Source: a virus. From it: a stretch of DNA of 63,264 nucleotides. The notes under the pieces were generated by a model. It had not been told where the DNA came from. It did no database searches and saw only the letters and a list, made by a program, of their open reading frames with translations. The DNA is taken from positions 1 to 63,264 of the IMG/VR virus record IMGVR_UViG_3300027763_000002, one strand, 5' to 3'. The position numbers and the translations under genes were made by a program. This document shows positions 1-63,264 of the stretch, in pieces (within the stretch, counting starts at the first letter, position 1; each line of letters opens with the position of its first letter).

Positions 1-127
1 ACGTATCGGAGTTGATGTGGCCAAAACCATGCAGCAGCAGGAACACCAGACCAAGCAGAAGTTCGCTGACCATGCTCACCAGAAGGACAGCGCGGTTCTG
101 CAGCATATGATCCAGCAGGTTCAGCAG
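1..127. repeat. Terminal 127-bp direct repeat (copy 1), circular-assembly overlap
   Basis: These 127 bases are identical to 63138-63264. The exact length matches a common assembler k-mer, and the portal reading frame continues smoothly when the two copies are merged. I read this as the overlap of a circular contig rather than a true phage terminal repeat. It is compatible with circularly permuted packaged DNA, but the sequence alone does not prove that. Confidence 0.9.
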
Positions 128-202
128 CAGGCACAGGCTCAACAAGCCCCACAGGCCCCTCCTGAAGCCCCACAAGCTCCTACTGAAGAGGCCCCTGAAT
201 GA
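1..202 (+). CDS. Portal protein, C-terminal end (continues from 63264)
   Basis: This is the last part of the portal gene that begins at 60718 and crosses the contig join. The frame opens at base 2 and ends with TGA at 200-202. The encoded tail is rich in Gln, Ala and Pro, which is typical of a low-complexity portal C-terminus. It is not a separate gene: the apparent GTG start at 17 falls inside the portal frame. The next gene starts at 199 and overlaps the stop. Confidence 0.9.
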   Translation, partial: RIGVDVAKTMQQQEHQTKQKFADHAHQKDSAVLQHMIQQVQQQAQAQQAPQAPPEAPQAPTEEAPE

Positions 203-396
203 GCCACGACCTTGTAACGTACCTCCTCAAGAAGGTACGCGAAGAAATTGCCGCAGTCGAAACAAGCCTCGCTCGCGGCGGTGCAAAGGACTTTGCCGAG
301 TACAAATACTCATGCGGCACGGTCCAAGGGTTGAACAAGACCCTGAGCATGTTGCTCGAACTTGAAAAACGTATGGAGATCGATAGCGATGACTGA
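199..396 (+). CDS. Hypothetical protein, 65 aa
   Basis: A small, mostly helical protein with no family I recognise. Its ATG overlaps the portal stop (ATGA) and its own stop overlaps the start of the co-chaperonin gene by 8 bases, so it is translated as part of the head operon. A charged N-terminal helix is followed by a Leu-rich helix and an acidic end (DSDD). The position suggests a small head-assembly or packaging accessory protein, but that is inference. Confidence 0.75.
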   Translation: MSHDLVTYLLKKVREEIAAVETSLARGGAKDFAEYKYSCGTVQGLNKTLSMLLELEKRMEIDSDD

Positions 397-799
397 CCTG
401 TTCCTCGGCACAAACCCCGATGATCCAAGTATCGTGACTGAACTACCCGCCTCTGATGAACAGAAGGCAAAACAGCTACCAGACCCCTCAGGCTATCGCA
501 TCCTATGCGCTATCCCCGAGATCGAACGTAAGACCGAAGGGGGCATCCTGAAGGCGGATATCACCGTCTCCAACGAAGAGCTTCTGACCTCAGTGCTCTT
601 TGTGGTCAAGATTGGCCCTGACGCCTTCAAGGATGAGAAGCGCTTCCCCAGCGGACCATGGTGCAAAGAGGGTGACTTCATCCTGACGCGACCCCACGCG
701 GGCACACGGGTAAAAATCCATGGGCGAGAGTTCCGTCTAATCAATGACGATAGCGTTGAGGCTGTCGTTGAAGACCCCCGTGGCGTTAGCCGCGCATAA
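389..799 (+). CDS. GroES-like co-chaperonin (Cpn10 fold)
   Basis: The 136-residue protein shows the Cpn10 pattern: a P-x-G-x-R-I-L opening strand, then E-x-K-T-E-G-G-I-L leading into the mobile loop, a VxKIGPDAF strand, and a late GDFILTRPHAGTRVKI block. GroES-like viral proteins replace or modify host GroES so that GroEL can fold capsid subunits, as T4 gp31 does. The ATG at 389 is preferred over a TTG at 362, because the latter would lie deep in the upstream gene. No GroEL gene is present, so it would need the host chaperonin. It sits directly before the scaffold, which fits a role in capsid folding. Confidence 0.8.
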   Translation: MTDLFLGTNPDDPSIVTELPASDEQKAKQLPDPSGYRILCAIPEIERKTEGGILKADITVSNEELLTSVLFVVKIGPDAFKDEKRFPSGPWCKEGDFILTRPHAGTRVKIHGREFRLINDDSVEAVVEDPRGVSRA

Positions 800-811
800 A
801 GGAGAGAGATC

Positions 812-1720
812 ATGGCCGAAGTTAATGACGACGACTTCGAATTCGAAGTTGAAGGTGTCGAGATCGACATCGATGTAGAGGACGACACTCCCGCCGAAGA
901 CCGTAATCGGCAGCCTCTACCCCAAGAGATCGTGGACGAGCTCGAGGCTGACGAGCTGGAAGACTATTCTGATAAGGTGAAGACCCGCCTTAAGCAGATG
1001 AAGAAGGTCTGGCACGACGAGCGCCGTGCCCGTGAAGCCGCCCAGCGCGAGCAGAACGAGGCTATCTCTGCCGCACAGCGCATGATGCAGGAGAACCAAC
1101 AGCTTCGCCAGTCCTTGGTGCGGGGTGAGGGTACGCTCATCAAGAGCTTCCAGCAGTCTACAAGTATCGAGCTAGAGACGGCTCGACGCGAGTTTAAGGA
1201 AGCCTATGAAAGCGGTGACGCAGACAAGCTGGTAGCAGCGCAGGAGCATCTACAAGATGTCCAACGGCGTATCTCCCAACTAAAGTCCTATAAGCCTACT
1301 TTACAAGCTGCAGAACAGCCGGTACAGAATATTCAGCAGCCGGTAGTAGCACCGACTTTGGACAGCAAAACGAGGGCGTGGCAAGAGCGCAATTCGTGGT
1401 GGGGTTCAGACCCGGAGATGACTGCCTCGGCACTTGGGCTTCACCAAAAGCTCGAGCAGCAACACGGTAACGGCTATGTCGGTACCGACGAGTATTGGTC
1501 GTCCATCGACACAACGATGCGGCGCAGGTTCCCCGAGTACTTCGGTGGGGCCGAAACCAGAGCACCTCGTGCTGGTAAATCAGCCACGGTGGTTGCACCT
1601 GCTTCGCGCAGCACATCTTCCAAAAAAATTGTGCTTAGTCAGTCTCAGGTCAATTTGGCCAAGAAGCTGGGTATCACTCCTGAACAATATGCTCGGGAAT
1701 TTGCAAAGAGTAAGGGTTAA
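812..1720 (+). CDS. Scaffolding protein (putative)
   Basis: 302 residues. The N-terminus is extremely acidic (runs of Asp and Glu over the first 55 residues). A long charged coiled coil follows (about 60-165), then a Pro/Gln linker and a basic C-terminus rich in Ser, Ala and Lys. This layout, and the place between portal/co-chaperonin and the major capsid gene, is typical of phage scaffolds. GGAGAGAG lies just upstream of the ATG. No protease motif is visible, so I do not call a fused prohead protease. Confidence 0.7.
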   Translation: MAEVNDDDFEFEVEGVEIDIDVEDDTPAEDRNRQPLPQEIVDELEADELEDYSDKVKTRLKQMKKVWHDERRAREAAQREQNEAISAAQRMMQENQQLRQSLVRGEGTLIKSFQQSTSIELETARREFKEAYESGDADKLVAAQEHLQDVQRRISQLKSYKPTLQAAEQPVQNIQQPVVAPTLDSKTRAWQERNSWWGSDPEMTASALGLHQKLEQQHGNGYVGTDEYWSSIDTTMRRRFPEYFGGAETRAPRAGKSATVVAPASRSTSSKKIVLSQSQVNLAKKLGITPEQYAREFAKSKG

Positions 1721-1725
1721 TCACC

Positions 1726-2175
1726 ATGTCAGAAGCCAGAATTTCACGTGAACTAGACACTCGGGCCACGTTCGAGCGTCCTAAATCTTGGCAACCCGCC
1801 TCACTGCTGCCAGAGCCGGATAAACAACCCGGTTATGCGTACCGTTGGGTTCGTGTCTCGTCCTTAGGGCAGTCCGATCCAACAAACCTCTCATCCAAGC
1901 TCCGCGAAGGATGGGAAGCAGTTCGTGTCGAGGAACAGCCAAAGTTTCAGATGCTGGTCGATCCGAATAGCCGGTTCAAAGACAATATCGAAGTCGCAGG
2001 TTTGCTCCTTTGCAAGGTCCCTACAGAGTTCATGGAACAACGTACGGCCCACTTCAATAAAGCAGCCCAAGGCCAGATCGAGTCAGTAGACAACAATTTC
2101 ATGCGAGAGAACGACCCCCGTATGCCCCTCTTTAGGGAACGGAAGTCGACCTCCTCGTTCGGCAAAGGCAAATAA
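1726..2175 (+). CDS. Hypothetical head-cluster protein, 149 aa
   Basis: Not recognised. The protein is soluble and has an R-x-E-LDTR start, a Trp/Pro-rich central part and a basic Ser/Lys/Gly end. It lies five bases after the scaffold and 15 bases before the next structural gene, so it is clearly part of the capsid operon. It may be a minor head or scaffold accessory protein. Confidence 0.7.
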   Translation: MSEARISRELDTRATFERPKSWQPASLLPEPDKQPGYAYRWVRVSSLGQSDPTNLSSKLREGWEAVRVEEQPKFQMLVDPNSRFKDNIEVAGLLLCKVPTEFMEQRTAHFNKAAQGQIESVDNNFMRENDPRMPLFRERKSTSSFGKGK

Positions 2176-2190
2176 GCTAGGAGCTTATAA

Positions 2191-3030
2191 ATGGCATATC
2201 CTGTTATTCCATCTCCATATGGCCTGCTTCCGCAGAACCTGCTTGGTGGTCAGGTATTTTCGGGTTCCACCCGTGAATATCCCATTCAGTTCGGTTACAA
2301 CACGAACATCTTCTATGGTGACTTCGTGCAGCTGTCGCGTGGCTTCGTTAACCGTGCAGCGGTCTCGACCGGTACCGGTTTGAACCAAACTGTCGGTATC
2401 TTCCTTGGTTGTTCGTTCACGAACCCTGTCACCAAGCAGAAGACCTTCACGCAATATTGGCCTGCGGGTACCCTTTCGGGTGATGCCGTGGCTATCGTCT
2501 CTGACGACCCAGACGCCGTATTCAAGGCTGTGGTGTGCTCTTCGGGCACGACCGTCGCTTCGGGTGCGTTCGCCATGATTGGTCAGAACGTCTCGGCTAT
2601 CAACAACGCCTCGGGTTCCTTGATTACGGGTAACTCTAAGAACGCTGTTCTGGCCCCTACTGCCACTCCTGTCACCACCACTCTGCCACTGCGCATCATC
2701 GACGTCGTTAAGGACACCGCTGTTTCGCTTGGTACGGTTGTTTGGTCTGCGGGTACCTCCACCCTGACTGTCGGTGCGCTTCCAAACGCCCTTCCAGTTG
2801 GTACGGACGTGGCCATCCTCGGCACCAACGGCCTTCTGGCCCGTACTGGTTCCTTCGTGGCCACTGCCGCTGCGGCGGGTGATACCTCGATTGTTCTGAA
2901 CCAAGCCCCAACCTTCACCATTGGCTCTGGCAACATCGGTACGACTGTCGTGCTGACCCAGTACCCAGAAGTGTTGGTCAAGCTCCAGTTCGGCGCACAC
3001 CAGTACTATTCCGCCACCGGCAACGCCTAA
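2191..3030 (+). CDS. Putative virion structural or head decoration protein, 279 aa
   Basis: Rich in Gly, Ser, Thr, Val and Ala with very few charged residues, consistent with an all-beta capsid surface protein. The N-terminus (MAYPVIPSPYGLLPQNLLGG) is followed by repeated short hydrophobic strands. It lies directly upstream of the major capsid gene with a 19-base gap, the usual place for a decoration or stabilisation protein. A long minus-strand frame antiparallel to it is only a compositional shadow. Confidence 0.65.
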   Translation: MAYPVIPSPYGLLPQNLLGGQVFSGSTREYPIQFGYNTNIFYGDFVQLSRGFVNRAAVSTGTGLNQTVGIFLGCSFTNPVTKQKTFTQYWPAGTLSGDAVAIVSDDPDAVFKAVVCSSGTTVASGAFAMIGQNVSAINNASGSLITGNSKNAVLAPTATPVTTTLPLRIIDVVKDTAVSLGTVVWSAGTSTLTVGALPNALPVGTDVAILGTNGLLARTGSFVATAAAAGDTSIVLNQAPTFTIGSGNIGTTVVLTQYPEVLVKLQFGAHQYYSATGNA

Positions 3031-3049
3031 CTCTGGGAGTTATTAAGAA

Positions 3050-3961
3050 ATGGCTATTTCACGCGCACAACTTCTGAAGGAACTGCTCCCCGGCCTGAAC
3101 GCTTTGTTCGGTCTGGAGTACAATCGCTACGGCGAGGAACACAAAGAACTTTTCGACATCGAAAGCTCTGAGCGTTCCTTCGAAGAAGAGACCAAGCTGT
3201 CGGGCTTCTCGGCTGCTCCGGTCAAGACCGAAGGTGGTGCTATTGCCTATGATAACGGGCAAGAAGCATTCACCGCTCGATACAACCACGAAACCATCGC
3301 TCTAGGCTTCAGCCTGACCGAAGAAGCCATCGAGGACAACCTCTATGACTCTCTCTCGGCTCGCTACACCAAGGCGCTGGCTCGTGCCATGTCCTATACC
3401 AAGCAGGTCAAGGGCGCTGGCGTTCTGAACAACGGCTTCAACGCTAACTTCGTTGGTGGCGATGGTCAGCCTCTGTTCAGCACCGCGCACCCGCTGGTCT
3501 CTGGCGACGTCAACTCGAACACGCAAGCCACTGTGGCCGACCTGAACGAGACTTCGCTGGAAGCCGCTGTGATCCAGATCGCAGCATGGACTGACGAGCG
3601 TTCGCTCTTGATCGCTGCAAAGCCCAAGAAGCTCATTATCCCACCCGCGCTGATGTTTGTCGCCACCCGCTTGCTGGAAACCAGCCTGCGCGTTGGTACC
3701 ACGGACAACGACATCAACGCCCTGAAGAACAACGGGTCGATCCCTGAGGGTTATGCGGTGAACCACTTCATCACCGACACCAACTCTTGGTACCTGACCA
3801 CGGACGTTCCTAATGGTATGAAGCACTTTGTTCGTACTCCATTGTCAACTGGCATGGACGGCGACTTCGACACCGGAAATGTTCGGTATAAGGCCCGTGA
3901 GCGTTATAGCTTCGGCTGGTCCGATCCTCTGGGTATGTTCGGTTCTCCCGGCGGTTCGTAA
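3050..3961 (+). CDS. Major capsid protein (Mu gpT-like HK97 fold)
   Basis: 303 residues. The G-D-G-Q-P-L-F-S-T-A-H-P block (about 141-152) and the later W-x-T-D-E-R and P-x-x-L-M-F-V-A patterns are typical of the Mu-like gpT/HK97 capsid family. Gly-Ala-rich stretches and an acidic, helical N-terminus agree. It is followed by a perfect GC-rich hairpin with four Ts (3991-4020), as expected for a highly transcribed capsid gene. There is no obvious N-terminal delta domain, which fits a separate scaffold. Confidence 0.85.
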   Translation: MAISRAQLLKELLPGLNALFGLEYNRYGEEHKELFDIESSERSFEEETKLSGFSAAPVKTEGGAIAYDNGQEAFTARYNHETIALGFSLTEEAIEDNLYDSLSARYTKALARAMSYTKQVKGAGVLNNGFNANFVGGDGQPLFSTAHPLVSGDVNSNTQATVADLNETSLEAAVIQIAAWTDERSLLIAAKPKKLIIPPALMFVATRLLETSLRVGTTDNDINALKNNGSIPEGYAVNHFITDTNSWYLTTDVPNGMKHFVRTPLSTGMDGDFDTGNVRYKARERYSFGWSDPLGMFGSPGGS

Positions 3962-3990
3962 TACGATCCACTAGGACTAACGAAATAGAG

Positions 3991-4020
3991 GGGGAAGGGG
4001 TGCAAACCTCTTCCCCTTTT
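3991..4020 (+). terminator. Intrinsic terminator after the capsid gene
   Basis: GGGGAAGGGG (3991-4000) pairs with CCTCTTCCCC (4007-4016), with one G-U pair, around a six-base loop. TTTT follows at 4017-4020. It lies 30 bases after the capsid stop and should stop, or partly stop, rightward transcription. Confidence 0.85.
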
Positions 4021-4061
4021 CTATGGGCTGTGCTAGCTCTTACGTACCTAGTGATAAACCA

Positions 4062-4102
4062 ACCCGCTGACTGTCTAGGCAGACTTCCTCAAGACAGCGG
4101 GT
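4062..4102 (+). promoter_or_regulatory. Structured leader before gene 4121
   Basis: ACCCGCTG (4062-4069) can pair with CAGCGGGT (4095-4102). Inside it, GTCT (4073-4076) can pair with AGAC (4081-4084). Alternatively CTGTCT (4071-4076) can pair with AGACAG (4092-4097), which would exclude the first outer stem in part. It lies between the capsid terminator and the next start codon. It may stabilise or time the downstream message; no protein-binding site is recognised. Confidence 0.45.
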
Positions 4103-4120
4103 GCAGATAGAGGATATGTT

Positions 4121-4624
4121 ATGGGTACTTCAACCTTCTCCGGACCACTGCGTTCGGGTACCGTTCGTTTCGGCACGCTCGCCTCTGGCTTGAACACGGG
4201 TCTTCCCGTCCTGACCCAGACCGCCACCGTGCCTTTCGGCGTGATGCTGACGTCTCCAGCGGCCCAGCGCCTCTTCGTGCTCCCAGCGGGCTCCAAGATT
4301 GTTCGCTTCACCGTCGAGAAGACGGTCGCCATTGCTGGTGGTTCGGTCTCTGCCGTGAACGCCACGTTCGGTACGGCTGGCTCTGCCAACGCCTACTCGA
4401 CCACGCTAGACATCGGTCTGACGACCGCCCAGACGGCTCGCGCCACCTTGGACGCGGCTCTGGTGTCCTCGGCTACTAACAACATCGGTACGGTCGATGT
4501 GCCTGTCTTCGGCACCTTCACGGCTGGTACCGGCAACCCGACCTCGGGTTCGGCTGTTGTGACCATTGAGTACATCCAGCGTCTTGCTAACGGTGCATCT
4601 TCGCCAGCCCCCTCTAACGTCTAA
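4121..4624 (+). CDS. Putative virion structural protein, 167 aa
   Basis: Thr-, Ser-, Ala- and Gly-rich with alternating hydrophobic strands and a flexible Pro-rich C-terminus, as in capsid decoration proteins. No family is recognised. It is the first gene after the capsid terminator and has AGAGGAT upstream of its ATG. Confidence 0.65.
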   Translation: MGTSTFSGPLRSGTVRFGTLASGLNTGLPVLTQTATVPFGVMLTSPAAQRLFVLPAGSKIVRFTVEKTVAIAGGSVSAVNATFGTAGSANAYSTTLDIGLTTAQTARATLDAALVSSATNNIGTVDVPVFGTFTAGTGNPTSGSAVVTIEYIQRLANGASSPAPSNV

Positions 4625-4638
4625 GTTAGGGGTCAGCG

Positions 4639-4926
4639 ATGGCTATGCAAACTGACGTTAAAAATATCCGTGCAACTGCTTCGGCGCAGCTGCTTCCGAC
4701 CAACCAGCGCACTCGTGTGAAGGGGATGATCATCACTTCCTTGGGTACGACGGTAGCATCGGTTCAGCTTAGATCAGGGGGTTCTAGTGGGACTATTCTG
4801 ATTGAACTCGACATGCCCGCTACAGGGGCGTTTCACAGCACGTTAATCCCCGGTGAGGGTGTACTGTTCACCAACGGCGTCTATGCAACATTGACGAACT
4901 GCTACATCTCAATGTTTTACGGGTAA
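4639..4926 (+). CDS. Putative virion structural protein, 95 aa
   Basis: A small beta-rich protein (strands such as GMIITSL, ASVQLRS, TILIELDM). It has no recognised family. It follows gene 4121 by 14 bases and is followed closely by a membrane protein gene, so it belongs to the same head/tail operon. Confidence 0.6.
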   Translation: MAMQTDVKNIRATASAQLLPTNQRTRVKGMIITSLGTTVASVQLRSGGSSGTILIELDMPATGAFHSTLIPGEGVLFTNGVYATLTNCYISMFYG

Positions 4927-4933
4927 GGGCCTC

Positions 4934-5128
4934 ATGGAAGATCATCCCGACATCCTTAAGCCAATGCTAGATGTGTTTTCGATAGCCACTGTAGTAGGGA
5001 CGCTTAGCAATATGTTACCTGCCGCAGCCGCAGCTTTCAGTATCGTGTGGTCGTTAATCCGCATCTATGAGACCAAGACCGTGCAAGGCTGGCTCCATAA
5101 ATGGCGCTCGAACAAGAAGGAAATTTAG
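4934..5128 (+). CDS. Small membrane protein, class II holin-like
   Basis: 64 residues with one hydrophobic region (about 15-43: IATVVGTL, LPAAAAAFSIVWSLI) and a strongly basic tail (HKWRSNKKEI). This resembles T7 gp17.5-type class II holins in size and layout. It is remote from the endolysin, and a second holin candidate lies inside the lysis cassette at 10179, so it could instead be an ejection-related membrane protein. Confidence 0.6.
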   Translation: MEDHPDILKPMLDVFSIATVVGTLSNMLPAAAAAFSIVWSLIRIYETKTVQGWLHKWRSNKKEI

Positions 5129-5129
5129 T

Positions 5130-5483
5130 ATGACCTCTCCAGTGATGCCTGCCCAAACTCTTCCACCTCGCCCTATGCCTGCTGCTGCTGCTCCTGCCCC
5201 TGCTCGCCCTGCAGGCCCTAATCCAGCACAGATGGCCGCTATGGCCGCTGCTCGTAAGCAAGCTATGGGTGGCGTAGGCCCCCGTCGCGCTGAGGGCGGT
5301 CCAGTCAAAGCCAAGAAGTACGCTAAGGGTGGGGCTATCTCCACTGGCGGCTCCAAGGGCACGACGATGAAGACCACCGTCAAACGTCAGTTTACGCTGG
5401 CTAAGGCCAAGGGTTCGCCCAGTGCAGCTAGCCGTGGTGATGGTTGCGCCCAGCGGGGTCGCACGAAGGCTAAGATTGTCTAA
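5130..5483 (+). CDS. Small basic protein with YAKGG motif
   Basis: 117 residues from the ATG one base after the previous stop; a longer frame upstream is not needed. It has a Pro/Ala-rich N-terminus, then KKYAKGGAIS, and ends RGDGCAQRGRTKAKIV. Very Lys/Arg rich and low complexity. It is one of a run of related small basic proteins between 5130 and 8331. They may be internal DNA-associated or cement proteins; function is unknown. Confidence 0.7.
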   Translation: MTSPVMPAQTLPPRPMPAAAAPAPARPAGPNPAQMAAMAAARKQAMGGVGPRRAEGGPVKAKKYAKGGAISTGGSKGTTMKTTVKRQFTLAKAKGSPSAASRGDGCAQRGRTKAKIV

Positions 5484-5737
5484 TGGCTAAGTCTCCTGCT
5501 TGGACGCGCAAAGAAGGGAAGAACCCTAAGGGCGGCTTGAACGCCAAGGGTCGAGCTTCTTACAATAAGGCCAACCCCGGCAAGCCGGGGCTGAAGGCTC
5601 CGCAGCCTGAGGGTGGCTCCCGTAAGAAGTCCTTCTGTGCGCGGATGAGCGGTATGAAGAAGAAATTGACGAGTGCTAAGACCGCTAATGACCCGAATAG
5701 CCGGATCAATAAGTCTTTGAGAGCATGGAAGTGTTGA
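5483..5737 (+). CDS. Small basic protein, 84 aa
   Basis: Lys/Gly/Asn-rich, starting MAKSPAWTRKEGKNPKGGLN, a pattern seen in DNA-binding or internal phage head proteins. It overlaps the previous stop by one base. A C-terminal SGMKKKLTS segment precedes a short helix. Function is unknown; it is part of the basic-protein group. Confidence 0.65.
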   Translation: MAKSPAWTRKEGKNPKGGLNAKGRASYNKANPGKPGLKAPQPEGGSRKKSFCARMSGMKKKLTSAKTANDPNSRINKSLRAWKC

Positions 5738-5738
5738 G

Positions 5739-6038
5739 ATGAAAAAGCCTAAGATTTCTCCTAAGAAGGTCATGATGGCTATGATGGCCAAGAAGGCCGC
5801 GTCTTCTCCACGGGATATGCCTCCTATGGGTGGCGCTGGTCGTCCTCCTGTACCCGCCATGGGCGGGATGAAGAAGGGTGGCACCGCGAAGGATATGCCA
5901 AAAGCCAAAGAGATGGGCTCCATGGGCCTAAAGAAGGGCGGCGCTTCCAAGAAGATGGCCATGGGCGGTAAGGCCGGATGCTACGCTCGTGGTGGCGGTG
6001 TCGAAGCCAAGGGCAAGACCAAAGGGAAGTTCGTGTAA
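5739..6038 (+). CDS. Small basic Met/Lys/Gly-rich protein, 99 aa
   Basis: Repetitive sequence: MMAMMAKK, PPMGGAGRPP and KKGG repeats, ending CYARGGGVEAKGKTKGKFV. The last residues match the ends of genes 5130 and 6038 (G-K-T-K/R-G-K/R-hydrophobic-hydrophobic). Its stop overlaps the next ATG (TAATG). Confidence 0.65.
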   Translation: MKKPKISPKKVMMAMMAKKAASSPRDMPPMGGAGRPPVPAMGGMKKGGTAKDMPKAKEMGSMGLKKGGASKKMAMGGKAGCYARGGGVEAKGKTKGKFV

Positions 6039-6481
6039 TGGCCAAAGACGATAAGCTCCCCGATGCAAAGAAGTATGGGGACAAAAACTGGGACCGTGCG
6101 CAGTTCAAAAATAGCAAAGCGTTCTGGGCTAAGGCTGATAGCGCTGATAAGTCTTTTTATAAGGCCTATGATATGGCCGACGCTTATTATGGCCGCGATA
6201 AAGCCGAGAAGGTTCGAAAAGCCTTAGGTTCCGATGCTGGGGCAGATTTGCCGACAGACAAAGATATCAGCGATACTGCCGCTGGGGCAAAGCGCTTTAA
6301 GGATAAGGTGCTAGAGGACTCAGCAGCAGGGCGAAAGCAGCTCGTTGATAGCTATAATACCCGTGGATACGCCAAGGGCGGTAAGGTCAAAAAGATGGCC
6401 AAAGGCGGCTCTGTCTCTTCGGCCTCTAAACGTGCCGATGGTTGCGCCACCAAGGGCAAGACCAGAGGAAGATTTATATGA
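6038..6481 (+). CDS. Basic protein with GYAKGG and RADGCA C-terminal motif, 147 aa
   Basis: The start at 6038 (MAKDDKLPDAKKYGDKNWDR) overlaps the previous stop and is preferred over an upstream in-frame start. A charged helical N-terminal 110 residues is followed by YAKGGKVKKMAKGG and a SSASKRADGCATKGKTRGRF tail, the clearest copy of the motif shared in this group. Function is unknown; co-linear with virion genes. Confidence 0.7.
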   Translation: MAKDDKLPDAKKYGDKNWDRAQFKNSKAFWAKADSADKSFYKAYDMADAYYGRDKAEKVRKALGSDAGADLPTDKDISDTAAGAKRFKDKVLEDSAAGRKQLVDSYNTRGYAKGGKVKKMAKGGSVSSASKRADGCATKGKTRGRFI

Positions 6482-6756
6482 TAGCCTCTCGGGGAATGGG
6501 GGATATCAACCCCAAGAAGAAGCCCCGGAATACGACTGTCAGTCAGTCTCCCGACCCTAAGAACGCCAAGGGCTTCGCTAAGGGCGGGAACTGGATTAAG
6601 GGTGCCATCAAGAAGCCCGGAGCTCTTCGATCTGCTCTCGGTGCCAAGAAGGGCGAGCCTATCCCTGCTAAGAAACTGGCAGCGGCAGCTAAGAAACCGG
6701 GTAAACTAGGACAGCGGGCACGGTTCGCTGAGGTCCTGAAAGGCTTTAAGAAGTGA
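6478..6756 (+). CDS. Basic protein with FAKGG motif, 92 aa
   Basis: Starts by ATGA overlap with the previous stop. It contains NAKGFAKGGNWIKGAIKK and many Lys, Ala and Gly residues. It belongs to the same basic small-protein set; function is unknown. The next gene begins with a GTG overlapping its stop. Confidence 0.65.
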   Translation: MIASRGMGDINPKKKPRNTTVSQSPDPKNAKGFAKGGNWIKGAIKKPGALRSALGAKKGEPIPAKKLAAAAKKPGKLGQRARFAEVLKGFKK

Positions 6757-7466
6757 CCACGAGTGGCACTAGCACGTTCAATCTGAACCTCAACGAGCTT
6801 GTTGAGGAAGCGTTCGAGCGTTGCGGTGCCGAGCTTCGGACTGGTTATGACCTAAAGACTGCTCGCCGCAGCCTCAACCTCCTGACCATCGAATGGGCTA
6901 ACAGGGGCATCAACCTATGGACCATCGAGTCCGGGTCGATCCCTCTGGTGCAGGGGCAGGCTACCTACACGCTGCCAATCGACACCATCGACCTTATCGA
7001 TCACGTCGTACGCACAAGCCCCGGCACGACCAGCCAAGTTGATATTAATATCAGTAGGATCAGCATTGATACCTACTCGTCGATCCCTAACAAGACGGCG
7101 CAGGGTCGCCCTATCCAAATCTGGGTGAACCGTCAGAGCGGCGCTACCTACCCGACCACGGGTGTAGCTTACCCTAGTGTGACCATCTGGCCTACCCCGA
7201 ACCAGAGCAGCTATTACACGCTGGTCTACTGGCGTCTGCGCCGCATCCAAGATGCTGGCACGGGTGTGACAACGCAGGACATACCCTTCCGCTTTCTTCC
7301 GTGCATGGTCGCTGGACTGGCCTACTATCTGTCCTTGAAGCTCCCTGATGGGCTGAACCGCACCCAGATGCTGAAGGCCATGTACGACGAAGCGTGGCAG
7401 CAAGCCGCCGACGAGGACCGCGATAAGGCTTCATTGCGTATCGCCCCTCGCATCTCCTTGTACTAG
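6753..7466 (+). CDS. Head-tail adaptor, SU10/P22 gp4-like
   Basis: 237 residues starting at a GTG that overlaps the previous stop (GTGA). The N-terminal helix pair (ELVEEAFERCG, KTARRSLNLLTIEWANRG), the middle beta part with TYTLP and WPTPN, and the C-terminal LPDGLNRTQMLKAMYDEAW helix are typical of SU10-type adaptor proteins that dock on the portal. A second adaptor-like gene is at 8335; the two would form successive rings or arose by duplication. Confidence 0.7.
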   Translation: MTTSGTSTFNLNLNELVEEAFERCGAELRTGYDLKTARRSLNLLTIEWANRGINLWTIESGSIPLVQGQATYTLPIDTIDLIDHVVRTSPGTTSQVDINISRISIDTYSSIPNKTAQGRPIQIWVNRQSGATYPTTGVAYPSVTIWPTPNQSSYYTLVYWRLRRIQDAGTGVTTQDIPFRFLPCMVAGLAYYLSLKLPDGLNRTQMLKAMYDEAWQQAADEDRDKASLRIAPRISLY

Positions 7467-7475
7467 GAGGGTGAC

Positions 7476-7913
7476 ATGCCGACAAAGTTTGCCTCTGGCA
7501 AGAAAGCGATCTCCGAGTGTGACCGCTGCGGTTTCCGCTACCCGCTGAAGCGTCTACGTTCATTGGTCATCAAGACCAAGGTTACGAATATCCTCGTATG
7601 CCCAACCTGTTGGGAGCCGGATCAGCCACAACTGCAGCTAGGGATGTACCCGGTCAATGACCCTCAAGCCCTGCGTAACCCACGTCCAGACACGAGCTAC
7701 TACCAGTCAGGGCCAACAGGCCTGCAAATCTTCACGAACAACCCTCCAAACCCCAATGCTAAGCTGGCCTATGGATACCCTTCAGATGGTAGCCGTATTA
7801 TCCAGTGGGGCTGGAACCCTGTGGGGTTGTTTAATCCTTTGGCTTTTCCTGATCTTCCAAATACGCTAGTAGGAGAAGGTGCCATTGGCACCGTCACCGT
7901 GAACATAACCTAG
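7476..7913 (+). CDS. Zinc-finger-like virion protein, 145 aa
   Basis: Four cysteines form two CxxC pairs (CDRCGF at about 14-19, CPTCW at about 43-47), suggesting a zinc ribbon. A conserved-looking YPVNDPQALRNPRPD segment and a long Pro/Gly/Asn tail follow. It has a strong AGGAGGGTGAC leader. It lies between two adaptor genes, so I infer a head-completion or tail-interface role. The family name is not known to me. Confidence 0.6.
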   Translation: MPTKFASGKKAISECDRCGFRYPLKRLRSLVIKTKVTNILVCPTCWEPDQPQLQLGMYPVNDPQALRNPRPDTSYYQSGPTGLQIFTNNPPNPNAKLAYGYPSDGSRIIQWGWNPVGLFNPLAFPDLPNTLVGEGAIGTVTVNIT

Positions 7914-7924
7914 GAGACCGTGTA

Positions 7925-8131
7925 ATGGCTAAGAGCGATGCTAAAGAAGATATGAAGGCCGACCTCAAGCAGGACAAGAAGATGATTGCATCTGCTGTCC
8001 ACAAGCATGAGCGTAAGGACCACCCCGGTAAGCCGCTGACCAAGCTGGCTAAGGGTGGTAAGACCGACGCTCAGATGCTGTCTATGGGCCGTGGCCTCGC
8101 TAAGGTCGCCAATCAAAAGATGAAGGGCTAA
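7925..8131 (+). CDS. Small basic protein with LAKGG motif, 68 aa
   Basis: Very Lys-rich helical protein (MAKSDAKEDMKADLKQDKK) with KLAKGGKTDAQ in the C-terminal half, matching the motif of the 5130-6756 genes. Function is unknown. Confidence 0.65.
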   Translation: MAKSDAKEDMKADLKQDKKMIASAVHKHERKDHPGKPLTKLAKGGKTDAQMLSMGRGLAKVANQKMKG

Positions 8132-8133
8132 CC

Positions 8134-8331
8134 ATGTCCGAGCTCGATTACGGCAAACTGTATCACTCGATCACTGAGAACCCACTGCCCTCACGGCGCA
8201 AGCAGTCTTCTCCTGTGCCTATCCCAGAGGTAGGCGGTTATCCAGCCAAGGTTGCCAACACCCAAACGATGAAAACTCGTGGGACGGGTGCCGCTACTAA
8301 GGGCACCAATTCCAGCACAAAGATGGGCTAA
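8134..8331 (+). CDS. Hypothetical small protein, 65 aa
   Basis: Polar and low-complexity at its end (TRGTGAATKGTNSSTKMG). It follows the previous stop by two bases and precedes the second adaptor by three bases. Probably a small virion component; nothing more can be seen. Confidence 0.6.
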   Translation: MSELDYGKLYHSITENPLPSRRKQSSPVPIPEVGGYPAKVANTQTMKTRGTGAATKGTNSSTKMG

Positions 8332-8334
8332 CCC

Positions 8335-8997
8335 ATGAACTACGCCACGCTCGTTTCGACCATACAGGCTTACGTCGAAAACGACTTCCCGACCACACCG
8401 GGAACTGGCGGGCTCACGTCTACGCAGCAGATCAATACGTTCATCCAAGAGGCTGAGCAGCGCATCTATAACGCTGTTCAGCTCCTGAACCTCCGCAAGA
8501 ACGTGACAGGCACCACGACCATAGGGAATATGTACCTATCGGTACCATCTGACTGGCTAGCCAACTTCTCTATAGCGGTGATTGACCCCACAACAGGTGC
8601 CTATGAGTACCTCCTGAACAAGGATGTGAACTTCATCCGCGAGGCGTTCCCGGTCCCAGCGACCACGGGCAAGCCCACCCATTACGCGATGTTCGACAAC
8701 AATTCCTACATCCTCGGGCCGACGCCAGACGCCGCCTATTCGATGGAGCTGCACTACTTCTATTATCCGCCGTCCATCGTGACCGCCGGTACCTCGTGGC
8801 TTGGAGACAACTTCGACTCCGCCCTGCTCTACGGCTCCCTGCTTGAAGCCTACACCTTCATGAAGGGTGAGGCTGATGTCCTAGCGGGCTACCAGAAGCG
8901 CTATGAAGAGGCGATAGCCCTCCTAGTCATGTACGCGCAGGGTAAGAACCGCCAAGATATGTATCGCACCCAGCAGGCAAGGTACCCAGTCCGATGA
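8335..8997 (+). CDS. Second head-tail adaptor, SU10-like
   Basis: 220 residues. It has an N-terminal helix with TFIQEAEQRIYNAVQLLNLR, a PSDWLA turn, YILGPTPD and a MELHYFYYPP strand, and a long C-terminal helical region (LLYGSLLEAYTFMKGE). These are hallmark features of SU10-type adaptor proteins. Its stop overlaps the next start. Confidence 0.75.
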   Translation: MNYATLVSTIQAYVENDFPTTPGTGGLTSTQQINTFIQEAEQRIYNAVQLLNLRKNVTGTTTIGNMYLSVPSDWLANFSIAVIDPTTGAYEYLLNKDVNFIREAFPVPATTGKPTHYAMFDNNSYILGPTPDAAYSMELHYFYYPPSIVTAGTSWLGDNFDSALLYGSLLEAYTFMKGEADVLAGYQKRYEEAIALLVMYAQGKNRQDMYRTQQARYPVR

Positions 8998-9275
8998 GCG
9001 GCGCAGCTACCTTCCTAGGCAATGTGTCGGTGCATACCGTCAGCGGGCGTGGCTTCACGCCTGAGGAGATCGCAGAGCGGGCTCTGGATAAGATCGTCTC
9101 GGTTAGCGACGATGCACCTCCTGTCATTCGTGACCAAGCAATCGCCTATCGTGATCATATCCGACAGGTCTTGATTGTTTACATGTACGAAGCTATCCGT
9201 TCTGACCGCGTAACCGTAACGAATAAACTTACATTAGCAGGCCACCCCGAGCTCGTCGCTCTGCTGGACGCTTAA
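8994..9275 (+). CDS. Hypothetical virion-region protein, 93 aa
   Basis: Contains FTPEEIAERALDKIVSVSDDAP and then helices with a tyrosine-rich stretch. It overlaps the adaptor stop by four bases (ATGA). Not recognised; this position is often held by a small tail-completion protein. Confidence 0.65.
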   Translation: MSGAATFLGNVSVHTVSGRGFTPEEIAERALDKIVSVSDDAPPVIRDQAIAYRDHIRQVLIVYMYEAIRSDRVTVTNKLTLAGHPELVALLDA

Positions 9276-9287
9276 GGAGCTACCCCG

Positions 9288-9761
9288 ATGGCTATCACCC
9301 AGTCGATGACGACCTCCTTCAAGGCTGAGGTTATGCTTGGTGTGCATGATTTCCGGGCCGCTGGGGGCGATACGTTCAAGTTGGCGCTCTACACGGCCTC
9401 AGCTACCCTCGACGCCAACACGGCGGCTTATACGGCCTCTAACGAGGTTGTGGGCACAGGCTACACCGCCGGGGGCGGTACGCTGTCAAACATCGGTGTG
9501 ACCACGGCCACGGGCACGAGCGCGACGGGTACGGGCTTCACAACCTTCAGCGACCTGACCTTCGCCTCAGCGACCATCACGGCTCGGGGGGCACTGATCT
9601 ACAACACGACGCCTTCGGCCCTGTCCAACGCTGGCGCTACCCTGACCAACCCTACTGTGGCTGTGTTGGACTTTGGCTCCGATAAGTCCTCTAGCGCAGG
9701 CAACTTCACTATCGCGTTCCCAGCCGCCTCCAGCACCACCGCTATCATTAGGATTTCGTAA
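9288..9761 (+). CDS. Putative tail or decoration protein, beta-rich, 157 aa
   Basis: Thr/Ala/Gly-rich with FKLALYTASATLDA near the start and repeated short strands. It resembles the common small virion proteins found beside phage tail genes. It shares style and probable fold with the protein at 10849, on the other side of the lysis cassette. Confidence 0.6.
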   Translation: MAITQSMTTSFKAEVMLGVHDFRAAGGDTFKLALYTASATLDANTAAYTASNEVVGTGYTAGGGTLSNIGVTTATGTSATGTGFTTFSDLTFASATITARGALIYNTTPSALSNAGATLTNPTVAVLDFGSDKSSSAGNFTIAFPAASSTTAIIRIS

Positions 9762-9762
9762 C

Positions 9763-10182
9763 ATGAGCCGAGACCTAGCTGATCTCCATCCCTCCGTGGC
9801 CGTCAAGGCTCACGCCCATATCGCAGCCTGTAAGGCTGAGGGTATTGAGCTACTTGTAACCTGTACCTCTCGCACGATTGCGGAGCAGGACAAGCTCTAT
9901 GCGCAGGGGCGCACGGCTCCGGGCAACATCGTGACCAACGCCAAAGGCGGGCAGTCGCTCCATAACTACAATGTCGCCTACGACGTGGTGCCGCTACGGC
10001 ACGGTAAGCCTGTCTGGGGTACCACTGGAGAGGATGGAGTTCTATGGGCCAAGGTTGGCGAGCTAGGCAAAGCTCAAGGGCTCGAGTGGGCCGGGGATTG
10101 GAAGAAGTTCAAAGAGTACCCCCACTTCCAGTACACCAACGGTCATCCCCTATCGTACTTCAAAGCTGGCGGGGTGCCATGA
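9763..10182 (+). CDS. Endolysin, M15 family L-Ala-D-Glu / D,D peptidase
   Basis: 139 residues from ATG 9763. The M15 zinc site is complete: S65-x-H67 followed by D74 (QSLHNYNVAYDVV) and H121 in the PHFQY motif. This enzyme cuts peptide cross-bridges of peptidoglycan at lysis. No signal peptide is seen, so it needs the holin encoded next (10179), whose ATG overlaps the endolysin stop. Confidence 0.9.
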   Translation: MSRDLADLHPSVAVKAHAHIAACKAEGIELLVTCTSRTIAEQDKLYAQGRTAPGNIVTNAKGGQSLHNYNVAYDVVPLRHGKPVWGTTGEDGVLWAKVGELGKAQGLEWAGDWKKFKEYPHFQYTNGHPLSYFKAGGVP

Positions 10183-10340
10183 TTGGGTTCCTCAAAGCTC
10201 GCCTTAGTGAGCGCTCTACGTGGCTGCTGATTGGTACTGGGCTGGCTGGAGCTTCCATGCTCCCTGTGCCATGGTCCTACGCCTCCGCTGCGGTGGGCGT
10301 CATCGCTGCTTTGGTCCCCGATGGAAAGGTTAAGTCATGA
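10179..10340 (+). CDS. Holin (putative)
   Basis: 53 residues, starting by ATGA overlap with the endolysin. It has two short hydrophobic segments (about 14-27 and 32-46) separated by a PVPWS turn, a charged start and an Asp/Lys end. Size and place between endolysin and spanins fit a holin that releases the endolysin. The holin-like protein at 4934 is a competing candidate. Confidence 0.7.
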   Translation: MIGFLKARLSERSTWLLIGTGLAGASMLPVPWSYASAAVGVIAALVPDGKVKS

Positions 10341-10732
10341 TCCCGTTGCCCTACGTCCTAGGAACCCTCGTGGCCGTCTTTGTGCTGGGCTGCGCTACTG
10401 GCTACTCAAACCGCGACGGTGCGGCCAAGGTGGCTGCTGCTAAGGCCTACAGGGCCGCAGAAGGCCAACGCCAAGTGATGCAGGGGCAGATCGACACCCT
10501 ATCAGCAAAGTATGAGGCAGAACGTGAGCGAGCCAACAAGGTCCTCCATGAGCGGACCAACACGATCCGTGAATATTACAACAATGTTCCTGCTGTGGCC
10601 CCTAGCTGCGCTCTGCCTGATCCTATGTACGGGCTGCTCGCAAACTCTGTCCGGGATGCTAATGCCTACGCTACCAGCGAACTTGGCGCAGACATGCCCG
10701 ACCCTACCAGCGCCGCCAAACCCAGCCATTGA
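10337..10732 (+). CDS. Rz: i-spanin, Rz-like
   Basis: 131 residues with an N-terminal inner-membrane anchor (PYVLGTLVAVFVLGCATGYS), then a periplasmic coiled coil with many Lys, Arg, Glu and Ala. It overlaps the holin stop by four bases. A Rz1-type lipoprotein gene is nested out of frame inside its 3' part. Together they would disrupt the outer membrane, indicating a Gram-negative host. Confidence 0.8.
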   Translation: MIPLPYVLGTLVAVFVLGCATGYSNRDGAAKVAAAKAYRAAEGQRQVMQGQIDTLSAKYEAERERANKVLHERTNTIREYYNNVPAVAPSCALPDPMYGLLANSVRDANAYATSELGADMPDPTSAAKPSH

Positions 10733-10835
10733 CCCTGCTCGGCTTGAGTGGGAGATAGTGGTACTTAGCAATTACGAAGACTGTGCTAAAAGGCACAGAT
10801 CAACCGTTAAAGCGTGGCCACGTCGTAAGAAGTGA
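10584..10835 (+). CDS. Rz1: o-spanin, Rz1-like lipoprotein, overlapping Rz
   Basis: 83 residues in the +1 frame. A hydrophobic signal (MFLLWPLAALCLILCTGC) ends in a lipobox-like LCTG-C18. A Pro-rich stretch follows (TLPAPPNPAIDPARL), then a basic tail. The start lies inside Rz and the gene runs 103 bases beyond the Rz stop, the classic overlapping spanin arrangement. The upstream in-frame ATG at 10512 would destroy the signal sequence. Confidence 0.8.
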   Translation: MFLLWPLAALCLILCTGCSQTLSGMLMPTLPANLAQTCPTLPAPPNPAIDPARLEWEIVVLSNYEDCAKRHRSTVKAWPRRKK

Positions 10836-10848
10836 ATAAGGAGCCATC

Positions 10849-11280
10849 ATGGCAAAATCAGTCACCACCTGTAACAACCTACTCAAGTTGCTCTTCAACG
10901 CCACTGCTTGGACGGGCATCGCGGATAACGCTGCGTCAGCGCCGTACACCAGCCTCTATATCAGCCTGCACACGGCTGACCCCGGCACGGGTAACAACCA
11001 GACCACCAACGAGACCACGTACACCAACTACGCCCGCGTCGCGGTGGTGCGTACAAACGTGGGCTGGACCGTTGCCACTAACACGGCGGTCAACGCTGCC
11101 TTGGCTCAGTTCCCGCAGTGCGGTGCAACGGGCGCTACCTTGACCTATGTGGCCATCGGCACAGCGGCCTCGGGTGCCGGTAACGTGCTGTACTCGGGCG
11201 CACTGACCAGCTCACTAACGGTGTCTTCCGGCATTCAGCCGCAGTTTTCGGCATCCGCCCTTACCGTTACGGAGACCTGA
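10849..11280 (+). CDS. Putative tail/fibre protein with LHTADPG-NETTYTNYARV motif, 143 aa
   Basis: The block SLHTADPGTGNNQTTNE followed by YTNYARVAVVR is a common signature of small phage tail proteins, probably the mycobacteriophage Gp80-like family. All-beta composition. It begins a rightward set of fibre and decoration genes after the lysis cassette. Confidence 0.65.
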   Translation: MAKSVTTCNNLLKLLFNATAWTGIADNAASAPYTSLYISLHTADPGTGNNQTTNETTYTNYARVAVVRTNVGWTVATNTAVNAALAQFPQCGATGATLTYVAIGTAASGAGNVLYSGALTSSLTVSSGIQPQFSASALTVTET

Positions 11281-11282
11281 TC

Positions 11283-11453
11283 ATGGATCAGCCAAACTTA
11301 GCTAAGGGCGAAGAGCCGCTGTATTTGTGCGCCGAGTGTGATGAGCCAGTTTTTCTGGTTGATGGTGCCATCTATAAGCCTTGCGGCCACATACAGGCTG
11401 CGGTGCTGGCAAACCTGACGGCAATCTTGCGCGGTCAATCAGAGGTTAAATAG
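11283..11453 (+). CDS. Small zinc-ribbon-like protein, 56 aa
   Basis: A short gene starting at ATG 11283 directly after the previous stop and ending at TAG 11451-11453, immediately before the next gene. It holds CAEC near residue 16 and PCGH near residue 39, a plausible CxxC-CxH zinc site. The perfect fit in the gap supports it as real. Function is unknown. Confidence 0.6.
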   Translation: MDQPNLAKGEEPLYLCAECDEPVFLVDGAIYKPCGHIQAAVLANLTAILRGQSEVK

Positions 11454-12329
11454 GTGGCAATCACCTCGCTCAAGGCATTGGTGGACGCTGAAGAAGCGGG
11501 CCAGACATTTTTTGCCACATGGCGAAAAGTGCCCAATGCTTCGACGGGTACATTTTGCTGGTTCGACACCACGCTGTCTGCTGGCAATCCTCTTCCGTTT
11601 TACTACGCCTCAAGTCCGCTTGTGGGTGTCCCAATGGGTCAGTCCGTCAACGGCGGGCTACCGCACAACCTACCTGTTGCGCCATTGGGGTATAAAACTT
11701 TCCTCAAGAATTTTACCGTATCCAACACGACCAACCTTCAGACTGGCCCCATCATTCTGATGGACTACCAGTTCTACTACCCGTTTATCGACATGGGTTC
11801 GACGGACGAACAGTTTTTGGACAACACGGCAACGCTCACGCGCAATACGACGGGCGCTGGGCTTAAGATCATCGCCGTTCAAATGGCCGGTCAGATCGGC
11901 ACGGGCAACCCGCGCTTTACCGTAAATTACACCAACAGCGACGGCGTTGCAGGACGTGTTACCCCGCCAGCAGTTTGTGGAAATAGCAACATCGTCGGCG
12001 CGTTGATAACAACAACATCTGGCGGCGTTTCGGCCAACGGATCAAACGTGCCCTTCTTGACCCTTCAAGAGGGCGACACTGGCGTTCGAAGCATTGAAAG
12101 CGTTACGTTCCAAAGTGTTGATATCGGCCTGATCGCTCTGGTGCTGGTTAAGCCTATCGAAAACATCATGCCGAAAGAGATAGCATCGCCTTCGGAACGG
12201 GTTCCGGTGCTCGACTATATGGACCTTCCCGTTATTCCCGACAACGCGTATCTTTCACTCTTGGTAAACGTCACAACCAACGCCAACGGCATGACGCTCA
12301 ACGGCATAATTCAAACCATTTGGGGTTAG
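11454..12329 (+). CDS. Virion structural protein, paralogue of 12334
   Basis: 291 residues starting with GTG. The C-terminal part (LQEGDTGVRSIESVTF, VLVKPIENI, ASPSERVPVLDYMDLPVI, ending QTIWG) matches in order the end of the next gene (AAGDTGILSIQSINLS, VLCKPLLTL, VASERDLLNQLPSLPRI, ending DAVWG). The two are therefore paralogues. Likely a fibre or decoration subunit; family name unknown. Confidence 0.65.
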   Translation: MAITSLKALVDAEEAGQTFFATWRKVPNASTGTFCWFDTTLSAGNPLPFYYASSPLVGVPMGQSVNGGLPHNLPVAPLGYKTFLKNFTVSNTTNLQTGPIILMDYQFYYPFIDMGSTDEQFLDNTATLTRNTTGAGLKIIAVQMAGQIGTGNPRFTVNYTNSDGVAGRVTPPAVCGNSNIVGALITTTSGGVSANGSNVPFLTLQEGDTGVRSIESVTFQSVDIGLIALVLVKPIENIMPKEIASPSERVPVLDYMDLPVIPDNAYLSLLVNVTTNANGMTLNGIIQTIWG

Positions 12330-12333
12330 TCTC

Positions 12334-13455
12334 ATGGCTCTTCAGTCTATGGATCAAATTATTTCGGCTTTGACTGCGGGGCAGTTTAACCGAACCGATT
12401 GGAACAAAAACGCCCTGCCTGTCACCGCGCAGGCGGCGGGTACTTGGTACGATCTGAGCACGGGTGCGGGCAACCCGTTTCAAAACAGCGTCATTGGCTC
12501 GACAACCAACCTCGCCTTCCAAGCGGTGTCAGACAATACGACCAGCACAGCCGCCAGCGGCGCACTTGGCGGCTCAATTTCCACCACGGTCTTTACCGAC
12601 ACCACGCACGGCACGGGCCGCTTCACAGTCGGCATGCTGCTGACTGGCACGGGCGTGTCTCCGGGCACCTACATCACCTCGCTCGGCACGGGTACGGGTG
12701 CCAACAACGGTGGTACCTATAACGTCAGCATCTCGCAGACAGTCACGTCGCAGACCATCACGGGCACGGCAACCCCCAACGGCCTCTATACTGGCGGTAA
12801 CGTCTCGCCCAGCGTCAAAAACGTCTTGAACGCTTCAGCCTATTCAGCAGCCGCCACGACCGCACCCTGTATCCTCATGTTGGTCGATCAACTGGCTGTC
12901 TATACCGTCAGCAGCGTGACGACCACGGGCGCACAGACCTTCACCGGAACCCAGACCCTTCCGCGCTATGCAGACGGCAAGGGTGTTCAAGCCTATATCG
13001 TGCCTTCGATTGTCACGGGTGCGGGTACGCCTACCATCCAACTTAGCTATACGAACCCAGCAGCAACCGCCGCTCGCTTGACCCCTGCAACGCCTGTCTT
13101 ACCAACTGCCGCAGCCACGGCCCCTGTTGGGCAAATCATCTATTCGGGTACGGGTGCTGGTAAGTATGGCCCATTCATGCCCCTAGCAGCGGGCGATACA
13201 GGCATCCTGTCTATTCAATCCATCAACCTTAGCGCCACAATGACGTCGGGCTGTATCAACGTCGTGCTCTGCAAGCCGCTGCTGACGCTGCCCATCACTG
13301 CACAGGGTGTCGCATCTGAGCGCGATCTGCTGAACCAACTGCCATCGCTGCCTCGGATTTACGATGGTGCCAACCTTCAATGGCTGATCTATGCAGGCGC
13401 AGCAACGCCTATCAACAGCGCGTTTTATGGTTCACTTGATGCGGTTTGGGGCTAA
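12334..13455 (+). CDS. Virion structural protein, paralogue of 11454, 373 aa
   Basis: The N-terminal part is Thr/Gly-rich and repetitive, including a TGTGVSPGTYITSLGTGTGA stretch typical of phage beta-helical or decoration domains. The C-terminal part is homologous to gene 11454. The extra roughly 80 residues lie in the N-terminal half, so an inserted domain is likely. Confidence 0.65.
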   Translation: MALQSMDQIISALTAGQFNRTDWNKNALPVTAQAAGTWYDLSTGAGNPFQNSVIGSTTNLAFQAVSDNTTSTAASGALGGSISTTVFTDTTHGTGRFTVGMLLTGTGVSPGTYITSLGTGTGANNGGTYNVSISQTVTSQTITGTATPNGLYTGGNVSPSVKNVLNASAYSAAATTAPCILMLVDQLAVYTVSSVTTTGAQTFTGTQTLPRYADGKGVQAYIVPSIVTGAGTPTIQLSYTNPAATAARLTPATPVLPTAAATAPVGQIIYSGTGAGKYGPFMPLAAGDTGILSIQSINLSATMTSGCINVVLCKPLLTLPITAQGVASERDLLNQLPSLPRIYDGANLQWLIYAGAATPINSAFYGSLDAVWG

Positions 13456-13457
13456 CG

Positions 13458-14264
13458 ATGGCGCTTCTGGGCAACTATTCGCTCGTCAATAAAATCCCCG
13501 TCAAATATTTTGGCGGGACGACGGGTGATGCCCAAGTCAGAAGCAACTTCAACCAGTCTGGGCGCTACCGAAATCGAATGTACCCCGACCAGACCACGAC
13601 GGCGTTGCCTCTGTACTCCGTGCCTACGGGGTCTTACCCAACGCTGTCGTGGATCATCGCGCAAATAGCCGGGTCTATTGGGTCAAGTAACCAGATTTAT
13701 GGCCTTGGTGTACCTACAGGTAACTTAGCAGGGGCTAAGAACGGCACCGCAAGCCTAACGGGTTCAGGCACGATCACTAACGGCAACCTGACCCTTATCG
13801 CGTCTCTTATTGCGTCCCTCACGGGTGCGGGCGATGTCACACCTCCGCCGTCGCTAGTCGGCAAGCTCGAGCTAATCAGCAACCAGCTTACGGGTGCTGG
13901 TGCTGTTGCGGCTACCCTCACGGCCTTTGCATCGGTTCAGGCTGATCTGGCAGGTACAGGCTCCTTGGCCGTGACACCGTACGCCACAGGGCAGCTGGCA
14001 GCAAATATCACAGGCCAATCAGCCCTGTCTCCAGACAGCCTCGCATCAGCAGTGTGGAGCGCCTTGGCCGCACAGTACAATGTGAATGGCACGATGGGTC
14101 AGAAGCTAAACTCGGCAGCGGCAGGGGGTATCGACTATGCAGCTCTAGCAGCAGCCGTTCTGGCCGCTATGAACGCCTCACCACCTAACGTCAACATCGC
14201 CAAGATCAATAACCTAACTGTTGATGGGGCCGGTACGGAGGCCGATCCGTGGGGTCCAGTCTAA
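13458..14264 (+). CDS. Virion protein with LTG-A/S-G repeats, 268 aa
   Basis: Start at ATG 13458, three bases after the previous stop. After a basic N-terminus with PVKYFGGTTGDAQVR, the middle consists of repeats like SLTGSGTITNGNLTLIASLI. The C-terminus holds SVWSALAAQYNVNGTMGQKL and then NLTVDGAGTEADPWGP. Such repeats are common in tail-fibre-associated proteins; exact role unknown. Confidence 0.6.
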   Translation: MALLGNYSLVNKIPVKYFGGTTGDAQVRSNFNQSGRYRNRMYPDQTTTALPLYSVPTGSYPTLSWIIAQIAGSIGSSNQIYGLGVPTGNLAGAKNGTASLTGSGTITNGNLTLIASLIASLTGAGDVTPPPSLVGKLELISNQLTGAGAVAATLTAFASVQADLAGTGSLAVTPYATGQLAANITGQSALSPDSLASAVWSALAAQYNVNGTMGQKLNSAAAGGIDYAALAAAVLAAMNASPPNVNIAKINNLTVDGAGTEADPWGPV

Positions 14265-15082
14265 GCTGGGGCAAATCGTTTGGTGGCGCGTGGGGTAACT
14301 CCTTCGGCACAGCTGCGGTTTTTGTCACCGGGGTCGCGGCTGCGGGCGCAGTCGGCGCTGTTGTTGTCTCTCTACCTAGTATCGTCTCCGTAGATGGGGT
14401 CGAGGCTGTTGGCGCTGTCGGCACCGTTGATATTTCCGCCTCTACCTCCACCTCCGTAACCGGGGTCGAAGCTGCTGGCGCTGTCGGCACCGTTGATGTT
14501 TCCGCCGCTGCCACCGCCTCCGTAACGGGGGTCGATGCTACAGGTGCTCTGGGCTCTGTTGTTGTCTCTCTGCCTAATATCATCCCTGTAACGGGGATTA
14601 TCGCCGCCGGGGCTATTGGCACGCTATCCATAAGCACGTATTCCAATGTCTATCTAATTGGGGTACAAGCATTAGGTCTAGTGAATACCCCGCTAGTTTG
14701 GGGTCTGATCAACGAAGGCCAGACACCGGGATGGCTACCTTTGGACGATGCTCAGAACCCCGCATGGGGGGTTATAAACGAGAGCCAGACACCAAGCTGG
14801 CAGGTTTTGAATGACGCTCAGACCGCTGGGTGGAGTTCTGTAGGTAGTGGCCAGACACCAAGCTGGCAGGCTTTGAATGACGCTCAGACCGCTGGGTGGA
14901 GTTCTATAGACGAGAGCCAGACACCGGGCTGGCAGGCTTTGAACGATGCTCAGACCGCTGGGTGGAGTTCTGTAAATGATAGCCAGACACCGAGCTGGCA
15001 GGGTACGGGTAGCCCTCCGCCGGGAGGCTGGGTTCAGGTTGTGGATGGAAATGCAGTAACTTGGGTACAAATCCCATCTTAA
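14249..15082 (+). CDS. Fibre-like protein with two kinds of 22-residue tandem repeats
   Basis: GTG start overlapping the previous stop. Residues about 20-150 are repeats of the form V-T-G-V-x-A-x-G-A-V-G-x-V-x-V-S. From 14744 to 15007 there are four 66-bp repeats coding NDAQTAGWSSV plus a second half like SQTPSWQAL, each half carrying Q-T-x-x-W. The regular beta repeats suggest an elongated shaft or surface array. Confidence 0.65.
   Translation: MGSSLSWGKSFGGAWGNSFGTAAVFVTGVAAAGAVGAVVVSLPSIVSVDGVEAVGAVGTVDISASTSTSVTGVEAAGAVGTVDVSAAATASVTGVDATGALGSVVVSLPNIIPVTGIIAAGAIGTLSISTYSNVYLIGVQALGLVNTPLVWGLINEGQTPGWLPLDDAQNPAWGVINESQTPSWQVLNDAQTAGWSSVGSGQTPSWQALNDAQTAGWSSIDESQTPGWQALNDAQTAGWSSVNDSQTPSWQGTGSPPPGGWVQVVDGNAVTWVQIPS
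14744..15007 (+). repeat. Four 66-bp coding tandem repeats
   Basis: Four 22-codon units, each made of two related 11-codon halves with the Q-T-x-x-W pattern. The middle units share long exact blocks such as CAGACCGCTGGGTGGAGTTC. Copy number could change by slippage or recombination. They lie inside a fibre-like gene. Confidence 0.8.
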
Positions 15083-15091
15083 GGAACGGTT

Positions 15092-16750
15092 ATGGCGAGT
15101 ACATATAGTCAGCTAAAGATCGAGCTGCAGACCACGGGTGAGAACAACACCACGTGGGGTGACATCACCAACGTCAACCTTGGCACTGCGCTTGAAGAAG
15201 CCATCACAAAGACCGCTGTTATTACGTTCGCTAGCGCCGACGTAACCCTGACCCTGACCGACACGAATGCCTCTCAGTCTGCGCGACGCGCACGACTAAA
15301 CCTGATCGGCGTCACGGGCGGCGTGGCTAGGAACCTGATAGTTCCCACCATTCAGAAATCTTACATCGTCAACAATGCTTGCGCCGACACCATCACGGTT
15401 AAGAACGTCGCGGGCGCGGGTGTCGCTGTCCCTGCTGGCGCTAGCCTGTGGGTCTACAATAACGGTACGGATGTCGTCAGTGCCACTAACTACCTCGTCG
15501 GCCTAAGCCTCGGAACATCGCTAGCTGTCACCTCGGGCGGCACGGGTGCCACGACCGCTTCAGGTGCTCGCGCTAACCTAAGCGCAGCTGTGCTAGGCGC
15601 TAACAGCGACATTACCTCACTCTCGGGCCTCACGACCGCCCTGAGTGTGGCGCAGGGCGGTACAGCCGCAACCTCCGCTGCAGGTGCCAGAACGAACCTC
15701 AGCGCCGCTGCCTCAGGCTCTAACAGCGATATCACCCAGCTCTCAGGCCTCACCACGGCTCTCAGTGTGGCGCAGGGCGGTACAGGGGCTACGACAGGTG
15801 CCGGGGCCCTCACGAACCTAGGTGGCACGGCTGTAGGTACAGCGCTCTTCACTGCTGCTAATGCTGCAGCAGGACGTACAACACTGGCTGCAGCGGCCTC
15901 GGGCGCTAACAGCGACATCACATCTCTCTCGGGTCTCACCACCCCCATCAGCATTGCTCAGGGCGGCACAGGGCTAACGTCTGTTGGCGCTAACGGCTAT
16001 GTCGTTACCTCTGACGGAACGAACTTCGTTATGGCCCCTGCACCGGGTGCGGGCTCAGTCTTGACCTTCAGCGGAGGCACAACGGGCCTTACGCCTAGCA
16101 CAGCCTCGGTAGGCGTCATCACACTAGGTGGTACACTTAACGTCGCCAACGGCGGCACCGGGCTTGCTACGCTAACCGCCAATAACGTGATGCTCGGCAA
16201 TGGCACCTCTTCGCCAACCTTTGTGGCTCCCGGCACTAACGGCAATATCCTCACGTCCAACGGTACGACATGGTACTCAGCGGCTGCTCCAGCAGGCGGT
16301 GTCACGACCTTCAGCGGCGGCACCACAGGCCTTACGCCTAACACAGCCACTGCTGGCACTATTACGCTCGCAGGTACCCTAGCAGTCGCTAACGGCGGCA
16401 CGGGCCAAACAACAATCTCAGCCGCACGGACGGCCATCGGTACGGGCGTAGCCGTAACAAAGACAGCCAACTACACAGCGGTCGCTGGCGACGTGCTGGC
16501 CTGTAACACAATTACCACAGGGGCTTTCACAATCACGCTCCCCGCATCCCCTGCGGCGGGTGATAAGCCCATCGTGATCTTCGATGCAGGTACGACGAGT
16601 TCTGTGAACGGCTTTGCTACCAACAATCTCACCGTGGCTCGCAACGGCAGCACCGTCCACACCTTGGCTGAGGATGTGATATTCTCGACCAAAGGTGTCT
16701 GCGTGACGTTCGAGTACATCGCTGGCACATGGAGAATTCGCGTTGGTTAA
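15092..16750 (+). CDS. Tail fibre protein with LSGLTTALSVAQGGTGAT repeats, 552 aa
   Basis: The N-terminus (MASTYSQLKIELQTTGENNT, then TWGDITN) is a typical virion-attachment start for long fibres. The centre has several copies of LSGLTTALSVAQGGTGATT alternating with GANSDITS, then two copies of SGGTTGLTPNTATAGTITLAG. The C-terminus (VTFEYIAGTWRIRVG) is a common fibre end. It is likely to contact the host surface or form a shaft. Confidence 0.8.
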   Translation: MASTYSQLKIELQTTGENNTTWGDITNVNLGTALEEAITKTAVITFASADVTLTLTDTNASQSARRARLNLIGVTGGVARNLIVPTIQKSYIVNNACADTITVKNVAGAGVAVPAGASLWVYNNGTDVVSATNYLVGLSLGTSLAVTSGGTGATTASGARANLSAAVLGANSDITSLSGLTTALSVAQGGTAATSAAGARTNLSAAASGSNSDITQLSGLTTALSVAQGGTGATTGAGALTNLGGTAVGTALFTAANAAAGRTTLAAAASGANSDITSLSGLTTPISIAQGGTGLTSVGANGYVVTSDGTNFVMAPAPGAGSVLTFSGGTTGLTPSTASVGVITLGGTLNVANGGTGLATLTANNVMLGNGTSSPTFVAPGTNGNILTSNGTTWYSAAAPAGGVTTFSGGTTGLTPNTATAGTITLAGTLAVANGGTGQTTISAARTAIGTGVAVTKTANYTAVAGDVLACNTITTGAFTITLPASPAAGDKPIVIFDAGTTSSVNGFATNNLTVARNGSTVHTLAEDVIFSTKGVCVTFEYIAGTWRIRVG

Positions 16751-17828
16751 TGCCACAGCACTCGTCAACTTCGGCAACGGTACAGGCCTTGAGATCGGGG
16801 ACTGGACCTACTCGACCTATCTGCGGTCTGCTCCCGGTTATCTTCCATTAAACAACGCAACCACGAGCTACCTTCAAGCTAGCTATCCTGCTTTGGCTGC
16901 GCTTTTGCCCGACATATACAAAATTCAACTAACGTCATCCGCTGTAGTAACGATGCCATCATCCCAGCAGTGGTTTGGTATCGGTTATGGAAACGGAACG
17001 TGGGTAGCGGGGGCTTATGGTGGTACCGGTGCGGCCACTTCGACTGACGGCACAACGTGGACAGCCCGAACTAGTACTGGCGGTATGCGGTCAATAGCCT
17101 ACGGTGCAGGGGTTTTTGTTTCCGTAGCATCCGGGGGCACGCAATCGTCGCCCACGGGCGTCACTTGGACAGCACGAACCGCAGTGGCGGGAGAGGCCGT
17201 TGTATATGCTGCTGGAACCTTTGTCATGGTTGGTGCAAACTGCGCCGCCACATCAACCGATGGTTTTACGTGGACAACTCGAACTATACCAACCGGAAAC
17301 TGGTATAGAATGGCTTACGGAGCAGGTTTATTTGTTGCAATTACAGATAATAATAGTATAGCCGCTACATCTCCTGATGGCATAACGTGGACATCTAGAA
17401 CTCTACCTAGAACCATAAGCTCCCAAGGTATAGCCTATGGTAACGGTACTTTTGTTATTATAGATTTGGTGACCAGCACAAAAGTTATGCTTTCTACAGA
17501 CGGTATAACTTGGGTAGATACAACCACAACTTCCCATGTCACATCAGCAGTCGCGCTTGTTTTTGGTAATGGTCTTTTCGCAGCGACCAACGGGACATCG
17601 GTGTCTTTGTCTGGAAATGGGGTTCAGTGGTCTACCGTCGCTGTCCCCGCCTACGGTGCTAGCGGTCCTTCTCTTGCCTATGGAGATAGTGGCGTTTTTG
17701 TCTCTCTACCCAACGGCGTGTCGGCAACCCCCGCCCTCCGCATCACCGCCGAAGTCAGCACCAGCACCTTTACTCTCCCCGTCGTGACCCCCGTCACGGG
17801 CACCTTCACATACGTTCGAGCAACATAG
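16743..17828 (+). CDS. Receptor-binding-like protein, collar motif plus Asp-box beta-propeller (copy 1)
   Basis: 361 residues, starting at a TTG that aligns with the GTG start of the paralogue at 17838. The N-terminal IGDWTYSTYLRSAPGYLPLN followed by SYPAL resembles a tail-collar-type attachment module. The rest holds repeats of the form Y-G-x-G-x-F-V ... S-T-D-G-x-T-W-T-x-R-T, the Asp-box/BNR pattern of beta-propellers. Likely a tail tip binding or glycan-recognition protein. Confidence 0.7.
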   Translation: MVNATALVNFGNGTGLEIGDWTYSTYLRSAPGYLPLNNATTSYLQASYPALAALLPDIYKIQLTSSAVVTMPSSQQWFGIGYGNGTWVAGAYGGTGAATSTDGTTWTARTSTGGMRSIAYGAGVFVSVASGGTQSSPTGVTWTARTAVAGEAVVYAAGTFVMVGANCAATSTDGFTWTTRTIPTGNWYRMAYGAGLFVAITDNNSIAATSPDGITWTSRTLPRTISSQGIAYGNGTFVIIDLVTSTKVMLSTDGITWVDTTTTSHVTSAVALVFGNGLFAATNGTSVSLSGNGVQWSTVAVPAYGASGPSLAYGDSGVFVSLPNGVSATPALRITAEVSTSTFTLPVVTPVTGTFTYVRAT

Positions 17829-17837
17829 GATAAGCCT

Positions 17838-18965
17838 GTGGCTAATGCAGCATCCCTAACCAACTTCAGCAGCCCAGCCCTCGATATCGGAGACTGGCTG
17901 TACTCGATCTATCCACGCTCGGCACCGGGCTACCTGCCGCTAAATGACGGGGTTACGACCTACCTCGCCTCCAGCTATCCGACACTGTTTGGGCTTTTGA
18001 ACGCCAACTACAAAGTCATTCCTGTCTATACAGCCGGTACCGGATTAGGAACCTGCCAATATCGCAATGCTGCTTATGGAAGCTCTGTATGGGTTCTACC
18101 CGGATTTAATGATACCACTGGCTGGAGAACCTCAACAGATGGGGCAACGTGGACAGCGAGGACTGGTCCGGATACTAACGCTGGGCGGTCGATTGCTTTT
18201 GGTACGGGCATATTTGTAACCATTGCAGCCCCTAATGCTTACACCTCAACAGATGGCATCACATGGACCACTCGCTCTGCAAGTTTAAACGGTAGCTTTA
18301 GCTGTGAAGCGCTCTTCTATGGCGGCGGTCTATTTGTAGCGATGGGGCAAAATGGAAGCACACAGGACTTAGCCTACACCTCAACTAACGGCATCACATG
18401 GACTGCCCGCACTGTTCCGGCTATCGCTGGCTATGAGCATATTGCTTACGGAAACAGTATTTATGTAGCTACTGCTGGAACCCTATGGAGTGGAAGCTCA
18501 ACCACCTATGCGACATCTCCTGACGGAGTGACGTGGACCTCACGCACCCTGCCCTTCACGGCAACTGTAGGTGGTCTTGTTTTTGCCAGCGGTAAATTCT
18601 GGATGCTGTCATCTGCTTCTGGTACCACTATTTACTCCTCTACAGACGGCATCAGCTGGACAAGCAATACTATATCACCAACCATCGGTGTTAACCGAGG
18701 TTTGGCTTTTGATGGCACAATCTTCACAGCTATTGATAACTCTGGGAACTTCTCAGTTTCCGCTGATGGCCTAAATTGGACGGTCAAACTAGCTACGGGG
18801 TACGCCGGAGCCAATCAGCTTATATTCGGTGCATCCGGTGTTTACGTCGCAGTCAATAATAGCACTGCGGTCGCTAAAATTTCCGCCCCCGTCAGTACCA
18901 CCCAATTCACCCTCCCCGTGGTCACGGCACTGACCAACACCTTCACCTATGTCAAGGCGACCTAA
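17838..18965 (+). CDS. Receptor-binding-like protein, collar motif plus Asp-box beta-propeller (copy 2)
   Basis: 375 residues from GTG 17838. Same order of parts as the gene before it: IGDWLYSIYPRSAPGYLPLN, SYPTL, repeats containing S-T-D-G-I-T-W-T-x-R, and an end of QFTLPVVTALTNTFTYVKAT that matches TFTLPVVTPVTGTFTYVRAT. The two arose by duplication and have diverged in the repeats, as expected for host-range proteins. Confidence 0.7.
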   Translation: MANAASLTNFSSPALDIGDWLYSIYPRSAPGYLPLNDGVTTYLASSYPTLFGLLNANYKVIPVYTAGTGLGTCQYRNAAYGSSVWVLPGFNDTTGWRTSTDGATWTARTGPDTNAGRSIAFGTGIFVTIAAPNAYTSTDGITWTTRSASLNGSFSCEALFYGGGLFVAMGQNGSTQDLAYTSTNGITWTARTVPAIAGYEHIAYGNSIYVATAGTLWSGSSTTYATSPDGVTWTSRTLPFTATVGGLVFASGKFWMLSSASGTTIYSSTDGISWTSNTISPTIGVNRGLAFDGTIFTAIDNSGNFSVSADGLNWTVKLATGYAGANQLIFGASGVYVAVNNSTAVAKISAPVSTTQFTLPVVTALTNTFTYVKAT

Positions 18966-18967
18966 CC

Positions 18968-19417
18968 ATGACCGTATGCTACACCTACGACAGTCAGAAC
19001 ATCTACGTGGCTATGGTCGAGTTTGACCCCTATGGCCCCGTCCCTGCAAACTCCACGCTCGTTGCGCCTCCTCTGGTGGTCTACCCGCAGGTCGCTCAGT
19101 GGCAAGGAGATATCTGGGCTATCCTAGCCTCACGCCCTCCAGCGCCCGCCCCAGTGCCGCCTGTGAACGATACGGTCTACACCCGCCTGCAGTTCCTGTT
19201 CCTGTTCACCCCACAAGAGGTCATCGCGATCCAGAACGCGGCACTGACGAACGAGTCGGTGGCCTACTACAACTATATGATCAACGCGGTGGTCACCTTG
19301 CAGCTGACGGATCAGACTGTTATCAATGGGGTTAACATGCTAGCCACAGAGGGTGTCATCACGCCCGAACGCGCTGCGCAAATCCTTGCTGGTGATCCGG
19401 CACCCACTGCTCCGTAA
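18968..19417 (+). CDS. Hypothetical tail-region protein, 149 aa
   Basis: Begins MTVCYTYDSQNIYVAMVEFD, with a Pro-rich middle (PPAPAPVPPVNDT) and a helical C-terminus (TPERAAQILAGDPAP). It lies two bases after the second propeller gene. The place and layout are like fibre-assembly chaperones or small fibre base proteins, but no family is certain. Confidence 0.6.
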   Translation: MTVCYTYDSQNIYVAMVEFDPYGPVPANSTLVAPPLVVYPQVAQWQGDIWAILASRPPAPAPVPPVNDTVYTRLQFLFLFTPQEVIAIQNAALTNESVAYYNYMINAVVTLQLTDQTVINGVNMLATEGVITPERAAQILAGDPAPTAP

Positions 19418-19429
19418 GGTACCGCTGGT

Positions 19430-21358
19430 ATGGCTTTCATCAAGCTGCAGTTCAAACCGGGTATGAACCGTGACCAGACCAACTACTCCAACGAGGGTAG
19501 TTGGTGGGACGGCAACCATATTCGGTTTCGCTCTGGGTACCCCCAGAAGATCGGTGGATGGATAAAAGCCTCCTATAACTCGTTTTATGGCGTGTGCCGC
19601 CAGTTCTGGAACTGGGTAACAACCTATGCGGATAACCTCATAGCCCTAGGGACCAACAACAAGCTCTACATCAATGCGGGTGGGCAGTTCTATGACGTCA
19701 CCCCGCTGCGAGCTGTAAACCCTACCCTAAGCTCCACGATCACCGACAACTGCGTCCAGACCTTTGTGGGCTCGACCACGGTAACCCTTAACCTAGGGAG
19801 CGCTACAGACCCTAACTGCGTTGTGGGGTCTTTTGTGACTGTGCGCGGCGTGACCGGCACGGTGGGCGGCATCCCTAATGCTCAGATCAATGCTAACCAA
19901 ATCGTTACGGCAGTAGGTGCTACGTCTATCTCCTTTGTTGTAGCTACAGCTGCTTCGTCCAATGTGGCCGCTGGTGGCGGCACGGCTATCTTCATCGACT
20001 TTGAGATTGCCCCCGGTAACGTGGTCTCCGTGCGGGGCTATGGCTGGGGTGTGAGCTACTGGGGACGTGGGACTTGGGGCTCTGGTGCTCCTGCACCGTA
20101 TGCGACCCTGCAGCGGGATTGGTTCTTCGATAACCTCGACAACGACCTCATCATGAACATCCGTGAGGGCGTGCCCTACTACTGGGCTCGGGGTGCGAAC
20201 GTAGACCCGGCTATCTCTTTAGGTACCCGTGCTATCAGCCTAGCTGCCTATGCTACAAGCGCTGGATACCCAAGCGCTGCGGTACCCGTAAAAGTCACCC
20301 AACTGCTCGTCTCGCAGCAGGATCGCCACGTCATTGCCTTCGGCGCTGTGCCCTACGGCAGTACCTCTGCGGCTGACTTTGACCCCCTGCTTATCCGCTG
20401 GTGCAGCCAAGGCTCGCCGGGAGAGTGGACGCCTACTGTGACCAATTCTGCGGGCTTCCTACGGGTCTCTCGTGGCTCTGGCATTGTTAGGGCGCTGCCC
20501 ACACGGCAGGAAATCCTCGTCTTCACGGACACGCACCTCTTCACCTTGCAGTTCCTCGGTACGACCGATGTGTTCGGTCTGCAGGAGTATGCTGACAACA
20601 TCTCCATCATCTCACCTCGGGCGGTTATCACAGCTGCCAACATCACCTACTGGATGGGTAACGGTAAGTTCTACGCCTATACGGGCCGCGTGGAGACCCT
20701 CGCCTGCTCGCTACGGAACCATGTGTTCGAGAACCTCAACCGTAATCAATATGGTCAGATCGTGTGCGGCACCAACGAGCAGTGGAACGAAATCTGGTGG
20801 TTCTACCCTAGCGCCGACTCCAACTGGAACGACAAGTACGTCATCTACAACCACCTTGAGCGCATCTGGTACTATGGCAATATGGAGCGCACAGCTTGGC
20901 TGGACTCCGCACTGCAGTACTACCCTATCGCTGCTGATACCCTACAAGGTGCAGCACAGGGTTACGTGTACTCTCATGAGGCGGGTGTGGATGCTGACGG
21001 CGCACCGCTAGACGCTTATATCCTGTCCAACGACTTCGACATCGGTGATGGTGACAACTTCATGCTGACCAGCCGTCTGGTTCCCGACGTAGGCTTCGAC
21101 GGCTCTACTGAGGGGTCCTCACCTTCCGCAACAGTCACGATCTACCCACGGAACTTCCCCGGCCAGAACTACAATTCGAACATGACCCAGAATGGGCCTG
21201 TGGTCGGCAACTCTGCGGATATCAACCAGTACACCAACCAAGTCTTCATGCGCACCCGTGCGCGTCAGATGGCCTTTAAAATCCAGTCCGAGAACCTCGG
21301 GACGCAGTGGCAGCTGGGTGCGCCTCGCCTCGACGTCAGACAAGATGGTCGCCGCTAG
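19430..21358 (+). CDS. Tail nozzle/DNA stabilisation protein, P22 gp10-like
   Basis: 642 residues. The N-terminal NHIRFRSGYPQKIGGW, the YADNLIALGTNNKLYI strand, and the later TRQEILVFTDTHLFTLQF, YWMGNGKFYAYTGRVETL and NEIWWFYPS blocks form the repeating beta-propeller pattern of podovirus nozzle proteins (P22 gp10, T7 gp12 group). It should close the tail channel below the adaptors. Its stop overlaps the following GTG start. Confidence 0.75.
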   Translation: MAFIKLQFKPGMNRDQTNYSNEGSWWDGNHIRFRSGYPQKIGGWIKASYNSFYGVCRQFWNWVTTYADNLIALGTNNKLYINAGGQFYDVTPLRAVNPTLSSTITDNCVQTFVGSTTVTLNLGSATDPNCVVGSFVTVRGVTGTVGGIPNAQINANQIVTAVGATSISFVVATAASSNVAAGGGTAIFIDFEIAPGNVVSVRGYGWGVSYWGRGTWGSGAPAPYATLQRDWFFDNLDNDLIMNIREGVPYYWARGANVDPAISLGTRAISLAAYATSAGYPSAAVPVKVTQLLVSQQDRHVIAFGAVPYGSTSAADFDPLLIRWCSQGSPGEWTPTVTNSAGFLRVSRGSGIVRALPTRQEILVFTDTHLFTLQFLGTTDVFGLQEYADNISIISPRAVITAANITYWMGNGKFYAYTGRVETLACSLRNHVFENLNRNQYGQIVCGTNEQWNEIWWFYPSADSNWNDKYVIYNHLERIWYYGNMERTAWLDSALQYYPIAADTLQGAAQGYVYSHEAGVDADGAPLDAYILSNDFDIGDGDNFMLTSRLVPDVGFDGSTEGSSPSATVTIYPRNFPGQNYNSNMTQNGPVVGNSADINQYTNQVFMRTRARQMAFKIQSENLGTQWQLGAPRLDVRQDGRR

Positions 21359-21660
21359 TGGCCCTCGATAGGTTCCGTGCAGCCCCTCTACCCAATCCGC
21401 CGGTAGAATATGACCCCCAGTACGTGCGGCAGCTCATCCGTGTGATCGAGACCTATTTCTCCCAGCTCGACTCCCGTACCCCCAACAATGCACAGCAGTA
21501 CACCGCAGACACGTTTAACGGCATACTCGCAACCAAGAACGTCACGACCACACAGAAGAACGCGCTAACCCCCGCCGCAGGCTGGGTGGTTTTTGACACG
21601 ACTTTGGGCAAACTTTGTGTCTATTCTGGTAGTGCTTGGCAAACTATAACGTCGGTATAA
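21358..21660 (+). CDS. Small virion protein, 100 aa
   Basis: GTG start at 21358 overlaps the nozzle stop. A helix with YVRQLIRVIETYFSQLDSRT is followed by a beta part ending GKLCVYSGSAWQTITSV, a common end of phage fibre or plug proteins. It may be a small trimeric component at the nozzle tip; that is inference. Confidence 0.65.
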   Translation: MALDRFRAAPLPNPPVEYDPQYVRQLIRVIETYFSQLDSRTPNNAQQYTADTFNGILATKNVTTTQKNALTPAAGWVVFDTTLGKLCVYSGSAWQTITSV

Positions 21661-21684
21661 TTCTCACCCTAAGGATCGTTCGCT

Positions 21685-24954
<3,270 letters not shown>

Positions 24955-25018
24955 CGGTTGAAGGCCGTTGTGGCAAATGTAGGCATTACCCGTACTAAAG
25001 CGGGGATAGGGGTTCCGT

Positions 25019-26575
25019 ATGGCCAGTTCGAATTCGACTGTCACCCAGACAACAACAACAAGTAACCTACCCGCATACGCACAGCCGTATTTCGAGAACT
25101 TGATGAACAGGTCGCAAGCCCTGTCCAATCAAAAATACACCCCCTATGGCGGCGAACAGGTTGCAGGTTTTACCCCCCTCCAACAGCAGGTCCAAGGCGA
25201 AACCCAAAGACTGCAAACCCCCGGTCAATTTGGTGCCGCTTCTGCGCTCGCAGGTGCTGCAGGTCTCGGAGCCCTAGCGCAGGGCCAGTACAACCCCAAC
25301 CAGTTCCAGACCCAGCAGGTCGGTGGTCCTCAGCTTCAACAGTACAGCATGGCTGGGCCACAGCAGGTCCAGTCCACCCAGCAAGTCGCAGGGATGATGG
25401 GCGCACCTCAGCAGGTGCAAGGTGGCCAAGGCGTAGCCGCGCAGATGAACGCGGCCCAGACGGGCTATAACCCACAGCTACAGAACTTTAATATCAACGC
25501 GCCTCAGAACTTCGGTAATGAGCAGGCGCAGCAGTATATGTCGCCCTACACCCAGAACGTCATCGACCAGCAGAAGAGTGCTGCTATCCGTGATGCTCAG
25601 AAGGGGCAGCTTGCTCAAGACCTCGGCGCTGCGCGTCAGGGTACCTATGGAGGGGCAAGGCAGCTTCTCGCGGCCACAGAGCGCGAGCGCAACCTTGGTA
25701 GCCAGCTTGGACAGATCGAGGCCACGGGCCTCCAGTCCGCCTATGCCAACGCTCAACAGCAGTTCGGTGCGGACCGCGCCTCTCAGATGCAAGCTCAGCT
25801 CGCTAACCAGCAGGCTGGCCTTGGTGTGCAGCAACTCGGTACCCAGACAGGTCAACAGACCGCGCTGGCGAACCTCTCGTCGGAACAGCAGGCTAACGTA
25901 CAAAACCTAGCGGCTAAGCTCCAGACCCAAGGCTTAAACCAGCAGCAGGCCTTGCAGGCCGCTATGGCGAACCAGCAGATGGGCTTCAACACGAGCCAGC
26001 AGAACCTAAACAACTACCAGCAAACCCAGTCTCAGAACGCACAGCAGAACCTGCAGGCCCAGCTTGCTAACCAGCAGGCTAATCTCACTACGGGTCAAGC
26101 GAACCTCGGTGCGGCTCAGCAGACCCAACAGCTCGGTGCTCAGACAGGCATACAGGGGCTACTATCTAATCAGCAGTCCGCCCTACAGGCGCAGCAGATG
26201 GCTGAGCAGTCAAACCAGTTCGGGGCGAACCTCGGACTGCAGGGTCTATCGCAGGCTAACCAAGCCGCTGCCAATATCGGGAACCTCGGTACTCAGCAGC
26301 AGCAGGCTGACCTATCGCGCCTCAATGCTCAGAACACCATCGGTACTCAGCAGCAGCAGCTTCAGCAGCAGTACGACACGCAAGCCTACAACAACTTCTT
26401 GGCGCAGCGTGACTGGCAGCAGACCCAGCTGGGCTACTATAGCAACATGCTACGCGGTCTACCGATCACACCTAATACGAACACGAACGTCTCTACTCCA
26501 GCACCATCGCAACTCTCGCAGATTGCTGGCGCGGGTGTCGGTGCGCTATCTACTGCTAAACTTATGGGGGGTTAA
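25019..26575 (+). CDS. Gln-rich internal virion protein, 518 aa
   Basis: Starts with TTTSNLPAYAQPYFENLMNR, then becomes about one quarter Gln with repeats such as LANQQAGLGVQQLGTQTGQQ, predicted as long helices. It ends in a Pro/Ser/Leu tail. Composition and location between two other large proteins suit an ejected or internal core protein. No enzymatic motif is seen. Confidence 0.7.
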   Translation: MASSNSTVTQTTTTSNLPAYAQPYFENLMNRSQALSNQKYTPYGGEQVAGFTPLQQQVQGETQRLQTPGQFGAASALAGAAGLGALAQGQYNPNQFQTQQVGGPQLQQYSMAGPQQVQSTQQVAGMMGAPQQVQGGQGVAAQMNAAQTGYNPQLQNFNINAPQNFGNEQAQQYMSPYTQNVIDQQKSAAIRDAQKGQLAQDLGAARQGTYGGARQLLAATERERNLGSQLGQIEATGLQSAYANAQQQFGADRASQMQAQLANQQAGLGVQQLGTQTGQQTALANLSSEQQANVQNLAAKLQTQGLNQQQALQAAMANQQMGFNTSQQNLNNYQQTQSQNAQQNLQAQLANQQANLTTGQANLGAAQQTQQLGAQTGIQGLLSNQQSALQAQQMAEQSNQFGANLGLQGLSQANQAAANIGNLGTQQQQADLSRLNAQNTIGTQQQQLQQQYDTQAYNNFLAQRDWQQTQLGYYSNMLRGLPITPNTNTNVSTPAPSQLSQIAGAGVGALSTAKLMGG

Positions 26576-26578
26576 ACC

Positions 26579-28342
26579 ATGTCGACCACTGGGGTTAAAC
26601 CGTTCAGCATGCAATCGCCTGAGCATATTGCAAAGCAGTATGAGGGCAATAAGCAGAAGATTGCGCAGGCAGTCCAGCTCGGGCTCGTCGACGCTACGGC
26701 TGGCACACTAGCCGGTATGTTCATTGATCGTATGCGGGCAGCGGCCACTCAAGAACAAGCTCCTCCGCAGACTGTTGCGCAGCAGGTTTTGGGGTCTAGT
26801 CCTCCTGCGCCACCCCCCGGCGGACCACCCATGGCACCTCAGGCAGGGGGTCCGCCTCCTTCCCCTATGCCTATGCCTCAAGGAGCGCCGCCCGCCAGTT
26901 CGGCAGCTCCTATGGGTGGTCCTCCGGTACGGGCCGCTGATGGCGGTCTCATGTCTATCCCTATCCCTGATGCTATGTTCGATGAGCCTGCTAATGGTAG
27001 CTATGCCAATGGCGGTCTCGTGGCGTTTGGTCCCGGTGGTCCGGTAGAAGATGAGAGCTATAACGCAGATTACCCCTATGCCGGTATGCGAAATGCTTCT
27101 TTGTTGGAAGCAATGAACTTGCACCCAAGGGCTACAGACGAAGAGCATGAGTTCCGTGGGAAAAATTACGTCCCCTTTTCTCAGTCTGCTATGGGTCAAT
27201 TTCTTCCAAACCTTGGCTCCAGCATTAGCGAGGGTACCAAGTCGAAGCCTAAACAAGAAGCTCAGGCTATGCAGAACAACCGCGAGATAAACAACTTCTT
27301 CACGTCAGTGTGGGGCGGTACTCGTAAGGATGTGTCGCCTGAAGAACTTGCAGCGCAGAAAGCTGCCCGCGCACCTAAACCTGCTTCTAATAATCTTGCA
27401 CCGGGGATGTATGCTACACCTGAGCAGCTTGCTGGGGCTCGTGCTCGCCAAGCAGCGCTGGGGGACATCACCCCTACCGATGTCCTAAAGGCTACCTACG
27501 CAACAGGTAAAGCCACTGTGCAGGGTGGTAAGCAGGGTCTCGCAGCGATTGCTCCTGCTGCTTACTCCGCACGTAAGGCTGGCAACAAGAAACAAGAGCA
27601 GATCGCTAATGCTGTTAAGCAAGCTACAGACAAAGATACAGACAAAGATACAGAGGCAGGGGGGGCAAAAGACCTCATGCAGGATGCTATCGACAAGGTG
27701 CATAAGTACTATGCAGACCCTGAGTACGAGAAGTTCATGAACGGCCAAGAGTCGCGCCTGTCCAAGCAGAAGAAGGAAGACGTCTGGACCACACTGGCTC
27801 AGATCGGCTTTAGTATGGCTGCCTCTAAGAGTCCAACGCTTCTCGGTGCTATCGGTGAGGCTGGCTCTGCTGCTATGCCTAATGCGATGAAAGCCCTACA
27901 GGCTCGCCGTGCCGCTGAGAGCGATCTTGCTAAGCAACGCATGGAGACCCGCCGTGCAGAGGTCACTACGGGAATTGGTGTGGCGCAGAACGCCGAGCAG
28001 GTCGTCCTCAAGCGTGAAGAGATGCAGCAGGTGAAGGAACTTGCTCGTGATCAAATTCATGCCCAGTTGGAGATCGCAGAGCGTAACAACTCTACCCAGC
28101 TTCAAGCCGCTAGGATAGCGGCAGAGAGGGCGGGCGACACGGATTATAAATGGTCTATCTCCACAAAAGCCGCAGCGCTCTTTGCAACCGGAAAATACAA
28201 AACCCTTGGCGAAGCCACAAATGCCGCTATGGATGCGTATCTTAAGACGGTTCACCCTACCAAAACAGAGGGTACGCCTATCGCAACCGCTTTGGGTGGC
28301 GCTGGTGGTGGTAAGAACTTCTCTTTCAATTCGCTTAACTAG
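26579..28342 (+). CDS. Internal virion protein with ADGG and YANGG motifs, 587 aa
   Basis: An N-terminal helical part is followed by a Pro/Gly/Met-rich linker holding RAADGGLMSIP and SYANGGLVAFGPGGP. Residues about 300-540 are strongly charged helices. The two motifs match those in the basic proteins at 5130-8131 and in gene 21685, suggesting a shared processing or interaction signal. Function is inferred only from context. Confidence 0.65.
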   Translation: MSTTGVKPFSMQSPEHIAKQYEGNKQKIAQAVQLGLVDATAGTLAGMFIDRMRAAATQEQAPPQTVAQQVLGSSPPAPPPGGPPMAPQAGGPPPSPMPMPQGAPPASSAAPMGGPPVRAADGGLMSIPIPDAMFDEPANGSYANGGLVAFGPGGPVEDESYNADYPYAGMRNASLLEAMNLHPRATDEEHEFRGKNYVPFSQSAMGQFLPNLGSSISEGTKSKPKQEAQAMQNNREINNFFTSVWGGTRKDVSPEELAAQKAARAPKPASNNLAPGMYATPEQLAGARARQAALGDITPTDVLKATYATGKATVQGGKQGLAAIAPAAYSARKAGNKKQEQIANAVKQATDKDTDKDTEAGGAKDLMQDAIDKVHKYYADPEYEKFMNGQESRLSKQKKEDVWTTLAQIGFSMAASKSPTLLGAIGEAGSAAMPNAMKALQARRAAESDLAKQRMETRRAEVTTGIGVAQNAEQVVLKREEMQQVKELARDQIHAQLEIAERNNSTQLQAARIAAERAGDTDYKWSISTKAAALFATGKYKTLGEATNAAMDAYLKTVHPTKTEGTPIATALGGAGGGKNFSFNSLN

Positions 28343-28351
28343 GGGTTTGCT

Positions 28352-31300
28352 ATGAACGTAACGATGCCCGATGGGACTGTCATCTATGACGTTCCCGATG
28401 GGATGTCCAAAGCGGACCTTCTGGCCAAACTGCAGCGTAATAACTACGACACCAAGAAACTCCTTACGCCTCCTCGTCCCGGTCTCCTCGGCTCCTTCAT
28501 GGAGGCCGCGACGACGATCCCTCGTATGGGTGCTCAGGCTACAGCATTTGCTGCTGACCAGAGCGAAGAGAACCGTAAGGCGTTCCTCAAGGCTGGCGAG
28601 ACCAAGTATCAGCCTGTCGGCGGGTTCAGTAAGAAGAACACCCTCGGTGAGAACATCGAAGCGGCTAAGGAGCTCGTTGGTGGTACGTTAGGTCAGGCTG
28701 TTGCTCCTGCCATCGTAGGCTCTGGCGCTGCGGTTGCCGGGGCCCCCCTAGGCGGTGTCGGTGCTTTCGTCGCGGGTCCTACGGCGGGCTATGCTACGAA
28801 CACCGCTCAGTACACGATCCAGAACCTCTACCGTCAGGCTCAGGAACAGCAGGACGCTATCGATGCAGGCAAGACCCCCAACCATGCTGCCGTAGGTAAG
28901 GCCTTCGTTGCCGCCACAGGCTCTGCGGGTCTCGACCTCGCCGGAGAGCAACTCTTTGCGCCCCTAACCAAGGCGTTCCCCTTCGCTAAGGACCTCATCT
29001 TCGGTGGAGGTAAAGCCGCTGCCAAAAGTGCTGAAGTCCTCGAAGACGCACTGGCTAAGGGTACGCTTAAGGAAGTTGGTGAGAATACCACCAAACTAAC
29101 CACGAGGCAGAACTACACTGGGAACATCCTCAAGGGTGTCGGTAAGGGTGTGGCCTTCGAAGTGCCGCAGGAGATCGCTCAGCAGGCGTTAGAGCGCTGG
29201 CAGGCGGGTCTCAGCCTCACTGATGCGGATGCTCAGGAAGAGTACAAACAGGCTGCTATCGGTGCTGCATTCCTAGGCCCGCTCTTCGGTGGTGCTACAG
29301 GTATCCTCGAGACTCGCGCCAAGAACAGGAAGACGGAAGACGAAGAAGCCGAAAAAGTTGACAATGAGCCCCCTGCTAAGGGAGAGTCTTCCTATACACC
29401 CCCCGAAGGCGTTGACCCCGCCACCTATGCGGAGACGTTTGCGCGTTTCCAAGCCACTGGCCTTGATGAGGAGGAAGCCCATGATGCAGCCGTCCAAGCC
29501 CTCACTCCCGACACTGTCGCAGATGGACCTGCAGACGATGTTGATGGAGATGTCGACGGAGGACTTGCAGCAGGCGTTCAGGGTGATCTCGGGGGTGGAG
29601 TTGGAGCCCCGACTGTCCGACGCGCTCGAAAAGCTGCAGAACGAGGAGTGGAACCTGTTAGCACGGGTGCTGATGTTGTTGCTGGCGGAGAGGGACCAAG
29701 CGACGTTGCACTAAGCGACGGCGAGGTCGGCGTACGCGCACCTGCTACCAAGCAGCAGCTTATCGCGGCACGAGAGCCTATTAAGCGAGCGTTCACCGCC
29801 GCAAAGCTGGACTTCGAAGATACCTTCGGGGTTAGCAAGCTACCCGCAACCGTGCGTGACGCTGCCGCTGACATCATCGCCAACGACGGTACTGTCGCGC
29901 CTTATGATGCTCTTATGAAGGCGTTTGAGGTCGAACAGCAGAAGACTGAAAAAGCCGAACCAACCATAGTTGACATGGCACCCGCCAACCAGCCTATCGC
30001 AACGGGGGTCCTACCTAAGAAGGTCGTGATGACCCTTGATGAAGCTAAGGCTGCGATAGCTCCTAAGCTCACGACTGCTCCTGCTCCTGCTCCTGCAGAG
30101 AAATTCACGATTGAAGGTTATGAGGAGCCTGCTCCTGCTCCCGCCCCTGTCGCCAAAGGTAAGCGCAAATCATCCAAGCCGCAGTTCACGATTGAGCCCG
30201 AGCCCTACGCCGAAGCGTTGGACAAGATTAGAAACTATCGAAAGCAGGGTGTCGATGAAGCTGCATTAGTTGATCTTGAAGCGCTAGCAATCGACTACGG
30301 AACAAACCCTAAAGCCGCCGTTACCCCCGAGCAGCTGTCGTCGTTTATAGATAAGAGCGTTGGTCGCTACCTCGCGCAGGGTGATGCTGCGCCGACCATC
30401 CAAAAAGGTGTGGGCGCTGGTAGTGCTCGTGAGGAGTACGACCAGAAAGCCAAAGAGCGGCGGGCTGCTATCGAAGCGCAGCTGGCTGAGGACCAGAAGG
30501 CTGTGGAGCAGAGGGCTTCGGAGAACACTACACAGCTCTTCAAAACAATCCTAGAGACCCTCCCCGGTGCAAACGAGGAAGAGGATGCGGGTAAGGTTAA
30601 GGCTGAGGCCAAGGCCGCTGCTAAGGCCGAAACAGAGGCCTATGAGGCTCGCACAGGCTTCCAAGATGCGGGCGACCTAACTCCGTTCCAAGAGGAGCAG
30701 CGTTCTCTTTACGAGCAAGCGCGTATAGCCCGCGAAAACAATCAAATTAACGACGCCCAGCACGCCACCATCCGTGATCAGCTCGCTCGAATTGCTAGCG
30801 GTGTGGTCGGGGATAATATCAAGCTCGAGGGTCTGAATAAGGTTTGGGACACCCTGACCGCAGCTATCCAGTCGGATAAGACTGGGGTCGAGCCCACGAA
30901 CGACAACCGCCGTACCTCGGGACGACTGAGCCTAACCTTCGATGATGTGGGTGCAAATCCTGAAGCTCAAACCCGTGCGGAAGACCAGCGTGTTGAAGAG
31001 CTCGATAGACCTGAGAACCGTTCGCTCGCTCGGGACCTGAATAATCTCGTCTCTGCCTTTGAACAGGGTAATATCGACGAGTCCCAGTTTGCCACAATGA
31101 CAACGGGGTTAGAACAATTCCATCGTGGCCTTAGGGCTGAGAAACGAGATGCGACCAATACTCGCGCACGGGTGCGCGGTGCGGACTTCATTCGGCAGCG
31201 ACTACTCGAAGCTAAGCGCAACGGAGATATTAGCGATAAGGCCGCTGATCTTGCAGAATGGTTCATCCAAAAGAACCCTGACCTTGTGGATAACCTTGGT

Positions 31301-34300
31301 ATCAGCATCGTCACCCCTAAGAACGGGCAGCGCAGTGCGGGGCAGTACAACTCGGTTAGCCGTATCGCCAAACTGTTCAAAGGCCAAACCAACGACACGA
31401 CCGTGGTGCATGAGATTTTGCACCACTTGGAGCGTATGCTACCTGCAGATATCCAAGCAGCCATTAGGAGCTCATGGACCAAGGCTACTGCTAAGGCAGA
31501 GAAGAGTGCGAACACCGAGACACTGCAGACCTTCTTCAAGGCTATCCGAGACGGAGATACCCCCGCCGCGACTAAGATGGTTGCCAATGGCTCTGTGCCT
31601 CGTAGCATGTACCAGTACGTCAATGCCTCCGAGTTCTGGACGGAGAATGCCTCTCGCATCGTTGAAGGCCGCTACGACGTGCGTGGGAGCGTCCTGAACC
31701 GCCTCAAACAGTGGCTGCGGGCCTTCGGCAGCAAGGTCAAGGACCTGTTCGGCTTGCAGTCTGATCATCCCGTGCTGAAGGCTCTGAATAGCCTCGCTAA
31801 GGCCGATGGCCTGTGGGCTAGCGCCGATAGCCAGATGATCGCTGAGGGCACTGTCTTCAACGCTCCTAAAGGCCCTAAGGCCCCCAAAGGTCCATCCAAG
31901 ACGCAGCTCAAGGCTGAGGCAGCAGCCAAGAAGCCCTCCTCTGCACAAGAGAAGGTCAACGCCAGTATCGACGCTCAGCGGGCCACCACGGGCAATCTTG
32001 AAGCGGCTACTAAAGAAGGGTTAGACGAGGGTATCGGTGCTACCATCGGGGACCACGACCCCAACACGCTGCAAGACCAGTTTGGTGACCAGCTCGAGGG
32101 TATCCGCACAGGACTTCTGGAGCTCTCGACCAAGGCTCTACCGACCTCTGCCCTCCTAGACTGGGTAGGTGCGAAGGTACCCGCGTTGGCGCGGATCGTG
32201 GATGCCGTCAACGCTATGAATGCGATGCGGAACAACATCCTCGCGGGGTCTAACAAGCTCGTTACAAAGCTAGACGCCTTCGTGCGTAAGCACGGACTCG
32301 AAGCAATCGCCAGCGCCATGCACATCGCCCGTCTCAGCGGTGTGAACCCTATGGCACATGCAGACCTCGCCACGGCCCTGAAGAACGACTTCGTGCGCAA
32401 GAAGTACGCCTCACTGTTGGCGGACCCTAACCTGAAGTCCACCGCCAAGGGCGGCTACACTCGTGCCTACAATCAACGCGCTAAGGAGCTCACTGAGACC
32501 TATAAGGCTTGGGAGGCTCTGGGTAAGCAGGAGGGCGGGCAGCAGCTCTACAAAGAGGTGCGCCAGTACTACAAGGACATGTACACGGCCCTGCGCTCTC
32601 GCCTTGACAAGAACATCCGGGCGATGGACATCTCGGACGACTCCAAGAAGAACCTGTTGGCCTTCGTGCGGCTGCAGAAGGAGCAGGGTAAGGGCTCACT
32701 GCAGGCTGAGGACTACCCTGACGTAGACCCTTCGGAGTTCCCCGACGAGTACTTTCCCTTCAAGCGCTTTGGGGATAACTGGCTAGACGTAGACGCCAGT
32801 CTCGACAAGGCTAAGGGGCGGCAGTTCTATATGTTCGATAACAAAGCAGCCATGCTCGCCTTCCGCCGCAAGCTCGCCCGCGATGCCGGTATCGATGTCA
32901 ACGATCCTCGTCTGAAGATGGGTTTTAACGCCGACGACCTGCATAAGCACATGGAGCAGAACAGCGCCATGCTGAAGGAGATGTTTGCCGAGATCGAGAA
33001 GGCGTTTGCCAACAACCAAGCTCTCGGTAAGACGGAGAAGGACAAGCTCAAGGACGCCCTCTATCAGGTCTATCTGATGACGCTCCCCGAGCGCTCAATC
33101 CGTAGGCAGTTCGTCCACTCCAAGAATGTCACGGGCTTTAGTGCAGACGTGCTACGCACGTTGAAGACCTCTGCCTCCCAGTATGCCAACCAGCTCGCCA
33201 AGTTGAAGTATGCCACGCAGGTTGAACGTGAGATCGAAAGTGCGGATGGTGAAATCCGCAGTAAAGACCGTCCTTCGGATGAGGCTGCTAAGCTAGGTAT
33301 ATTCAAAGCTGAGATTGCCAAACGGGCACGGGATCAGGTCAATCCTCCTGAGCGGGGGGCTATCACGTCGCTGCTAAACAACGCCTCGTTCTTGATGTTC
33401 CTCACCAGCGGTGCGACTGCGGCTACGCAGTTCACGGGTATCCCCATCCGCGTCATGCCGCGTCTCCTACGCCTCTACGGCTTTAAGGGGACTGTGGACG
33501 CCATGACCAAGTGGGCAGCTCTCCATAACTCCATAGGGGTGAGGCAGAAGCAGGCTGATGGTTCGACCATCTGGGTATTCCCGTCCGCAGAGCATGCCGA
33601 CATGGTGAAGAATAATCCGCTCTTCAAGAAGGCTTTCGACGCAGGTAACGACCGTGGCGTCTTTGGTGCCATCACTGATAGCCTGATCGAGAATAAAGCG
33701 ACTGCTGTTGGGCCTGTACAGAACGCGGCGCAGGAGGGGCTCTCAGCCACCTACAACATGCTCACAGGGTTGTTCAACGCCTCGGAAAAGACGAGCCGCG
33801 AGATCACCTACATGATGGGCTTCGAGCAGGAGTATAAGAAGACGGGCGACTTCGACGCTTCCGTCAAGGCTGGGGCTAAGCTCGTAGACGATACGCTGGG
33901 CAACTATACAGGTGTCGAGCGTCCGTCGATCACCACTGCGAACGACCTCGCTCGCCTCGCCTTCCTGTTCAAGATGTATGCGATCAACACGACCAAGTTC
34001 TTTGTGCAGAACACCCGTGCCATGTTCAAAGGCGATGTGGGGGCTATGCTGGAGCTTGGCGGGGTGCTGAGCATGGGTGCGCTCTTCCACGGCATGACAG
34101 GCATGCCGATCTATAGCCTCGTCAACGCTACCATGAATGCTCTAAGCAAGGGTGATGACGACGAAGAGAAGCGCAAGAACTTCATGGCCGACGACGCGGA
34201 CTACCGTTTCCGGCACCAGTTCATGCCAAAGTACTTCGGGCAGAACACCTTCATGGGTCATAGCCTTGCTGAGATAGGCACAGTGGGTCTCGTGCCTGCT

Positions 34301-34987
34301 GTCACTGGGTCTAACATCGGTAGCCGTACGTCCTTTGACAACATGTGGTTCCGCGAAGGTAAGCCGGGGCAGAACTGGGCCGAGACTGTCCAGAACACCA
34401 TACTGGCTAACATCGCGGGTGCTTCGCTCGTGCCTAACTTTGTGGGAGCCATTCAGGACTTCAACCAAGGCAACATCACCCGTGGGTTAGAGCAAGCTCT
34501 GCCGGGGTTCTTCAAGGGCGCAGCGACGGCCTATCGACTAAAGACGGAGGGTGCAGAGACCCGTGGAGGCGACCAGCTCCTGAACGCTAGCGAGCTCACC
34601 GACGCGCAGCTTGTGGGGCAGGTGCTTGGTTTCCAACCTACAAAACTATCCGAGGTCCAGCAGCAGGCCTACGCCCTCAAGAAGCGGATCACGGCTGTGG
34701 ATACGCAGCGCCGTCAACTCATGCAGAAGCTCAACTCGGAGCTCTACGAGGACCAGCCTGACAAGGAGAAGATACAGACGGTCATCGAGAAGATGATGGA
34801 GTTCAATGCCAAGTACCCCTTCCCTGACGCACAGATTACCATGGAGACGCTGGACGACTCTTGGCGAGCCTATCAGCAGAAGCGACAGTACATGCTGCGC
34901 GGGCTCTCTGTGAGTGAGAAGCAAGCACCATACGTGCTGCCCGACCTGATCAGGACCTATCAAGGGTATGAGGGGTACGGGACATAG
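28352..34987 (+). CDS. Giant ejection/polyvalent protein with zincin motif, 2211 aa
   Basis: The largest gene. The N-terminal MPDGTVIYDVPDGMSKADLL opens many giant phage internal proteins. A Gly/Ala-rich hydrophobic patch lies near 100-150. H1020-E-I-L-H1024 within VVHEILHHLERML is a zinc metallopeptidase signature, preceded by charged helices. The C-terminal third is largely helical. Likely injected with the DNA, where the protease might act on the cell wall or host proteins; the polyvalent-protein families are the nearest match. Confidence 0.75.
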   Translation: MNVTMPDGTVIYDVPDGMSKADLLAKLQRNNYDTKKLLTPPRPGLLGSFMEAATTIPRMGAQATAFAADQSEENRKAFLKAGETKYQPVGGFSKKNTLGENIEAAKELVGGTLGQAVAPAIVGSGAAVAGAPLGGVGAFVAGPTAGYATNTAQYTIQNLYRQAQEQQDAIDAGKTPNHAAVGKAFVAATGSAGLDLAGEQLFAPLTKAFPFAKDLIFGGGKAAAKSAEVLEDALAKGTLKEVGENTTKLTTRQNYTGNILKGVGKGVAFEVPQEIAQQALERWQAGLSLTDADAQEEYKQAAIGAAFLGPLFGGATGILETRAKNRKTEDEEAEKVDNEPPAKGESSYTPPEGVDPATYAETFARFQATGLDEEEAHDAAVQALTPDTVADGPADDVDGDVDGGLAAGVQGDLGGGVGAPTVRRARKAAERGVEPVSTGADVVAGGEGPSDVALSDGEVGVRAPATKQQLIAAREPIKRAFTAAKLDFEDTFGVSKLPATVRDAAADIIANDGTVAPYDALMKAFEVEQQKTEKAEPTIVDMAPANQPIATGVLPKKVVMTLDEAKAAIAPKLTTAPAPAPAEKFTIEGYEEPAPAPAPVAKGKRKSSKPQFTIEPEPYAEALDKIRNYRKQGVDEAALVDLEALAIDYGTNPKAAVTPEQLSSFIDKSVGRYLAQGDAAPTIQKGVGAGSAREEYDQKAKERRAAIEAQLAEDQKAVEQRASENTTQLFKTILETLPGANEEEDAGKVKAEAKAAAKAETEAYEARTGFQDAGDLTPFQEEQRSLYEQARIARENNQINDAQHATIRDQLARIASGVVGDNIKLEGLNKVWDTLTAAIQSDKTGVEPTNDNRRTSGRLSLTFDDVGANPEAQTRAEDQRVEELDRPENRSLARDLNNLVSAFEQGNIDESQFATMTTGLEQFHRGLRAEKRDATNTRARVRGADFIRQRLLEAKRNGDISDKAADLAEWFIQKNPDLVDNLGISIVTPKNGQRSAGQYNSVSRIAKLFKGQTNDTTVVHEILHHLERMLPADIQAAIRSSWTKATAKAEKSANTETLQTFFKAIRDGDTPAATKMVANGSVPRSMYQYVNASEFWTENASRIVEGRYDVRGSVLNRLKQWLRAFGSKVKDLFGLQSDHPVLKALNSLAKADGLWASADSQMIAEGTVFNAPKGPKAPKGPSKTQLKAEAAAKKPSSAQEKVNASIDAQRATTGNLEAATKEGLDEGIGATIGDHDPNTLQDQFGDQLEGIRTGLLELSTKALPTSALLDWVGAKVPALARIVDAVNAMNAMRNNILAGSNKLVTKLDAFVRKHGLEAIASAMHIARLSGVNPMAHADLATALKNDFVRKKYASLLADPNLKSTAKGGYTRAYNQRAKELTETYKAWEALGKQEGGQQLYKEVRQYYKDMYTALRSRLDKNIRAMDISDDSKKNLLAFVRLQKEQGKGSLQAEDYPDVDPSEFPDEYFPFKRFGDNWLDVDASLDKAKGRQFYMFDNKAAMLAFRRKLARDAGIDVNDPRLKMGFNADDLHKHMEQNSAMLKEMFAEIEKAFANNQALGKTEKDKLKDALYQVYLMTLPERSIRRQFVHSKNVTGFSADVLRTLKTSASQYANQLAKLKYATQVEREIESADGEIRSKDRPSDEAAKLGIFKAEIAKRARDQVNPPERGAITSLLNNASFLMFLTSGATAATQFTGIPIRVMPRLLRLYGFKGTVDAMTKWAALHNSIGVRQKQADGSTIWVFPSAEHADMVKNNPLFKKAFDAGNDRGVFGAITDSLIENKATAVGPVQNAAQEGLSATYNMLTGLFNASEKTSREITYMMGFEQEYKKTGDFDASVKAGAKLVDDTLGNYTGVERPSITTANDLARLAFLFKMYAINTTKFFVQNTRAMFKGDVGAMLELGGVLSMGALFHGMTGMPIYSLVNATMNALSKGDDDEEKRKNFMADDADYRFRHQFMPKYFGQNTFMGHSLAEIGTVGLVPAVTGSNIGSRTSFDNMWFREGKPGQNWAETVQNTILANIAGASLVPNFVGAIQDFNQGNITRGLEQALPGFFKGAATAYRLKTEGAETRGGDQLLNASELTDAQLVGQVLGFQPTKLSEVQQQAYALKKRITAVDTQRRQLMQKLNSELYEDQPDKEKIQTVIEKMMEFNAKYPFPDAQITMETLDDSWRAYQQKRQYMLRGLSVSEKQAPYVLPDLIRTYQGYEGYGT

Positions 34988-34990
34988 AAA

Positions 34991-35022
34991 AACCCCGCTC
35001 GCAGTCCCATACGAGCGGGGTT
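34991..35022. terminator. Terminator between converging halves
   Basis: AACCCCGCTCG (34991-35001) pairs perfectly with CGAGCGGGGTT (35012-35022) around a ten-base loop. On the minus strand the hairpin is followed by a five-T run, so it is strongest against leftward transcripts. On the plus strand only TT follows, so rightward termination is probably weaker. Confidence 0.85.
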
Positions 35023-35072
35023 AATGGTGTGAACCATTTCAAGGGGAGCAACCACCCTCAACACCTATTTAC

Positions 35073-35267
35073 CTACATCCGCCAAACTCGTAAACCTTTG
35101 ATGCCGTTTTCGATGACTATTTTGGACACGGTGGCAATGTTGTGCTTAGCGAAGTAGGCCTTTGTCTCTCGCTTGACCTTGCGCCCGTCGAGGCAGGGTA
35201 CGAAGAATGACGTACCCCGCTTGAAGGCTTTCCAGTCCAGCTCATAGCTAATCTGCTCGACTATCAT
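35073..35267 (-). CDS. Hypothetical protein, 64 aa
   Basis: Last leftward gene. The ATG at 35267 lies inside the 3' end of the primase-helicase gene (20-base overlap); longer starts would run deeper into it. The sequence is basic (RKVKRETKAYFAKHN) with a beta-alpha pattern and could bind nucleic acid. Not recognised. Confidence 0.6.
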   Translation of the reverse strand: MIVEQISYELDWKAFKRGTSFFVPCLDGRKVKRETKAYFAKHNIATVSKIVIENGIKGLRVWRM

Positions 35268-38130
35268 CCTCAGCCTCGCCCTCAGCCTCGGACTCTTCCT
35301 CGTCTTCAGCCCCCACAATGTCCTTCATATCGAGGAAGTCTGAGACCTTGCAGTCCAGCACAAGACAGTAGACGCCGGGAGAGCTGATCTTCATCCCCTT
35401 GGAGAGACGCTTGACCGCATTGGCCTTGAGGATGCCCCTAGCCTCTAGCTGCTTCATCGTATCCCTATAGTTCACCTGAGTGACAACGCAGTCATTCTTA
35501 AAGGCCTTGGCTGATAGGAACAGCAGCTGCGTATCCGGCTCATAGCGGATCAAGAGCTCACCTCGGGGCTCCAGCTTTGGTAGGGCTGCCATGTTAGACC
35601 TAAGGTCTACCCCATCCTTAACGACGAGGACGTTCTGCATGTGGCGGTTGATATAGTCACCAATCGTGGCCGAGACGTCTAAGGCTGGCGGGCTGACCTC
35701 CATGCGAAGGCTGCGGATCAGGTTACAGACAAACTCGTAGAGCGCCTTAAAGTCCCAAATAACCAAGCCGATCTGGGTAGTGATCTTGGCGGCTGTCAAG
35801 ATAGAGGCAGCTTGTGCGGACCAGAACCGCTCACGCTGTGTGAGGTTAAGCTCACGGTCTAGCTTGGACTGCATGGCCGCGCAGAGCTTGCGCACCTCGT
35901 CCATGTTCTTGATCACGTAGTCGATGAAGATCGGACCCGCATGCCCGTAGTTTTGGAGTAGGTCGAAGTCGAAGAGCTGCTTGGCTACGTCGGTGTCGAT
36001 GGCATTGCTGTACTCCAGCTTATACTCAATTAGGCGCATGAGCTCCCCATCAGGAGTCGTTTTGAGCTGCTCGAGCTTCTCCACGAACGAGGCGTTAGAG
36101 CTGAACACCGACATCGTACACCACGTCGTGTTGTTGATCCGCAGCTCGTTGCTGGACCCCTTCACACGGTCTCTGTGCCGCCCCTGCGTGGTGCCGTAGA
36201 CAAGCTCCGAGAACTCCTCGGCCTTCATGTTGGTGATCTCATCTACGCACAGGGTGATATTGTTATAGATACCTAGGCGCATCATCCGCGCATGGTTAGT
36301 GTCGGACTTGGTGGCGCACATCCGGTCAGGTGACCCGAATACACTGTTGATCATGTGCAGGAGGGTGGTCTTACCCGAGCCCGACTTTGGGTGGATCAGG
36401 TTGATCATAGCCCCACGTTGTCCAAAGAATTTGAACAGGGGTGAGGCGAAGCCCGTGAGGGCTGCGAAGGCGAAGGGCTCCATGCCGGGGCGGGTATAGA
36501 GCTCCCATACCTCTTTCCACTTATCCAAAGACCCGGCAGGGCCGACGTACTTGGCGATCTCTGCTGTGGTGGCAGAGGGGGTGCTGTGAAAGGTGCCGTC
36601 GACCGTGATCTCACGGTCCCCGATGATGAACTTGGTGTCGTTGTCGGCCCAGCCGAATTGAGAGTGCATAGGTGCTGCCTTTTTGTTTATCTGTAGGGTG
36701 TGCGCTGCATCGACGATGTAGCGGGTAAGGAGGTCGTATCTCTTAGGGTGGGTAAGGACCCCAGACTTTGCTAGGACCTCGCGGATATCTGCCACGGAGG
36801 TGATCTGCTTGTTGTTGAGCCTAAACTCAATCACCCCAGACTGCGGATCGTGGAACCGAATGATCGTCACGATGCCTTCTTCAGGGTCGAGCATCCGCTT
36901 CACGACATAGAGGTCGTGCTCATAGATGAGGATCGGATCAGCCTCTTCATCAGCGAGCCGGATATAGATGCCGCCGTTCTCACCACGGTAGTAAGGCTTC
37001 GGGTACTTAGGTATGACGTAGGTGTCGCCGTCAGCGTCTTGGAGGATGTGGTCTGAGCTAGAGGCCTCGCGGATGTCGCGGCCTAACATGATGGGAGACT
37101 TGATCTTGCCCTTGTGCGGGCACTTGGTGCAGCCGCCGGGGTTGTTGCGCTCAAACACCGCGCAGGTGTGGGGGCCCACGATGTGGCGAATTTTGTTCTC
37201 GGTCATAGAGGGGTCGTAGTCGGGGTGCTCCTCAGACATCTTATGGATGCCTAGGTCTGCGTCCTCACAGTACTTAGCTATGGATAGGGCGTCGAACCAG
37301 CGCGGCTCGGGTAGCGTGGCTTGGTTGACGAAGCAGTCGTACAGCTGTTTGCATCCCGTGCCAGTGGAGCTGCGCTTCATGATCTTCTTGAATACGGATA
37401 TCTCGTTATCCTGAAGCGACTTCCCCAGCTCGGTGAGCTCGCGTTTGACCCTAGGTGCAGATAATGCAGGGGGCTTGGCTTCGGCCACGCCGAGAAGGTC
37501 ACGGAAGTCCTCAAAATTTACGGGCGGTGCGCCTGTCAGGATAGTTACTGGCTTAGGGGTCTCATCCTTGAAATTCATCGTGCCGGGGATGCGCAGGATG
37601 CGGGCCACCTCGAACACAGCAGGGTCCACCAGCAGCCCATGCGCGTCACAGACCTCACGTAGGCGGTTGGCTACAGGCTCCCACTCCCAGCGCATGACGG
37701 CGCGGTCTAAGGACCAGTAGATGTGGAGGCCGCGACCAGAGTCGACGATGATGGGGCGAGGTAGGCCGACCGCCTTGCAGACCCGCATGAGATCAGTGAG
37801 GCCTGTGGCTTGGTCTATGTAACCTGCCGCCTTGCCTGTCTTGGGGTTTACCTCTGCCTTAGTAGGGCCACAGTCAATGTCGAGCCAGAAGGACTGGAGG
37901 CTCTTGACGTTATCCTTGGTGCGGTTGGTGTCAGTCTCATACTTAGCCACGCCGAAGAAGACGTTGCGGTTCTGTGCCATGAGGCTCGCCGCGAGGGCGT
38001 CTACCTCTTCACGGGTCTCGGCAAAGAGCTGGCGCACCCGTGCAGCAGGATTGGGATCATCCTTGATGCCGACGACAGCGAACCAGCCGTCCTCAGGTTG
38101 GACGGCGCTTAATAGGTCAAAGGGGGACAT
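35248..38130 (-). CDS. Primase-helicase fusion: AEP primase plus DUF927-like AAA+ helicase
   Basis: 960 residues from ATG 38130. The N-terminal part shows AEP primase motifs: FWLDIDCG (D84, D86), SGRGLHIYW (H136) and ARILRIPGTMNFK (176-188). A Cys cluster (GGCTKCPHKG) links to a DUF927-type helicase with Walker A PKSGSGKTT near residue 580 and Walker B LCVDEITN. The C-terminus is acidic. It would prime and unwind DNA at the phage fork with PolA and the candidate SSB encoded upstream in the same operon. Confidence 0.85.
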   Translation of the reverse strand: MSPFDLLSAVQPEDGWFAVVGIKDDPNPAARVRQLFAETREEVDALAASLMAQNRNVFFGVAKYETDTNRTKDNVKSLQSFWLDIDCGPTKAEVNPKTGKAAGYIDQATGLTDLMRVCKAVGLPRPIIVDSGRGLHIYWSLDRAVMRWEWEPVANRLREVCDAHGLLVDPAVFEVARILRIPGTMNFKDETPKPVTILTGAPPVNFEDFRDLLGVAEAKPPALSAPRVKRELTELGKSLQDNEISVFKKIMKRSSTGTGCKQLYDCFVNQATLPEPRWFDALSIAKYCEDADLGIHKMSEEHPDYDPSMTENKIRHIVGPHTCAVFERNNPGGCTKCPHKGKIKSPIMLGRDIREASSSDHILQDADGDTYVIPKYPKPYYRGENGGIYIRLADEEADPILIYEHDLYVVKRMLDPEEGIVTIIRFHDPQSGVIEFRLNNKQITSVADIREVLAKSGVLTHPKRYDLLTRYIVDAAHTLQINKKAAPMHSQFGWADNDTKFIIGDREITVDGTFHSTPSATTAEIAKYVGPAGSLDKWKEVWELYTRPGMEPFAFAALTGFASPLFKFFGQRGAMINLIHPKSGSGKTTLLHMINSVFGSPDRMCATKSDTNHARMMRLGIYNNITLCVDEITNMKAEEFSELVYGTTQGRHRDRVKGSSNELRINNTTWCTMSVFSSNASFVEKLEQLKTTPDGELMRLIEYKLEYSNAIDTDVAKQLFDFDLLQNYGHAGPIFIDYVIKNMDEVRKLCAAMQSKLDRELNLTQRERFWSAQAASILTAAKITTQIGLVIWDFKALYEFVCNLIRSLRMEVSPPALDVSATIGDYINRHMQNVLVVKDGVDLRSNMAALPKLEPRGELLIRYEPDTQLLFLSAKAFKNDCVVTQVNYRDTMKQLEARGILKANAVKRLSKGMKISSPGVYCLVLDCKVSDFLDMKDIVGAEDEEESEAEGEAEDDSRAD

Positions 38131-38172
38131 GCTCACCAACCATGGGGGACAAAACGGACACGTTAGATGGGC

Positions 38173-38403
38173 TTAGGCTAGCGCGTCCAGATACTTCTGG
38201 ATGCGAGCTACCGTTTCCTTCTTAGGTAGGAAGGTGCCGCAGAACCAATGATAGATGGTCTGCCTACTAACTCGTAGCTCGTTGGCTACGTCTAGGACGG
38301 ATATGTCGTGCTGGATACATACCCGCCCTAGACGCACACCAATGAGGGTGTCGTCGGCTTCGTTGTTTAGCTGGATCAGCCTTACGCTGTAGCCGTAACT
38401 CAT
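38173..38403 (-). CDS. Small helix-turn-helix protein, 76 aa
   Basis: Start at ATG 38403 (MSYGYSVRLIQL). The segment HDISVLDVANELRVSRQTIY followed by HWFCGTFLPKKETV is a good HTH of the XRE/Cro type. It is a candidate regulator and one possible reader of the TCTCAC palindromes at 55.5-57.7 kb, but nothing in the sequence links the two. Placed between the candidate SSB and the primase-helicase. Confidence 0.75.
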   Translation of the reverse strand: MSYGYSVRLIQLNNEADDTLIGVRLGRVCIQHDISVLDVANELRVSRQTIYHWFCGTFLPKKETVARIQKYLDALA

Positions 38404-38405
38404 GG

Positions 38406-39338
38406 TTAGTCGTCCAATCCCCAAGCATCGATGGTCGATGCAAGGTCTGCCTTAGCAGTGGTAGCAACTGTCTCGGTCTTCTTCGAGGCCCGCTTCACAG
38501 GCTGTGGCTCGTCTTCGTCCTCATCAGGCTCATCAGAGGGAGCTACCCTACCCTTACCCTGTGAAAGCCTATGGGCCAAGTCTGAGTCAACAACCCCCGC
38601 CAAGGCGGGTTTAGCCGTCACGCCGTCCGCTTGGGCCACAGTCAGCATGGTGTAGGACTGGGCCTCAGGGTTAGCCTGTGCCTCCTTCACCGCTGCGTAC
38701 TCTTCGTCGCTGATGTTGCGCATAGGAGTGAACAGCAGCTGCATGCTATCCGCGTTTAGGTCGTAGCTGATGTTAGTCACCACCGTGTCAGGGCTCTCGC
38801 CATTGGCCAACAGGTACTTCACATAGCTCTCGAAGGGGTGGACGTTCCCCGTACCCTTACCAAAGAGAGACTTGGCAGGGACGTTGAACTGGTAGATTTC
38901 ACCCGTGCTATCCCCTGCTACGAGGACAGCCAGACGACGCTGGAAGCGACATGCGCGGCCACCGTTGTCACCCGAACCTTTGACGTTCATGGGGCAGCTC
39001 TGGCAGTTAGAGGCTTGCTTGTTAGAGGCAGCAGCCTCGGGGGTCTTGCCAAGGTTAGACCAGCAGTCGGGCAGGGTGGGCTTAGCGTTGGGGTCGTACT
39101 TCCCCTTGTAGTAGACGCGAGAGACGTCGGGCAGGGCATGCACGATGATCACGTTGATCTCGCCGCGCACCGCGTTACCAACCTGCTCACCATTGATGAT
39201 GCGCTTGAAGGTGCCGTTGGTGTTCGTCTGGATGCGACGGGTCGTGCTGCTTGCAGATAGCGACTTACCGAGTTCGGAAAGCTCGCGCTTTACCGAGGTG
39301 GCGATAGCGCCGCTTTTGAAGATGCTTAGCTCAGTCAT
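38406..39338 (-). CDS. Candidate ssDNA-binding protein, 310 aa
   Basis: Starts MTELSIFKSGAIATSVKREL. It has a zinc-like cluster (CQSCPMN ... GGRACRF) and beta-rich middle, and ends with a long acidic region (SDEPDEDEDEPQP) and DAWGLDD, the acidic tail with an aromatic residue seen in many phage SSBs. It is next to the primase-helicase and other replication genes. Assignment is by layout, not by a certain family match. Confidence 0.6.
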   Translation of the reverse strand: MTELSIFKSGAIATSVKRELSELGKSLSASSTTRRIQTNTNGTFKRIINGEQVGNAVRGEINVIIVHALPDVSRVYYKGKYDPNAKPTLPDCWSNLGKTPEAAASNKQASNCQSCPMNVKGSGDNGGRACRFQRRLAVLVAGDSTGEIYQFNVPAKSLFGKGTGNVHPFESYVKYLLANGESPDTVVTNISYDLNADSMQLLFTPMRNISDEEYAAVKEAQANPEAQSYTMLTVAQADGVTAKPALAGVVDSDLAHRLSQGKGRVAPSDEPDEDEDEPQPVKRASKKTETVATTAKADLASTIDAWGLDD

Positions 39339-39504
39339 TTTGGGTATCTCCCCGCAAGAAGTTGTAGAAGAGGTCGGCAATCTCTGTGACAAGAGACGGG
39401 CCTACCGTGATTTTGTCTTCAGGAGTTAGGATAGCTACGTAGCTAAGTGCGCTCCCTAACGCCTGCGTTCGCATTGTGAAGTCAAAGTGTTCGTCTTCAG
39501 TCAT
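39331..39504 (-). CDS. Hypothetical small protein, 57 aa
   Basis: Starts at ATG 39504 (MTEDEHFDFTMRTQALGSAL) and its stop overlaps the ATG of the candidate SSB by eight bases (ATGACTGA). Acidic and helical, no known family. It fills what would otherwise be a 180-base gap in a tightly packed operon. Confidence 0.65.
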   Translation of the reverse strand: MTEDEHFDFTMRTQALGSALSYVAILTPEDKITVGPSLVTEIADLFYNFLRGDTQND

Positions 39505-39515
39505 GGGTATATCCC

Positions 39516-39914
39516 CTATTTAGCCGATGGACGGCGGACTTGGATTACATATTTACGGTCGAGTTGGAGGCCCGCAGGGTGAGCCTCTGGGTTCTCTTCG
39601 AGGAACGCCCGCATGTTTCCGTTATGGATACGGTGTTCCAGAAGAAACGGTGCCTCATGCTTAATGATGCACTCGTTCATTGCACCCCAATCGGTAGTCC
39701 AGAACCGTTCGCTCACGCGGCGGCTTAGCGTCCCGGCAGGGGTCTTCAGGCTGTCAACGTTCTGCTCGTTGCAGACTGAGAGAAGGTCATTGCTGATCTC
39801 CTCCAATTCGGTCTTGAGCTCACCGAGCTCAGCTTCGTGTTTGGCTTCGAGGGCTTGCACAGCGTCACGCGCTGCAACGTAGGCCCTGATCTTATCTTCT
39901 AGGGTGGTAGACAT
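39516..39914 (-). CDS. Coiled-coil hypothetical protein, 132 aa
   Basis: From ATG 39914. A charged coiled coil (KHEAELGELKTELEEISNDL) is followed by a compact C-terminal domain with SERFWTTDWGAMNE and VIQVRRPSAK. This is somewhat like Gam-type phage DNA-end binders, but the match is not secure. A good promoter (39941-39968) lies directly upstream. Confidence 0.6.
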   Translation of the reverse strand: MSTTLEDKIRAYVAARDAVQALEAKHEAELGELKTELEEISNDLLSVCNEQNVDSLKTPAGTLSRRVSERFWTTDWGAMNECIIKHEAPFLLEHRIHNGNMRAFLEENPEAHPAGLQLDRKYVIQVRRPSAK

Positions 39915-39940
39915 GGGTTGCTCCGAGTTAGGACGGGACC

Positions 39941-39968
39941 ACAATAATCTTACATTATACAGTGTCAA
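39941..39968 (-). promoter_or_regulatory. Leftward sigma70-like promoter
   Basis: Read on the minus strand: TTGACA, a 16-base spacer that includes AATGTAAG, then TATTGT. It overlaps the end of the SNF2 gene and lies about 25 bases before ATG 39914. It would drive the genes for the coiled-coil protein, candidate SSB, HTH protein and primase-helicase. Confidence 0.6.
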
Positions 39969-41350
39969 GGGTTGTTAGCGATAACCTGCTTATAAAGATC
40001 GATTATCTGCTGGTGGTTCATCACGTTCGTCTGGAGCATCTTGTAGAGTCGTGTCTCTACGTCGCTACCCGTAATGTTATAAATGGTCATGTTGTTCTGC
40101 TGCCCCGGCCTGTCGATGCGGGCATTGGCTTGCAGGTAGGTCTCCACGCTCGAGATAGGCGCGTACCAGATGATGGTGTTTGCTGCCGTAAGGGTGAGAC
40201 CGTGAGAGGCCGCTTGGGGCTGGATGATCAGCACGTGCGGTTCAGGCTTGGTTTGGAAGTCCTGCACGATCTGCGACCGCTTGTTCATCGGTACGCTGCC
40301 GTTAATGACGGAGCAGCTGATGTTGTTTTTCTCTAGCAGGTTCTGAAGTAGCTCTATGGTGTGGGTGAAGGGCACGAAGATCAGGACCTTGTGCGACGAC
40401 TCCTCCACGACCTCCAGCACGACGTTGAGGCGGTTGCTCACATCGAACTCAAGCACCTCCCCAGCATCCGTGTAGACTGCGCCTGAGGCAATCTGGAGCA
40501 GCTTGCTCATCTTTACGGCTGCGTTGACAGAGGTAACCGACTCGTCACCGGCTGAGAACAGCATCTCACTGCGCAAGAGTTTGTAGTAGGCCCGCTGCAT
40601 GGGGGTCATGGGTGCCTCACGCTCGACGTAGGTCACCGGGGGCAGGTCGATACAGTCCTTCTTCTCGAACCGGATGGCGGGCTGGAGCACACTGTGGACG
40701 ACGCTCTTGGCGGTCGGCTTAGGCATCCAGCGAAACTGGCTCGCCTTATACATCACCATGTCACGGTATGAACCGTAGTACTTGGGGGTGTTGGCGGGGT
40801 TGATGATCTTGGCTAGGCCATAGGCATCGAGGGGTGATTGTGCTGCTGGCGTACCCGTAAGCATCCAGATGCGAGGGACGTTCGCGGATATATCTTTGAA
40901 GGTCTTCCACCGCTTAGTGCCGGGGTTCTTATAGGCGTTCGCCTCGTCCACCACGATCAGGTCAAAGCCACCGTCGATCAGGTCTTGCTTGAGGATGTTT
41001 GCACCGTCGAAGTTAACGATTACGAACTCGGCCCCGGACTGGACGATCTTCTTTCTGCCTTCTGCCGTAGAGCTATAGGCTACGGAGCAGCTGCGGTGCA
41101 TGGCGAACTTGAACAGGTCCTGTTGCCACGCGGCCTTCATGATGGACAGTGGGCAGAGCACAAGCACTCGCTTCACCAGCCCCTGCTTCATGAGGTAGTC
41201 GGCAGCCCAGATGACGGATGCGGTCTTACCCGTACCTTGCTCGTTGAAGCAAAAGGCCTTGGGATTGTTGACGAGGAAGTCTGCTGTAACTTTCTGGTGG
41301 GCGTACGGGGTCAGCTTCCCCGTCCAGTGGTAGTTGCTCAGTATGGACAT
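39965..41350 (-). CDS. SNF2-family DNA helicase
   Basis: 461 residues. Motif I NEQGTGKT (36-43), motif II DEAN (135-138), motif III LTGTPA (164-169), and motif VI QANARIDRPGQ near 410 are all present, so both RecA-like lobes are intact. Small phage SNF2 helicases are usually linked to replication or recombination. Here it lies between an HNH nuclease and the candidate SSB operon. Confidence 0.9.
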   Translation of the reverse strand: MSILSNYHWTGKLTPYAHQKVTADFLVNNPKAFCFNEQGTGKTASVIWAADYLMKQGLVKRVLVLCPLSIMKAAWQQDLFKFAMHRSCSVAYSSTAEGRKKIVQSGAEFVIVNFDGANILKQDLIDGGFDLIVVDEANAYKNPGTKRWKTFKDISANVPRIWMLTGTPAAQSPLDAYGLAKIINPANTPKYYGSYRDMVMYKASQFRWMPKPTAKSVVHSVLQPAIRFEKKDCIDLPPVTYVEREAPMTPMQRAYYKLLRSEMLFSAGDESVTSVNAAVKMSKLLQIASGAVYTDAGEVLEFDVSNRLNVVLEVVEESSHKVLIFVPFTHTIELLQNLLEKNNISCSVINGSVPMNKRSQIVQDFQTKPEPHVLIIQPQAASHGLTLTAANTIIWYAPISSVETYLQANARIDRPGQQNNMTIYNITGSDVETRLYKMLQTNVMNHQQIIDLYKQVIANNP

Positions 41351-41354
41351 GGGC

Positions 41355-41624
41355 TCACTTCATTGATCTGTCGGGGTTCCGTGCGAACGAACGGTTCTTG
41401 TGGACACTGACCGCACGTAGGTTTGATAGCTTGTTGGAGCCGCCCTTGGAGAGGGCTTTCTTATGGTCGACGTCCTTGCCGTCACCCTTGTGAACTACGC
41501 CCTTCTTAGCCAGCTTGGCACGGGCAGCGTTGCGCTCATCGCGCTTCTTAATCTGCTCGGGCTTGCTGTGATATTGCTCATACTCTTTTTTGTATGGGCG
41601 GGGCTTGTTCACATAGGGCATCAT
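41355..41624 (-). CDS. Small HNH endonuclease, 89 aa
   Basis: Basic N-terminus, then the HNH core DVDHKKALSKGGSNKLSNLR and VSVHKNRSF: D-H, N and H are in the expected order. There are two adjacent ATGs (41624 and 41621) with AGGAGACG in front. It partly overlaps the upstream Cas4-like gene, so it may act with it in DNA processing rather than as a mobile element. Confidence 0.8.
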   Translation of the reverse strand: MMPYVNKPRPYKKEYEQYHSKPEQIKKRDERNAARAKLAKKGVVHKGDGKDVDHKKALSKGGSNKLSNLRAVSVHKNRSFARNPDRSMK

Positions 41625-42295
41625 CGTCTCCTAGGGACATAATGGTGCTCGCACGATACCACGGGACACCACCCGCATAAAGCTGAAGAGTTGGCGTTCC
41701 ACACACCGCTCTCGATGGCCTTCTCTAGCCGGTCCAGCGAGGTGTCGAAGGTGCGTAGGTAGGTATTGTGCTTCTCGATCTCGTGCTTCTTGGGGAGGAA
41801 GTCCCCACTAACAACGTAGGCCAAAGCCGACTTGATCTCGGTCAGCTTGGGGAAGTGCAAAAATAGGGCAGCGGCAATCATATCCAGCTGGGTCAGGTCT
41901 GCGTAGCGAGCGCTCTTGCCAGTCTTATAGTCAATGGACCTCGCCTTGGTACCGTTGATGATCACCAAGTCTGCGATGCCGCGCCACCAGACGTCTTTGT
42001 CGAAGAACCCGCAAGGTGCATACCCATCTTCTGTTAGCTTGATGCCAAGCCTAAGCTCCGTGTGCTTCTCACCGGGGATAGCCGCGAGGCTGTCGAGGAG
42101 CCCCTGCATGTAGGTGAACTTGGCGGGCACGGGGGCACCGCTCTTGATGAACTCTTCGGCAGCACTGTGCGCCTCATGCCCATAGCTCGCCTCAGGGCCA
42201 ACTTCATCCTTGACGTCCTTGACCACCTTAAGATGGAAGTACTTCTTTGGACACTGGTCAAAGGTCTTGATACTGCTGTAGGACCATGTAGTCAC
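41621..42295 (-). CDS. PD-(D/E)XK exonuclease, RecB/Cas4-like, with Fe-S type cysteines
   Basis: 224 residues from GTG 42295. SYSSIKTFDQCPKKYF is the typical N-terminus of this group. Catalytic residues fit: H40, D109 (GIADLVI), D122 and K124 (SIDYKTGKS), then a QLDMIAAA helix. C15 with C207, C210 and C215 matches the one-plus-three cysteine pattern of 4Fe-4S Cas4/AddB nucleases. Likely recombination or end-processing nuclease. Confidence 0.85.
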   Translation of the reverse strand: MTTWSYSSIKTFDQCPKKYFHLKVVKDVKDEVGPEASYGHEAHSAAEEFIKSGAPVPAKFTYMQGLLDSLAAIPGEKHTELRLGIKLTEDGYAPCGFFDKDVWWRGIADLVIINGTKARSIDYKTGKSARYADLTQLDMIAAALFLHFPKLTEIKSALAYVVSGDFLPKKHEIEKHNTYLRTFDTSLDRLEKAIESGVWNANSSALCGWCPVVSCEHHYVPRRR

Positions 42296-42543
42296 GGCGT
42301 AACCTCTCGTTTTCGTTTAGCTATTTCGTCGCGAAGGTACCACACCGCTTTCTCGAGGTCTTCTATAGAGTCGTGTTTAAGGTCACAGCGCCAGATATAT
42401 TTGGTGGCGTTCCCAAGGTTAAACCCCATGTGCCGAGTAACATCGATGTGCTCGATAGGCTTCCCACAGTGGGAACAGCATGCCTTACTCGACGTATAGT
42501 GCAGCGGGTGGTTTACGGGGTCGTTAGGTTCTTGGGTAGACAT
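42292..42543 (-). CDS. DUF3310 protein (T7 gp1.7-like)
   Basis: 83 residues: DPVNHPLHY at 8-16, GNATKYIWRCDLKHDSIEDL and a KAVWYLRDE helix are the family signature. T7 gp1.7, a member, is a nucleotide kinase. A CCSHCGKP insert (about 22-28) is an oddity that may bind zinc. Its stop overlaps the next gene's GTG. Confidence 0.85.
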   Translation of the reverse strand: MSTQEPNDPVNHPLHYTSSKACCSHCGKPIEHIDVTRHMGFNLGNATKYIWRCDLKHDSIEDLEKAVWYLRDEIAKRKREVTP

Positions 42544-42547
42544 AGAG

Positions 42548-43108
42548 CTACCTTCCTAGGAGTTTGTTGAAAGCGGTACCCCATGTGGTACCCGTGCCGC
42601 CGTTTGTGATAGTGCCGCTGGTAGGGGGAGCTTGGATGTAGAGGCTTGGATCGTTGTAGAGTTGCTGGCTCTGAGCCGAGCCCCCAAGCTGGCTTTGCAT
42701 AAGGGCGCTCTGCTGAGCCCCTTGAAGTGAGTTCTGCATGTTGCGGCTCTGAGCCAGATAGGCGTCATGGTCCAGCTTGGTCCACGTGTAGCCGTCCCGT
42801 GTGGCTGCTAGTACTTGGCCAGCGGTAAGACCTTGTGCGTACAGCTTGGAGGCGCGGTACTTCTCGTCTTCAGCCTCCTTCGGCTCGTTGGACTTCAGGA
42901 TGGTCTGCATGAGGTTCTGGTGATAGCGACCTAGGAGTATTTCGCGCTCTGCTGCACGGACTGCCGCCAGCTCCTCGTCGGTGAGGAAGGTCTTCACCCT
43001 GTCGATCTCCTCGCTCTCATATTCTGGATGGTACTCATCAGGGTTTGACTTCATGCGGGCCAGCAGCAGCCGCACATAGGGGTGGAATTCTTCGGGCTCG
43101 TCGCTCAC
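42548..43108 (-). CDS. Hypothetical protein, 186 aa
   Basis: GTG start overlapping the upstream stop. Acidic N-terminus, charged helices (TDEELAAVRAAEREILLGRY), then a Gln/Ser/Gly-rich tail ending FNKLLGR. The tail looks more like a virion linker than an enzyme. Function unknown. Confidence 0.6.
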   Translation of the reverse strand: MSDEPEEFHPYVRLLLARMKSNPDEYHPEYESEEIDRVKTFLTDEELAAVRAAEREILLGRYHQNLMQTILKSNEPKEAEDEKYRASKLYAQGLTAGQVLAATRDGYTWTKLDHDAYLAQSRNMQNSLQGAQQSALMQSQLGGSAQSQQLYNDPSLYIQAPPTSGTITNGGTGTTWGTAFNKLLGR

Positions 43109-43635
43109 TTAAATGCTCCTTCAATAGTCTGTAGCTCGCGGCTTTCGAGCCAATCGATAAGCTGCCAACCTGTGATAAACGTATTTAATTTTTCCGTTCG
43201 AGGGCTGGGTATTAAAATTGTTGCAATATTACCCGCCACAATCTCACGTTTTATTACCGTTACTGATATCCCGAGAGCATCAGCTGCATTGTTAGGTGTA
43301 TAGAGAAGTGCAAAATGCAGCGTTCGGTGGGTTAGCTTTGTACGCGCCTGTTCGGCATGAAGTTCTGTCACTCTAACTAGTTTTGAGGTTTTCTCAGGCT
43401 TGCGTAGCCTGATGTTATAAAGGGGGTTCTCCTCTCGCACTGCTTTGGCTTCTGCCGCCATCGCATCTTTACGGGTGGGTAGATAATTAATGGTTATGTT
43501 AGCAATTTCTTTCGTCCATCCTGATAACGCGGCATGCTCTTTGGTACGGAGAAGAGGGCGAAAGCTAATACCTACGTAGAGCAATTCCCCCTGAGCATTG
43601 AAGTGTCGGTATAAGGCGCACTGTTCTTCGCTCAC
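43105..43635 (-). CDS. GIY-YIG nuclease with C-terminal HTH
   Basis: 176 residues from GTG 43635. The GIY-YIG core is visible: ALYRHFNAQGELLYVGIS, R/K-EH near 30-34, an AE pair near 62 and PLYN at 71-74. A C-terminal region (NNAADALGISVTVIKREIV) looks like a DNA-binding HTH. The gene is visibly more AT-rich than its neighbours, suggesting recent acquisition. It could be a free-standing homing endonuclease. Confidence 0.8.
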   Translation of the reverse strand: MSEEQCALYRHFNAQGELLYVGISFRPLLRTKEHAALSGWTKEIANITINYLPTRKDAMAAEAKAVREENPLYNIRLRKPEKTSKLVRVTELHAEQARTKLTHRTLHFALLYTPNNAADALGISVTVIKREIVAGNIATILIPSPRTEKLNTFITGWQLIDWLESRELQTIEGAFK

Positions 43636-43898
43636 GGGTTGGGTCCTTTATAAATGAGAGGGAAGAATTTTTGCATGAAAGCTCTGCCTTCCGCTCTTTG
43701 GATATCGAGCCGCCCTAACTCACGGCCTCGTTTGATGCCTTCACGGATAAAGGCGGTATAGCACTCAGGGGTATCGCCCTTCACACCAATCGGCCAATCC
43801 ATCGCCTCATACAAGCGGTCGGCCTCTGCCTCATCAGGATCGACCGGCGGTGGCGTCCAGCCCTGCGCGATGAGGGCTTCGCGTTCTTCTTCGGTCAT
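43632..43898 (-). CDS. Hypothetical protein, 88 aa
   Basis: Acidic, Pro-containing start (MTEEEREALIAQGWTPPPVD), then AMDWPIGVKGDTPE and a basic helix. Not recognised. It begins by ATGA overlap with gene 43895 and its stop overlaps the GIY-YIG start. Confidence 0.65.
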   Translation of the reverse strand: MTEEEREALIAQGWTPPPVDPDEAEADRLYEAMDWPIGVKGDTPECYTAFIREGIKRGRELGRLDIQRAEGRAFMQKFFPLIYKGPNP

Positions 43899-44074
43899 AG
43901 GTTGGGTCCTTTGTGGGTGAGAATTTTCAAAGCAAAGTCTTTGGGACGGGCTGCACCTAGGAAAATCTCCTGAAGCCCGTTACGCAGCCGCTTGATCTCG
44001 GCGTCCCGTGCAGCGAGGGCCACCTTGAGGGCATCATACTCATCTTGCGTGATGGTACTATGATGTTGGGTCAT
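43895..44074 (-). CDS. Hypothetical small coiled-coil protein, 59 aa
   Basis: ATG at 44074 overlaps the preceding stop and its TGA overlaps the next ATG (both ATGA). Sequence MTQHHSTITQDEYDALKVAL is followed by a charged helix. Both ends fit the operon exactly, which supports it although it is short. The C-terminal THKGPNL resembles the end of gene 43632 (IYKGPNP). Confidence 0.65.
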   Translation of the reverse strand: MTQHHSTITQDEYDALKVALAARDAEIKRLRNGLQEIFLGAARPKDFALKILTHKGPNL

Positions 44075-44256
44075 TCTTCTCCATCCTCCCAGCCATCTAC
44101 AATTCTCTGTAGTGTCTCGCGCACCACCTCTCTCGAGCGTGGGTCATCCTCTACGCCTTTGACCCACATCTCAATCCGGTCATCCCAATAGTGTGTGATG
44201 ATGAGCTCGTAGGTGACAGGTTGGCGGTGGTCAGCGAGGTTAATGACGTCACTCAT
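44071..44256 (-). CDS. Hypothetical protein, 61 aa
   Basis: Start ATG 44256 overlaps the DNA polymerase stop (TGATG). Sequence MSDVINLADHRQPVTYELII, acidic end (DGWEDGEE). Small alpha/beta protein of unknown role, coupled to polymerase translation. Confidence 0.65.
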   Translation of the reverse strand: MSDVINLADHRQPVTYELIITHYWDDRIEMWVKGVEDDPRSREVVRETLQRIVDGWEDGEE

Positions 44257-46937
44257 CAGCACTCTCCATAGCTGAAGCCGTTCCCTGCCTCACAGGCTAG
44301 GGGTAGCTCTGGTGCCCACGTGGGGCGGGTTTGCATGCACTGCTCGACATAGGCCTGAGCCTCGTCGATCTCCTCTTGGGGTGCGATGATGGCGATGGCG
44401 TCGTGGACGGTCATGACGGGGCGGTAGCGCTTAGCGACCAAGAGCATCTGCTCCCCGATGACGATGCGGGCGAGAGCCTGACAGACGTTCTCGATGACCT
44501 TGCCTCCGTATATCCGGTTAGGGATAACGGTACGGCCCTTGAGTGTGTCGTAGACGAACTGCGGCCTATCCCCCTCTTCGAGCTCGACCCAGCGTAGGCC
44601 GGGGTAGCGGACATAGAGATTGTTCGGCAGCCGGATGCCCATCATGTTAACCACCAGTGCCCCCGGTCTGCCAAGGTCGGTCGTGCGACCCCCAAGGATA
44701 GCCTCAAGGGCTTTCTTCCCGTCGTTCCAGAGCTCGGGTATCCGTGGGTAGGTCTCTCGGTAGGTGCTTATGATCCGCTCCGCCTCATCGAGCGTAATGT
44801 CCACGGAAGGCGTAGCGTTCTTCAGCGCCAGCTTGAACTTGGTCGGACCCATCCCATAGCCGCAGTTATGGACAATAATCGCCCCTGCATCGGTCGCAAC
44901 CGTGTATCTGTTCCTCGGCCCTGCGTAAGCGATATCGTAGGTCAGCGATTTCTGTCTGCATTGCTCGGGCGGTGCGTTTATTACGAGCATTTTCGCTACG
45001 TGTAGCAAAGCGGAGGTTACCCGGCTCATACCCTTTAGAGTTGTCCACCCTATCGAGGTCACGTTTGGCGTCTTCCCACCCGTCAAGGGAGATAAGGTAC
45101 TGGAGAAACGCCCCTCGGTCTGTGCGCCATGCGTCATGGACAAAGATACCCCTACCTCCGTAATCGGGATATGTTTTCGATTTAGGGTTATGACAGCGTC
45201 CGATACAGCTCGCGATACGGTTAAGAAGGCGTTGGCGATGTTCGAGGTCAGGAACGATAGCCTCGTACCCCCAATATTTCTTCCGTGTTGCAGACGACGC
45301 ACCTTTTGCGCATTCGTTGCATCTTGTGGTGCGCCCCGCTTTGAAATTGTACCGGTCCACAAGCCCTTCCCAGCTACAGGAGCAACGAACCACGGGGTGC
45401 CACCCAGAGGATCGACCTGTTGATTTGTGGTGCTGCTCCCAACGAACGACTTCCAACTCGCCCTGTCGATAGCCGACCGGAAAAGGGAAGGGTTTGTAAC
45501 TACCTCGGACCACTCCCGCCACCCATGTTCCGTTAGAATTTCGTGGTCCGGCGTGGCGGTTAGCCCCCGTGCCGTCAACACTTCCTTCTCCCCCTGCGGG
45601 ACTACTCCCTCGTGATTTACCCATTCTTCACCGTCCCATAACATATCCATAGCTTGTACTTCGACTATGCACTTCCAACCACTGTCGGTCAACACTTTTG
45701 TACCGGGACCAAAACAACCTAGTATAGTTGTTTTGCCTACGAACCGCTCGTCCTTCGTGATATCCTTGGGGTCCTTGCCGTAGATACTGCTGGCCATGAT
45801 CCGGTACACGTCTTCCTTGCGGTCGAACGCATCGACTAGATCATCCTGCTGCGCTAGCCATGCCAACGTACGGGCTTCGATCTGACTGCTGTCGCTGTCC
45901 ACCATCATGAACCCTTCGGGGGCCATCATGGCGCTCTTGAGTGGGGAGGAGCGTTGCAGGTTCTGGAGGTTAATCTTGTCGTCGCCGCCCCAGCGTCCCG
46001 TGTGCGCCGCATAGTAGCGTAGGGGTACGGGGAGTGAACCTCGCCCTGAGATGCCAATGAACCGCTCGGTGCGGGTCTCCTCGAGGGTGCTCTTCACGCC
46101 CAGCCGCGCAGCGACGATGGCTTGCACGGTGGGGTCGGGGTGGTCCAGCAGGGCGGTGAACTCTTCGTCGTTCTTCGCGAAAGCATAGGTCTGCTTCTGC
46201 GTAGTCGGGCTCACCTTCATAGGCGGGGTTACACCCAAGGAACCTAGCACAGAGGCTAGCTTTGGGTTGGACATCAGGTCCTCGATCTCCAGCGACATGC
46301 TATCCATGAGCTTCTGCTTACGGGCTAGCACGTTAGAGAGATGCTCCTCCAGCCGCTCGTGGTCCAGCTCCAACACAGGCTCGGTGAACATGCGGATGGT
46401 CAAGTCGATCAGCTTCAACTCCATGAGAGGGAAGCCCACGGCCAGCACATCGAACAGCTTACGGGTCAGCTCTGTGTCATTGCAGCAGTAGCGCCCATAG
46501 GCCGCGAGTTGGTCAGCCCCAAAGTCCCTGCGCCTCATGTTGAACGCTTGGACGACCTCGGTGCCCTTCTCGCCTAGGCCGAAGTGCTGAACCAGCTTGG
46601 CTAGGCTTACCCCTGTCATAGAACCTACAACAGCTCGCGCCATGGAAAGAGTATCTGCAATACGCTTGGGTCTTATGTCAAAATGCCAGTTCAAAATTGA
46701 CATATCGAAGACGGCATTGTGAGCAATGCAGAGGTGCTTATCCATCTCGAAGCTATCGAGGAAGGCTTTGGTCGCGAGCTTGGTCCCGCTGAACCAAACA
46801 GCATCCTCGTCGTTGACCTTCACACTCACCCCGATCACCTCGAACCGAGGATCGCGTATGTATTCTTCAGTAGTCATAGTTGAGAGGCTGTAATTGGTGC
46901 CGTAGAGCGTTTCAAAGTCGAGGGTGATGATGTTCAT
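44256..46937 (-). CDS. Family A DNA polymerase with 3'-5' exonuclease, interrupted by an intein
   Basis: 893 residues as translated, 609 after splicing. Exonuclease motifs: D7/E9 (LDFET), HNAVFD (D78) and Y150-CCND154. Polymerase motif A is DSDSSQIEAR from D347; motif B begins R398-FVG-K402-TTILG and is cut by the intein before C-GYG; motif C is VHD (H845, D846). The short length, no 5' nuclease, is usual for phage replicative PolA. Start overlaps the upstream stop (ATGA). Active enzyme requires intein removal because motif B forms the nucleotide-binding O-helix. Confidence 0.95.
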   Translation of the reverse strand: MNIITLDFETLYGTNYSLSTMTTEEYIRDPRFEVIGVSVKVNDEDAVWFSGTKLATKAFLDSFEMDKHLCIAHNAVFDMSILNWHFDIRPKRIADTLSMARAVVGSMTGVSLAKLVQHFGLGEKGTEVVQAFNMRRRDFGADQLAAYGRYCCNDTELTRKLFDVLAVGFPLMELKLIDLTIRMFTEPVLELDHERLEEHLSNVLARKQKLMDSMSLEIEDLMSNPKLASVLGSLGVTPPMKVSPTTQKQTYAFAKNDEEFTALLDHPDPTVQAIVAARLGVKSTLEETRTERFIGISGRGSLPVPLRYYAAHTGRWGGDDKINLQNLQRSSPLKSAMMAPEGFMMVDSDSSQIEARTLAWLAQQDDLVDAFDRKEDVYRIMASSIYGKDPKDITKDERFVGKTTILGCFGPGTKVLTDSGWKCIVEVQAMDMLWDGEEWVNHEGVVPQGEKEVLTARGLTATPDHEILTEHGWREWSEVVTNPSLFRSAIDRASWKSFVGSSTTNQQVDPLGGTPWFVAPVAGKGLWTGTISKRGAPQDATNAQKVRRLQHGRNIGGTRLSFLTSNIANAFLTVSRAVSDAVITLNRKHIPITEVGVSLSMTHGAQTEGRFSSTLSPLTGGKTPNVTSIGWTTLKGMSRVTSALLHVAKMLVINAPPEQCRQKSLTYDIAYAGPRNRYTVATDAGAIIVHNCGYGMGPTKFKLALKNATPSVDITLDEAERIISTYRETYPRIPELWNDGKKALEAILGGRTTDLGRPGALVVNMMGIRLPNNLYVRYPGLRWVELEEGDRPQFVYDTLKGRTVIPNRIYGGKVIENVCQALARIVIGEQMLLVAKRYRPVMTVHDAIAIIAPQEEIDEAQAYVEQCMQTRPTWAPELPLACEAGNGFSYGEC
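44865..45716 (-). other. Intein in DNA polymerase motif B, 284 residues
   Basis: Residues 408-691 of the precursor. Splice block A starts C1-FGPGTKVLTDSGW; block B is GLTATPDHEIL with T55 and H58; block F is YDIAYAGPRNRYTV; block G is IIVH283-N284 followed by extein Cys+1. All class 1 splicing residues are present, so it should splice. No LAGLIDADG or in-frame HNH motif lies between the blocks; instead the middle is the alternate-frame shadow of an HNH gene. Confidence 0.95.
44866..45624 (-). CDS. HNH homing endonuclease nested out of frame inside the intein
   Basis: 252 residues on the same strand as polA but in another frame. Zinc-type cysteines: C81/C83 and C102/C105. The nuclease core reads RLLNRIASCIGRCHNPKSKT, then DYGGRGI, then LDRVDN (190-195) and GNLRFATRSENARNK (202-216), a standard phage HNH signature. 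Its ATG lies 92 bases inside the intein and its TAA ends one base before the intein end. GGTGA precedes the ATG closely; a GTG at codon 35 is an alternative start. Predicted to cut intein-free polA alleles. Confidence 0.9.
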   Translation of the reverse strand: MGKSRGSSPAGGEGSVDGTGANRHAGPRNSNGTWVAGVVRGSYKPFPFPVGYRQGELEVVRWEQHHKSTGRSSGWHPVVRCSCSWEGLVDRYNFKAGRTTRCNECAKGASSATRKKYWGYEAIVPDLEHRQRLLNRIASCIGRCHNPKSKTYPDYGGRGIFVHDAWRTDRGAFLQYLISLDGWEDAKRDLDRVDNSKGYEPGNLRFATRSENARNKRTARAMQTEIADLRYRLRRAEEQIHGCDRCRGDYCP

Positions 46938-47179
46938 TTGTCTTCTGCTTCCATCTTGCGGGCTTTCATGAAGGCCTCGAGCTCGTCTCGGGCACGGACA
47001 AAATACGCCCTACCCCCGGCAGGATACTCAAGCGCGGAGTCGGTACTAAGGGAAGCATTTATCACCCTAGGCGGCTCGTTTAAATCGACAAGCCACCTAG
47101 GGAGCCCCGTAAAGGCCTCTTGCAGTATCTCTAGGTTTTTCATCACCATCTGCTTCGAGGTGAGGGGGATGTTGGCCAT
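46934..47179 (-). CDS. Hypothetical protein, 81 aa
   Basis: Starts MANIPLTSKQMVMKNLEIL; soluble, with a Pro-rich middle and a charged C-terminal helix. Its stop overlaps the polymerase ATG, so the two are co-translated. Not recognised. Confidence 0.65.
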   Translation of the reverse strand: MANIPLTSKQMVMKNLEILQEAFTGLPRWLVDLNEPPRVINASLSTDSALEYPAGGRAYFVRARDELEAFMKARKMEAEDK

Positions 47180-47181
47180 GG

Positions 47182-47880
47182 TTAGGAGGCGAGCTTCTTC
47201 TTGATGGCGTTCACCTTCTCCTCGACCAACTGAAGCGCCGCTTCGGCTTCCTCTGCATGGTGTCTGGCCTGATCTACCAGCTCGTTGAGCATGCGCACCT
47301 GCGCCTCTGTCTCGCTCTCAGGGTCACCCGCAGGGCCGTAGGCTAGCTCGCGTTCGATGGTCACCCACTCCTCAGCTACATTAGCGATAAGAGCTATTGC
47401 CCTATCGGAGTAGTCTGCGCGGTAGCATTGACCCTTTAGCTCATAAACGTCGTCAAGCAGCTTTCTGATCATACGAAGCTCGGCAGGGGTAGGATGCACG
47501 ATGGATGAAACCTCTGCCTCTACTGGCGTAGGCGTAACGACATCGCCCGTGGGCACTTCTTGGGTTTTTGCTTTGGGCTTGAAGAACATTGTAGGGACCT
47601 CTGTCTTGGGGGGTTTCATATAGGAATAGCGACGACCAAGGGTGACGGGCAGGCCTTGGCATTTGGTGCAGACATGCTGCTCGCCCTGCTCGTCGATGAT
47701 CCATTTACGCTTACGTAAATTTAGAGCCACGATGTGATCTGTAGCGCCGCTCTTAGTAGTATCGACGTAGCTCGTAGTCGTTAAGCACTTAGAGCATTGA
47801 GCTCTGCGATACATAGGTGTGAAGCCGAACTTGTCGGGCTTTCCCTTACGGAAAGGGAACATTGTGAGGTTGTTGCTCAT
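47182..47880 (-). CDS. Zinc-finger protein with C-terminal coiled coil, 232 aa
   Basis: ATG 47880 overlaps the VRR-NUC stop. CSKC (about 29-32) and CTKC (about 72-75) can form a zinc ribbon; a Pro/Thr-rich linker leads to helices ending in a charged coiled coil (QLVEEKVNAIKKKL). It could be a nucleic-acid-binding accessory to replication. No family recognised. Confidence 0.6.
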   Translation of the reverse strand: MSNNLTMFPFRKGKPDKFGFTPMYRRAQCSKCLTTTSYVDTTKSGATDHIVALNLRKRKWIIDEQGEQHVCTKCQGLPVTLGRRYSYMKPPKTEVPTMFFKPKAKTQEVPTGDVVTPTPVEAEVSSIVHPTPAELRMIRKLLDDVYELKGQCYRADYSDRAIALIANVAEEWVTIERELAYGPAGDPESETEAQVRMLNELVDQARHHAEEAEAALQLVEEKVNAIKKKLAS

Positions 47881-48185
47881 GATAACTTCCATACTCCTGC
47901 TCGAACTCGCCGGAACCACTCGGGTAGGGAGTCAAGGTTTTGCTCGTTGACGATAGCGGCTGCGCCGCCAGTTGCTCTTATCGTTTCGATCTCGCGTATC
48001 TGTAGGGCGGTAGCCTTGTTAGACCCCGCCTTACATTCGATAGCGAAGAATTTACCCTCGATGCACCCAACGATGTCGGGCACACCACTACGTCCGTAGC
48101 CATGCGTGGCAGGGAAAAAATAGTAGGCACCCTCCTTTTTGAGGAAGGCGACTACCTTGTCTTTGATTTTTTTCTCTGGGGTCAT
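47877..48185 (-). CDS. VRR-NUC domain nuclease
   Basis: 102 residues: GRSGVPDIVGCIEGKFFAIE then CKAG holds D37, E50 and K52, with Q62 following. This is a stand-alone VRR-NUC, a structure-specific nuclease common beside phage PolA and SNF2 genes. No Shine-Dalgarno sequence precedes ATG 48185; a good promoter ends only about six bases upstream, so the message may be leaderless. Confidence 0.85.
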   Translation of the reverse strand: MTPEKKIKDKVVAFLKKEGAYYFFPATHGYGRSGVPDIVGCIEGKFFAIECKAGSNKATALQIREIETIRATGGAAAIVNEQNLDSLPEWFRRVRAGVWKLS

Positions 48186-48191
48186 GGGTGT

Positions 48192-48220
48192 AAAGTAAAC
48201 TTATTCCTTTACAGTGTCAA
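48192..48220 (-). promoter_or_regulatory. Leftward sigma70-like promoter before VRR-NUC
   Basis: On the minus strand: TTGACA, 17 bases, TACTTT, then six bases and ATG 48185. It starts with the same TTGACACTGTA as the promoter at 39941-39968. It would feed the VRR-NUC and polymerase genes. Confidence 0.6.
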
Positions 48221-48422
48221 GTGGGGGTGAGGGTTCTTTCATACCCTTAAGTCTAGCGTGGGCTAACAGTACCCCTCTCATGGAGGCGGTGTAATTGAAG
48301 GCGTAGCGTTCTCGGTACCAAGCGATCACGTCCTCGGGTAGGCGCACAGCCACAGACCTCATGCGCGGGGTTGGCGAAGGCTTACGCCTGCGGCTCTTTT
48401 TTAGGATAGTTTTCTCGTCCAT
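48201..48422 (-). CDS. Small basic protein, ribbon-helix-helix-like, 73 aa
   Basis: Basic N-terminus (KKSRRRKPSPTPRMRS), then VAVRLPEDVIAWYRERY, a good ribbon-helix start. An AAGGAGG sits seven bases before ATG 48422 but only one base before the alternative ATG at 48428, so 48422 is chosen. Possible DNA-binding regulator. Confidence 0.65.
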   Translation of the reverse strand: MDEKTILKKSRRRKPSPTPRMRSVAVRLPEDVIAWYRERYAFNYTASMRGVLLAHARLKGMKEPSPPLDTVKE

Positions 48423-48424
48423 AG

Positions 48425-49303
48425 TCATACCTCCTTAGGGATAAAGAATGTGCCGATGCCGGTGCGGATGCCGACGCCCGCGATGGGTGCCCCGACCTCG
48501 GTGAGCTTAAGCATACCGACCCGACCGCGAAGCAGGATGGGCAGCGTCTCGGCGGTGTAGATGACGGGGCTGGGCGGCGCGATAGAGGTGTTGTGATCAA
48601 CCACCACGTACTCGTTGTCGGAACGGATCATCACGGTGTAATACTTGTCCGCCTGCCTAGCATCCCTGAAGCTCTTGGTGTCGGTAGCGTTCACCATGCA
48701 CTCGGGGAGGGACCGGATGCGCTCTGCTGCTCCCTTGTTACGGAGAGCGACCGCTGCGACGATCTCCTCTAGGTGCGGGAGCACAAAGGCTGCGAGCGTG
48801 TCGTCGTGCATGAGAGCGCTCAAGGCTCGATGCAGTGTTGTATTGGCGGTATTGTGAGCATCGTAGATAACCCGCTCGGTGGCGTTCGCAACATCCACTA
48901 GGTTTTCCGTTACGCTCTTAGGCACAAAGTGCTTCTCAATAAGGCGCACAGCCTTGACGATATCCTTGGTCCTAACCTCGTCGCCACGCTTGCGCTCACG
49001 TGCCACGCGGAAGTTGGAGAGGCAGTACTGATCCTGATGTCTAGCCAGCTTGCCTAGCACCTCGCCCGTGGTCCGGTCGTAGACCTTGATCAGTGCCACT
49101 TGGTTAGAAGTGGTAGGGTAGTTGTAGGCATAGGGGGTTGCCTCGATGATGAACCCCCAGTTCTTGTGGCGTCGATGCAGCTTGAGCAGCAGCAGCTCGA
49201 ACATCCCTGTCAGCTCGGTGAACCTAGGGGGGTGACCATCGTTATGTTTGATGGTCGTGTTGGGGACGTTAGTGATAACGTGTTGTGGGTAATTGTCAGA
49301 CAT
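48425..49303 (-). CDS. Hypothetical phage protein, 292 aa
   Basis: Soluble, with NWGFIIEATPYAYNYPTTSN and KVYDRTTGEVLG strands, then a helical middle and a Val-rich C-terminus. AGGAG lies seven bases before ATG 49303. Not recognised. A GC-rich hairpin separates it from gene 49352 upstream. Confidence 0.65.
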   Translation of the reverse strand: MSDNYPQHVITNVPNTTIKHNDGHPPRFTELTGMFELLLLKLHRRHKNWGFIIEATPYAYNYPTTSNQVALIKVYDRTTGEVLGKLARHQDQYCLSNFRVARERKRGDEVRTKDIVKAVRLIEKHFVPKSVTENLVDVANATERVIYDAHNTANTTLHRALSALMHDDTLAAFVLPHLEEIVAAVALRNKGAAERIRSLPECMVNATDTKSFRDARQADKYYTVMIRSDNEYVVVDHNTSIAPPSPVIYTAETLPILLRGRVGMLKLTEVGAPIAGVGIRTGIGTFFIPKEV

Positions 49304-49323
49304 CTTGTTGCTCCTAGAGGGAT

Positions 49324-49343
49324 GGGGCGGCGTGTGCCGCCCC
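49324..49343. other. Perfect GC-rich hairpin between genes 49352 and 49303
   Basis: GGGGCGGC and GCCGCCCC pair around a GTGT loop. There is no U run, so it looks more like an mRNA-stabilising or processing element than a terminator. Confidence 0.5.
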
Positions 49344-49351
49344 CTTGATTG

Positions 49352-50227
49352 TTACCACTCGAACTTCTTGAGGATTGCATCGACACCGTGCTTGACGTCG
49401 GCACGGATGACAGGGCTGTCCTTGATGTCGTCGATGTCCAAGCCGCTCATGGTCTCGGCTAGGGACAGGCGAGCCTCCTCGAGGTTGGGGTCGTTGGTGA
49501 TGTTGAGGTGCTTGAGCATGTCGATCAGCGACTGTGCGTTGCTGACCAGCGTACCGTGGTAGCGCTTCTTGAACTCATCACCATCGCCCTCGGTCTCGGT
49601 GAGCTTCTCGGACATGTCGGTCAGCAGCTTGTGCAGCTTCTTCCAAGGCTCATCCATCGCAGCAGCAACGCGCTTGTTGAACGCGGTGTCGTACTCGTCC
49701 TTCATCTCTGCCAGTGCTTGAGCAGGGACATCGAGACGGAAGTCACCGGAGTCTGGCAACGGAGTGAAGACCAGACGGAAGCCGAACTTGTCGTGCAGCT
49801 CCTCGATGGTGGGGTAGTCGCTCGCGTTGGCCATGTCGCCCAGATAGTTGAACGCGGTCTGGACCAGTGCAGGGTACTCACGCTTGAACTGCTCGACCAG
49901 CTCGTTAAACTTGTCGCGCCGCATGTTGACCTCGGACTTGTAGTCTAGGAATAGCGACGTAGGCAGAAGGCGAGGACCCTTGTCGGACCAAGGCAGGGTG
50001 TGGGTGTTGTGCCACAGGCGACACTGCGCGGCGAAGTCAGCGATCTCCTTACGCAGGTGGGTGCCAGCCATGAGGTTCTTGGAGACCTTGGCTGCATCCT
50101 TGGAGGCGTTGTTGTCGTCGGTCACCTTCTCGGTGACCACCTTGTCCAGCTTGGATGCGCCCCAGACAGAGATATTCATCTCGACCAAGACGGACGACGA
50201 CGTGATGGAAGTGTTAGGAATAGACAT
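49352..50227 (-). CDS. Hypothetical protein linked to the VWA/MoxR module, 291 aa
   Basis: ATG 50227 (MSIPNTSITSSSVLVEMNIS), with an AAGGAGA just before it; a longer in-frame start is unnecessary. Mostly helical and charged; NTHTLPWSDKGPRLLPTSLF is a distinctive block. It follows a MoxR/VWA pair and may be its partner or target. Function is not known. Confidence 0.65.
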   Translation of the reverse strand: MSIPNTSITSSSVLVEMNISVWGASKLDKVVTEKVTDDNNASKDAAKVSKNLMAGTHLRKEIADFAAQCRLWHNTHTLPWSDKGPRLLPTSLFLDYKSEVNMRRDKFNELVEQFKREYPALVQTAFNYLGDMANASDYPTIEELHDKFGFRLVFTPLPDSGDFRLDVPAQALAEMKDEYDTAFNKRVAAAMDEPWKKLHKLLTDMSEKLTETEGDGDEFKKRYHGTLVSNAQSLIDMLKHLNITNDPNLEEARLSLAETMSGLDIDDIKDSPVIRADVKHGVDAILKKFEW

Positions 50228-50252
50228 GTGTATTCTCCTTGATGGTTGTGGG

Positions 50253-50465
50253 TTACTTGCTAGGGGTAGTGTCGGTGGACATGTTAGCTTCGGCATAGGC
50301 GACCATCTGCGTCACGACTTGCCGCATGGACAGGTTGAACTCACGACCAGCTTGCTTGAGCCTGTTGAACTGTGGCTGCGACATGTTGATCGTGACCTGC
50401 ATCTGCTCGGTGCGTACCCAGTTGGGGTCGAGCACCTTGGGTGGCTTGGGCTGTAGCTTAAACAT
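50253..50465 (-). CDS. Small DNA-binding-like protein, 70 aa
   Basis: MQVTINMSQPQFNRLKQAGR then EFNLSMRQVVTQM fits a beta strand plus two helices, the ribbon-helix-helix layout. ATG 50465 overlaps the VWA gene's stop (TGATG). Possible regulator of this operon. Confidence 0.65.
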   Translation of the reverse strand: MFKLQPKPPKVLDPNWVRTEQMQVTINMSQPQFNRLKQAGREFNLSMRQVVTQMVAYAEANMSTDTTPSK

Positions 50466-51769
50466 CAGTCGAACTCCGCGATGTAGATGGTCTTGCCAGT
50501 GGGCGCAGTGATCTCACGATAGGGGTTGACCACCACCCACAAGACGGGTGCGGGCCAGTTGTTACCCCAGTCAGAGCCGACCTCGCCATCGGTCAGCACG
50601 ATGATGCAGTCGGGCTTCATCTTGTGGGTAGCCATGTAGTTGGAGACACACGATGGCTGCGTGCCACCACCACCCTTGGGCTTGGTGTTGGTGAGCAGGT
50701 TGTCCAAGGTAGTCTGCGTATAGGTCTCGTGCGCTGTGACGTGGCTGTCCCAGTAGAGCACGTCGACCTTCTCAGGCTTGACCATACTCAGGAGCGACAC
50801 CATCTCCGTCATGAAGGTAGGTATCTCCTTGTAGATGGAGCCGGACATATCGGTCGCGATGGCCACGCTGTTCAGCGTCTCCCCGATCATTATGGGTAGG
50901 TAGATATCAATACCGACGAAGCGACGGTTAAGCCTACGGTAGGTCGCCTCCTCCTTGTCGACGCAGTAGGCTGTGACGAACTCCTGCGTCTCGCGCTTCC
51001 AGTTGATCTTAGGCTTGACCAGCTTGTCGAACAGTCGGTCGACGTTGCCATTGCCCTTACCGTTGAGCTTCTCGTGCAGCATCTTGCCCTGACGGATAGC
51101 GCGGTCGACCTCCTTCTCGACCTCTGCCTCCTCTGCCTCCGTGCGCTCTTGACCAGCCTCCCAGTCGTGATCGTCGAAGCCACCACCCTCGGCAGGACCG
51201 TTGCCCTGCTGTGGCTTACCCTTACCCTGCTGTGACTGGCCCTGACCCTGCTGTGACTGACCCTGACCACCGCCACCTTGCTGCTGTTGCTGCTTCTGCT
51301 CCTGCTCGAGGATGTCGTAGACCTGCTTGACGTGCATGTTACGGAACCGCTCGTCGTACAGACCCATGCGCTCGCCCGTAACGGGGTCGCGAGGGAAGGC
51401 GATGAACTGCTCGGTCGGGTCCATGTCACTGACGATGAGGTTAAGCACGTAGTCACAGGCTTGGTTGGTGAGCTTGGCATCCATCTTCCAGAGCTTAGCC
51501 CACGTCTGGATATCGCGCAGCATCTTGTGACCGGCCTCGTGGATGACCACGAAGGCGATCTCGCGCTCGGAGAAGGTCGCGATGAACTTGCGACCATACT
51601 CCTCGTTGAAGCCATCGGTGCGCCCGAAGATGTCACCCTCTACGATCTTGGTAGTGCCGACCATCATCAGGCCGGACATGCGGGCAAAGATTTTGTTCCG
51701 CATGAGGTTAACCTTGACCTTCTGGAGCTTGCGCTCCTCCTTGTCGCGTATCTCTATGATGTCAGTCAT
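50465..51769 (-). CDS. VWA-like protein with metallopeptidase domain (DUF2201 type)
   Basis: 434 residues. H77-E-A-G-H81 in a helix and TNQACDYVLN (about 101-110) define the metallopeptidase-like N-terminal domain. A Gln/Gly-rich linker (about 155-195) leads to a VWA domain with the MIDAS DMSGS near 313. Such proteins work with MoxR AAA+ ATPases as metal or protein-complex chaperones. The MoxR gene lies two genes upstream. Confidence 0.85.
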   Translation of the reverse strand: MTDIIEIRDKEERKLQKVKVNLMRNKIFARMSGLMMVGTTKIVEGDIFGRTDGFNEEYGRKFIATFSEREIAFVVIHEAGHKMLRDIQTWAKLWKMDAKLTNQACDYVLNLIVSDMDPTEQFIAFPRDPVTGERMGLYDERFRNMHVKQVYDILEQEQKQQQQQGGGGQGQSQQGQGQSQQGKGKPQQGNGPAEGGGFDDHDWEAGQERTEAEEAEVEKEVDRAIRQGKMLHEKLNGKGNGNVDRLFDKLVKPKINWKRETQEFVTAYCVDKEEATYRRLNRRFVGIDIYLPIMIGETLNSVAIATDMSGSIYKEIPTFMTEMVSLLSMVKPEKVDVLYWDSHVTAHETYTQTTLDNLLTNTKPKGGGGTQPSCVSNYMATHKMKPDCIIVLTDGEVGSDWGNNWPAPVLWVVVNPYREITAPTGKTIYIAEFD

Positions 51770-51998
51770 GTTTCAGTACTCCATTCTTTCTGGATGCCTC
51801 GAGCACTTGCTTGGCAGCGTCGAGCTCGTCCTTGGCAATTAGGCGGATGTCGAATAGGTCGAAGGGGTTCTCCGACCCTTTGGGTTTGTAGGTAACGCGG
51901 TAGTGGATGGTTGATCTCTTGTCAGGGACGATCTCCTCGATCTCGATCTCGTCCCCCGTTAGCTGACCGAAACGGTTAGCTCCTGTTCCGAAGCGCAC
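51762..51998 (-). CDS. Hypothetical protein, 78 aa
   Basis: GTG 51998 has AAGGAG six bases upstream and is a better start than the in-frame TTG at 52013. Sequence RFGTGANRFGQLTGDEIEIE, beta-rich, then a helix with RLIAKDELDAAKQV. It overlaps the next gene's start by eight bases. Unknown. Confidence 0.6.
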   Translation of the reverse strand: MRFGTGANRFGQLTGDEIEIEEIVPDKRSTIHYRVTYKPKGSENPFDLFDIRLIAKDELDAAKQVLEASRKNGVLKHD

Positions 51999-52242
51999 GG
52001 TCTTCTCCTTCAATAATCAGAGCGGGTAGGTCTTGGAACGCGGCAAGCTCGTCCTTCGCCCTTATGAGCACCCTCATGGTTACCCGCATGGTCTCGAGGT
52101 CGCGGCGAACGACCTCCACGTCTATCGCCTTGCTTAGACCCTCCGCGTACTCCCAGTGCTCGAGGACGACCCAACAGTTGAATATGCCGGAGTGCGTGTG
52201 GTCGTCTCCGGCTACCCACGGTGTGACCTTAAGGACCTGCAT
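51976..52242 (-). CDS. Hypothetical protein, 88 aa
   Basis: Starts by TAATG overlap with the MoxR stop. MQVLKVTPWVAGDDHTHSGI, then alternating strand and helix; LIRAKDELAAFQDL resembles the RLIAKDELDAAKQV segment of the next gene, so the two may be related. Unknown. Confidence 0.6.
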   Translation of the reverse strand: MQVLKVTPWVAGDDHTHSGIFNCWVVLEHWEYAEGLSKAIDVEVVRRDLETMRVTMRVLIRAKDELAAFQDLPALIIEGEDRALRNRS

Positions 52243-53309
52243 TACAGCAGGTCTTCGTTACGCTCGAGCCAGCTCGCGAAGGCACCCGAGGAGAAGGCGA
52301 TCTTCTGCTTGTTGGGGTTCTTGGCGACGTTGATAGCGAAGGCAGCTTGCCATGCAGGAGCGAGCCGCTCGAGGTAGGTCATGAACGGTGTCATGGTCTC
52401 GGCGGTGATCTTCTCAATGGCACCAAACACCAGCACGGAGCATGCACCTGCCGACGTAGGGATAGGCGTAGTCTTGGGGTGGGCCACGATATCAGCCCAC
52501 GGTGCTAACTGGTCTTGGTAGTCGATGTAAGACAATAGGTCAGCAGCCGCAGCCTGACCAACCTTGCCGATAAGCGCAGCCTTGAGCGCCTGCGGGGTGA
52601 TGAGGTGACGGGTCTCGATGATGTCAGACGCAATGTCTAGCGAGCGAGGGGTAACGATAGCGCTCTGAACCTTGCGCGGGTTGTAGATATAGACGTTACC
52701 CTCTTGGCCAGCGTCCATGTAGCTCGCCAAGACCTGAGGTGTCTCGTGGACCCATGCCATGAGCACAGGGCTACGGTCGTTGTTGGATGCCCATGCCAGC
52801 CACTGGTCAGCGTTAGGCTTGCGCACGAAAATCTCTACCACGCGGTCAGCAGTGTGACCGAGCAGCACGTCGCCCAGACCCTCGTCGCCAAGGTTACCGG
52901 ACATAAGGACAATGGAGCCCTCTGGCAGGGGGTCGTCACCGAAGCGCGGGTTGGTGCGCTCGAGCAAGGGGTGCAGCATGTTCTGGACGTAGCGTGTGCC
53001 CTTGGTGAACTCGTCGAGCATGATGCAGACGGGTCGGCCAGTGTGAAGCCTGAACCCCGTGTTAGGGTACAGCGAGCTCGTCTTGGTGTCATGGTTGGGC
53101 ATGGGGATGCCCGCCTCACCCTCGGCCATGGTGCCTACGTCACGGTAGACCATCTCATAGTTGGGTAGCTTCTTGGCAAGGATGCCCATGATGCTGGACT
53201 TGCCGATGCCCTTCTCACCACGGAGCATGATCCTAGCCCGTGGGTTAGTAGCGATAAGGGTGGCAGCTTCTTCGATGGACACAAACTGGTTGAAATCGAC
53301 GTTAGACAT
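52242..53309 (-). CDS. MoxR-family AAA+ ATPase
   Basis: 355 residues. Walker A GEKGIGKSS (31-39), Walker B CIMLDEF (D99, E100), and a sensor-like VLMSGN. Length and motifs fit MoxR. MoxR ATPases act with VWA proteins, and here both are in one operon. Preceded by a strong promoter at 53385-53413. Confidence 0.85.
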   Translation of the reverse strand: MSNVDFNQFVSIEEAATLIATNPRARIMLRGEKGIGKSSIMGILAKKLPNYEMVYRDVGTMAEGEAGIPMPNHDTKTSSLYPNTGFRLHTGRPVCIMLDEFTKGTRYVQNMLHPLLERTNPRFGDDPLPEGSIVLMSGNLGDEGLGDVLLGHTADRVVEIFVRKPNADQWLAWASNNDRSPVLMAWVHETPQVLASYMDAGQEGNVYIYNPRKVQSAIVTPRSLDIASDIIETRHLITPQALKAALIGKVGQAAAADLLSYIDYQDQLAPWADIVAHPKTTPIPTSAGACSVLVFGAIEKITAETMTPFMTYLERLAPAWQAAFAINVAKNPNKQKIAFSSGAFASWLERNEDLL

Positions 53310-53360
53310 GGTGTTGCTCTCTCTTTGGTTAGACTGTTACGGGCTGGGACGCCCCGGCTG

Positions 53361-53445
53361 GAGGTGCTCTCCAACCGTTCTTAGATGGTATCACACTTTA
53401 ACAAATTGTTCAAGCCTTTTGGCTTAGCCGTAAGGATGGGCCAGC
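53361..53445 (-). repeat. Leader repeat, copy A (upstream of MoxR gene)
   Basis: About 85 bases that align with 55601-55682, including GGAGGTGxTCTCCAAC, GTTCTTA and TTTTGGCTTAG. Each copy holds a leftward promoter followed by a small inverted repeat in the transcribed leader. Confidence 0.7.
53385..53413 (-). promoter_or_regulatory. Leftward sigma70-like promoter before MoxR
   Basis: On the minus strand: TTGAAC, 17 bases, TACCAT. The transcript would begin with GGTTGGAGAGCACCTCCAGC, in which TGGAG can pair with CTCCA. Confidence 0.7.
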
Positions 53446-53460
53446 CGCTTAGGATAGTTT

Positions 53461-53736
53461 TTACACCTCCCCGGCAAAGAAGAGGCACAGCGCAGCGAGG
53501 AGCATGAGCAGGTCGCCCTTGATACTTAGTCGTACCGCAGCTTGCATGAACGCACCGAGCTCCTCTTGGGTAGCTCGCTCCTTGGCACGCTCAGTGCGCA
53601 TACCTGCGGCTACGCCGCTAGCACCAATGTGAGACTTGGCAGAGAGGGCGATGAGCGTCCCCACCGCGACGAGGACAAACTTATAGACGGGACGCATGGT
53701 GGCGTAGTCGAAGGTTATGGAGTGAAGCAGGTCCAT
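53461..53736 (-). CDS. Small membrane protein, 91 aa
   Basis: Two hydrophobic segments: VYKFVLVAVGTLIALSA (about 17-33) and DLLMLLAALCLFFAG at the end. A charged helix joins them. Unknown role; it could be involved in host takeover at the membrane. Confidence 0.65.
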   Translation of the reverse strand: MDLLHSITFDYATMRPVYKFVLVAVGTLIALSAKSHIGASGVAAGMRTERAKERATQEELGAFMQAAVRLSIKGDLLMLLAALCLFFAGEV

Positions 53737-53738
53737 GG

Positions 53739-54035
53739 TTAGTCCTCCTCCTTCTCGTAGCCCAGCTCATCCTCGAGCCGCTCAGCTAGCACGATGGCAA
53801 GGTCAGAGTGTCGACCCTCTCGTGCCTTCGCGATCAGCTCCTCGTTGGACATGAGGCGCAGGTAGGTCAGTGATCTCAGTATTTTCAAGGTGGTCCCCTT
53901 CTCTTTGCAAAGCTCTTCGCCATACTCCGACACGATGCGCATGTCGGGGTGGCTCTCTGGGTTGGCGCTCATCCACGCCAACAGTTCTTCGATGTCCACG
54001 GTGTCATCACCGGGTGCATGTGGTTGCTTAGCCAT
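53739..54035 (-). CDS. Hypothetical acidic protein, 98 aa
   Basis: ATG 54035 overlaps the upstream stop (TGATG). Strongly acidic ends (LEDELGYEKEED) and ELLAWMSANPESHPDM. Helical; not recognised. Confidence 0.65.
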   Translation of the reverse strand: MAKQPHAPGDDTVDIEELLAWMSANPESHPDMRIVSEYGEELCKEKGTTLKILRSLTYLRLMSNEELIAKAREGRHSDLAIVLAERLEDELGYEKEED

Positions 54036-54307
54036 CACTTATATCCTCTCGTTGCTTGAGCCTCGTAGCCCGACCAGAACGCTATCTCCCCCGCCTTAGC
54101 TAGGTGGAAGGCACCGAAGGCTAGCAGGCAGAAGATCACCGCGTCGAGCAGGGTGATAGGTAGTCGGGGTCTGGTTCTCACCTTGTGTTGCCTCTGCTTG
54201 GTTAAGTGTAAGGGTCCCATCCTCGCATGGAGACGGGCTAGGGATGCTGCTTTTTGGTATTGCTCCGCACCTTGGGGTGCGTACACCCCCCACTTAGGCT
54301 CACTCAT
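54035..54307 (-). CDS. Small protein with one membrane segment, 90 aa
   Basis: Basic middle (KQRQHKVRTRPRLP) followed by a hydrophobic stretch (TLLDAVIFCLLAFGAFHLA). Start ATGA overlaps the upstream stop. Unknown. Confidence 0.65.
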   Translation of the reverse strand: MSEPKWGVYAPQGAEQYQKAASLARLHARMGPLHLTKQRQHKVRTRPRLPITLLDAVIFCLLAFGAFHLAKAGEIAFWSGYEAQATRGYK

Positions 54308-54810
54308 CGCTCGATCCCCGCCTCGTCGAGCATCTGCTCGACCTCTGCGTCCATCTCCTCGTTGGACCTTCGCAGTCTACCCTTTAGTATGCGGTCAAAC
54401 TCCCGGTGCAGCCTCTCATGCTCCGCAAGATACTCCTGCTCCTTGTCTTCTCCTGCCTTGACCCATGCAGCATGGAAGTCTTCCTTGGGGTTGGGGTGCT
54501 TGATCCTCCGGTGCTGGTCGAGGTGAGGAGCGAACAGTTGGCCTAGGCGTTCATACTCCTTCCACTCTCGGTGCGTCTTGTCGCACTCTGCCGAGAACAC
54601 ATCTTCCCCTATCTCGTCTATGAGGTGGCCTAGGCTATCGCCGCGCTTGGCACCCAGCTTCTCCATCGTGCGCAGCACGGACACATAGGGACGTGGGTCC
54701 ACGTAGGTCCCCCTCTTCACCCCGTAGCGTATCTCCACCTCAAGGCTGCTTATCAGCACGTTCCACTGGTCGTGCTTAGATATCTTCTTGGTCTCTTTCT
54801 TCTTAGGCAT
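54304..54810 (-). CDS. Hypothetical charged helical protein, 168 aa
   Basis: ATG 54810 has AAGGAG seven bases upstream, with the same AAGGAGAAGACC leader seen at gene 51998. Lys-rich start (MPKKKETKKISK) and long Glu/Arg/Lys helices. Not recognised. Confidence 0.65.
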   Translation of the reverse strand: MPKKKETKKISKHDQWNVLISSLEVEIRYGVKRGTYVDPRPYVSVLRTMEKLGAKRGDSLGHLIDEIGEDVFSAECDKTHREWKEYERLGQLFAPHLDQHRRIKHPNPKEDFHAAWVKAGEDKEQEYLAEHERLHREFDRILKGRLRRSNEEMDAEVEQMLDEAGIER

Positions 54811-54982
54811 CGGTCTTCTCCTTCTCATCAGCCCATGCCTTGATGGCATCGCCTAGGGCATTGTTAGCTTTGCGGTACTGACTGTGTGTCGTGGGGTTGG
54901 GTTGGCGCTTCCATATGCGGTAGCGCTTCCCTACCTCTAGCTGAGCAGTGATAAGCGCTGCTCTTGTTTCTTCCAGTGTCAT
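54803..54982 (-). CDS. Hypothetical small protein, 59 aa
   Basis: MTLEETRAALITAQLEVGKR, helical. GGAG is seven bases before ATG 54982, which overlaps the upstream stop by one base. Unknown. Confidence 0.6.
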   Translation of the reverse strand: MTLEETRAALITAQLEVGKRYRIWKRQPNPTTHSQYRKANNALGDAIKAWADEKEKTDA

Positions 54983-55230
54983 CACCACTCTCCGTCTTTC
55001 ACAGGTCTACCCGCAGGGTCTTCTCCACTCGCTACCAGCATGGCGTCGTGCATGTGGGTGAAGACCTGCTTGTCCGTGATGGACCACTCGGACGTGATGT
55101 CTCCGTAGAGCTTTTCCATGCGCTCCTTGAACGCTTCAGCCTCGTGCCTAACGTCGAAGCAGTAGAAAGCTAAGAACTCACCACCTGCGTTGGCCTCCCA
55201 CTCTTCGACGATGTAAATCATCTTGCTCAT
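54982..55230 (-). CDS. Hypothetical protein, 82 aa
   Basis: MSKMIYIVEEWEANAGGEFL then a helix and AMLVASGEDP. ATG 55230 is seven bases from GGAG; an in-frame GTG at 55236 overlaps the upstream stop and is less likely. Unknown, alpha/beta. Confidence 0.6.
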   Translation of the reverse strand: MSKMIYIVEEWEANAGGEFLAFYCFDVRHEAEAFKERMEKLYGDITSEWSITDKQVFTHMHDAMLVASGEDPAGRPVKDGEW

Positions 55231-55232
55231 GC

Positions 55233-55565
55233 TCACTCTCCCTCAACAGAGGCTGCCCACATCGCTAGGCGATGCAGGGTGTTGTCAGAGACCAGCAGCA
55301 GGTTGATGCGGTCCAGCTCATCGAGCAGGTAGAGCGCAGTGGTGCTTCCCCGTACGTTCATAGGCAGGGCGTTGATCTTGGTGATGAGCTTGTTAGCCTT
55401 CACGTCCTCCGTCTCGGGGAGGTCCTCCTCCTGAGTGAGCCCCCAACCGTCGTCCTCGTCGAACCCCATGTCGATGAGGTTCAGGTGAGCAGAGAGAGCT
55501 GCGCTAACACGCACCGAGCCGGAGCCACGGGCTTGGGAATTTCTATACATCGTCTTCGTCTCCAT
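55233..55565 (-). CDS. First gene of the main leftward operon, hypothetical, 110 aa
   Basis: ATG 55565 sits directly beside an 18-bp TCTCAC palindrome; a second in-frame ATG at 55550 has GGAG nine bases upstream and may be the true start. Sequence has an acidic middle (EDLPETEDVK) and helices. Its control by the palindrome suggests an early regulatory role, by inference. Confidence 0.6.
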   Translation of the reverse strand: METKTMYRNSQARGSGSVRVSAALSAHLNLIDMGFDEDDGWGLTQEEDLPETEDVKANKLITKINALPMNVRGSTTALYLLDELDRINLLLVSDNTLHRLAMWAASVEGE

Positions 55566-55566
55566 G

Positions 55567-55584
55567 ATCTCACCGCAGTGAGAT
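55567..55584. promoter_or_regulatory. Operator-like palindrome 1 (ATCTCACCGCAGTGAGAT)
   Basis: Perfect 7-base arms around CGCA, placed between the promoter at 55628-55655 and the first leftward start codon, overlapping its likely ribosome site. Related copies occur at 56306, 56378 and 57729. Confidence 0.75.
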
Positions 55585-55600
55585 TCGGTTGGGGGTTGGC

Positions 55601-55682
55601 GCTGGAGGTGATCTCCAACGTTCTTACATTGTAGCACATTGTAAGAATTAATCAAGTGTTTTGGCTTAGGCGTAAGAAAACG
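55601..55682 (-). repeat. Leader repeat, copy B (main leftward operon)
   Basis: Aligns with 53361-53445. It includes GGAGGTGATCTCCAAC, GTTCTTACATTG and TTTTGGCTTAGGCGTAAG. Confidence 0.7.
55628..55655 (-). promoter_or_regulatory. Leftward sigma70-like promoter, main early operon
   Basis: On the minus strand: TTGATT, 16 bases, TACAAT. The transcript would start with a leader containing TTGGAGATCACCTCCAG (small hairpin) and then the palindrome at 55567-55584. Confidence 0.7.
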
Positions 55683-55815
55683 GGCAATGTTAAAAACCCC
55701 TAATGTAAGAAAACTCCTAATGTAAGAAACTATCCAAGGGGGAGGTACTTCCGCCTCTCCCTAATGTTAGAAAAAAACTTAACATTATAATGTAAGAGAA
55801 AAAGTACACCCTATC

Positions 55816-56215
55816 TAACGTAACAAAAATATCCTAACCGCAGGGTGTGGAATGTTAAAAAAGGTAATGTAAGAATGTAAGAAAAAAGGGCCTAATGTTA
55901 AGAAACAGAAAATGGTTTTCTTACATTAGCAACGCCTTATGGCATAAGGGTTTGAAGGTAGAAAGTAAGGGTAATGTTATATTGTTAAAAGAAATAGAGA
56001 GAGAATGGCGAGTTTGGGGTTTTTGTTTTTTGGGGATGCGGGAGAGAGGTGCACTTGCATAGAAGCGCAGTTTCCTAAAAAGCTCAAAAACCGTTCTTAC
56101 AATATAACATTATAACATTGCTTGATTTCATTGAGGAATTTTCTTTACATTACCCAAACCATTTTCTTACATTCTTACAATACCTACCTACGGTTAGGAT
56201 ATTTTTGTTACGTTA
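55816..56215. repeat. 25-bp perfect inverted repeat with 350-bp spacing
   Basis: 55816-55840 (starts TAACGTAAC, ends CCTAACCG) is the exact reverse complement of 56191-56215 (starts CGGTTAGG, ends GTTACGTTA). The centre of symmetry is near 56016, within a G/T-rich stretch. The short repeated octamers mostly switch direction on either side of it. Confidence 0.9.
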
Positions 56216-56305
56216 TATATGACGTGTTATGTTGACGTTAACGTAACCCTACATTTTCTTACATTACACCTACCTAACTATGGTGAGATTTCTTACATTA
56301 GGCTG

Positions 56306-56323
56306 ATCTCACCGATGTGAGAT
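56306..56323. promoter_or_regulatory. Operator-like palindrome 2 (ATCTCACCGATGTGAGAT)
   Basis: Perfect 7-base arms around CGAT. A half-site (GGTGAGATT) lies 24 bases upstream at 56282. Confidence 0.75.
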
Positions 56324-56343
56324 TTTCTTACATTAACCCCTTC

Positions 56344-56458
56344 GGTGCTATCGTCACTTGGAACTATCCCGAGGGCGATCTCACCGCTGTGAGGTTAGTT
56401 TCTTACATTACCCCTTTGGGCATATCGCCTTAGTGCTATCGTCGCTTGGAACTATCCC
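56344..56458. repeat. 27-bp direct repeat pair, 88 bp apart
   Basis: 56344-56370 and 56432-56458 share GTGCTATCGTC and CTTGGAACTATCCC with two differences. Each is followed by CGCTGTGAGG, so about 50 bases were duplicated. Confidence 0.75.
56378..56395. promoter_or_regulatory. Operator-like palindrome 3 (one mismatch)
   Basis: ATCTCACCGCTGTGAGGT: same as the other palindromes except one arm base. Lies within the first unit of the 88-bp repeat. Confidence 0.65.
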
Positions 56459-56490
56459 TAAGCCTGCCTCCCGCGCTGTGAGGCAGGCAC

Positions 56491-56520
56491 AAAAAAACCC
56501 CCTGCCATTTGGCAGGGGGT
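56491..56520 (-). terminator. Leftward intrinsic terminator
   Basis: ACCCCCTGCC (56497-56506) pairs with GGCAGGGGGT (56511-56520) around ATTT. On the minus strand the hairpin is followed by seven Ts. A second perfect 9-bp hairpin (56462-56488) lies just beyond. It ends the short 57571-56548 transcript before the repeat-rich region. Confidence 0.9.
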
Positions 56521-56547
56521 CAAGGGGTAGGACGCTAGGGGTAAGGC

Positions 56548-56655
56548 CTAGGCTGGAGGCAGGACCACGACCAGAAAAGCCAAGAGCGCGAAAAAGAACG
56601 CTGCGAGCACGGCGAGCTCTGCGAGAGCCCGAAGGATGATTAAGAATCTGCTCAT
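56548..56655 (-). CDS. Small single-span membrane protein, 35 aa
   Basis: ATG 56655 overlaps the upstream stop (ATGA). Sequence MSRFLIILRALAELAVLAAF continues with more hydrophobic residues and ends LPPA, so nearly the whole protein is membrane-spanning. It ends just before the leftward terminator. Tiny phage membrane proteins often alter host functions; role unknown. Confidence 0.6.
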   Translation of the reverse strand: MSRFLIILRALAELAVLAAFFFALLAFLVVVLPPA

Positions 56656-56912
56656 TCGAAACTCCCATCTGACACTAGCTGCCCATCGGGAGCATAGCGT
56701 TTGATCATGGCGTCAACCGGGTAACCTCGCACACCTGCTAGCGACATATACATACAGATTTGCTCGATGCTATATGGGCCCTTGGGAGAACCAAATTTGA
56801 TCATGCGAGCAAAGGTCTTAAACATTTTGGGTTTAGCGAACCAAGTTAGAACGTCGACGCAAGCCTCGCGCACATTATCGGTATCAGGCCTATAGTGTTT
56901 GGTATGTCCCAT
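56652..56912 (-). CDS. Hypothetical protein, 86 aa
   Basis: MGHTKHYRPDTDNVREACVD, helices and KFGSPKGPYSIEQICMYMSL. AAGGAG lies eight bases before ATG 56912. Not recognised; basic and possibly nucleic-acid binding. Confidence 0.65.
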   Translation of the reverse strand: MGHTKHYRPDTDNVREACVDVLTWFAKPKMFKTFARMIKFGSPKGPYSIEQICMYMSLAGVRGYPVDAMIKRYAPDGQLVSDGSFE

Positions 56913-56940
56913 GATAGGGCTCCTTAAAGAGGGAAAAGAT

Positions 56941-56962
56941 GGGCCCCTCTTGCGAGGGGCCC
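56941..56962 (-). terminator. Hairpin with short T run between genes 56969 and 56912
   Basis: GGGCCCCTC and GAGGGGCCC form a perfect 9-bp stem around TTGC. The minus strand continues ATCTTTTCCC, so it may act as a partial terminator or attenuator. Confidence 0.6.
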
Positions 56963-56968
56963 TAGGGT

Positions 56969-57571
56969 TTAACCAAGGGTCGAAAGGTCGACCTTGAAGG
57001 CTGCATGGAGGAGACGTCCAATCGCAGCGTTGACGCTGAGCTCCCCCTCGGTAGGACGCTGTTCTTTCATGCCCGCCTTATAGAGAGCGATCAGAGAGGC
57101 CTTTTGGCGTGTTTCCAAGGCCTTGGCCTCACGTTTCACGCTGTCAGGATTGGCCTTCTTCCAGATGGCCTTGATATCGCTCCAAGGCTTATCCTTGTTC
57201 ACAAGGCCACGCTCATCTGCAGCTTGCCAAACAATCTTGCGAAGCTCTTCGAGCTTGTCCCAAACGGCTCGCTCATTACCCCGAGCGTTCGCAGCAGTGA
57301 GGGTCGGCCAATCGCGCATCCCCGTTTCGTCGGCAATCTTGTGATACATAACCCTTGCGAGGCCTTGCATCTGGCCTTGGCTCTGCACGTACTTATGCAT
57401 GGCCTCATTAGTCGTAAGGCGCGCTAGTGTGGCCTCGATGCTCTTGTCGGCCTTGGCCTTAAGAGCTGCGGCGCGTTTGGCCTGAAGTTTAGCGACATAG
57501 GCCTTGTGTTTGGCCTTGTCGGCGGCGGAGAGCTTAACCGTGCTCTTAACGGTGGGGATGACGTTAGACAT
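56969..57571 (-). CDS. Lys/Ala-rich protein, first gene of the short leftward transcript, 200 aa
   Basis: From ATG 57571 (MSNVIPTVKSTVKLSAADKA). An N-terminal Lys/Ala helix (KLQAKRAAALKAKADKS) gives way to a mixed helical domain with MRDWPTLTAAN and KPWSDIKAIWKKANPDS. Basic overall, so DNA binding is plausible. The usual ribosome site is displaced: AAGGAGAGG lies 20 bases upstream with a small hairpin between. Confidence 0.6.
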   Translation of the reverse strand: MSNVIPTVKSTVKLSAADKAKHKAYVAKLQAKRAAALKAKADKSIEATLARLTTNEAMHKYVQSQGQMQGLARVMYHKIADETGMRDWPTLTAANARGNERAVWDKLEELRKIVWQAADERGLVNKDKPWSDIKAIWKKANPDSVKREAKALETRQKASLIALYKAGMKEQRPTEGELSVNAAIGRLLHAAFKVDLSTLG

Positions 57572-57580
57572 ATTGATATA

Positions 57581-57594
57581 AGGTCCGAAGACCT
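57581..57594 (-). promoter_or_regulatory. UUCG tetraloop hairpin between ribosome site and start of gene 56969
   Basis: On the minus strand AGGTC-TTCG-GACCT forms a stable hairpin that overlaps the end of AAGGAGAGG and lies ten bases before ATG 57571. Folding could bring the ribosome site close to the start, or mask it. Confidence 0.5.
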
Positions 57595-57728
57595 CTCCTT
57601 GTGGCGTTGCATGTGCAAGGCCTTGGTTGCGTCGGCAGCACCTCGCCGCCGACAACCTTTTATCTCATTCCTTATGGTGTATTGCAATAGAGGTAGAAAC
57701 CCAACGATTACAAGGGGTTAGGGTATCA

Positions 57729-57746
57729 ATCTCACCGATGTGAGAT
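57729..57746. promoter_or_regulatory. Operator-like palindrome 4 (ATCTCACCGATGTGAGAT)
   Basis: Identical to palindrome 2, in the divergent region, so the same regulator may link the two control regions. Confidence 0.75.
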
Positions 57747-57832
57747 ATCCACGGGGTAGGCACCCCCCAAAACCCATATCAGGGTGGTCCCCCCTCTCTA
57801 ATATACTATTCCACACAACCGATGACGCACTT

Positions 57833-57861
57833 TTGAAAACCCCCCCGTCACCTTTTCTATT
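57833..57861 (+). promoter_or_regulatory. Weak rightward promoter candidate
   Basis: TTGAAA, 17 bases, TCTATT. The -10 box matches the consensus poorly, so this is a tentative late promoter for the terminase operon. Confidence 0.3.
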
Positions 57862-57872
57862 TTGCTACCCCA

Positions 57873-57945
57873 GGGGGGTATATATTTTTTAGGGAGGCCC
57901 CCACTCCTTTCAGGCTGCGCAGCAGCCGGGGGGTATATATTTTTT
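57873..57945 (+). repeat. Two identical GGGGGGTATATATTTTTT repeats
   Basis: 18-bp copies at 57873-57890 and 57928-57945, 55 bases apart, 85 bases before the small terminase gene. The sharp change from G run to AT run could be a promoter element, a protein site, or a packaging start signal. Confidence 0.8.
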
Positions 57946-58030
57946 CAAGTTGTTTTTCACCTAACTCCTGTTAAAGCAGGGGTACTGTGTCGCTCCGCGA
58001 CCTTACAAACATTCAGGGTAGCCCGACCCC

Positions 58031-58633
58031 ATGCCTACAGTGCGTCTAACGCCAGACAAGACTAAGCCCATGCCCTTTGACCTCACCGAGGAAGTGGCAG
58101 GGACCTTTGAGGATGAGATAGCCGTAGCCGCAGCAACTGCAGAGCTACAGGCAGACCTCGGGGCCCCCATAGAAGTTGCAGAAGAAGACTACGCCGCCGA
58201 GCAGCGCCTGCTCGAGGCGGTAATCAAGAACAAAAGTAAAACCCCCCTTACCCAGATCAACACGGCCTATGCCGCCGCTGCGTTCCTCCGCACCTACGGG
58301 TCCACGATGGCGCTCGATGCTGCCTCTGCGCGGTCGGCCATTACCAATAAGCTGTTAGAGATAGCCAACTGCGGTGAAACCAAGTTCGAGCTCAAGGCGC
58401 TAGAACTCTTAGGCAAGCACTCTGACATTGGTCTGTTCACCGAGCGTAGCGAGATCACCATTAACTACAAGAGCCCCGAAGCTCTCGAGGATGCCATCAA
58501 GGAACGGGTACGCCGCCTACTGCATGCAGACCTCATCGACATTACCCCGCTAGGCAAAGACCTCGACGAGGAGTTCGGTGTGGCTCCGCCAGAGAAGAAA
58601 CCCTCAGAGTATGACGCGGAGCTGGAAGAGTAG
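58031..58633 (+). CDS. terS: Small terminase subunit
   Basis: 200 residues. The C-terminal half has the typical ELKALELLGKHSDIGLFTER block, preceded by a helical region (AAAFLRTYGSTMALDAASAR) and followed by an acidic end. It is directly upstream of terL, and its stop overlaps the terL GTG. It should bind the packaging site in the DNA. Confidence 0.8.
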   Translation: MPTVRLTPDKTKPMPFDLTEEVAGTFEDEIAVAAATAELQADLGAPIEVAEEDYAAEQRLLEAVIKNKSKTPLTQINTAYAAAAFLRTYGSTMALDAASARSAITNKLLEIANCGETKFELKALELLGKHSDIGLFTERSEITINYKSPEALEDAIKERVRRLLHADLIDITPLGKDLDEEFGVAPPEKKPSEYDAELEE

Positions 58634-60219
58634 TGGGACGCCCAAGGATACACCCGGTAAAGACCCCCACCCCTAAACCGGGCTCGCCCCCTGCGAACCC
58701 GTTCGCCAATATCTCCCTTGCGGATATACCTCGCATCCTACCAGCACTGTCTCCTGCCGACCAAGAGCAGCTCCTCGCTCAGCTCGACCACTTAGAAAAA
58801 TTAAAACATAAAAGCCTCGCGCAGCAGCGGTTCATTAAGTTCGTCGAGGCCATGTGGCCGAGCTTCATCGCAGGAAGACACCATGCTAAGATGGCGGATG
58901 CGTTTGAGAGGGTGGCTAGAGGCGATTGTAAACGCCTCATTATCAACATGCCTCCTCGTCATACTAAGTCTGAGTTTGCATCATACCTCCTCCCGGCGTG
59001 GTTCTTGGGTAAGTTCCCCGGTAAGAAGGTTATTCAGACAAGCCATACGGCGGAGCTTGCTGTAGGTTTCGGTCGTAAGGTGCGAAACCTCGTCGACACG
59101 GACAATTACCACAGCGTCTTCCCGGACCTCGTGCTGCAGTCCGACTCCAAGGCTGCTGGTCGATGGAACACGTCCAAGGGCGGCGACTACTTCGCTATCG
59201 GTGTTGGCGGTGCGGTGACAGGTAAGGGTGCTGACCTGCTAATCATTGATGACCCGCACTCTGAGCAAGAGGCTGCGCTAGCCGAGACCAACCCCGACAT
59301 CTACGACAAGACCTACGAGTGGTACACCTCAGGGCCCCGGCAGCGACTGCAGCCCGGTGGGGCTATTGTCATAGTCATGACGAGGTGGAGCAAGCGTGAT
59401 CTTACAGCGCAGGTCCTGAAGGCCGCAGCCCAACGTGGCGGTGATGAGTGGGAGGTCATTGAGTTCCCGGCACTGCTGCCATCTGGCAACCCCCTGTGGC
59501 CTGAGTTCTGGCCGCTAGAAGAGCTGAGCGTCCTTAAGGAAGAGCTGCCCAATTCGAAGTGGATGGCGCAGTACCAGCAGAACCCGACGTCCGATACGAG
59601 CGCCATAGTCAAACGCGAGTGGTGGAAGATGTGGGAGCCTGAGCGGCCACCCGAGTGCGAGTTCGTGCTTATGGCGTGGGACACGGCCTTCGAGAAGACG
59701 CAGCGAGCTGACTACTCAGCCCTGACCACGTGGGGGGTGTTCTATCACCCGGACGACAATGGGATCGAGCAGGCCAACATCATCCTGCTCAATGCGTTCA
59801 GGGAGCGGATGGAGTTCCCACGGCTTAAGCAGGAGGCCATCGACCAGTACAAGGAGTGGCAGCCTGATAGCGTGATCATCGAGAAGAAGGCGTCTGGTGC
59901 GCCGCTGATCTATGAGATGAGGGCCATGGGCATCCCCGTGCAGGAGTTCACCCCTAGCCGGGGTAACGACAAGATCAGCCGCCTCAACGCCGTCTCCGAC
60001 CTCTTCGCGAGCGGCAGGGTGTGGGCCCCCAATACTCATTGGGCGGAGGAAGTCATTGATGAGGTGGCATCCTTCCCGTCCGGCGACCACGACGACTACG
60101 TTGACTCTACTTCGCTAGCCCTTATGCGTTTCCGAAAAGGAGGCTATATAGGCACTGCGTTGGATGAGGTCGATGATGTCCGAGAGTTCAGAAGCAACCG
60201 AAACAGGGGGTACTACTGA
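58633..60219 (+). CDS. terL: Large terminase subunit
   Basis: 528 residues from GTG 58633. Walker A-like PPRHTKS (107-113), Walker B LLIIDDPHS (D206, D207) and the nuclease-domain acidic residue in MAWDTAFEK near 345 followed by DSVIIEKKASG and DDYVDS. ATPase plus nuclease drives DNA into the head with the P22-type portal. A long N-terminal extension (1-60) is Pro-rich and helical. Confidence 0.95.
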   Translation: MGRPRIHPVKTPTPKPGSPPANPFANISLADIPRILPALSPADQEQLLAQLDHLEKLKHKSLAQQRFIKFVEAMWPSFIAGRHHAKMADAFERVARGDCKRLIINMPPRHTKSEFASYLLPAWFLGKFPGKKVIQTSHTAELAVGFGRKVRNLVDTDNYHSVFPDLVLQSDSKAAGRWNTSKGGDYFAIGVGGAVTGKGADLLIIDDPHSEQEAALAETNPDIYDKTYEWYTSGPRQRLQPGGAIVIVMTRWSKRDLTAQVLKAAAQRGGDEWEVIEFPALLPSGNPLWPEFWPLEELSVLKEELPNSKWMAQYQQNPTSDTSAIVKREWWKMWEPERPPECEFVLMAWDTAFEKTQRADYSALTTWGVFYHPDDNGIEQANIILLNAFRERMEFPRLKQEAIDQYKEWQPDSVIIEKKASGAPLIYEMRAMGIPVQEFTPSRGNDKISRLNAVSDLFASGRVWAPNTHWAEEVIDEVASFPSGDHDDYVDSTSLALMRFRKGGYIGTALDEVDDVREFRSNRNRGYY

Positions 60220-60718
60220 CCTACCCCCTACCCGTAAGGCTGCTATGGCGGCTAACTCTCGCAGATATTTCACAGGTAAACCGTGTCTTCATGGGCACAT
60301 CGCATACCGCTACACAACGACTGGCTACTGTTCTCAATGTGGGCACGCAAGACTTGCAAATGGGGCGCACAAAGCAAGATGGAAGGCCGCTAACCCTAAG
60401 AGGTCATGGGCAATATCGTCGGTGGGTTCCGCTAAGGCTCGGGCCGCGAGGAAAGGCTTAGAGTTCTCGCTTACCTATAGGGGGGTGCTAGGGATAACCC
60501 CCGATATATGCCCGGTGTTCTACACACCCTTTAGGTTTACAGGGAATAAGAAGATGGGAAGCGAGAGTGCATCGCTGGATAGGCTAGACCCTTCTGTAGG
60601 GTATGTAATGAGTAACGTAGTAGTGATATCTTTGAAGGCTAATATGATTAAAAATGCCTACGGGGCACAGGATATCGCTCGGGTAGCCGAGTGGTTAAAG
60701 GAACAGGGATATAATTGA
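60164..60718 (+). CDS. Free-standing HNH endonuclease between terL and portal
   Basis: 184 residues from ATG 60164; a start at ATG 60245 (MAANSRRYFTG) would avoid the terL overlap and keep the whole conserved part. C-x-x-H and C-x-x-C (KPCLHGH, YCSQCG) form a zinc site, followed by the HNH-type SLDRLDPSVGY and SNVVVISLKANMIKNA. Similar stand-alone HNH genes act as homing endonucleases or packaging helpers. Its stop overlaps the portal ATG (TGATG). Confidence 0.8.
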   Translation: MRSMMSESSEATETGGTTDLPPTRKAAMAANSRRYFTGKPCLHGHIAYRYTTTGYCSQCGHARLANGAHKARWKAANPKRSWAISSVGSAKARAARKGLEFSLTYRGVLGITPDICPVFYTPFRFTGNKKMGSESASLDRLDPSVGYVMSNVVVISLKANMIKNAYGAQDIARVAEWLKEQGYN

Positions 60719-63264
60719 TGGCCGTCGACAAATCACTTAGCCAAGCTCCACTCGGTCTAGGCTCTCTTTCAGGCATGCAGCCCTTGGGTATGGGCGCAGA
60801 AGGCGATGCGCCAGCCTTGGAGATCGAGATTGAGGACCCCGAGAGCGTCTCGATCAATGGTATGGAGATCGATCTCGACGGTAAAGCCGACGAGGATGAG
60901 GGTCCAGACGACTTTGACGCCAATTTGGCCGAGTTCATGGATGAAGCGGCCATGAAAACCCTCTCGGGTGACCTATTGGGTGACTTTGATGAGGACATTT
61001 CGTCCCGCAAGGACTGGATCAACACCTATGTTGACGGTTTAGAGCTTCTAGGCATGAAGGTTGAGGACCGCACGGAGCCTTGGCCCGGAGCTTGCGGCGT
61101 CTACCACCCGATTTTGAGCGAAGCGTTGGTGAAATTCCAAGCTGAGACCATCATGGAGACGTTCCCAGCGGCTGGACCGGTGCGAACCAAGATTATTGGG
61201 GAAGAAACCCCCGAAAATAAGAAGGCAGCTGCCCGCGTTGAGGCAGATATGAACTACCAACTGACCGAGCGCATGGTCGAGTACCGGCCTGAGCATGAAC
61301 GTATGCTCTGGGGCCTTGGTTTGGCCGGAAATGCCTTCAAAAAGGTCTATTTTGACCCCTCTTTGGGGCGTCAAACGTCGATGTACGTGCCTGCTGAGGA
61401 CATGGTGGTTCCCTATGGAGCATCAAGCCTGCAAACAGCTGAGCGCGTCACCCACGTCATGCGCAAGACCCCCAACGAGGTCAAGAAGCTGCAGGCACAG
61501 GGCTTCTACCTTGATGAGGACCTTGGTGAGCCTACGGATATCTTCGACGAGGTAGAGAAGAAGATCGCGGAGAAGATGGGCTTCCAAGCCTCCTCTGATG
61601 ACCGCTTCAAGCTGCTCGAGATGCACGTCGACGTCGACCTACCCGGCTTCGAGGATGAGGATGAGGACGGCGAGCCTACTGGTATCGCGCTACCCTACGT
61701 CATTACGCTCGAGAAGGCCTCTGGGACCATCCTGTCTATCCGCCGGAACTGGGACCCTGACGATGACCTCAAGCAAAAGCGCAACCACTTCGTCCACTAC
61801 CCCTACATTCCCGGCTTTGGCTTCTATGCCTTCGGCCTAATCCACCTCATTGGTGCTTTTGCGAAGTCCGGCACCAGCCTGATCCGTCAGTTGGTCGATG
61901 CGGGTACCCTGAGCAACCTCCCCGGTGGCTTTAAGACCAAGGGCCTCCGCGTCACGGGTGATGACACACCTATCGCCCCCGCTGAGTGGCGCGACGTGGA
62001 CGTGGCCTCTGGGACCATGCGCGATAACATCATGCCGCTCCCTTACAAGGAGCCAAGCCAAGTCCTCTTTACGCTGCTGCAGAGCATCATTGAGGAGGGG
62101 CGTCGGTTTGCCTCGGCGGCTGACCTGCAGGTTAGCGATATGTCAGCCAATAGCCCTGTGGGTACGACGCTAGCCATACTTGAACGGTCGCTTAAGGTGA
62201 TGAGCGCCGTTCAGGCTCGCATACACTACGCAATGAAACAGGAGTTCAAGCTCCTGAAGGTGATCATCCGCGACTACACCCCACATGAGTACTCCTATAA
62301 GCCCGTGGACGGCGCTCCGCAGGTTAAGCAGGCCGACTACGACACTGTGGACGTCATTCCTGTCAGTGACCCTAATTCGGCCACGATGGCCCAAAAGGTC
62401 GTGCAGTACCAAGCCGTCATGCAGATGGCTCAACAAGCTCCGCAGATTTACGATCTGCCCTTCCTGCATCGTCAGATGCTGGAAATTCTCGGGGTCAAAG
62501 ACGCCGCAAAGTTGGTTCCAACCACCGACGATGAGGAGCCTATGGACCCCGTGTCGGAGACCATGGCGCTATTGAACAGCAAACCTGTCAAGGCGTTCAT
62601 CTTCCAAGACCATGATGCCCACCTAGCAGTCCACACATCGGCTATGCAGGACCCCGTTCTGCAGCAGGCTATGGGTCAAAACCCCAAGGCCCCTATGATT
62701 ATGGGTGCAGCGCAGGCTCACATCATGGAGCATATTGCGTTCAAATACCGCAAGAGCATCGAGGACGCCGCAGGCGTTCCTTACCCTGCCCCTGACCAGC
62801 AGATGGACAAAGAGACAGAGGCCGAAATCTCCCGTCTTGCTGCCGCTGCGGCTGTTCAAGTTCTCCAGAAGAACCAGCAGCAGGTGCAGCAACAACAGAA
62901 CCAACAGACTGCTCAGGACCCCATCGTCCAGATGCAGCAGGCGGAGCTGCAAATCAAACAAGAAGAAAGCAACCTCAAGAAGCAGAAGCTGGCTATCGAC
63001 GCCGTGGCCCGTCAGGACCAACTGGACATCGAGCGCGAGCGTATCGCCTCTCAAGAGCGCATCGCAGGCATGCAGATCGGGGCAAAGATTGGCGCGGACA
63101 AGATGCGCAACTCTGCCCAGCAGCAGGTCGAGGGTCTACGTATCGGAGTTGATGTGGCCAAAACCATGCAGCAGCAGGAACACCAGACCAAGCAGAAGTT
63201 CGCTGACCATGCTCACCAGAAGGACAGCGCGGTTCTGCAGCATATGATCCAGCAGGTTCAGCAG
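60718..63264 (+). CDS. Portal protein, P22-type (continues at 1-202)
   Basis: 873 residues when joined across the circle. An acidic N-terminus is followed by SRKDWINTYVDGLELLGMKV, VYHPILSEALVKFQAETIME and the DNIMPLPYKEPSQVLFTLLQ region, typical of large P22-like portals. The last 200 residues are a Gln-rich coiled coil. It forms the DNA entry ring and docks the adaptors encoded at 6753 and 8335. Confidence 0.9.
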   Translation, partial: MAVDKSLSQAPLGLGSLSGMQPLGMGAEGDAPALEIEIEDPESVSINGMEIDLDGKADEDEGPDDFDANLAEFMDEAAMKTLSGDLLGDFDEDISSRKDWINTYVDGLELLGMKVEDRTEPWPGACGVYHPILSEALVKFQAETIMETFPAAGPVRTKIIGEETPENKKAAARVEADMNYQLTERMVEYRPEHERMLWGLGLAGNAFKKVYFDPSLGRQTSMYVPAEDMVVPYGASSLQTAERVTHVMRKTPNEVKKLQAQGFYLDEDLGEPTDIFDEVEKKIAEKMGFQASSDDRFKLLEMHVDVDLPGFEDEDEDGEPTGIALPYVITLEKASGTILSIRRNWDPDDDLKQKRNHFVHYPYIPGFGFYAFGLIHLIGAFAKSGTSLIRQLVDAGTLSNLPGGFKTKGLRVTGDDTPIAPAEWRDVDVASGTMRDNIMPLPYKEPSQVLFTLLQSIIEEGRRFASAADLQVSDMSANSPVGTTLAILERSLKVMSAVQARIHYAMKQEFKLLKVIIRDYTPHEYSYKPVDGAPQVKQADYDTVDVIPVSDPNSATMAQKVVQYQAVMQMAQQAPQIYDLPFLHRQMLEILGVKDAAKLVPTTDDEEPMDPVSETMALLNSKPVKAFIFQDHDAHLAVHTSAMQDPVLQQAMGQNPKAPMIMGAAQAHIMEHIAFKYRKSIEDAAGVPYPAPDQQMDKETEAEISRLAAAAAVQVLQKNQQQVQQQQNQQTAQDPIVQMQQAELQIKQEESNLKKQKLAIDAVARQDQLDIERERIASQERIAGMQIGAKIGADKMRNSAQQQVEGLRIGVDVAKTMQQQEHQTKQKFADHAHQKDSAVLQHMIQQVQQ
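63138..63264. repeat. Terminal 127-bp direct repeat (copy 2)
   Basis: Identical to bases 1-127. Removing one copy gives a 63,137-bp circle in which the portal gene is intact. Confidence 0.9.

Follow-up and report, generated by a model that had tools for sequence, protein, structure and literature searches.

Can an intein acquire its homing endonuclease not as a domain of its own polypeptide but as a second gene read in another frame? The question is raised by the polA gene of a phage in the IMG/VR virus record IMGVR_UViG_3300027763_000002, of which we analysed the whole stretch from position 1 to 63,264 (63,264 nucleotides, hereafter the window). An earlier note, made from the sequence alone, reported that the intein in this gene keeps all splicing blocks and carries a complete HNH endonuclease gene out of frame. 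That observation is confirmed to the base, whereas the reading built on it, that 759 bases code for two proteins, is only partly supported and needs trimming.

The polA intein and the overlapping reading frame

The polA precursor (44256-46937, minus strand, as are all features of the locus) is a family A DNA polymerase with a 3'-5' exonuclease domain (Pfam DNA_pol_A, E 4.5e-26; PHROG_17, E 1.7e-78), interrupted in motif B by an intein of 284 residues (44865-45716, precursor residues 408-691; GKTTILG/C...HN/CGYGMG, with slashes at the junctions). The intein has Cys1, TPDH in block B, YD..AGP with YD in block F, and VHN/C in block G. In 42 aligned homologues the splicing residues are invariant or nearly so: C1, T55, H58, and N284 are invariant and H283 is present in at least 90%, and the residue at +1 is Cys or Ser in all listed flanks. 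A profile comparison matched Mtu RecA intein structures (E 5e-5), and a Foldseek search with the predicted structure matched the Ssp DnaB, gp41-1, and Mtu RecA inteins (probability 1.0, best E 2.2e-4), so that a Hint-type fold is predicted for the two splicing halves. Introns with out-of-frame HNH reading frames are common in phages, and the insertion could in principle be a self-splicing intron with an accidentally open polA frame, but no Rfam intron matched at E up to 1, and the invariant protein-splicing residues, the Hint-like fold prediction, and the intein-frame constraint at both ends described below make this very unlikely.

In the +2 frame of the intein lies a 252-codon reading frame (44866-45624) that starts 92 nt inside the intein and ends 1 nt before its end. 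Its proposed start codon, ATG (45622-45624), is formed out of the intein codons GA[A TG]G, encoding EW, it is preceded by a Shine-Dalgarno-like GGTGA (45628-45632), and its stop, TAA (44866-44868), is hidden in the terminal His-Asn codons of the intein, CA[TAA]C; a stop at this position is present in 42 of 60 lineages. Residues 51-225 match PHROG families annotated as HNH endonucleases (PHROG_374, E 4e-28), and the core belongs with PHROG_374, 3377, 2081, and 8790. Just downstream of polA, the region 43105-43635 (minus strand) gives a weak GIY-YIG nuclease match together with a helix-turn-helix match and is possibly another phage endonuclease.

Conservation of the nesting among phage inteins

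The earlier note estimated the chance of such an overlap as roughly (61/64)^252, which is too simple. With the nuclease protein fixed and local codon usage applied, an open intein frame across the core has a probability of about 0.01 per lineage on average and 0.0075 for the window element, and 3 of 70 free-standing homologues happen to have that frame open, although as a group these homologues, which are not overlapped, have 3.7 stops per 100 codons in the frame that the intein would use. The conclusion that the overlap is not due to chance stands because of conservation. A tblastn search with the nuclease reading frame hit polA genes of Salmonella, E. coli, Pseudomonas, and Vibrio phages from its first residue, and the same layout is seen in diverged exteins in Salmonella phage SETP3, E. 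coli phage fPoEco01, Pseudomonas phage MR14, Vibrio phage 97.13, and EBPR siphovirus 2. A scan of IMG/VR with an alignment of these reading frames returned 80 loci, and in every one with intact ends the intein N and C halves lie in one open frame and the nuclease lies in +2; bacterial contigs add more. Together these sources hold 95 inteins with this nesting, 92 of them in the same +2 frame. Counting distinct copies of this first set, 85 embedded nucleases (82 in +2 and three in +1) have 0 intein-frame stops in 19,688 codons against 1,439 in the unused frame.

Two further scans with related nucleases gave a second class of 80 distinct inteins with the nuclease in +1, with 0 intein-frame stops in 15,093 codons against 860 in the unused frame. 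These lie at other polA sites (for example, YGGKLxEN/C) and, judged by flank sequence only, in helicase-like genes. The nucleases of the two classes are related (hhalign probability 99.5), and one polA (locus L044 of our collection, 3409-4275 and 4654-5580) carries two inteins at different sites, one with the nuclease in +2 and the other in +1. Not one of the 175 copies has the nuclease in frame, although the search is blind to frame, and no intein-frame stop occurs in about 34,800 overlapped codons. Here "embedded" was defined by both halves being in one open reading frame, which could bias the count, but in the first set no locus with both halves failed this criterion. The nesting is therefore not unique to the window but the rule in a large family.

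These comparisons also bear on whether the nuclease could really be in frame with the intein and have been displaced by a sequencing or assembly error, an outcome that had been named beforehand as one that would overturn the observation. Such errors or indels do occur in this gene: in an old GenBank record of phage SS3e (AY730274.2, 2373-3179), indels split polA into three open reading frames and fuse the intein N half in frame to the nuclease, which looks like sequencing error but is the only in-frame example seen. However, none of the 175 copies, which come from independent data sets, is in frame, and phage genomes sequenced by different groups agree, so that a frame error is refuted by the homologues. 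One scaffold labelled Taishania pollutisoli carries a Jersey-type phage polA, 92-97% identical to that of SETP3, in a Bacteroidota assembly, and probably reflects contamination or misbinning.

Partition of constraint between the two frames

The 759 bases are not doubly constrained throughout. In 19 independent pairs of +2 elements, the differences per site at nuclease codon positions 1/2/3 (intein positions 3/1/2) are.191/.104/.102 in residues 2-45 of the nuclease reading frame,.131/.083/.339 in the core (residues 50-224, 44953-45477), and.215/.086/.076 in residues 226-250. In the N-terminal segment the differences concentrate at the intein wobble position, whereas in the core the rate at intein codon position 2 (0.34) is the highest of the three. 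The switch is sharp in sliding windows, falling at the borders of the nuclease core, and the +1 class gives the same picture with the other phase. The first ~45 and last ~25 codons of the overlap evolve as intein and the ~175-codon core evolves as nuclease, under purifying selection in the nuclease frame, while the intein-frame reading of the core is free to change except for stops.

Structure prediction agrees with this partition. In AlphaFold2 models, made without sequences from the GenBank phage collection, the N-terminal splicing half (45450-45716, intein residues 1-89, blocks A and B; pLDDT ~97 over residues 1-80) and the C-terminal splicing half (44865-44969, residues 250-284, blocks F and G; pLDDT ~95) are confident, with pLDDT above 95 in most blocks, whereas the intein-frame linker between them (44970-45449, residues 90-249) is predicted to be disordered (pLDDT ~30 over residues 90-248). 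Conversely, residues ~45-240 of the nuclease are confident, with pLDDT above 90 in most of this range, and residues 1-40 are not.

A further possibility is that the overlap is a relic, a dead nuclease insertion tolerated because it happens to be open in the intein frame. The nuclease reading frame is conserved in 92 of 92 +2 homologues, two of which (loci L038 and L053) have one stop in the nuclease frame while the intein stays open, so the nuclease is dispensable for splicing, itself inferred from sequence. The intein of L038 is nearly identical to that of locus L036 (5 differences in 855 nt), and one difference puts the stop in the nuclease frame, a recent nuclease loss. However, only two of the 92 copies are broken, and the purifying selection on the core, the maintained initiation signals, and the recent transfer between phage genera described below argue against a relic, which we consider unlikely.

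Initiation signals for the nuclease frame

Over 61 lineages under 80% DNA identity, the best start plus Shine-Dalgarno in the nuclease frame beats synonymous recodings of the intein (median p 0.027, Fisher p about 1e-40), with ATG as the best start in 54 lineages and GTG in 7, and the anti-Shine-Dalgarno score of the window copy is better than that of synonymous recodings with p = 0.007. The lineages have arrived at different solutions, with starts at nt 77, 92, 98, 116, 134, and 137. Part of this signal is the requirement that the frame be open at all, and the lineages used in the combined p-values are related. Alternatively, the nuclease could be made as a fusion by programmed -1 ribosomal frameshifting from the intein frame, since the nuclease frame is the -1 frame of the intein, its first ~45 codons are not conserved as protein, and the SS3e record reads as an intein-N/nuclease fusion through an indel. 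However, slippery heptamers in phase are not convincingly enriched (8 observed against 4.4 expected over 60 lineages), the internal start and Shine-Dalgarno signals are strongly conserved and have re-arisen at different positions, and the second class uses the +1 frame, so that frameshifting appears unlikely. Internal initiation is the best explanation, and the nuclease is probably a separately translated protein, although this is inferred from sequence.

Evidence for mobility

Of 401 phage records matching SETP3 polA, 151 cover at least 80% of the intein-containing gene, and others such as ST4 and S111 match about 70% in two pieces and have a precise empty site. The intein is 97.2% identical between SETP3 and fPoEco01 while the polA parts further from the insertion are 75.5 and 88.5% identical, and it is 82.8% identical against 62-64% between SETP3 and Dhillonvirus Pubbukkers. 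Intein-plus and intein-minus Jersey-type alleles are about 95% identical overall but only 72-75% in the 60 nt just upstream of the insertion, the footprint of co-conversion. The evidence for movement into empty alleles is indirect and comprises alleles with and without the intein, intergeneric transfer, and co-converted flanks.

The nuclease superfamily

"HNH" is here a family label from PHROG. The usual catalytic His position of HNH enzymes (D-H) holds Arg (D191-R192) in all 94 embedded copies with a residue there, and Arg is likewise found in all 71 free homologues scored, so that this superfamily (motif D-R-I-D-N..Y-x-P-x-N-C-R-W in the free-standing homologues) lacks the canonical His throughout, and its active site seems not to be defined. 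Pfam and PDB sequence searches with the nuclease gave no usable match. The predicted model contains a strand at 189-192, a strand at 204-207, and a helix at 209-214, but a Foldseek search of the PDB gave no confident nuclease match, the best being 4h9d at E 0.43. Its catalytic mechanism is unproven on present evidence, and DNA cleavage by the protein is inferred.

Relation to known systems

The closest precedent is the ShiLan domain, a hidden HNH insertion in mycobacteriophage DNA methylases (Arsenault, Gosselin, and Gogarten, 2025; PMC11855218), in which, as here, an HNH-type reading frame lies out of frame in a host reading frame that stays open. According to its authors, who left its translation as an open question, the ShiLan insertion has no protein-splicing domains, so the peptide stays in the host protein, whereas the element described here is a Hint-type intein by sequence and predicted fold at a catalytic motif of polA. 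Because the ShiLan insertion also ends in TAAC we considered whether it is a degenerate intein of this kind, but on JN020143 its methylase frame shows none of the intein blocks. The earlier note knew of no described case; an out-of-frame HNH insertion has been published, though not inside an intein. Literature searches for an out-of-frame endonuclease inside an intein found only the ShiLan paper and one genome announcement reporting the same kind of methylase insertion, and no open-access paper describing such an enzyme inside a splicing-type intein. A 2025 preprint on actinobacteriophage inteins of non-canonical architecture (Gosselin, Arsenault, and Gogarten; bioRxiv 10.1101/2025.01.02.630785), cited in PMC11855218 beside the statement that overlapping frames occur in actinophages, may report related cases.

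In bifunctional inteins such as PI-SceI and the helicase intein of phage Ent3, the element is likewise a mobile intein with an endonuclease between two splicing halves, but there the endonuclease is part of the intein polypeptide, whereas here it is a separate overlapping gene. The GenBank record of Ent3 annotates its polA intein, which is of the overlapping kind, only as "encoding splicing domains" and its helicase intein as LAGLIDADG. In split inteins with a free-standing endonuclease gene between the halves, reportedly described as "fractured genes" (Dassa et al., 2009), the endonuclease is expressed separately from the intein halves, as is inferred here, whereas in the element studied the intein is one continuous polypeptide overlapped by the nuclease gene. 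Several of our loci have the split layout with the same nuclease superfamily: in loci L008, L053, L058, and L070 (first intein), and in ten others from the further scans (L225, L240, and L253-L260), the N and C halves are in different open reading frames, with a related nuclease open reading frame overlapping or lying between them. In L008 and L070 the insertion was checked by eye to be in polA, and locus L055 has the unsplit version at the same polA site.

A model for overlapping-gene inteins

We consider it likely that the polA insertion is a mobile intein whose homing endonuclease is an overlapping gene instead of a domain of the intein. In this view, ribosomes on the polA frame would make a precursor in which the two intein halves fold together around a ~160-residue disordered loop, splice out, and leave a functional polymerase, while a second initiation at the internal ATG would give a separate HNH-superfamily nuclease. 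The nuclease would cut intein-less polA alleles in motif B, and repair from the intein-plus allele would copy in the whole cassette with some flank. The architecture, its conservation, the frame-partitioned selection, the conserved initiation signals, the alleles with and without the intein, and the co-converted flanks are established here from sequence, whereas splicing, separate translation, DNA cleavage, and its target are inferred. The earlier note was right that a splicing-type intein and a separate HNH-family gene share one strand out of frame and that separate expression is likely, but its probability argument needs correction and its reading of two proteins over 759 bases needs trimming. 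The origin of the arrangement is also inferred: a complete HNH gene with its own start and stop may have entered the linker of a small intein, and such a gene would persist only out of frame, where its stop does not truncate the host protein.

More broadly, and with somewhat less confidence though still more likely than not, overlapping-gene inteins may be a third, widespread mode of intein-endonuclease association, beside the fused and the split or free-standing modes. In this reading the endonuclease enters as a complete gene, survives only out of frame, is expressed from its own ribosome-binding site inside the intein, has nested in two different frames and several host genes, and can pass into split inteins when the intein-frame linker acquires a stop, as suggested by the intact L055 and the split L008, L053, L058, and L070 at the same polA site.

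Homing endonuclease and intein are textbook partners in one polypeptide, yet at least 175 phage inteins, including those of much-sequenced Salmonella and E. coli phages in which the arrangement apparently went unnoticed, appear to hold the endonuclease as an overlapping gene. This would explain how apparent no-endonuclease inteins keep moving, would offer a route by which free-standing endonuclease genes recruit inteins, and would provide a link to the origin of natural split inteins. Surveys that read only the host frame will miss such enzymes. The locus is also a clean natural case of a long same-strand overlap in which selection is partitioned, with one frame reduced to staying open.

Follow-up and report, generated by a model that had tools for sequence, protein, structure and literature searches.

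We consider it highly probable that the non-coding region 55585-56490 of the window (the whole IMG/VR virus record IMGVR_UViG_3300027763_000002, 63,264 nt) is a phage replication origin, which would be bidirectional and DnaA-independent and would be opened by the primase-helicase encoded at 35248-38139. Four things were established in the present analysis: the array of short repeats (iterons) that fills the region, the conservation of its polarity and spacing, the predicted fold of the initiator, and the covariation between one residue of this protein and the iteron word.

The iteron array of the window

The first 128 bases of the record are repeated at its end (128-bp terminal overlap), so that the unit genome is about 63,136 bp. 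Within 55585-56490 (906 bp), 12 exact copies of AATGTAAG/CTTACATT were found (+ strand: 55702, 55719, 55789, 55866, and 55874; - strand: 55623, 55920, 56166, 56258, 56292, 56327, and 56402), and 15 were found in the whole window. Shuffles of the whole window gave a mean of 1.15 octamer copies and never reached 15; shuffles of the 906-bp region alone gave a mean of 0.06 (maximum, 1), with any single octamer reaching at most 7 copies. Counts and shuffles thus agree with an earlier note on this DNA, which had reported 12 exact octamers in the region, more than chance; its statement that five of the seven CTTACATT copies lie at or after 56166 was confirmed by the positions. With the looser word WTGTWA, 27 iteron-like sites were recognised in 55585-56490, some of them at an exact 8-bp period (rightward sites, 55867/55875 and 55974/55982; leftward sites, 56093/56101/56109 and 56163/56171). 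The A+T content of the array region was 60%, versus about 44% genome-wide. The features of the region are as follows.

55585-56490, no strand: whole iteron region (candidate origin), with the octamer counts, shuffles and A+T content given above
55620-55926, +: left iteron array, mainly rightward, with a leftward closing copy at 55917-55927
55812-55844, +: left arm of the 33-nt inverted repeat (94%)
55862-55885, +: left arm of the 24-nt inverted repeat (96%), carrying the iteron dimer
55866-55881, +: 8-bp-period dimer AATGTAAGAATGTAAG inside the left array
55973-55988, +: inner rightward iteron dimer AATGTTATATTGTTA, 8-bp period, adjoining the core
55988-56096, no strand: core spacer between the facing inner iterons, 108 bp; its length is kept in relatives, its sequence is not
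56093-56119, -: inner leftward iterons, three copies, 8-bp period
56141-56410, -: right iteron array, leftward copies
56162-56185, -: right arm of the 24-nt inverted repeat
56187-56219, -: right arm of the 33-nt inverted repeat
56496-56521, -: strong terminator-like hairpin, separating the array from the leftward genes upstream

Both inverted repeats are centred at about 56016-56024. The inverted repeat that had been described as 25 bp long is therefore real, but this length is too small, the arms being 33 and 24 nt. Likewise, the proposed switch of octamer direction exists, but it consists of more than one flip, with [>>>> <][>> core <<<<] as the conserved order. The three octamers outside the array (9228, 39949, and 48030) are at about the chance level. 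A meaning had been given to the copy at 39949 as part of a promoter spacer; it is one of these three, it lies at a gene start (ORF 39516-39968), and no support for a promoter was found there.

The array is flanked by the strong leftward terminator and by the start of the leftward operon with the replication genes (about 55575), and the rightward genes, from the terminase onward, begin at about 58 kb. The palindrome TCTCACCGNNGTGAGA occurs four times, on the two sides of the array and upstream on the terminase side (55568-55585, 56307-56324, 56379-56396, and 57730-57747), and relatives have other palindromes (CCTAACTAGGTTAGG, TTAACTGGTTGAGCTAA, and CCTAACATTGTTAGG) at similar places; these palindromes are probably fast-evolving repressor operators. 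A 26-nt repeat, GTGCTATCGTCACTTGGAACTATCCC, lies beside the right array at 56345-56370 and 56433-56458, where relatives carry repeated ACTATCAT words.

Other signals were searched for in the region. Cumulative GC skew, which the earlier note had proposed as a check, showed no clear extremum in the window, and the weak signal was confounded by gene direction. DnaA boxes (TTATCCACA, at most one mismatch) were at the chance level in the window and absent between 49.3 and 58.9 kb, so that the region lacks the DnaA boxes of a DnaA-dependent oriC. An Rfam search gave nothing at the gathering score, and four sigma-70 promoters were found in the array versus 2.9 expected. No direct nucleotide match was found in named phages, a composite iteron query gave only noise-level matches, and a genome search with the neighbouring 228-aa protein, tried as an anchor, found no homologue. 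Neither a Rep_3 nor a RepA_N domain was detected among the scanned proteins (a subset of the ORFs).

The array in related viral contigs

Relatives were IMG/VR contigs found via the terminase, with the array at the orthologous place, a few kilobases upstream of the large terminase gene. Its position, polarity and geometry are kept in at least 25 related viral contigs, while the word drifts (TGTAAG, TGTTAG, TGTTAT/C, TGTTCT, TGTTGT, and TGTAAA). The word of the window is kept in L028, L051, L066, and L079; TGTTAG is used in L078, L081, L009, L011, and L004; TGTTAC/T in L025, L029, L060, L062, and L073; TGTTCT in L041, L052, L072, and L082; TGTTGT in L031; and TGTAAA in L027. A pattern scan for AATGTAAGAATGTAAGAAA added further members (L084-L088 and L092), together with unrelated contigs. 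The earlier note had held that relatives lacking the octamers would count against its reading; the exact word is indeed absent from some of them, but they carry the same array in a drifted word, which is informative rather than a refutation.

The usual order of blocks in relatives is that of the window. Over 20 loci, 101 sites left of the core were rightward and 26 leftward, and right of the core 96 were leftward and 6 rightward; the Fisher value for this polarity is descriptive only, because sites were not independent within a locus. Between the inner facing iterons, the spacing averaged 104 +/- 9.5 bp (median, 106.5; 24 loci; window, 108), the spread being perhaps understated because the inner sites were picked by eye and pattern. 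Tandem dimers with the 8-bp period were recognisable in most loci scanned. The spacer sequence is hardly conserved across loci, a search for a conserved core stem-loop having given only word-level hints (GCACTTGC and GAGAGCCT), and its A+T content ranges from 0.48 to 0.76 (window, 0.56). The array was not found in the examined parts of four primase-bearing contigs (G027, G051, G052, and G061), which reflects either a contig end or a different organisation.

It could be argued that the region is a functionless low-complexity or recombination-derived patch whose copies were spread by local duplication, as some copies have repeated flanks and successive copies in L088 (G012) stand in tandem 27-bp units. 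Polarity and spacing are nevertheless conserved despite sequence drift, and one residue of the primase covaries with the word (see below); together these imply selection, and we regard a functionless patch as extremely improbable.

Some further observations were made on these contigs. The core (about 55785-56215) is nearly identical in L088 (IMGVR_UViG_3300027749_000004), the outer iterons and spacers differing strongly, as if the core had been exchanged or selectively retained. In L028, a tandem repeat of GTGCACTCGCTCGCCGCCTCC adjoins the origin array (6810-6950). In G050 (the contig of L290), the large terminase gene is apparently interrupted or extended (14190-16682), its two matching pieces lying within one open frame of 859 aa.

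No close relative in culture was found, and the nearest named primases are those of Pseudomonas phage Rollin (28% identity) and Rhizobium phage RHph_TM3_14A (25%). The latter (L096) has a cluster of TTATGAT/ATCATAA at 19588-20013, in AT-rich non-coding DNA where its rightward replication operon starts; no array was seen in the part of Rollin that was read. Planktothrix phage Pag-Yong1 (L127) has GTCATACA repeats in a non-coding stretch before the terminase, and the clusters of RHph_TM3_14A and Pag-Yong1 are possibly analogous repeat clusters in named phages. Dense TGTAAG arrays with the same 8-bp dimer were also found in unrelated gut phages (L091, 7741-8034; L094, 7657-7825), next to a primase-like gene, and in a Rufibacter contig (L105, 4523-4803), beside parA and a possible Rep gene; L089, L090, and L101/L112 carry such arrays as well. 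The gut-phage and Rufibacter arrays may represent convergence, because the search that found them used this word itself.

The candidate initiator and residue 909

A leftward module is conserved in 14 long and 10 shorter contigs and encodes the primase-helicase, an 83-aa HTH protein, an SSB-like protein, a Gam-like protein, an SNF2 helicase, HNH and RecB-like nucleases, a family A polymerase, an Hjc-like nuclease, a DUF2201 protein, and an AAA+ ATPase. Nearly all of the 14 long contigs compared have the genes for the primase, the SSB-like and HTH proteins, the helicase, the nuclease and the polymerase. This conserved replication operon ends in the gene for the primase-helicase (963 aa). The genes referred to in the text are listed below.

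35248-38139, -: proposed initiator, 963 aa; AEP primase, DUF927/MCM-like helicase and C-terminal winged helix; predicted iteron binder
35413-35415, -: codon of V909, a wing-strand residue
38406-39392, -: 328-aa conserved protein with an acidic tail, SSB-like by sequence appearance only
39965-41350, -: SNF2-type helicase of the replication operon
44256-46937, -: family A DNA polymerase of the replication operon, with an intein-like insert

The small HTH protein (38173-38424, - strand) lies between the primase and the SSB-like gene and is kept in 14 of 14 compared genomes. The polymerase insert (about 280 aa, residues about 420-701) starts with C (TILG followed by CFGPGTKVLTDSGW), ends in VHN followed by C, and is absent from nine relatives; judged by these sequence features it is likely an intein, and it matched no intein model in Pfam or NCBIfam. 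An AAA_5 ATPase and a DUF2201 VWA-like protein (50465-51769 and 52242-53309, - strand) form a conserved pair in the operon that resembles MoxR/VWA pairs.

The 963-aa protein matched Pfam DUF927 (E = 2.8e-24), NCBIfam SCCmet_Cch1 (below its cut-off) and PDB 5dgk. An AlphaFold model of the whole protein was built from 48 sequences (mean pLDDT, 83.7; pTM, 0.52). In this model, residues 376-943 resemble the SCCmec Cch protein (5dgk; Z = 31.7, 485 aligned residues), to which the helicase part was structurally closest, and SaPIbov1 Rep (8tch; Z = 27.0, 469 aligned residues; Foldseek E = 7e-17), and residues 6-217 resemble the AEP domain of S-2L PrimPol (Z = 18.4). The C-terminal domain modelled alone (mean pLDDT 79, about 90 or more over most of the winged helix) resembled Rep 453-561 (Z = 9.4), Cch (Z = 9.3) and, with Z = 8.1, a winged helix of the pCW3 relaxosome whose structure was solved with oriT DNA, the Foldseek E-values for this domain alone being weak (best, 0.018). 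Cch, a DUF927 protein, is related to SaPIbov1 Rep, and the C-terminal domain of SaPI Rep recognises the origin iterons (PMC7581432). The primase-helicase is the best candidate for the protein that binds the array; the HTH, SSB and RHH proteins, suggested earlier as binders, are probably the wrong ones.

In the initial 12 genomes with array and module, the residue preceding KR[LM]SKGM (residue 909) was N in six of six TGTTA genomes, V, V, T, and L with TGTAA, K with TGTTC, and Y with TGTTG. Among 4540 variable columns of 16 proteins, only this one was both uniform in the TTA class and able to separate all classes; when labels were shuffled, 12.5% of the shuffles produced at least one equally perfect column among the 4540, so that the covariation in these 12 genomes is not significant alone, and the claim rests on later genomes and on the winged-helix location. 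The residue was judged worth testing because of its position in the predicted DNA-binding domain, where the model puts it on a strand of the wing.

The rule was fixed on the 12 genomes, and predictions were recorded before new arrays were inspected; it held in the next 12 of 12 genomes. Three were predicted contigs with an array: G049 and G050 (both V) with TGTAAG, and G035 (N) with TGTTAT, where for G050 the TGTAAG array beside the terminase (the orthologous place) was taken in spite of a slightly higher score for a TGTTAG cluster at a distance of 8 kb. A DNA polymerase scan gave nine more: G059, G060, G062, G063, G064, and G068 with N and TGTTA words (the class of G059 being ambiguous because TGTTACA is readable as either, and the array of G068 being weak), and the TGTAAG genomes G066 (V), G065 and G067 (both T). 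The test genomes include near-copies (G049/G050, G065/G067, and G035/G037). Residue 909 follows the iteron class without exception in 25 of 25 genomes, and in 24 genomes it was the only full-accuracy column among 706 low-diversity primase columns (next best, 88%). A tree built from primase residues 1-850 shows six or more changes of iteron class, with residue 909 following every one of them, strictly independent pairs numbering only two to four and some long branches being unsure. Two other primase residues were set aside: residue 53 failed as a covarying site with more genomes, and residue 205 splits TTA from the rest with eight residue kinds, none shared, and so carries no rule.

The same comparison bears on the small terminase. 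If the array were a packaging (pac) site read by that protein, its closeness to the terminase genes (2-3 kb in the window, and likewise nearby in relatives) would fit, and residue 117 of the putative TerS did track the TTA class in the 11 genomes compared first. It failed out of sample (P in the TAA contigs G065, L051, and L084; I in the TTA contig L073), whereas primase residue 909 did not, and the arrangement is symmetric; TerS specificity thus does not track the repeat as in a pac site, and we think this function very unlikely.

A phage repressor or activator that binds the octamers and controls the leftward early operon starting at about 55575 must also be considered. The array is directly upstream of that operon, many dispersed operators are carried by some phages, and a conserved HTH protein of 83 aa exists. 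The expected operator place, however, is occupied by the separate palindrome TCTCACCGNNGTGAGA, those of relatives there being unrelated; facing polarity and 105-bp spacing are unusual for a repressor; and the iteron classes were separated by one primase column in the 12-genome scan but by none of the HTH protein. Such a regulator is improbable as the explanation of the array, and origin and regulator functions could overlap in it. The earlier note had offered an origin with iterons or a multi-site regulator; the conserved array, polarity, spacing, SaPI-Rep-like initiator and covariation favour the origin, the regulator being less likely.

Proposed mechanism and comparison with known replicons

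By analogy with SaPI Rep, we infer binding, ring assembly, melting, priming and bidirectionality as follows. The C-terminal winged helix of the primase-helicase would bind the octamers, and rings would assemble on both facing iteron sets, the inner 8-bp-period copies being the most critical. Separated by the core of about 105 bp, roughly ten turns of the helix, the rings would face each other, melt this core, and load head to head. Replication would then start bidirectionally and independently of DnaA, the N-terminal AEP domain priming and the family A polymerase extending. As leftward genes run from about 57.7 kb and rightward genes from 58 kb, forks and transcription would be co-directional, which fits an origin but does not prove it.

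In SaPI/PICI origins, many short iterons in two sets flank a melting region and are recognised by the initiator (PMC6092414, PMC7581432), a layout reported to occur in no other known bacterial replicon. The window likewise has two short-iteron sets flanking a putative melting region, and as in the Rep-ori of SaPIbov1 (8tch) and of Gram-positive and Gram-negative PICIs, the predicted initiator is an MCM-like AAA+ helicase of the same fold with a C-terminal winged helix. In contrast to those origins, which lie directly downstream of rep, a distance of 17 kb separates the array from the gene of its proposed initiator; this protein is a fusion with an AEP primase; and the spacing of about 105 bp between inner facing iterons is kept. 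Moreover, a PICI is a small satellite without complete virion genes, whereas the window is a complete phage of 63 kb that encodes its own terminase and has a long late operon. By this comparison, the array very probably works like a SaPI/PICI Rep-ori module, yet the element is not a PICI.

Among other systems, Cch2 of SCCmec binds short iterons via its C-terminal domain, but the putative SCCmec origin has only three direct iterons, and in vivo SCC replication was undemonstrated at publication (PMC7581432). In the RepA-ori of PLE, satellites of Vibrio cholerae, the DNA-binding domain of the initiator covaries with the iterons (PMC8263062), as here. PLE differs in its RepA_N initiator, an unrelated protein, and in its iterons of about 30 bp. 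In the lambda O-ori and iteron plasmids, iterons adjoin an AT-rich stretch, as in the window; they are direct repeats of about 20 bp, with host helicase loading and no primase-helicase initiator.

Few phages outside the classical models have known origins. For a group of phages that is mostly uncultured, the array offers a signature by which the origin can be recognised, with the likely initiator named, and it links phage origins to SaPI/PICI origins with a one-residue hypothesis of specificity. We give about even chances to the broader reading that widely sampled phages of about 60-65 kb use a SaPI/PICI-style initiator with a facing-iteron origin, that phage and satellite origins share ancestry, and that residue 909 largely sets the word read. 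If this is true, origin specificity would diverge stepwise in a readable code (N, TGTTA; V/T/L, TGTAA; K, TGTTC; Y, TGTTG), and shared origin rules would matter for the way in which satellites and helper phages compete for replicons or discriminate between them.
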